Positions 1 through 23,663 of a stretch of 23,663 bases of DNA are shown piece by piece (position 1 is the first letter of the stretch; every line of letters starts with the position of its first letter). A program made the position numbers and the translations under genes. The notes beneath the pieces were generated by a model. The model did no database searches and was not told the origin of the DNA. It was given only the letters and a program-made list of their open reading frames with translations. The DNA is from Salpingoeca rosetta. Taxonomy: Eukaryota; Opisthokonta; Choanoflagellata; Craspedida; Salpingoecidae. The stretch is taken from assembly GCF_000188695.1 (NCBI RefSeq), contig NW_004754932.1, positions 244,098-267,760 of the forward strand. Reading direction: 5' to 3'.

Positions 1-2
1 AC

Positions 3-1304
3 CAGGACGCCCAGTGCAGCCCTCGCAAGACGTGCCTCCTCATCCCAGACGGTACCCAGGGCACCGCCTCCCTGGACACCGTCCTCGACTGCGGCCTCCC
101 CTACATCATGAACAACGCAAGCAAGGCCATCTTCACCACAGCCGCAACCTGCGTTGTCGAGGAGTGTGACCTCACCCCCATCCTGGAAGGCATCACCTGC
201 GGCTGCCCAGACGGCTACGAGGGCGATTTCTGCGAGACGGACATCAACGAGTGCGATCCAGACCCGTGCTTGAACGGCGGCACGTGCACAGACCTGATTG
301 GCGCCTTCTTCTGCGCCTGCCCCACCGGCTTTGATGGCGACCGCTGCCAGACACGCCTCAACTGCACCACAGAAAGCATTGCCAACATGTGCCAGAACAA
401 CGCCACGTGTGTGAGTGAGCCCCGGGCTTGCCACCGCTACTGCGAGCCTTCGATCGACGCATGCGCGGCAAACGCAGACTGCAGTGGCCCGCAGGATGCC
501 ACCTTACTTTGCCTGCAGGCAGTTGCCCGCGCCGGGACAGACCAGTGCGACGAGGCCTGCCTTCGCGACTGTGCCCAGCGGTTTAGCACCCAGGCTGGCG
601 AGGCGCTCTTCGAAGATGCGCTGCAGTGCATTGTCGACGACTGCCCGCTCCTGCCGGATTTCCGCTGCCAGTGCCCCACTGGGTTTGAGGGCGTCTACTG
701 CGAAACAAACCCCGATGACTGCGTGGAGGGTATGTGCCTCAACGGCGGCACGTGCGTGGACGGCGTCAACACGGCCACCTGCACCTGCCCTGCCAGCTAC
801 ACGGGCCCCCGGTGCGAGACCCTCCTCAGCTGCGAAGCCGACATGTGCCAGAACAACAGCACTTGCACAGACCTGTTTGACGTCCCCGCCGCCATCGCCT
901 CGTGCTCGGAGACATGCGACAACGTCTTCTCCGCGTGTCTGCAAGACGACGCAGGCGCCCTCTCTTGCTCCTCTGCATTCAACTGCCTGCTTGTGCCCCT
1001 CTCAGACCAGGAGCACACGTGCGAGCTCGACTGTGTGCAGGAGTGCGGCAAGCTTCAGCAAGGCACCACCAGCCGGCAGCTCTTTGACGCCGCCGCAGAG
1101 TGCGTGTTTGTCAACTGCGTGCCAAACCTCGTGCCGTCCGGGTTCAAGTGCACCTGCCCCGCTGGCTTCACGGGCGACCTGTGCGACGAAGACATCAACG
1201 AGTGCGACCCAAACCCATGCTCCAATGGTGGCACGTGCCTCAACCTGCTGGCAGCTTACGACTGCGTCTGCCCTTCCACCACCTGGGGCGACAACTGCCA
1301 GAAC
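3..1304 (+). other. EGF array with alternating plain and insertion-bearing EGF domains
   Basis: Plain EGF domains lie at about 240-356, 714-824 and 1191-1301. The first and last begin DINECDP and carry the calcium-binding and Asp/Asn-hydroxylation style pattern C-x-[DN]-x4-[FY]-x-C-x-C. Between them are EGF domains whose first half ([16 protein letters not shown]) is separated from the second half ([22 protein letters not shown]) by roughly 75-90 residues of extra Cys-rich sequence. The inserts share the pairs [18 protein letters not shown] and [27 protein letters not shown]. The fragment at 3-236 is the end of a third insertion-bearing EGF, so the array continues upstream of the window. EGF arrays act in extracellular adhesion or ligand binding. 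The ligand is unknown. Confidence 0.88.
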
Positions 1305-4300
1305 CTGTGCGACGTTTGCAACACCACCGCCGCCGCCGCTGCCGCCGCCACCCAGTACCAGAAGCAGGCGTGTACGCCCACCAGCAACACCGTGTGTGCG
1401 CCACTCACCCCCTGCCGCGTTGGCGAATACGAAGCCGTGGCGCCCACGCCAACCTCAGATAGGGTGTGCGAGCCCATCCCGGTTGCCCGCTGGTTCCCTC
1501 CCACCACCGTCAGCGTGTCAACGCCTGCGCTCCCTGCATCAACCACTGGCCTGACGCGGCTCTCCGCCACCTCCACGCGCGCCGCCTTTGGCTTCCTCCT
1601 TGGCGGACCCGTCGACACGCCCGCCACCATTTCCGCCAGCATTGGCCCCAGCACTGCCTCAGAGCAGGTGCGTGCGGCAAGGGAGCCGGCCTCGTCCGTG
1701 ACCGGCCAGCTGCTCTCCCCGACACGCGTCTACTACGACAAGCCGTACGTGCATGCGGTAATTCAGGTGCGCGACGCGGCACAGAACACCCGCGTGCAGT
1801 CCAACACGGCTGTCTTCGTGGAGGCCACCGCCCCTGCAGCCCTGCGCGTGCTGCAGGATGTCAGCCCACGGCAAACGTGCGTCGTCGATAGCACCTCCGG
1901 CGCGTGCACGGTCCAGCTCGCCCTCCCGCAGGCGTGGTTTGCTGCGCAGGCAGAGGAAACCGTCTCCATCGCCTTTGGCATCGATGGCACCAGCAACGGC
2001 GTTCTCGCCGATGTGGTGCTCGTTCCGGGTGCAGATCGCGTCGTGCTTGCGTCAGAGGTCGTCGTTGAGCTGCCGACGCACACGCTCTTTCCAAGCAAAA
2101 CCTTCACCGCGCCCATCCGCGCCAAGAACGACATTGAGCTCGCCCTGTACCGCCTCAGCGTCGACATTGATCAGACGGGCCTCGCCTTTGACGCGGACAG
2201 CCCCGCGACCATCTCCGACCGCTGGTTGCACACGGTGGAGGCCACGCCCACGGGCATCGTCATCGTCGGCACGCTTGCGGAGGAAAACGCCGCGCCAGAC
2301 GTGGACCTGCTGGCCACACTCAACCTGCGTGTGCTGGAAACCACCGCCACCACCCAGCCGGACGCTGCCCAGTTCAGCATCAACGTCACCGTGGAGGCGC
2401 TCGGCAACGTGCGCAGCGAACCCGTCGCCGTGCTCGGTCGCCCAACCCCAACTTATGCCACACACAGCCACCGCCAGCAACAGCAGGGCGTGCAGTTTGG
2501 GCAGGTGCACGTTCAGCCAAACGCCCTCGTCACTGTCATGCCGTACGCTGGGGCAGGAGACTTGCCCAACGTGGCGCGCCTCACTGGCCAGCGCATCTCG
2601 CATGCACTGACGGTCTTGGGCGCGTATGCCGACGGCACAACGGCTGCGGTGAGCACATCATCAGGCCTGCTGTCCTGCTCCACGCTCAACCCCGCCACGC
2701 TAAAGGTGTTTGCAGACTGCAGCGCAGTCTACTTTGATGGCGATGAGACGGCCGGCGCCGACGGCACCAGCATTGCCGTCCGCGTGATTGGCCTCGGCGT
2801 GCTCGTGCCCGTCACCTTCCGCGTGTGGCTGCCGACCGCTGCTGAGCTGACAACGGACGCGGTGGGGCCAAACCTGCAAGCTGTCGCCGGCCTGCGCCAC
2901 CCCGCCCGCAGCTGTCAGCCCGTGTACCAGCAGACACAGCTCTTCTGCCCATGCACGTTTTCAACGCGGCTGCTGGACGGCAGCACGATCACCCGCCAAG
3001 TGGATGTCCTTCCCCTTGTCCTCGCTCACCTGCAACAGACCAACGCCAGCGTGGCGAGCGTGAGCGATACCGGCGTGGTGGAAGGCCTGCTGCCTGGCAC
3101 CACCACCATCTCCTTGCCTGCCCCCTCCATCGTGAGTGCAGCCACCGTCACCGTTGGACAGGGCGCAGCAGTGGGTGTGCGTCGCATTGACGCCTACCCA
3201 GTCGCAGGTCTCGCACTCAGCTCCCTTCCCAGTAGGGTGGACCGCCTTGCAGCACACACCGTTGACATTGGCATCCTCTCCAACATCACGGTCGAGTTTG
3301 ACACCGCGTACGTGACGGTGCGAGCCGTGCTCAACGACACAACCACGCTGCCGCTGGACGGGTTCCCTGGCCTGAACATCACCTCCCTTGACGCGAGGGT
3401 TGCGCGCGTGCTGGCCAACCCGGCCACACCTCAGCGCTTCGAGGCCGTTGGCACAGGGTCTGGTGACATCCTTCGCGTCGACCTGTCTTCCACAGAAGCT
3501 TGCGATGCGGCCAACACTGTCATTGCTTCTGGCCTTAGCCCGGTGTTCATCTCCTTGCCGCAGCCGACAGCGCTTGTGGTACACAGCTTCAAGAGCACCC
3601 TTGCAGAGGCAAATGACGTGGTTGCGCAACTCACGTCGTCCTCAAAGCGCATCTCCACCAGCACCACACTGGGGCTGCGGCTGGTGTTCCCGGCGTACGT
3701 GACAGATGCCAGCACGGATGCGCGCGTGGTGCTGGACACGAGCAAGAGCGGTGGCCTGTTCACGGCGCAGCGGCGCGCCAGCGATGGCCGCGTCCAGGTC
3801 ACCAGCAACAGCGCCGGCCTCACGGGCACAGGCACCCTGACCATCGGCTTCAGCCACGTGAGCGTGACGCACAGCATCAACATCACCGTTGTCGGCACGG
3901 CGAGCGTGGAGGCGCGGCTGCGGCCGTGGCCCGCGTACGCCGGCTCCCGTGGTGTGGAGGTGCACCAGCTGCAGCAATACGCAGACACGGGGGTGTGGCA
4001 GGAGGCTGTGCTGGAGACGGTGCTGGTGCTGACGAGCGGCGAGCGCGTTGACGTGAGCACGGACGGGGCTGTGGTGAGCTACTCCGTGGTTGCTGGAAGC
4101 GATGTGGTGCGTGTGAGCAGCGGCACGGTTGTGTCGTACACGGGTGCTGGCACGGCGTTTGGGAACGCGAGCGTGGAGGCGCGCGTGGCTGGCGCAGTGA
4201 GCCAGTTTGTGGCGCGGGCCGACGTTGCTGCCACCAACACGTCTGTGCGTGTTGTTGGGTTTGAGGGCCTGACGCTTGCGGGGACGGTGGTTGGTGTGGT

Positions 4301-7300
4301 GGGCCACGTGTCACGGGGCCAGGTGGACGTTGTGCTGAGCGACGGGCGCAAGTACGCTGACCTGATTGATGTGAGCGGGAGCGGGAGCGCACGCATTGGT
4401 GGGCTGGTGGCGTTCTCTGTGAAGGGCGACAGCAGCGGGGCCGTTGCGGTTGACGGCGCGAGTGGCGCAGTGACGCTGCTTGGGAATAGCGCTGTTGAGC
4501 TTGAGTATGTGGTGCGGGCCACGGTAGGAGGCGCGATGGGGAGCCGGATGTTTGCTGCGAACCTGCAAGCCGGGGATGGGGATGTTGATCTGGGGTCGCT
4601 GTCTGGGGTGCCGGTGCCGGCACAGCAGCCGGGCGCCACATTCGACGTGCCCGTGCGCCTCACCAGCACAGCCAAGGTGGTGGCTGGTCTGCGCTTGGAG
4701 GTCACCTATCCACCCGATGTGCTCGAGTACGTGAGTGCGACACAGGGCTCCGCCTATGGCCAAGGCCTTTTCCTGGTCACCCCCAACGATCCCCCTGGCG
4801 TGCTCCTCTTTGGCGGGACGACAGACGGCGTGTCTGGCTCCTCGCAGGAAGTGGCCGTGCTTCGCTTCCGCGTTGCGGATGACGCTGCTCCGCCTGCCCT
4901 CATCACACTCGGCGGCACCATCATCGAGCTCATTGACGATGCATCCCTCGACATTGTGGCGCCTGACACCGCGTTTGTTGCTGGCAACGTCTCCATGGTC
5001 ATCCTCGACGGCAACCTTCGTCGTCGCCGCAGCGCTGCTGGCCTTGACGTCAGCGACAGCGATGACGTGGGCTGGAGCCGGAGCCTGCTCCCTGTTGTTG
5101 CGCCACGTGAGCGCCACCGCCGCGCTGGCGATGCCCCGTGCACGGGGCTGCCGTGCGCTGGTGGCCGCCATTTGGGCGATGCGAACGAGGACTGCTGCTT
5201 CACGCTCGCAGATGTGCGCTTCGTGCAATCCTTCCTGGCCAAGCGCACGTTTGACCCCAGCTTTGGCAGCGACTACAGCCGAGACCGCTATGAACAGATG
5301 GACGCCAACATCAACGGGCGTGTGGATGACTTTGATCCCGTGTACCTGATCCGCGTCCTCTTCAAGCAGCTGCACTTCATCACCAACGTGACGGTGACGC
5401 CGGTGGCGCAGTCGCCTGCCTCCGGAGCAGATGCAGCCGTGGCGTGCCAGCTCAGGATCTCAGCGACGCCCCTGGGTGCTGGCAACACCGTCCCCGATCC
5501 AGAGCGCACGTTCCTGTTCTTCGACGTGGAATCACGCGACACGGGCCTGCGCCCGGCCCTTGACAATAGCGCAGTCACCCGTGGTCAAGTGGTCGTCGCC
5601 GACAAGGGTGCGCCAACCTTCAACGGCGCCATCTTCCAAGCTGAGGCGGCGGTTCCCTCAGGCGGTGATGACATGGGAGACAACGAAACACCCGTGCCAC
5701 ACAGCGTAGACATGTTCACCAGCCTTGACCTCGGTGACGTTGGCCTCACCATCCTGCAGGTGACGGTGGATCAGAGCAGCCCGCCGCAGACATCAGACTC
5801 GCGTGCTGTGCGCATCTCCAACAGCACCGGCGCCGTGGAGTTTGGGAGTCCCTTCATGTATCAGCTGCAGCTTGGACCCGCCACCTCCTACACGTTTGAC
5901 CTGACGACACCATACCACCCGCTCCAGCTGTTTGCCAACCCCACGTCCTCGCTCGAGTGCTTTGTCAGCCTTCCGGCCTGCGACACGAACGTGTTCTTCG
6001 AGCTTGACCCGCCAACGCTGAGCAGCGCACGCGTGTGCCAGCGCGTGCGTGAGTGCAACACGACTACGCAGTACGAGACAACCGCGCCCACGCCCACATC
6101 CGATCGCGACTGTGCCCGCATCCGCGGCCCGTGTGAGCCGGGCACATTCCAGGACGCCGCGCCCACACCAACAAGTGACCGCGTGTGTGACAACTGCACC
6201 GTGTGCACAAGCGACATGTACACGAAGACAGCCTGCACCATCTTGCAGGACACGGTTTGCGCCAACCTGACCGCGTGCCAGCCAGGCGAAGTGGAGCTAG
6301 TCCTGCCCACGGCCACGTCAGATCGCGAGTGCGGGCGCATACCAGACGCGACATTGCCGCTCGCCACCGTCAACAGCAACACGGGTCTGGGCTACCTCCT
6401 TGAGCAACAGCTGCCAACGGTGACGCCGGCAGGCACACGCGGGCAAGTGGGTGTGTTTGTCGATGCACTCAACGCCGACAACGGTAACCTGCGCGCTGTG
6501 CTTGGCGACTCCGAGGCGCAGGCGGCGTTTACCCTCCAGCGCAGCCCCGCTGTCAGCGTGGAAGCGCAAGTGGCCACGCAGCGGCTGTGGCACGATGCGC
6601 CCCAGGTCAACGTGCACCTTGTTGTGCGGGATGCCTTGCACTCAACAAACACGCAGCAGACGCAAGTGTCCATCGCAGTCACGCCGGTCGACTTCACTTC
6701 GTCCGTGCCGGCTGTCACGGCATCCTGCACCACGCGCAGCGCCTGCTGGGCGCGGGTGTCGGTGCCACAGGAGTGGTTCTCCAACACCACAGAGCGCGCT
6801 GTGCAAGTGACGTATGGGCTTGGCTCCACACCCACACAGCAGGTGTCGTCGCCGCCACTGCCGCTCTCCACAGCGCCGGCTTCCTCTCCATTGATGGCCA
6901 CTGGCGCTGCTGGGAGCGGTGGCGTGTGGTTCAGTGCACCGCACAGGCCCGTGCGACCCGGCGCAACGTTCCAGGTGCCCGTGTATGCGCAGGGCGGTGA
7001 CTACCCCGTGAACACGTGGCAGGTCCGCTGCAGCGTGGCTGACGATGCAGACAAGCTGGTCATCACGCAGATGAGCGTGGACAGCGCGTGGGATGGACAA
7101 GTGCAAGGTGAGGGCACCAGCACCGTTGTCGGCAACGGCCTGCCACTCGGCGACCGCCCCGAGCTTGCGCCAGAGCAAGAGCTCCTGTTCACCCTCACGG
7201 TTGCGGTGCAGCCACAGGACGCATGGACACAGGGCGCCAACGCAAGCGCCACAACAGCGGCGGAGGTGGCTCTCAGCTGTACGGTGTTGAGCTTGTTCAA

Positions 7301-10300
7301 CGTGGAGAAGCAGCAGCCACTCGTGACGCCAGTGGCTGCCGTGTCATCGGGCCGCGATGGCGTGCGTGTGGGCGACGCGAGTGTGTTCCTCGCGCCAGCA
7401 CAGACCGTTGGCTTTGCTGCCATGATCCCTGCCGCCCAACTGGTGAACAGCGCCGTCTTGACGGGCGAAGCCGTGAACTCGCCAGTGTCGCTCGTTGCAT
7501 TTGATGAGGACAGCACACCTATCACTGTGTCCAACAACGACGGCGACGTCGTGGCGTGTGCTTCCCAGGATACGGATGTCGTCGGTGTGTCGTCTGATTG
7601 CACGCGTGCTCAGCTGTTGGGCGTCGAGGCCCGTGGCTCTGCCAGCGCAATGCTCACCTTCACGTGGAGGGACCTGCGGGCCACAGCGGCTGTTGCAGTT
7701 TGGTACCCGCGCCTTCCGCTCTTCCTGAACATCACGGACACCACCATGAACCGCGTGTCAGCACCTGGTGCGTGCGATGCTTGGTACCAGAGCACCCGTC
7801 CCCGCGTGACAACCGTGCTTGGGCTTGCTTCGTCCAACGCCACCACAACGAGCGTAGACGTTGACGTGACGCACCTGGTGCAGCTGGTGAGCAGCAACAC
7901 AACAATTGTGGGCGTGACGGAAGCGTTTGGCGCCACCACCCTGGTCGGGCGCAGCGCTGGCGCTGTTACCGTTGTTGCTACGGATGCATCTGGAAACGGC
8001 GTGTCCAACAGCGTGGCTGTGAGCGCCGTGGACAGCCCGCGCGCGTTCATTGCAAACGTCCGCTCTGCAGTGGTTGCTGATCTGAGCATTGCCAGCGTGC
8101 CTGCCACGGTTGCGACAGGCGCCGATGCCTCAGCTGCCTTTGCCTACGCCGTCGTGGCCACGCAGCAGCTGACGCGCGAGAAGCAGTTTGCCGACGTTGC
8201 GCTTGAGCTCGTGTTCACCGACGGGCACACGCAGCCGCTGGCGGAGTCGCAGGTGAACCTGCGATCCCTGGCGCCGGGCGCGATTCGCGTGTACACAAAC
8301 ACGAGCGAGCGCACTTCCACCACGCAGGACATCCAGGTCCTCTCGTCCATTGTAGGCGAGGCCGTGGAGGCAGACATTGTGGACACGTCCGAATGCGGGC
8401 GGCTGTTTGGCGACGACAACGTGCTGCTGACACACACCATCAACGTGGACGCGCAGCTGCCACTGCCTGTGGATGTGGAGGTGACGGCGAGCGCGCGCAA
8501 GATTGCCTCGACGCAGGACCCTGCCGGGGCCTTGCTTGCCACGGAAACGACGCTGAGCGTGGCGCTGGTGTTTGCTGATGGCCGCAAGCAGGTGATGACC
8601 ACAGACGCACGCACGCGATACACAGTCCTGCCCGCCACCGGCGAGGGTATGGGTGCTCAGGCCAGTGAGCTGCTGACGGTGGCGCAGCGGAGCGACGACA
8701 CCGTGGTCGCCTTGGCCGCGTCGCCTGCCCTGGCCGGCGTGGCGCGCGTGTTCGTCAACTTCACGCACGTCAACGTGACTGGGGAAGTGAGCGTGGAGGT
8801 GGTCCGAGCACAGGGCGTGTCCCTGGCCATCCGCCCTTACCCGTCGTTCTCGGGCTCCAGCCAGACCACCGTGACGCGCTTGGCGCTGCTCGCCAACACC
8901 GATGTGTATCAGCAGGCGCAGCTGGAGACGCGCGTGGCCCTGAGCGATGGCACGTCGCAGGACGTGAGCACACACGCACTTGTGGAGTACGGCGCTGAGG
9001 CAGACCCGGCGAACGCAAACACAACTGGCGTTCTCGTCGTGGGAGGAGTCAGCCCGAACCGCGTGCGGGTGCAGGAGGACGGTGTCGCCGCAGTATCGCT
9101 CCCATTCAACGCCAATGTGACGGCCGTGTTTGCGGGCGCCCTTGTGGCAACGCCGCAGCCACTCGCCGTGACAGGCGAGCGTACATTTGTCACAGCCATC
9201 ACCGACCTGTCCTTCCCATCCACCCTCACGGGGATCCAAAATGCCACCACCGCCACAATCCAGGCTGCGGTCACCTTTGATGACAACACGCAGCTGCGCC
9301 GGTCGCACCTGTACGCCAGCGGCGTGCTGCAGGTGCCCGGTTTGCTCTCCTTCTCCACGTCTCGGCCTGCTGTTGCCAGCGTAGACGCCAGCTCAGGCGT
9401 GGTTGCGCTGCACACCAACTTCCACTCGGCCGTGGAGTACACGGTACATGCTGCTGGGTCCAACGGCAGTGACGTGGTTGCCAGCGACACCTTCTTCTGC
9501 AACTTGCAGCCTGTCTCAGGGGACGTGGACTTGGGCAGGACCGCTGGCAGCCCGCTGGGCGCGCAGCGCGTGGGAGACGAGTTTGACGTGGATGTCCGCG
9601 TGCGCAGCGACACCGCGTTCACCACGCTCCAGCTCAACGTGCTCTTTGATGAGCGCGCCCTGCAGCCCATCAGCGTGCAGCAAGGAAGCCAGCTCAGCGG
9701 CATCTTCTCATCGAACATTGCCATCCCCGGCACGGTTGTGATTGGTGCCTCTGTGACGGGGCTCTCCGGCACGGTTGTCGTGGCCTCCGTTCGCTTCAGG
9801 GCGCTGCAAAGCGGCGTGTGGGCTGTGTACGGCGAGACAAACACGCTGGCAGATGCTTCCGCCACGTCGCTCATTGCCAACCCAGATGACCCTCGGTTCA
9901 CCGCAGGCGACATTCAAGTTGCTGTCGTTGACAACAACGCGCGTCGCAGGCGCAGCGTGCTGCATGCCGAAGCTGTTGCGAGCCCTCAAGCACAGCAACA
10001 GCAGCAGCAGCAGGCACGCGCGCGTCGTGCCACTGAGGTGTGCCAGCCCGCGTGCGCTGTGGACGAGTGGCCCTGTGCAACGTGCCCGAATGGGAGGCAG
10101 TTTGGCGACGCAAACGGCGACTGCTGCTTTGATGCCAACGACGTCACGTTTGTTCGCCAGCTGCTCAACCAGATCCAGGGTGACACGAGCCACCCCGCCT
10201 TCACTTCCCTGGCACCCTTCCAGCAAGCTGCCGCTGATGCTGACGGCAACACCAACGTCAACACGGAGGACGCGTTTTACATGCTGCAGGTCACCACCTT

Positions 10301-13300
10301 TGTGTTCAGCTTCTTCACACACGTGCAAGTCCAGCCTGTGAGCGCTGCCACAGACTGCGAGGTGCTGCTGCGCACGGGGCTGCTCTCCATTGGCGCTGGC
10401 CGCGTTGCCGAGGCGCCGGCACCGCCCAACACCTACGTGCTGTTTGACGTGGAGAGCCGCGACACCAACCTCCGCGCTGTCTTGCTCAACGCCAACTTCT
10501 CTGCTGGCGAGCTCGTGGCCTTCAAGCCCTCCCCACACAACGGCGCCATCTTGCGCGCCGCGTACGAGGGCGATGGCTCGTATGCCCTCTCGTTTGCGGC
10601 CTCGCACAACGTCTCGGGTATGGGCGTGAGCCTGTTCCAGGCTACCATCGCCGCTGATGGTGTGAGCAACCTGTTCACCGGCGATGCAGACCGCCGTGTT
10701 ACGCAGGAGTTCCCGCCGTTTGCGCTGGAGTTTGACGTTGGCGACAACAGCGGCCTGCACGGCGCCGTGGATGTGCAGTCATACAACCCGCTCGTGAGCG
10801 TGACCGTCAATGCCACGACTGAGGCGTGCCTGCCCCCAACCAAGTGCCCCAGCAACCACTACCGCACATCCCCGCTCGGCGTGCAGCCACTCACTTGCGA
10901 ACCTTACACGGTGTGCGCCGATGACGAGGTGCTCGTTCGCAACGGAACAGAGACAACGAATGTTGAGTGTGAGCTGCGCGCGTTCTTCCCACCATACCAG
11001 GTTGCATCCAGCATCGATGCCCTGCTCTTCCTCAGCGCAGCCCACAACAGCACCACAGACACGAACGGCAATAGCGGACCCAATGTTGCTGCTGCTGCTG
11101 CAACCAGCATCGCATCTGTTGCGCGGGCGGCCCAGCTGCCCACGTTCCCGAGCGCAAACCGCTACAGGACGGTTGGCTTTGCAGAGCAGTTTGGCACCAA
11201 CCCCTTCCCGCCTGCGCTTGATGTGCATGCACGCGTTGGTGCTGACCAGGAGGGCGGCGATGATGCGAGCGCAGCGCTGTCGGTGCCTTGCACAACCACT
11301 GAGCGTGTTGCACCGGTTGCGACGATTGGCGCCGTGGTGCTGGACGAACGAAGCGTGTACGAGGACAGCGCTGTTGTGCGCGTGTACTGCACTGCGTTTG
11401 CGGCGAACGGCCGAAGCGGCGACGGCGTGGAGCCCGTTGAAATAACCGCAGTTGTGACCAGCGCAAACAGCTCCGCCGATGCACCGCTGCCAGTGTCTGC
11501 GACGTGCACTGCTTCCCCAGCAACAGGCGGTGCATGCATTGCAGAGGTTGCCATCCCTTCAGCGTGGTTCTCCGCGGACAGCGATGCGATGGACGTGGAC
11601 GTGACTGTGACTGCTGATGCGGTCAACGCCACAGCTGTGTACCTTCCCAGCGCGGCCACCATTGTTCCGACGACCGCGTCCTTGGATCTGTCCAACGACG
11701 CCATGCTGGTGCTGCCGCAGCAGCGGCTCGCACCAGGCGAGACCGCCGCGATGGCGCTGAATGCCAACACGGGCGCGTCTGTTGGCGCGTTTGCGTTCAA
11801 GGTGTCCGTGTCTGGTGCGATGTTGGAGGTGACAGGTGCGCAGGTGAGCTCCCGCTTCACAGCACAGGTGACCCAGCTTGCCCCGGACGAGTTGGGCATC
11901 GTCGGGTACCTCCCACCCGGTTCCCCCTTCGTCACATCAGAGGCTGGCACCGAAAGCATTGCCTCCATCACCGTTCGCGCCATTGATCGGCAGCGCAACG
12001 TCCAGGTTGCGGGTGCTGTGGCGCTCGAGATTGTCTCCCTCGCCAGCGCACTGCAGCAGTCTGTGCGGCCCCGCGGTGAGGCAACGCCAACGGTGGGCCT
12101 CACGTTTGATCGTGACGGCGTGCGTGCTGGTGCAGGTGCCCTTTACATCGCCTCGCCACAGCCTGTCGCCGTCATGGCACGAGCTTCCCGCTACACGTTG
12201 TGGAACAAGCTGCCACTCGCTGCGGCTGGCGACCAGAACGCTGCGGAACAGACTGCCACGACCATTGCCCTCTACAACGTGTTGGCAGATGGAACACTCG
12301 CCGAACGGGACAACAACGACAACAACGACGACGCCAGCAATGCCACTGCTTCGACCATCACGTGCACAGCAACCAATGGTGACTCCGTGAAGCTTGACGT
12401 TGCCACGTGTCGCCGCCTGCTGTTTACGCAGAACACGTCAGCGCCCAGCCCCGATGTGGTGGTCAACATGGCGCTCACAGGTGATGACTCGGATGAACAA
12501 CAACCCGTGCCAATCTTGAACCCGGCGCTTCGCTTCAGCGTGTGGCAGATGGTGGATGGCCCCCACGTACTGCTGGACGACAGCGTGCTGAACACGCTGC
12601 CAGTGTCTCTGGCAACATGCTCCGACGTATCAGCAGCGCCCGTGTTCCAACGCACGCGTGTGCGGGTGGCTGCCTCCTTCTCGGACGGCGAGGAATCCAC
12701 ACCACTTGCAGACGTGACGACATTTGTTCACACGCGCATTCGCAGTACCGACGCAGCTGTGGCGACTGTATCCGTGTCTAGCGTGAGCGGAGACGCAACC
12801 TTCATCGCCGTTTACGCACAAGGTGCATCCCTGGGCACCACTGACATGGTGCTGGACAGCGCGTTGGGCGCGGGGCAACCAACATCGCCTGTGGCAGCCA
12901 CCGCACCGCTGCGTGTGGTCGCAGATCCAGTCAACATCACACGCTTGTATGTCAGTGCAACGCAAGAGCTGGCACTGGACACCGCGTCACCTGCCGCGTG
13001 CGGGGCAACAAGCCTCATCGAAGCGCGCAGCAAGGCAGGGCTGGACCGAGAGGGCCAGCGCGCTGTGCTGTCTGCGTGGATGCGCACGAGTGATGACCAG
13101 CTCGTGGACGTGTCAGCAGCTCCATTTGTGGTCTTCGCCAGCAACAACACCAACATCCTCGATGTGCAAGGCAGTGCGGCGGTGGCAAGTGCCGCCAGCG
13201 TTGGTTCGGACTCGCCCATTGCAGTGAATGCGCTGCTGTTCCCGACTGCGTGCACAAACACCTCATCCAGCGCCATTTTGGCCACCGGCGAGACGCTTGT

Positions 13301-16300
13301 GCCCGTGTTTATTCCACAGCCAACGGGCATCGAGATCACCCTTGGCGATGCGGAGCTCACACTCGAAGGTGATCCGCTCACGCGCGTGCAAGCCGGCAGT
13401 AGCAGCAGCAGGCGGCCAACCAGCACCACGCTGGGGCTGCGGCTGGTGTTCCCGGCGTACGTGACAGATGCCAGCACGGATGCGCGCGTGGTGCTGGACA
13501 CGAGCAAGAGCGGTGGCCTGTTCACGGCGCAGCGGCGCGCCAGCGATGGCCGCGTCCAGGTCACCACCAACAGCGCCGGCCTCACGGGCACAGGCACCCT
13601 GACCATCGGCTTCAGCCACGTGAGCGTGACGCACAGCATCAACATCACCGTTGTCGGCACGGCGAGCGTGGAGGCGCGGCTGCGGCCGTGGCCCGCGTAC
13701 GCCGGCTCCCGTGGTGTGGAGGTGCACCAGCTGCAGCAATACGCAGACACGGGGGTGTGGCAGGAGGCTGTGCTGGAGACGGTGCTGGTGCTGACGAGCG
13801 GCGAGCGCGTTGACGTGAGCACGGACGGGGCTGTGGTGAGCTACTCCGTGGTTGCTGGAAGCGATGTGGTGCGTGTGAGCAGCGGCACGGTTGTGTCGTA
13901 CACGGGTGCTGGCACGGCGTTTGGGAACGCGAGCGTGGAGGCGCGCGTGGCTGGCGCAGTGAGCCAGTTTGTGGCGCGGGCCGACGTTGCTGCCACCAAC
14001 ACGTCTGTGCGTGTTGTTGGGTTTGAGGGCCTGACGCTTGCGGGGACGGTGGTTGGTGTGGTGGGCCACGTGTCACGGGGCCAGGTGGACGTTGTGCTGA
14101 GCGACGGGCGCAAGTACGCTGACCTGATTGATGTGAGCGGGAGCGGGAGCGCACGCATTGGTGGGCTGGTGGCGTTCTCTGTGAGGGGCGACAGCAGCGG
14201 GGCCGTTGCGGTTGACGGCGCGAGTGGCGCAGTGACGCTGCTTGGGAACAGCGCTGTTGAGCTTGAGTATGTGGTGCGGGCCACGGTAGGAGGCGCGATG
14301 GGGAGCCGGATGTTTGCTGCGAACCTGCAAGCCGGGGATGGGGATGTTGATCTCGGGTCGCTGTCTGGGGTGCCGGTGCCGGCACAGCAGCCGGGCGCCA
14401 CATTCGACGTGCCCGTGCGCGTCAGCGCTGGTGCCAGTGTGCTGGGAGCCCTTGATCTCGATATTGTGTACGACCCCACCATCCTTCAGGCGGTCTCCAT
14501 TGCACAAACGTCGTCCTTGTGGGAAGGCGGCGTGTTTGTGGCTTCTCTCAACAGCCCACCGGGCGTGGCATCCTTTGGCGGCCTGTTGCAGAAGAATGCT
14601 GCGGTTGGCGTCCTGACCGTCGCCACGCTCCGCTTCCGCGTTCTTGCGCCTGAGAATGGTGCCAACTCTACTTCTGGATGCATCACCGCCATTCACGGCG
14701 TTGTGAACACCATCGCTGATGCCTCATCACAGCAGCTGACCATTGGCGCGCCCACACCGCGTGCTATTGTTGCTGGCAGCGTCGATGTTGTTATCGGCAC
14801 GGCTGCAAGCAACGCCACCACCACACCATGCACGGCCAGCACCCCCGGTCGTCGTCGTCGTCGTCGTGACAGTGCCGTCGACACCACGGCGACTGCTGTT
14901 GCTGCTGCCGCTGCTGATGGTCGTGTTGCCCGTGACAGCGAGTCACTGCTGCGTGCACGGCGTGCAACGCCATGCGACCCTGCATCGTGCCCAGAGCCGC
15001 GCATGCTGGGTGATGTGCTGTGCGATTGCGTGTTTGACATCAAGGACGCGGGCGCCCTGCTTCGCTTCCTTGGCCGCGAGCTTGTGGATCCCGCCGTGAA
15101 CCGGTCTTCGCTGTCGGCAGACGAGAAGCGCGTCATGGACGCCAATGTCAATGGTCACATTGATGTGCTGGATGTGTCCTTCCTTGCAGCCGTCAACTTT
15201 GACCTGCTGCGCTTCGTGTCTGCGCCGCGCGTGCGAGTGCTGCCGTCCCCGGACGGCTGCCTGCTGGAGGTGTCTGTGCTCGCGCTCACTGCGTCGCACC
15301 AAGCTGCGAGTCCAACCGACACTGCAATCGTGTTCGACATTGAGCCAGCAGCGGGTTCCGGCGACGCACAGCGAGCCAACTGGACACTCGCGGAGCCACT
15401 GGCTGGAGATCTGCTGTCACCGGGGAAACCAGACGGATACGCGGGCGCGTGGATTCAGGCCGCTGTCCCCTTTGCCGTTGCGCCGTCGCTGTATCGCACG
15501 GTGATTCCCTTGGGTGACACGCCACCGACCAACATCAGCGGGGGCGTCTCGGTTGTGCAGCTGACCGTGTCGACGGAGGGCGCATTCTCCCCTGACCGGC
15601 TCCTGTTTATGACCCGTCACGTGGACGATGCCCCTGCTTATGACACCGCGCTGGATTCGCAGCTCGCCAACGTCACCTTTGCCGCTGACAGCAACGGTCA
15701 AGCACGGCAGGGCGCCCACGTGGCGGCTGCCGTATCAAAGCCCCAGGGCTACTCGCCGCTGGTGGGCGTGGTGCAAAACACGAGCGTGTGTGATCAACCC
15801 GGCAGCGTGGACGAGAAGCCCCTGACAACGTCGTTCCTGCTGCCGCTGGACTATGACGCAATTGTGGGCAATGCCACGCGCCTTGCTGCGCTGGAGGCGG
15901 CTGTCCTGGACGGCCTGTGGCGGTTTGCGGGGGTGCCGCCGTCGCTGGTGGTGCGCATCACATTCTCGCGCGGCAGCGTGGGCGTGGATGTCGTGCACGC
16001 TGACGGCCGCTCTGCAGACCAAACCGCGTATGCGGTGCAGCAGGACCAGATGAAGGTCAACTTTGAAGGCTCGCAGGTTGCTGCGTCACCAATGCCGTCT
16101 GTGACCACGACCGCTGGGCCGGGAACAACAGCGCCGCCTGCGACTGGTACGACGACGACGACGATAACCGCCGCGTCGACATCGTCAACGGTGTCGCTGG
16201 CGCCACCGGGAGCGGAGGGGTCCACTGCCCTCATTGTTCCCATTGTCCCTGCCGTGGTTGGCGGCGTGGTGCTCATCATGCTGGTTGTGCTGCTGCTGGT

Positions 16301-17586
16301 GCATCGCCGGAAGCAGCGACGCAAGCGGGATGTGGAGCTGCAGGCGCACGAGGACGCACTTCGGCGCGAGCAGCAGTTTGGCCACATTGTCGCATCGCCC
16401 ACCAAGGACCGCCACAGCCTGTACCTGGGCGTGGCCACTGGCCTGGACCACCACGAGGTGCCAATGAACCCGCTCCACGAGGACAATGTGCAGCAGGACG
16501 TGGGCCACTATCGCGGACTGGATGGTGCTGCTGGCCGCCTGCCGAGCGTTGGGCGGGCCATGCGCTTGCCTGCGCGCAGCACGGTGTCGCCCATGCAGTC
16601 CCCAAGAGGCAGCAGGGCTGGCACCTCTTCCGTATCATCCACCCCCGGGCACTCGAAGGAGCAAGAACAACAACAGCAGAAGCAACGAGGAAGCGAGGCT
16701 GCAAGCTCGTTCTCGCCGCTGGAGTCGCCCACACGGCGGCCGTCTGCGTGGGAGTTTGCATCGAACCGGGAGGTGGCATCTGGCATTGCGCGCCTGACGG
16801 AAGGCCTCGTGTACGGGATCAACCGGGGAGCACTGCAGCTGCAGCGCAACATCTCTGGTGGCGATTCCCAGCTGGACGCAACCACAGATTTCATCGACCT
16901 GAGCGGCAGCTTGCCTGGCGATGCGCGCACGGATGTGTTTGATTTCCCCTCCGAGGCTGGCGAGACAACGACTGACCCGCGCACTGGCGGGATTATGCTC
17001 CGTGATGGCGCGGCCACCACATACGCACGCCTGCTCAACCCTGCGCCTCAGCCCATGTATCAACAGCAGCATGGCCAGGGGGAGGAGGTGAAATATGCCG
17101 AGTTGTCGCTTGTGGACACGGAATCCTACACTTTTGACGTCCAGTACCTGGATCACCGCACCCACGTCCACACGGGTGCGTTGTTTGTCGTTGTGGGGGC
17201 ATGTTGTGGAGGTGGGAGGCGTTAGGGGGAGGGGGGTCGTGAGGCCGCACGGTGTGACTGTACGTCCCGCACTTGCGTGTGCGTGTGCGTGTGTATGCAC
17301 TAGTGTTCCGTTGCGATTCCGCTTTCACGTCATTTACTTTGCCTTTTCATTCGCTTGAACCCCTGCCACCGTTTGTTCACCTTCACATTCACATTCACCC
17401 TCAAATTCACATTCACACACACAACCCCCCCCCCCTACAGAGGTGCACCGGGCGTGCTGGAAGGAGCTGCAGGAGACGTTTATGAGCATTGTGCATCACA
17501 CCGTCACCCCGCAAGCGGCGTTCCTCACCCTCACGCCTGAGGCGCTCAGGATCAAAGGGCAGCCAGAGGAGCCGGTACGCTGCTTG

Positions 17587-17671
<85 letters not shown>

Positions 17672-19558
17672 TGTATGTTGTGGAGGCATGCCCCATGTGT
17701 ATGTTGCATTTCGTGGGTCACAGCAAGTTGTACTCATCAAATTTACTACGTTTTCGTTGCACCCGTTTGGACTGCAGTTCTGCAGCTGTGCCCTGACATC
17801 CATTTGCGAATGCCGTGTGGAGACAGCACACGTCTTCATCGGTGTAGAAGATGCTGTGGACCCCAGCTTGATTGCATGCCATGTCATTCGCATGACAGAT
17901 GACGACTCGGTACGACCGTTTTTGCTCTGTGTTTGTGCCCTGTCTGTGTGTTTGCATGCTGTGTGGCTGTGTGTTTGTGTACTCTGCGATGACTCTCTTC
18001 CTTTTTTGTTTTCTTTGGCAGCCGTTGCTCTGACAACACCTGTTGCTCACATAACCTCACTGGAACTCACACACCCTCCCCCTCCCCCCTCAAAACAAAC
18101 AAAAAAAAAAATACCCCCCGTCTTCCATTTTCCATTTGCCTGCAGGCTCAGCGGCTGTTTGGCTTGTTGGCGATTGCGTGCCACAAGCGGTATCGTGAGC
18201 TGAAGGGCAGCGAGCTGCTGCGAGCAGAGCCCGTCTTCTCGTCCATTGCAGTGGATCCCAACGCATCGCTCGTTGACACGAGTCAGGTCACTGTTGACAT
18301 CACGGACGACGACGCCTGGGCAGCGCCCACGTTTGACGACGATGACGATGATGAAGAGCGCCACGGCCAGCAGCAGCGTGACGGCGGGTCGTCATCGGAC
18401 AGCGACACGGACGAGGATGACTTTGACGGCGTGATTCGCGCGCTCCGCGCTGCTGACGAGCTGAAGCGACGAGAGGGTGACCAGCACGCCGCTGAGGCAC
18501 AGAGCCGCCAGCCAACGCAGGCGTTTGTGACAAGCACCCCTGTTGCGACGCGCGGTGTTGGGTTGGAGCAGCACGGCCAGTTTGAAGAGTCGTCCATCAT
18601 GTCCAGCTCGCGTGACGCCAGACTGGAGACGGTGATGGAGGAGGACGAGGAGGACGAGGAAGAAGCACGGCGAGCCGCTGCAGAACGCAAACGCCAGCGC
18701 GAGGCGGCGTACACGTCGTCTGTGGGCACGGCGGCGGAGCCGACACGCTCGCAGCACGTGGACTCGGTGCATGCTGGCACAGCGGCGACAGGCAGCAGCC
18801 AGCAACCCGAGGATGACGATGATGACGTGTGGAACCTGGACGAAGTGGCAGAACTTGCGCTGGCAACAGACGACATGTCGCACCCGTCTGTCACTGGCGC
18901 CAAGCCAGGCTACCTCGACGTGTCCCCACAGCAGCAGCAACAGCAGATGCAGCACGCAACTGGTGACAAGCGTGGGTATTTGGATGTGGCGCCAAAACCA
19001 GGGGCTGCGACGACACAGCGCCCGGGTTACCTGGACGTGACACCCAAAGCACAGCAAAAGCGCGGGTACTTGGACGTTGCACCAGACCAGCAGCATGTGC
19101 GGGCTGACACTTCACCAGGGTACGTGCACGTGCAGCCGCAATCGCCCGCCACACCTTCGTCCTCGTCCACCGGGCTGCAGACACACGTGCCGCTGTATGC
19201 GGATGTGTCTGGACTGCACGACAGCCGGCGCAGTGAAGAGCCAGCGTACATCAACGTGAGCGTGGCCATGCCGGAACACCACCAGCATCAGCAACAGCGT
19301 CACCCTGACCAGCCATCGTTCAACCGAAGCGGCGACTTCCCGTTTACACCAGAGATCAGACCGCCGCCGGGCTTTGAACAGCAACAGCAACAGCAGCAGC
19401 ACGAGTCCACACCCATGGCACCGTCGCAGCGCGCAGCACAGCACCACCACCATGGTGGTGGTGGTTATGGCGGTGGCCATCACCACAGGCGGGATATGCA
19501 TGGTGAAGACGAGGAGGAGGATATGAACGACTTGAGAGAGATGTTGAGGGACATGTAG
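3..19558 (+). CDS. Giant TMEM132-like multidomain transmembrane receptor with cytoplasmic PTB domain and Tyr-motif array (5' partial)
   Basis: The coding exons are <3-17175, 17441-17574, 17778-17909 and 18146-19558, giving about 6283 residues with no start in the window. The frame is open to base 3, so the ATG at 108 is internal. The order is EGF array, three modules of TNFR-like/TMEM132-like/cohesin/dockerin domains, membrane-proximal domain, Thr/Ser stalk, transmembrane helix, tail, PTB and a seven-Tyr array. The apparent stop at 17223-17225 lies inside intron 1. Splicing at G|GTGCGT (17175/17176) to TACAG|AG (17440/17441) keeps phase and turns FDVQYLD plus the downstream exons into a full PTB fold. 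By family knowledge the TMEM132 core suggests cell adhesion, and the PTB and Tyr motifs suggest coupling to tyrosine-kinase signalling. Both roles are inferred. The exon joins rest on phase, splice consensus and domain continuity, without transcript evidence. Confidence 0.88.
1305..1476 (+). other. TNFR-type cysteine repeats, block 1
   Basis: The residues [27 protein letters not shown] and [10 protein letters not shown] follow the spacing of TNFR/NGFR cysteine-rich repeats. An Ala-rich run (seven Ala, from GCC/GCT codons) expands the first loop. The same [10 protein letters not shown] signature recurs before module 2 (6033-6350), and a more diverged version occurs before module 3 (10824-10995). 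The block therefore marks the start of each large module and probably acts as an extended spacer or ligand-binding stalk. This is a structural call from Cys spacing. No ligand is implied. Confidence 0.75.
1477..3597 (+). other. Module 1: TMEM132-like core (beta domain, cohesin-like domain, three BIG/Ig-like domains)
   Basis: A beta domain ends with two Cys and LPQAWF (about 1877-1950), matching the TMEM132 signature of a Cys pair followed by LPxxWF. A cohesin-like domain follows at about 2070-2415. The strand FRVWLP (2817-2834) precedes a domain with a Cys and YQ pair (SCQPVYQQ) and a [13 protein letters not shown] turn, as in the FxVWxP to C..YQ to GxxPG order of TMEM132 BIG domains. The third BIG-like domain ends with a conserved Cys ([15 protein letters not shown], about 3491-3535), equivalent to the late Cys of TMEM132. 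The family assignment is from remembered motifs. A profile search with TMEM132 HMMs would settle it. Confidence 0.78.
3658..4658 (+). repeat. 1001-bp intragenic repeat, copy A (partner 13420-14420)
   Basis: This tract aligns without gaps to 13420-14420 at a constant offset of 9762 bp. I count five differences, at 3668, 3805, 4423, 4487 and 4592. Two change the protein (Ser to Thr and Lys to Arg) and three are silent. Identity is therefore about 99.5 percent, while flanking sequence on both sides diverges abruptly. It encodes the three BIG-like domains that link the TMEM132 core to the second cohesin of modules 1 and 3. The equivalent stretch of module 2 (about 8495-9515) is clearly homologous but much diverged. 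Confidence 0.97.
4576..5018 (+). other. Module 1 second cohesin-like domain
   Basis: The block opens with GDVDLG and continues as a PGATFDVPV strand, a beta core ([16 protein letters not shown]), PPGVLLFGG and a VAVLRFRV strand. This is the typical order of type I cohesin strands: xxPGxxxxVPV, then xxxxxYDxxxLxxxx, then a closing hydrophobic strand. Matching domains open with GDVDLG in module 2 (about 9520-9940) and module 3 (about 14340-14800). The near-identical tract shared with module 3 ends inside the first strand, so the two cohesins diverge from there on. Confidence 0.75.
5019..5126 (+). other. Module 1 linker with two furin-type sites
   Basis: The linker holds RRRR|S at 5019-5033 and RHRR|A at 5112-5126, both fitting the R-x-[RK]-R proprotein-convertase consensus. 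They lie between the cohesin-like and dockerin-like domains in an acidic, low-complexity, probably exposed segment. Cleavage here would split the extracellular chain. The same pair of sites occurs in modules 2 and 3. Confidence 0.75.
5127..5960 (+). other. Module 1 dockerin-like domain and following beta domain
   Basis: Two EF-hand-like calcium loops, [14 protein letters not shown] and [13 protein letters not shown], are separated by a helix, as in type I dockerins. The unusual adjacent CysCys sits in the first loop. The domain spans about 5139-5383. The beta domain that follows contains [18 protein letters not shown] and NGAIFQA, and recurs after the other two dockerins ([11 protein letters not shown] and NGAILRA in module 2, FDIEPAAG in module 3). 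I do not recognise this beta domain as a named family. Confidence 0.78.
6033..6350 (+). other. TNFR-type cysteine repeats, block 2
   Basis: About four short Cys repeats carry [22 protein letters not shown] and [10 protein letters not shown], plus a CDNCTVC to [10 protein letters not shown] unit. This is the longest of the three TNFR-like blocks and opens module 2. Confidence 0.8.
6351..8490 (+). other. Module 2: TMEM132-like core
   Basis: This is the clearest TMEM132-like copy. It has a Cys pair with VPQEWF (about 6725-6780), a cohesin-like domain from [12 protein letters not shown] (about 6945 onward), then [14 protein letters not shown] with the following C..WYQ and [11 protein letters not shown] (about 7700-7890), a [14 protein letters not shown] turn, and a late Cys in [12 protein letters not shown]. 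By family knowledge, VWxPxLPLxIxxxD, the C..YQ pair, DVTxLV and GxxxGxTxVxV are the hallmarks of animal TMEM132 BIG domains. The animal family normally has a single such ectodomain, whereas this protein has three. Confidence 0.82.
8491..9519 (+). other. Module 2 additional BIG-like domains (diverged equivalent of the 1-kb repeat)
   Basis: The segment runs from [15 protein letters not shown] through [46 protein letters not shown] and [13 protein letters not shown]. It lines up domain for domain with 3658-4575 and 13420-14337 ([43 protein letters not shown]). It shows ordinary divergence, unlike the near-identity of the other two copies. Confidence 0.75.
9520..10320 (+). other. Module 2 second cohesin-like domain, furin-type linker and dockerin-like domain
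   Basis: The cohesin-like part opens [10 protein letters not shown] and includes FDVDVRV and [16 protein letters not shown]. The linker holds RRRR|S at 9942-9956 and RARR|A at 10017-10031, separated by a Gln-rich run. The dockerin-like part has [14 protein letters not shown] and [13 protein letters not shown] as calcium loops, with the Asp/Asn positions intact in both. Order and spacing match modules 1 and 3. Confidence 0.78.
10321..10995 (+). other. Module 2 post-dockerin beta domain and TNFR-like block 3
   Basis: The beta domain contains [18 protein letters not shown] and NGAILRAAY. It is followed at about 10824-10995 by a shortened, degenerate TNFR-type block ([35 protein letters not shown]). 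The APTPTSDR signature has decayed here, and this block opens module 3. Confidence 0.68.
10996..13419 (+). other. Module 3: TMEM132-like core
   Basis: Signature elements are a Cys pair with IPSAWF (about 11503-11570), a cohesin-like domain from [16 protein letters not shown] (about 11706-12045), [17 protein letters not shown] with a Cys and [15 protein letters not shown] (about 12532-12690), and a late Cys in [15 protein letters not shown] (about 13245). The VWxP motif is degenerate (VWQMVDGP). An Asn/Asp run from AAC/GAC repeats (about 12309-12342) expands one loop. This is the most diverged TMEM132-like copy outside the repeated 1-kb tract. Confidence 0.7.
13420..14420 (+). repeat. 1001-bp intragenic repeat, copy B (partner 3658-4658)
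   Basis: This is the gap-free partner of 3658-4658, with differences at 13430, 13567, 14185, 14249 and 14354. The match starts inside a Ser/Thr-rich stretch just before TTLGLRLVF and ends after FDVPVR, in frame at both ends. That keeps the protein open and preserves module order. Confidence 0.97.
14340..15204 (+). other. Module 3 second cohesin-like domain, Arg-rich furin-type linker and dockerin-like domain
   Basis: The cohesin-like part contains [16 protein letters not shown] and PPGVASFGG. The linker carries six consecutive CGT Arg codons (14850-14867), followed by Ala/Asp-rich sequence and RARR|A at 14952-14966. In the dockerin-like part the first loop is [13 protein letters not shown], lacking the Asn seen in modules 1 and 2, while the second is intact ([13 protein letters not shown]). 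The first calcium site may therefore be weakened. Confidence 0.75.
15205..15800 (+). other. Module 3 post-dockerin beta domain
   Basis: It aligns in position with the domains after dockerins 1 and 2: a strand with [11 protein letters not shown], then [22 protein letters not shown] and VSVVQLTVS. It is more diverged (FDIEPAAG in place of FDVESRDT). No TNFR-type block follows; the chain goes on to the membrane-proximal domain. Confidence 0.6.
15810..16220 (+). other. Membrane-proximal alpha/beta (SEA-like) domain and Thr/Ser-rich stalk
   Basis: About 75 residues with [19 protein letters not shown], a helix ending [20 protein letters not shown], and VDVVHADG have the strand-helix-strand pattern of small membrane-proximal domains seen in many protist receptors, loosely like SEA. 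A stalk of Thr/Ser/Pro (about 16090-16205, including a run of Thr from ACG repeats) then leads to the membrane. Such stalks are usually O-glycosylated. The domain name is tentative. Confidence 0.55.
16221..16304 (+). other. Single transmembrane helix
   Basis: A hydrophobic run of about 26 residues ([13 protein letters not shown] then [12 protein letters not shown]) is followed at once by HRRKQRRKR, a strong positive stop-transfer signal. This places the EGF-to-stalk part outside and everything downstream in the cytoplasm (type I topology). Confidence 0.95.
16305..17126 (+). other. Cytoplasmic tail before the PTB domain
   Basis: A disordered Ser/Gln/basic tail holds several Tyr motifs: SLYLGV, HYRGLDG, TYARLL and VKYAEL (17088-17105). 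The last fits the ITIM consensus [SIVL]-x-Y-x-x-[ILV], and SLYLGV fits it loosely. YLGV, YARL and YAEL also fit the endocytic Yxx-hydrophobic pattern. I see no NPxY in the tail, so the neighbouring PTB domain probably binds another protein or a lipid. Confidence 0.7.
17176..17440 (+). other. Intron 1 of the receptor gene (contains an in-frame stop)
   Basis: The donor is G|GTGCGT and the acceptor is a C-run followed by TACAG. It is 265 bp long and interrupts a codon after its first base. It contains the stop at 17223-17225 that ends the unspliced frame. If retained, the protein would end about 16 residues past the donor and lack the PTB domain and the Tyr array. Confidence 0.85.
17575..17777 (+). 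other. Intron 2 of the receptor gene
   Basis: The donor is CCG|GTACGC and the acceptor is GGACTGCAG|TTC, phase 0, 203 bp. The PTB alignment supports the acceptor at 17777. An in-frame alternative at 17723 would insert 18 extra residues before [10 protein letters not shown]. Confidence 0.78.
17591..17670 (+). repeat. (TG)40 microsatellite inside intron 2
   Basis: This is an 80-bp perfect TG run. It produces long spurious Cys/Val reading frames on the plus strand and Thr/His frames on the minus strand. Confidence 0.99.
17910..18145 (+). other. Intron 3 of the receptor gene
   Basis: The donor is TCG|GTACGA and the acceptor is TTTGCCTGCAG|GCT, phase 0, 236 bp, with T-rich, C-rich and poly-A stretches before the acceptor. 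It separates the last PTB strand from the C-terminal PTB helix. Confidence 0.85.
18223..18900 (+). other. Acidic and coiled linker of the receptor tail
   Basis: Clusters of Asp/Glu ([48 protein letters not shown]) alternate with Ala/Arg-rich probable helices. It is likely disordered, with short coiled segments. No enzymatic domain is visible. It separates the PTB domain from the Tyr array. Confidence 0.7.
18905..19261 (+). other. Seven-copy tyrosine motif array (YLDV-type, plus YADV and YINV)
   Basis: Tyr codons at 18911, 18977, 19028, 19067, 19121, 19196 and 19247 sit in [42 protein letters not shown] and AYINVSV. Spacing is 13 to 25 residues, and Gln-rich or Pro/Ser linkers separate the copies. 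All have Val three residues after Tyr, and five have Pro at +5. This resembles multi-site SH2 docking tails. YINV also fits the Grb2-type pY-x-N rule. That the tyrosines are phosphorylated is inference. Confidence 0.82.
19262..19558 (+). other. Low-complexity C-terminus of the receptor
   Basis: It contains Gln/His-rich runs, RPPPGFEQ, a [15 protein letters not shown] stretch, and an acidic end ([14 protein letters not shown]). The TAG stop is at 19556-19558. No recognised domain is present. Confidence 0.75.
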
Positions 19559-20195
19559 CAGCGTAGCGTCTGCATTCTTCATGCTTGTCTGTGTGTCTGC
19601 GTGTGTGTGTGTGTCTGTCTGTGTGTCTGTCTGTGTGTGTGTGTGTATGAGTGAGCGAAAGAGAGAAAAGAGGTTTGTAGTGTTGCTTGGCTTGCGTTGT
19701 TACACAAATTGTTGGGATGCTTGCGTTGACAGTGCCGCAAAGAAGCAAGCCTTGTTGATTGCGCACACACGTGTGCTTGTGTTTGTTGATCACTTCATGC
19801 TACCTGTTTCATTGAGTTGAATGGGTTGTTTACTGTACATAGATTGAATAAGGGCATTCACAATACAAGGGTGCATATGAGCAAACCCTTAAACGCACTT
19901 GTACATGCAGGGCCGAGCTATTTTGTCGTCAGCGAGAGCTTGGTGGTGATAAAGACGAAAATGTGGCGTGAGGTGGCAGGTCGTAAGCATATAAACAAAC
20001 AACACCTGCACAGAACTTCACATGTGCGGAGCTGATGCAGCTTGCACACGCACAACTCAAGCTCGACACAGTTGGTACACGCGAGCATGTACACACGCGC
20101 ACGCATGTACACGCACGCAAGCATGTACACGCACGCATGTACACACACGCACGCAACTCATACACACACGAACATGTAACTCCAACACGCGCACA
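19559..20195. other. Convergent intergenic region between the receptor and the E2 gene
   Basis: It should hold the 3' UTRs of both convergent genes. It contains GT/CT-rich simple repeat at 19585-19650 and a minisatellite at about 20080-20165. I see no AATAAA on either strand and no supported ORF. The long Cys/Val frames here are repeat artefacts. Confidence 0.7.
20080..20165. repeat. TGTACACGCACGCA-type minisatellite
   Basis: About five imperfect copies of a 16-22 bp unit (GCATGTACACGCACGCA variants) make up this stretch. It lies just beyond the E2 stop codon (20196-20198, minus strand), so it is probably in that gene's 3' UTR. Confidence 0.85.
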
Positions 20196-22247
20196 TTAAA
20201 AGTTGAGCGTGGGCGATTGCGCCGTGTCGTCGGTAAATGGGGTGGCAACCTCCAGCCTGCCTGCCCACGATATCAGGTCGTCTGCCTCTGCATCCGTCCG
20301 CGACGTCATCGGCCGCGGGGACACGGGCGTGTGGTGCTGGGCGTGAAGTAATGATGGAGATGGAGATGGGGGCGGGAAGTGCACGGGGGTGCTGGCTCTG
20401 CTCGCTTCACTCCCCACGCTGCTGATGCGGCTGAGGCGCGGTTTGCGGGGGGAATGGCGGTGGTTGTCGCGATGCAGCAGGCTCGTGTGGCTGGCGTTGC
20501 GGCTCAGATCTGGCTGGGGTGATGTCGATGCAGACACGAGCGAGGTGACAGACCACCCCGACGACACCTTTGGCAAGTTGGGAATCACGACAGTCGCAGG
20601 TGCACCCCGGCGCGGGCTCACGGGCGCGGCTGTGGCATTGGAGGGGGTGGCTGTGGGCGTGGTGGTGAAAGTGTGTTTCGTTGGCGATGATGATATGACT
20701 GGAGCAGAGCGGAGGGCGCGGGCAGATGCAAGCGGGGTGGAGGCTACACGTCGCCCCATCCGCGAGCCGGGTGCACTGCCCGCCTGCAGCAAATTCTGGC
20801 GCGCTGCAGGGTGTGGCCACATGCGAACACCAGCACTACCACCGCTGCTGCTGCTGCTGGTGCTGGTGCTATTGCGGTGGTTGTGGTAACTGGCGGACGA
20901 AGCCGTGGACGTGGTGTAATGCTTGCCTCTTGTGGCCGTGCGACTGTGTGGGTGTCGGTTACGGGTTCTCTCGTGGTTGTGCGTGCGCCCACTGTAACCG
21001 CGCGTGTCAAATCCGCGCGTGTCAAATCCGTAGCCATCACCGTCAAAGTCGTCAGGGCGGCTGTCCCCGTCAGTGATACGGCGCGTTGACCCGGTTATTT
21101 TCCAGGACGCACGGTACTCTTCATAGTGCACGGGCACGGCTTGCAAGCGGCGTTGCTGTGTGGCGGGGCGCTGCTGCGACTGACGCGTGGTTGGGCGCGA
21201 TGCGCGCTGATTCTGCTGTTGCTGCTGTTGCTGCTGTTGTTGTCGTTGCTTGCGAAGGCGCTCCTGCTGCTGCATTTGTTGCATGCGGTAGGGCGGCAGC
21301 CCGGCGTGCACGCGCAGGCTGGCCTCTGAGCACTGCTGAACGAACCGCTGGTAGGCGTCGCGCTTGAAGCGGTACAGGTTTGCTGCCGGCGCGTTGACGG
21401 CGGAAGGGAGATGGGGCTTGGACAGCAGTCGCTGCACATCGCGCAGCAGCTCCACATAGGAGTTGGCGGGTCGCTGCGAGGGATTGCGCCCAGCCGGTGG
21501 TGGTGGTGGTGGTGGTGGTGGTGGTGTGTGTGGCGTGCACGGCGGCGCGCGTGAAGGCGAAGGCGAAGACGAAGACGGCGTGTGGTGTGGGTCATCTCCA
21601 TCGTTGTTGACCTCGGTGTTGGGTGTGATGCTGCGGCGTGCGCGCGCGTGGTCACTCAGCGGCGTCCGTGGTGGAGGTGCTGCCTGCATTGGTTGGGGCT
21701 GGTTCCAGCGCTCAAGCGTGGGCATGCACACGAGGCCGGTGACTGGGTGGACGTTGGGGTGGTAGGGGATGGTGAGGAACTGCACGCGCGGCGGGACGGC
21801 GGGAGATTCCTCGTCGAAGGTGAGCTGCAGCCTGAAGCACGCCTCGGCGTAGTCCTGTTTGGGCAACCCCGAGATGAGGACGCTCCAGTTGAGCCACACT
21901 TTGGACGGCGGTGCCTTGCTGGCCCTTGCCGCAGGAGATCCAATGTGGTTGTGGTTGTTGACGGTATCGCTGTCGTCGTCGTTACCGTTGTCGTTGTCGT
22001 CATGGTGGTCGTTATCGCTGACGTTGACGGTGCCCCTGCCCACATTTTCGCCTGCTGCCTCTGCTGTGGTTTGCTTTCTGCGTTCTGTTGTTGGTTCCTG
22101 CTGCACGTCGTCGTCGTCGTCGTTGTCGTCGGCATGATTGTTGTCGTGCGCGTCAATGGACGGTGACATCACCAGGACACCCGGGATTGGATGCAAGTGC
22201 AACAGCTGGCGCTCCCGGCGTGCATGCAGCACGCCCCGCGCAAGCAT
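20196..22247 (-). CDS. UBE2U-like: UBE2U-like ubiquitin-conjugating enzyme (E2) with two large insertions and a disordered tail
   Basis: The call is E2-type ubiquitin transfer through an active-site cysteine. With the start at 22247, residues 1-16 form helix 1 (MLARGVLHARRERQLL), GVLVMSP leads into the sheet, WSVLISG is near 117-126, IPYHPNVHPVTG is followed by the catalytic Cys174 (21726-21728), and W181 follows. The crossover helix SYVELLRDVQRLLSKP begins at 263, then the AANLY and YQRF helices. HPN is intact, with one extra residue before Cys, as in UBE2H and UBE2U. A distal YEEYRASW (about 374-382) resembles the Tyr/Trp motif after the UBC domain of UBE2U. An Asp/Asn-rich insert (33-115) and a Pro-rich insert (185-262) interrupt the fold. 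They could be unrecognised introns, but both are open in frame. The rest is poly-Gln and Ser-rich. An upstream in-frame ATG at 22349 would add 34 repeat-derived residues. Confidence 0.8.
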   Translation of the reverse strand: MLARGVLHARRERQLLHLHPIPGVLVMSPSIDAHDNNHADDNDDDDDVQQEPTTERRKQTTAEAAGENVGRGTVNVSDNDHHDDNDNGNDDDSDTVNNHNHIGSPAARASKAPPSKVWLNWSVLISGLPKQDYAEACFRLQLTFDEESPAVPPRVQFLTIPYHPNVHPVTGLVCMPTLERWNQPQPMQAAPPPRTPLSDHARARRSITPNTEVNNDGDDPHHTPSSSSPSPSRAPPCTPHTPPPPPPPPPPAGRNPSQRPANSYVELLRDVQRLLSKPHLPSAVNAPAANLYRFKRDAYQRFVQQCSEASLRVHAGLPPYRMQQMQQQERLRKQRQQQQQQQQQQNQRASRPTTRQSQQRPATQQRRLQAVPVHYEEYRASWKITGSTRRITDGDSRPDDFDGDGYGFDTRGFDTRGYSGRTHNHERTRNRHPHSRTATRGKHYTTSTASSASYHNHRNSTSTSSSSSGGSAGVRMWPHPAARQNLLQAGSAPGSRMGRRVASTPLASARALRSAPVISSSPTKHTFTTTPTATPSNATAAPVSPRRGAPATVVIPNLPKVSSGWSVTSLVSASTSPQPDLSRNASHTSLLHRDNHRHSPRKPRLSRISSVGSEASRASTPVHFPPPSPSPSLLHAQHHTPVSPRPMTSRTDAEADDLISWAGRLEVATPFTDDTAQSPTLNF
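21211..21248 (-). repeat. Poly-Gln codon run in the E2 gene
   Basis: Mixed CAG/CAA codons encode about ten Gln residues after RLRKQR, downstream of the UBC domain. It is coding low complexity. Confidence 0.9.
21496..21525 (-). repeat. (CCA)n poly-Pro run in the E2 insertion
   Basis: About ten CCA/CCG Pro codons lie inside the Pro-rich insert between the catalytic-site region and the crossover helix of the E2. It is in frame and open. Confidence 0.9.
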
Positions 22248-22276
22248 CCGTCCTGCGTGTGGTGTGGTGTGTATTG

Positions 22277-22329
22277 TGTGGGCTCCGAGTGGGCTTTGAG
22301 TGGGCTCCGAGTGGGCTCTGTGTGGGTGG
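22277..22329. repeat. 11-bp GAGTGGGCTCC tandem repeat
   Basis: About five units occur in a row (variants GGGCTCC, GGGCTTT, GGGCTCT). The in-frame extension of the E2 upstream of 22247 reads through this repeat, an argument against that extension being real protein. Confidence 0.9.
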
Positions 22330-22351
22330 GTTGAGAGGCGAGGACGCACCA

Positions 22352-22475
22352 GCGATTAATTGTATGCTTCGCTGGGGTGAATCGTCTCTTCGGGCCCGTT
22401 CACAGCGAGTAATTGTGATTGCTGGCGAGTATTGGCGAAACTGGTGGTCGGTGTGCGTTCGTGGCGAGTAATTGT
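22352..22475. promoter_or_regulatory. Four GCGAKTAATTGT-like motif copies
   Basis: Copies are GCGATTAATTGT at 22352, GCGAGTAATTGT at 22405, GCGAGTATTGGC (degenerate) at 22425 and GCGAGTAATTGT at 22464. The TAATTG core resembles a homeodomain-type site. Factor identity is unknown. Confidence 0.5.
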
Positions 22476-22556
22476 TTTCTGCTGACTCACATGTGCAGCG
22501 ATTGGCGCGCCGTGTTTGGCGCCAGTTGCCGTTCGAAGAGAAACCGTCCACTGGAT

Positions 22557-22876
22557 ATGGCGGAGTCTGATGTGTGCTTTGAGTGTGGGGGGAGTTCAAC
22601 GTACTGCAACGAATGTACACGCTGTTCAAGGGTGCTTCACAAACAGTGTGCGGCCCTAATGCGCATGCAGCATGGAGCGGTCACGTTGATCTGTGTGCAG
22701 TGCATGCAGCCACATGAGGAGGCTCCGGCTGGGTTCATTCCTCCTTCACGTGAGTGTGTGTGCATGTGCATGTGTGTGCATGTGTGTGCATGTGTGTGCA
22801 TGTGTGTGCATGTGTGTGCATGTGTGTGCATGTGTGCATGTGTGCTTGTGCTTGTGCTTGTGCTTGTGCTTGTGAT

Positions 22877-22923
<47 letters not shown>

Positions 22924-23663
22924 ATGTGTGTTGGATCGTTGCTGTTGCAAGTCGTAACTGAGTTGCGTTTCGTGTGTCTGCTTCAGATATCATGGGCTCG
23001 TTTCCGCCTCCCCGCAAACAACCACAAGTGCTTGTCCCGGAAACCCAGGACTCAAGTGCGTCGCAGCGTGTCCAGTCCCAAGGCTCGACCTTCGATGAGA
23101 CGCAGTCCCAGGATGGAGACATCATGGCACCCCGGTCTTCGCAAGCTGCGTCTCTTGTGTTTGGAGGACGCCCCCTTCCTCTTTCCCAATCACGGGTGGG
23201 CTCTTCTCGAGCACGAGTGTCTGCTTCTGACTCGCAGGACTCTAATACATCTCGGCGGCGTGTCCAGTCCCAAGGCTCGACCTTCGATGAGACGCAGTCC
23301 CAGGAGGGAGACAGCATGGTACCCCGGTCTTCGCAGGATACAATGAACCCCACCCAATCGTTATTGGCGCCTCGCGAAGAGCCGTCGTCGTCGTCGGCTA
23401 AACGGTCCAAGCGAGCAGGCGGCAACAGGACCAGGGGGAAGGACGCCAATCCCAGGGGCCCGCTGGTATCGTGCCCTATGTGCCCGTGTGCCTCCGTGCA
23501 TGCCCGATTGTATGTCTGTGACTTCGTCTGTGTCTGTATAAGTGTGTGTTTCCATGTATGTGCGCGTGCATGCCTGCATTTGGCTGGCCACGCTCTCATG
23601 ATTGTGTTCGCTTGCAGATTCCCTGGACCAGGCGTTTTGAGGGGATGACGTTGGACGAGGCGC
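22557..23663 (+). CDS. PHD-finger protein with an SQ/TQ cluster (3' partial)
   Basis: Exons are 22557-22749, 22987-23465 and 23618 to beyond the window. Exon 1 encodes a C4HC3 finger: C7, C10, C20, C23, H28, C31, C46 and C49, with spacing C-x2-C, C-x2-C, x4, H-x2-C, x14, C-x2-C, typical of PHD zinc fingers that read histone tails. Exon 2 encodes a disordered region with 13 Ser-Gln or Thr-Gln dipeptides in about 110 residues, then a basic stretch (SSSSAKRSKRAGG) that may be a nuclear signal. Exon 3 starts IPWTRRFEGMTLDEA and continues off the window. Introns are GTGAGT...TTCAG (phase 1) and GTATCG...TGCAG (phase 0). An in-frame upstream ATG at 22491 would add 22 residues. A chromatin or DNA-damage role is inferred only from these motifs. 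Confidence 0.75.
22750..22986 (+). other. Intron 1 of the PHD gene, with TGTGCA, CTTGTG and TG repeats
   Basis: The donor is C|GTGAGT and the acceptor is CTGCTTCAG|AT. Most of the intron is (TGTGCA)n, about five CTTGTG units and a (TG)22 run ending near 22922. Confidence 0.85.
23067..23143 (+). repeat. 77-bp internal duplication in the PHD gene, copy 1
   Basis: It matches 23259-23335 at a 192-bp offset with about four mismatches. Both copies encode RVQSQGSTFDETQSQ followed by GD and PRSSQ, so the duplication doubled the number of SQ/TQ sites. Confidence 0.95.
23259..23335 (+). repeat. 77-bp internal duplication in the PHD gene, copy 2
   Basis: This is the partner of 23067-23143. The preceding QDSSASQ and QDSNTSR segments also resemble each other, so the true repeat unit is probably near the full 192 bp, with a less conserved half. 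Confidence 0.95.
23466..23617 (+). other. Intron 2 of the PHD gene
   Basis: The donor is CTG|GTATCG and the acceptor is CGCTTGCAG|ATT, phase 0, 152 bp, GT-rich. Reading through it gives a Cys/Val-rich tail ending at a TGA at 23646-23648, which I regard as spurious. Confidence 0.72.

Follow-up and report, generated by a model that had tools for sequence, protein, structure and literature searches.

Each of the three modules of a giant adhesin from the choanoflagellate Salpingoeca rosetta carries a cohesin, two furin-type basic sites and a dockerin in one chain, an arrangement which suggests deliberate cutting of the chain, the pieces then being held by calcium-dependent docking. The gene lies in the window, by which we mean the whole 23,663-nucleotide stretch analysed (contig NW_004754932.1, positions 244,098–267,760). 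This module order, proposed in a preliminary description of the DNA, was confirmed by matches to PF00963, by our own profiles (built from the three window modules) and by a site scan, and the six cut positions proposed there (5030, 5123, 9953, 10028, 14867 and 14963) coincide exactly with strict R-x-[KR]-R sites.

The window protein appears to be a TMEM132/coherin-type adhesin encoded by a 5′-incomplete gene, two features absent from the preliminary description. The window is preceded by 51,035 bases of N (C2:193063-244097), and a 23,021-residue reading frame returned by the genome search was an artefact of this stretch. The reading frame and the features that define the overall architecture are as follows.

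3–17225, + strand: open reading frame, open at its 5′ end; 5,740 codons (amino acids); giant single-pass adhesin
2535–3506, + strand: module 1 TMEM132-type Ig domains 4, 5 and 6 (PF16070, PF23486, PF23487)
7416–7715, + strand: module 2 TMEM132 Ig domain 4 (PF16070, E 1.2e-19, 70.5 bits against a cut-off of 27)
16233–16295, + strand: transmembrane stretch of 21 residues, with the highest hydropathy in the reading frame (2.95; next 1.73)

The PF16070 domain (the fourth, and first BIG, Ig domain) was matched in module 1 with E 2.8e-13 (50.1 bits against a cut-off of 27) and was not found in module 3 in a Pfam profile search of the window protein. It is followed in order in module 1 by PF23486 (E 3.9e-5) and PF23487 (E 2.6e-5), both below their curated cut-offs and weaker in modules 2 and 3. 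The TMEM132-type cohesin-like domain PF23039 gave no match at E 1 in three segments; by eye, a beta-rich stretch occupies the place before the Ig domains where it would sit. The protein has a single C-terminal membrane span, as in the TMEM132 type, and a match to the TM-juxtamembrane family PF21314 (E 5.9e-4) below that family's cut-off. No cadherin repeats were detected by Pfam in the 5,740 residues of the window reading frame, whose missing 5′ part corresponds to N. There were 17 matches to Ig domain 4 in the S. rosetta genome, and neighbourhoods were inspected for part of them. Serial TMEM132 Ig domains and a single C-terminal span are shared with the TMEM132 family (Sanchez-Pulido and Ponting 2017, PMC6030884), an architecture that has been tied to the coherins, lefftyrins and hedglings of choanoflagellates and sponges (PMC6030884). 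Unlike that family, the window protein repeats its module, each copy ending in a classical cohesin, paired basic sites and a dockerin; the terms furin, cleav- and proteoly- do not occur in the main text of PMC6030884. Coherin cadherins, as named in PMC6030884, PMC5097364 and PMC8164589, are likewise cohesin-bearing adhesion proteins according to the accessible passages, which contain no description of a cleavable joint; the available part of the window gene differs in that no cadherin repeat was detected there.

The elements of the three joints lie in the same order on the + strand.

4578–5003, + strand: module 1 cohesin (PF00963, E 3.4e-13, 50.4 bits)
5019–5030, + strand: furin-type site 1a, RRRR before S, strict
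5112–5123, + strand: furin-type site 1b, RHRR before A, strict
5166–5381, + strand: module 1 dockerin, two F-hand calcium loops (own profile 80.3 bits; no Pfam match)
5370–5960, + strand: beta-rich domain after dockerin 1, conserved, with strands in the AlphaFold2 model (own profile 141.1 bits)
9519–9926, + strand: module 2 cohesin (PF00963, E 2e-07, 31.7 bits; own profile 113.0 bits)
9942–9953, + strand: furin-type site 2a, RRRR before S, strict
10017–10028, + strand: furin-type site 2b, RARR before A, strict
10095–10313, + strand: module 2 dockerin (own profile 71.2 bits; Pfam Dockerin_1 17.1 bits, below cut-off)
10308–10829, + strand: beta domain after dockerin 2 (own profile 129.0 bits)
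14340–14795, + strand: module 3 cohesin (PF00963, E 6.8e-11, 43.0 bits; own profile 141.6 bits)
14850–14867, + strand: furin-type site 3a, six R before D
14952–14963, + strand: furin-type site 3b, RARR before A, strict
15000–15218, + strand: module 3 dockerin (own profile 72.0 bits; no Pfam match)
15207–15782, + strand: beta domain after dockerin 3 (own profile 101.0 bits)

All three cohesins exceed the curated PF00963 cut-off of 24.1 bits. No window dockerin reaches the PF00404 cut-off of 22.9 bits, module 2 scoring 17.1 and modules 1 and 3 giving no match, and the beta domain after dockerin 1 matched no Pfam family. A profile of the unit made from 10 sequences matches bacterial dockerins of known structure (4fl4_A, E 5e-4; 4dh2_B, E 0.0027). 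On the basis of these matches and of their calcium loops, rather than by the Pfam rule, the window domains can be classed as dockerin-like. Elsewhere in the genome we examined all of the 14 dockerin matches but C1:2152489, an 80-residue frame, and four places (C4, C23, C30 and C8) score at or above the Pfam dockerin cut-off.

The basic sites are concentrated in the linkers. Six strict sites, two per linker, fall within 178 linker residues; the remaining 5,562 residues contain a single one (RRKR at 16317, just behind the transmembrane stretch), and composition predicts about 0.86 in the first 5,650 residues. All six linker sites are N-terminal to the membrane span, in segments predicted to be extracellular and disordered, as would suit a furin-type substrate. 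Arginine codons vary among the sites (CGT CGT CGC CGC; CGT CGC AGG CGC; CGT six times), so that the sites are not recent DNA copies. DNA-level copying is further ruled out by the single near-identical block of the window (3657–4662 versus 13419–14424, 99.4%), which ends within the cohesin, before the sites.

We then compared these joints with two sets of relatives. The first comprised 37 cohesins from the window, its own-genome paralogues and seven homologues, found with our own profiles; the wider set comprised 89 cohesin–dockerin pairs from 33 further cadherin-bearing proteins. Proteins P0003–P0042 came from two protein searches with the linker and its flanks as query, in which the best 960 and best 918 candidates were scored. 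A dockerin followed the cohesin in 37/37 cases in the first set and, among the matches scored, in cis in 89/89 in the wider set. Strict sites were present in all 37 first-set linkers, with two in 30 of them (31 if touching matches are counted apart instead of as merged runs). The wider set had a strict site in 76/89 linkers, two strict sites in 53/89, two dibasic sites in 79/89 and a relaxed K/R-R in 87/89. Site density in the linkers exceeded that in the rest of the same proteins by 194-fold (set of 37) and 798-fold (set of 89), and shuffled linkers contained a site in 5.8 of 37 cases on average and 13 at most. Together with the composition estimate, these comparisons rule out a chance origin. 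The same unit of cohesin, sites and dockerin is present in P0005–P0042, for which cadherin domains are listed; cadherin-like repeats were also seen by eye at the own-genome loci C30 and C6.

Conservation of the sites, which the preliminary description had put forward as a check, held for most relatives but not all. A strict site is absent from 13 of the 89 wider-set linkers (P0042, 3/3; P0030, 3/3; P0012, 2/3; P0039, 2/3; one each in P0028, P0040 and P0041), the C5 locus of the same genome carries nothing more than RR, in two places, and at locus L027 no cohesin was recognised ahead of the sites and dockerin. Site arginines made up 5 of 30 invariant columns in an alignment of 10 chosen pieces (26–35% identity to the first), and no site arginine was invariant in a wider alignment of 19 sequences. 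When the 10-sequence alignment served as query for a third search, which scored 7,993 candidates and considers only proteins of unit-like length, no homologue appeared at E 0.001. Since the sites persist in paralogues and in many distant homologues despite divergence of the linkers, selection for paired sites, as first suggested in the preliminary description, is strongly supported.

The geometry of the linkers is also regular. Cohesin and dockerin are separated by 22–71 residues (126 pairs listed), the first predicted cut lies 6–12 residues past the end of the cohesin profile in 28 of 35 non-redundant linkers, and the peptide between sites spans 9–46 residues in 28 measured linkers and 6 in one P0026 module. 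The first site is followed by S, E, D, Q, A, G or N (35 linkers) and the last by A, Q, N, D or T (28 linkers), as expected of convertase sites. The genome encodes a subtilase-domain end joined to a P domain, the furin/kexin layout, making its product a candidate convertase.

Every cohesin had a dockerin in cis (126/126 pairs examined), and calcium-loop acids were kept in all 126 dockerins: of the four positions (1 and 12 of each loop), three were Asp in 126/126, and the fourth was Asp in 123 and Asn in 3. An AlphaFold2 model of the unit contained a type-I-like cohesin with a beta-sandwich fold, a dockerin and a disordered loop, with a low-confidence stretch (150–187) spanning the loop between the sites (148–151 and 179–182). 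The whole unit reached a pTM of 0.82, and cohesin, linker and dockerin alone one of 0.73, values that fit docking in cis, given the roughly 0.55 that we anticipated for freely floating domains as our own, uncalculated estimate. This structural reading draws on pLDDT, the best model's pTM and secondary structure rather than on interface coordinates; the VIA list covers residues 1–148 of the model, not the beta domain, and AlphaFold2 may recall bacterial cohesin–dockerin pairs. Distance correlation (118 modules kept of 123 complete ones from the 126 pairs) lends weak support to cohesin–dockerin pairing: partial r was 0.58 with the neighbouring domain removed, versus 0.20 for cohesin and that domain, and the equally high value for dockerin and beta domain (0.58) means that neighbouring gene position could explain both. 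The cis pair envisaged in the preliminary description thus finds backing in the 126 cis pairs, the kept calcium loops and the predicted structures.

We infer cutting, binding, release and purpose alike, and consider it reasonably probable that a convertase excises the peptide and that cis cohesin–dockerin pairing holds the pieces. Each module would end in a cleavable joint composed of cohesin, arginine-rich site, short disordered peptide, second arginine-rich site, dockerin and beta domain. A furin-type proprotein convertase would cut both sites en route to the surface, freeing the connecting peptide, and each cohesin would stay clamped to its own dockerin through calcium-dependent pairing. 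The mature receptor would then consist of segments linked non-covalently in a row, with the last dockerin piece as their anchor, and a joint that opened under force or through loss of calcium could release the outer modules. Cleavage-activated polymerisation occurs in other extracellular proteins, and it is conceivable, if unlikely, that cutting instead frees cohesin and dockerin for trans (domain-swapped) pairing in polymers or cell–cell contacts. Co-occurrence of cohesin and dockerin also suits a homotypic polymer, single-chain AlphaFold2 models fit cis and swapped pairing alike and so do not separate them, and bacterial cellulosome pairs join separate proteins (PMC6030884). Against trans pairing, the linkers are short, from which we infer that the local concentration of the cis partner would be very high until the cut is made. 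It is improbable that outer pieces simply leave the cell after furin-type cutting with no calcium-dependent hold, as dystroglycan would suggest, whose furin site liberates an N-terminal domain in the part of PMC4582122 available; the presence of a candidate convertase also fits this reading, but such release would not require calcium-loop residues kept in 126/126 dockerins, and the pTM values favour a fixed arrangement. That the basic stretches stay uncut and serve to bind polyanions (glycosaminoglycans, cell-surface polysaccharide) or have a structural role is very improbable. Some linkers (C3b, P0003, window module 3) do contain six to eight arginines in a row, which exceeds what a protease needs, but the basic residues form two distinct sites instead of a single patch, the second site is in most cases a compact R-x-R-R with A, Q or N after it, and relaxed K/R-R is almost always kept.

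Notch is a furin-processed receptor (S1 cleavage). Like Notch and, from what could be seen of PMC4582122, dystroglycan, the proposed precursor would be cut in the secretory path into pieces that stay together or are released; unlike in these receptors, cohesin–dockerin pairing would hold the pieces, two cuts would excise a peptide, and each chain would contain several joints. Compared with bacterial type I cellulosome pairs, the partners here lie in cis in one chain, with protease sites between them, in eukaryotic adhesins. Bacterial pairs are among the strongest receptor–ligand contacts reported, with rupture forces above 120 pN (PMC6030884). The preliminary description knew of no account of such a mechanism, and we found no description of a cut cohesin–dockerin joint in the open-access literature, a scope outside which two key papers fall.

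A protease would turn the cohesin–dockerin link from covalent to calcium-dependent, and a same-chain dockerin as partner offers a concrete, testable explanation for the cohesins of choanoflagellate and sponge adhesins. Among processed receptors this would be a new type of joint, placed at the root of animal cell adhesion. It would also shed new light on the TMEM132 family of humans, which has the Ig domains in common with the window protein; neither a dockerin partner for that family nor any dockerin homologue is detectable in vertebrates (PMC6030884). More tentatively, and with less than even confidence, we propose that the joint is ancient and serves giant adhesion proteins as a general building element, found in a choanoflagellate, in coherin-type proteins of probable animals and in other own-genome proteins, which would release its peptide at maturation and then act as a calcium- and force-gated coupling that can detach modules singly.

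Strict furin-type sites (R-x-[KR]-R) are concentrated in the cohesin–dockerin linkers of the window protein, with 6 per 178 linker residues versus 1 per 5,562 remaining residues, and all six motif positions lie exactly where the preliminary description had placed them. Synonymous codons vary between the six sites. The reading frame (3..17225, forward strand; 5,740 open codons) is open at its 5′ end, and the gene's 5′ part is missing because a run of 51,035 N bases lies directly upstream of window base 1 (G000:C2:193063-244097); the window itself occupies G000:C2:244098-267760. A 23,021-residue frame from the genome search was rejected, as it passes through this run and represents no real protein length. 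Pfam matches within the window frame comprise EGF repeats, TMEM132 Ig domains, TNFR repeats and three cohesins, and further features are as follows:

5370-5960, forward strand: beta-rich domain after the module 1 dockerin (profile match)
10308-10829, forward strand: the same domain in module 2 (profile match)
15207-15782, forward strand: the same domain in module 3 (profile match)
16233-16295, forward strand: membrane stretch, the top hydrophobicity within the frame

Modules 1 and 3 share a 1,006-base block (3657-4662 and 13419-14424; 99.4% identical), a product of recent duplication or gene conversion, which terminates within the cohesin (4662 and 14424), so that the remaining cohesin, linker and dockerin retain module-specific sequence. 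Such sequence would suit a matched pair, though it does not prove one. Past the gene end lie a TG dinucleotide repeat (17591-17682, 46 copies) and a reverse-strand frame with a ubiquitin-conjugating enzyme domain (20196-22349; PF00179, E 4e-19).

We searched the genome (54.4 Mb, 49 contigs) for paralogues, collecting Pfam matches to cohesin (n = 15), dockerin (n = 14) and TMEM132 Ig domain 4 (Ig4; n = 17), with no criterion that selects for basic sites. Frames of the 15 cohesin matches yielded 14 non-redundant cohesin–dockerin pairs, the window's three among them, using profiles seeded with the three window modules and then iterated over the set. All 14 linkers contained a strict site and 12 contained two, the exceptions being the pairs at C17, with one, and C3b, with a single run of eight arginines. 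Sites at further own-genome loci were read off the printed frames:

C4 (L027): RRRR and RARR ahead of a dockerin (E 1.7e-07); no cohesin recognised
C17/C41 (L031/L032), near-identical: RRRR and RRRR; weak cohesin (E 0.002-0.003), dockerin (E 0.06)
C30 (L029): RRRR and RVRR; cadherin-like repeats by eye
C27 (L048): RRRR and RRRR
C5 (L046): only RR, twice; dockerin interrupted by the locus end

The L027 dockerin itself contains an additional strict site. Counting L031/L032 once, the genome has a strict site in 18 of 19 units and two in 16. Paired sites precede the dockerin at L027, L031 and L032, and the Ig4 search gave no match near these loci. The 3-kb stretch adjoining the Ig4 match at C4:1816300 had no detectable cohesin, dockerin or post-dockerin domain, and on C6 what comes after the third Ig4 is not a unit but, by eye, a series of cadherin-like repeats. 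Near-identical loci across contigs (C3:1860537 with C16:1326615; C17:328616 with C41:186942) are either duplicated genes or unmerged haplotypes. Arginine-rich sites (RRRRRR-D, then RHRR or RSRR), similar by eye, also occur outside recognised units in a C8 frame (1698683-1719214) and the N-terminal region of the homologue P0003.

A protein search that used window-frame residues 1500-1960 as the query returned seven homologues (P0003-P0009; 27-34% identity; best 960 candidates scored), and a second with P0008 returned 39, 33 of them new (P0010-P0042; best 918 scored). Because both searches counted linker and flanks alike in the score and were confined to these top candidates, near relatives are expected to share the linker and the remote ones are informative. 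In P0003-P0009, all 22 pairs had a strict site and 17 had two. P0010-P0042 contained 89 cohesins and 89 dockerins in 89 pairs, with at least one strict site in 76 linkers and two in 53; at least one dibasic site (K/R-R) was present in 87 and at least two in 79. Third modules of the 23 three-module proteins had two dibasic sites in 22 cases and two strict sites in three, the first site having mostly shrunk to a K-R pair. Loss of the basic sites in close orthologues, which by the preliminary description would refute its proposal, was not seen in most relatives; strict sites were lacking at the own-genome locus L046 and in at least one linker each of P0042, P0030, P0012, P0039, P0028, P0040 and P0041. 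Cadherin domain PF00028 is listed for all 33 of P0010-P0042, and of two that were scanned, one shows 15 cadherin stretches and the other 10; this fits coherins, named for choanoflagellates and Porifera in passages of PMC8164589 and PMC6030884. In the latter (Sanchez-Pulido and Ponting 2017), cadherins of choanoflagellates and sponges are described as having the TMEM132 architecture; a term search of its text returned no 'furin', 'cleav-' or 'proteoly-'. Among the open-access titles and abstract openings listed, none described a cohesin/dockerin joint with furin-type sites; Peer et al. 2009 or Nichols et al. 2012 may contain prior notice. The genome also carries a Hedgehog-signal domain; according to a passage in PMC4054682, choanoflagellate hedglings were the sole non-metazoan Hh-domain proteins known before the Salpingoeca rosetta genome. 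The source of the window is therefore probably a choanoflagellate.

An AlphaFold2 model of the module 1 unit (461 residues, 19 sequences) had mean pLDDT 79.3 and pTM 0.82; its longest stretch below pLDDT 50 (150-187) spans the loop flanked by R148-R151 and R179-R182, and three further, short ones lie at 401-405, 422-429 and 433-435. Modelling cohesin, linker and dockerin only (272 residues, 16 sequences) gave pLDDT 80.4 (five models, 72.6-80.4) with a single such stretch, 150-186. The pTM of 0.73, versus about 0.55 by our own estimate for a freely moving dockerin in this construct, fits a predicted arrangement with cohesin and dockerin mutually fixed around a floppy loop. The conserved beta-rich domain that follows the dockerin (about 175-195 residues) was recognised by its profile in 123 of the 126 pairs, and a Pfam search with the module 1 copy gave no match. 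A C-x-x-P-P-C-like motif lies by eye between second site and dockerin (5124-5166, and at the same place in many relatives), and in 122 of 126 dockerins position 6 of the first calcium loop is Cys; a disulphide staple in this region is possible.

P-domain matches occur on C1, C11 and C18, and on C11 the P domain (E 1.6e-19) comes after a subtilase domain whose C-terminal end is present (E 2.9e-10), the layout of furin and kexin. The simplest reading is a double cut that excises a peptide and leaves a non-covalent cohesin–dockerin pair. Pairing of cohesin and dockerin in trans with other molecules is unlikely, plain shedding distinctly more so, and basic patches that stay uncut are the least probable alternative. 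Under the double cut, the peptide lost would measure 9-46 residues in the 28 non-redundant two-cut linkers and 6 residues in one module of P0026, and cohesin and dockerin would remain as a non-covalent pair. All three modules lie N-terminal to the membrane span, so the final dockerin piece would stay in the membrane and bear the rest through calcium-dependent contacts.
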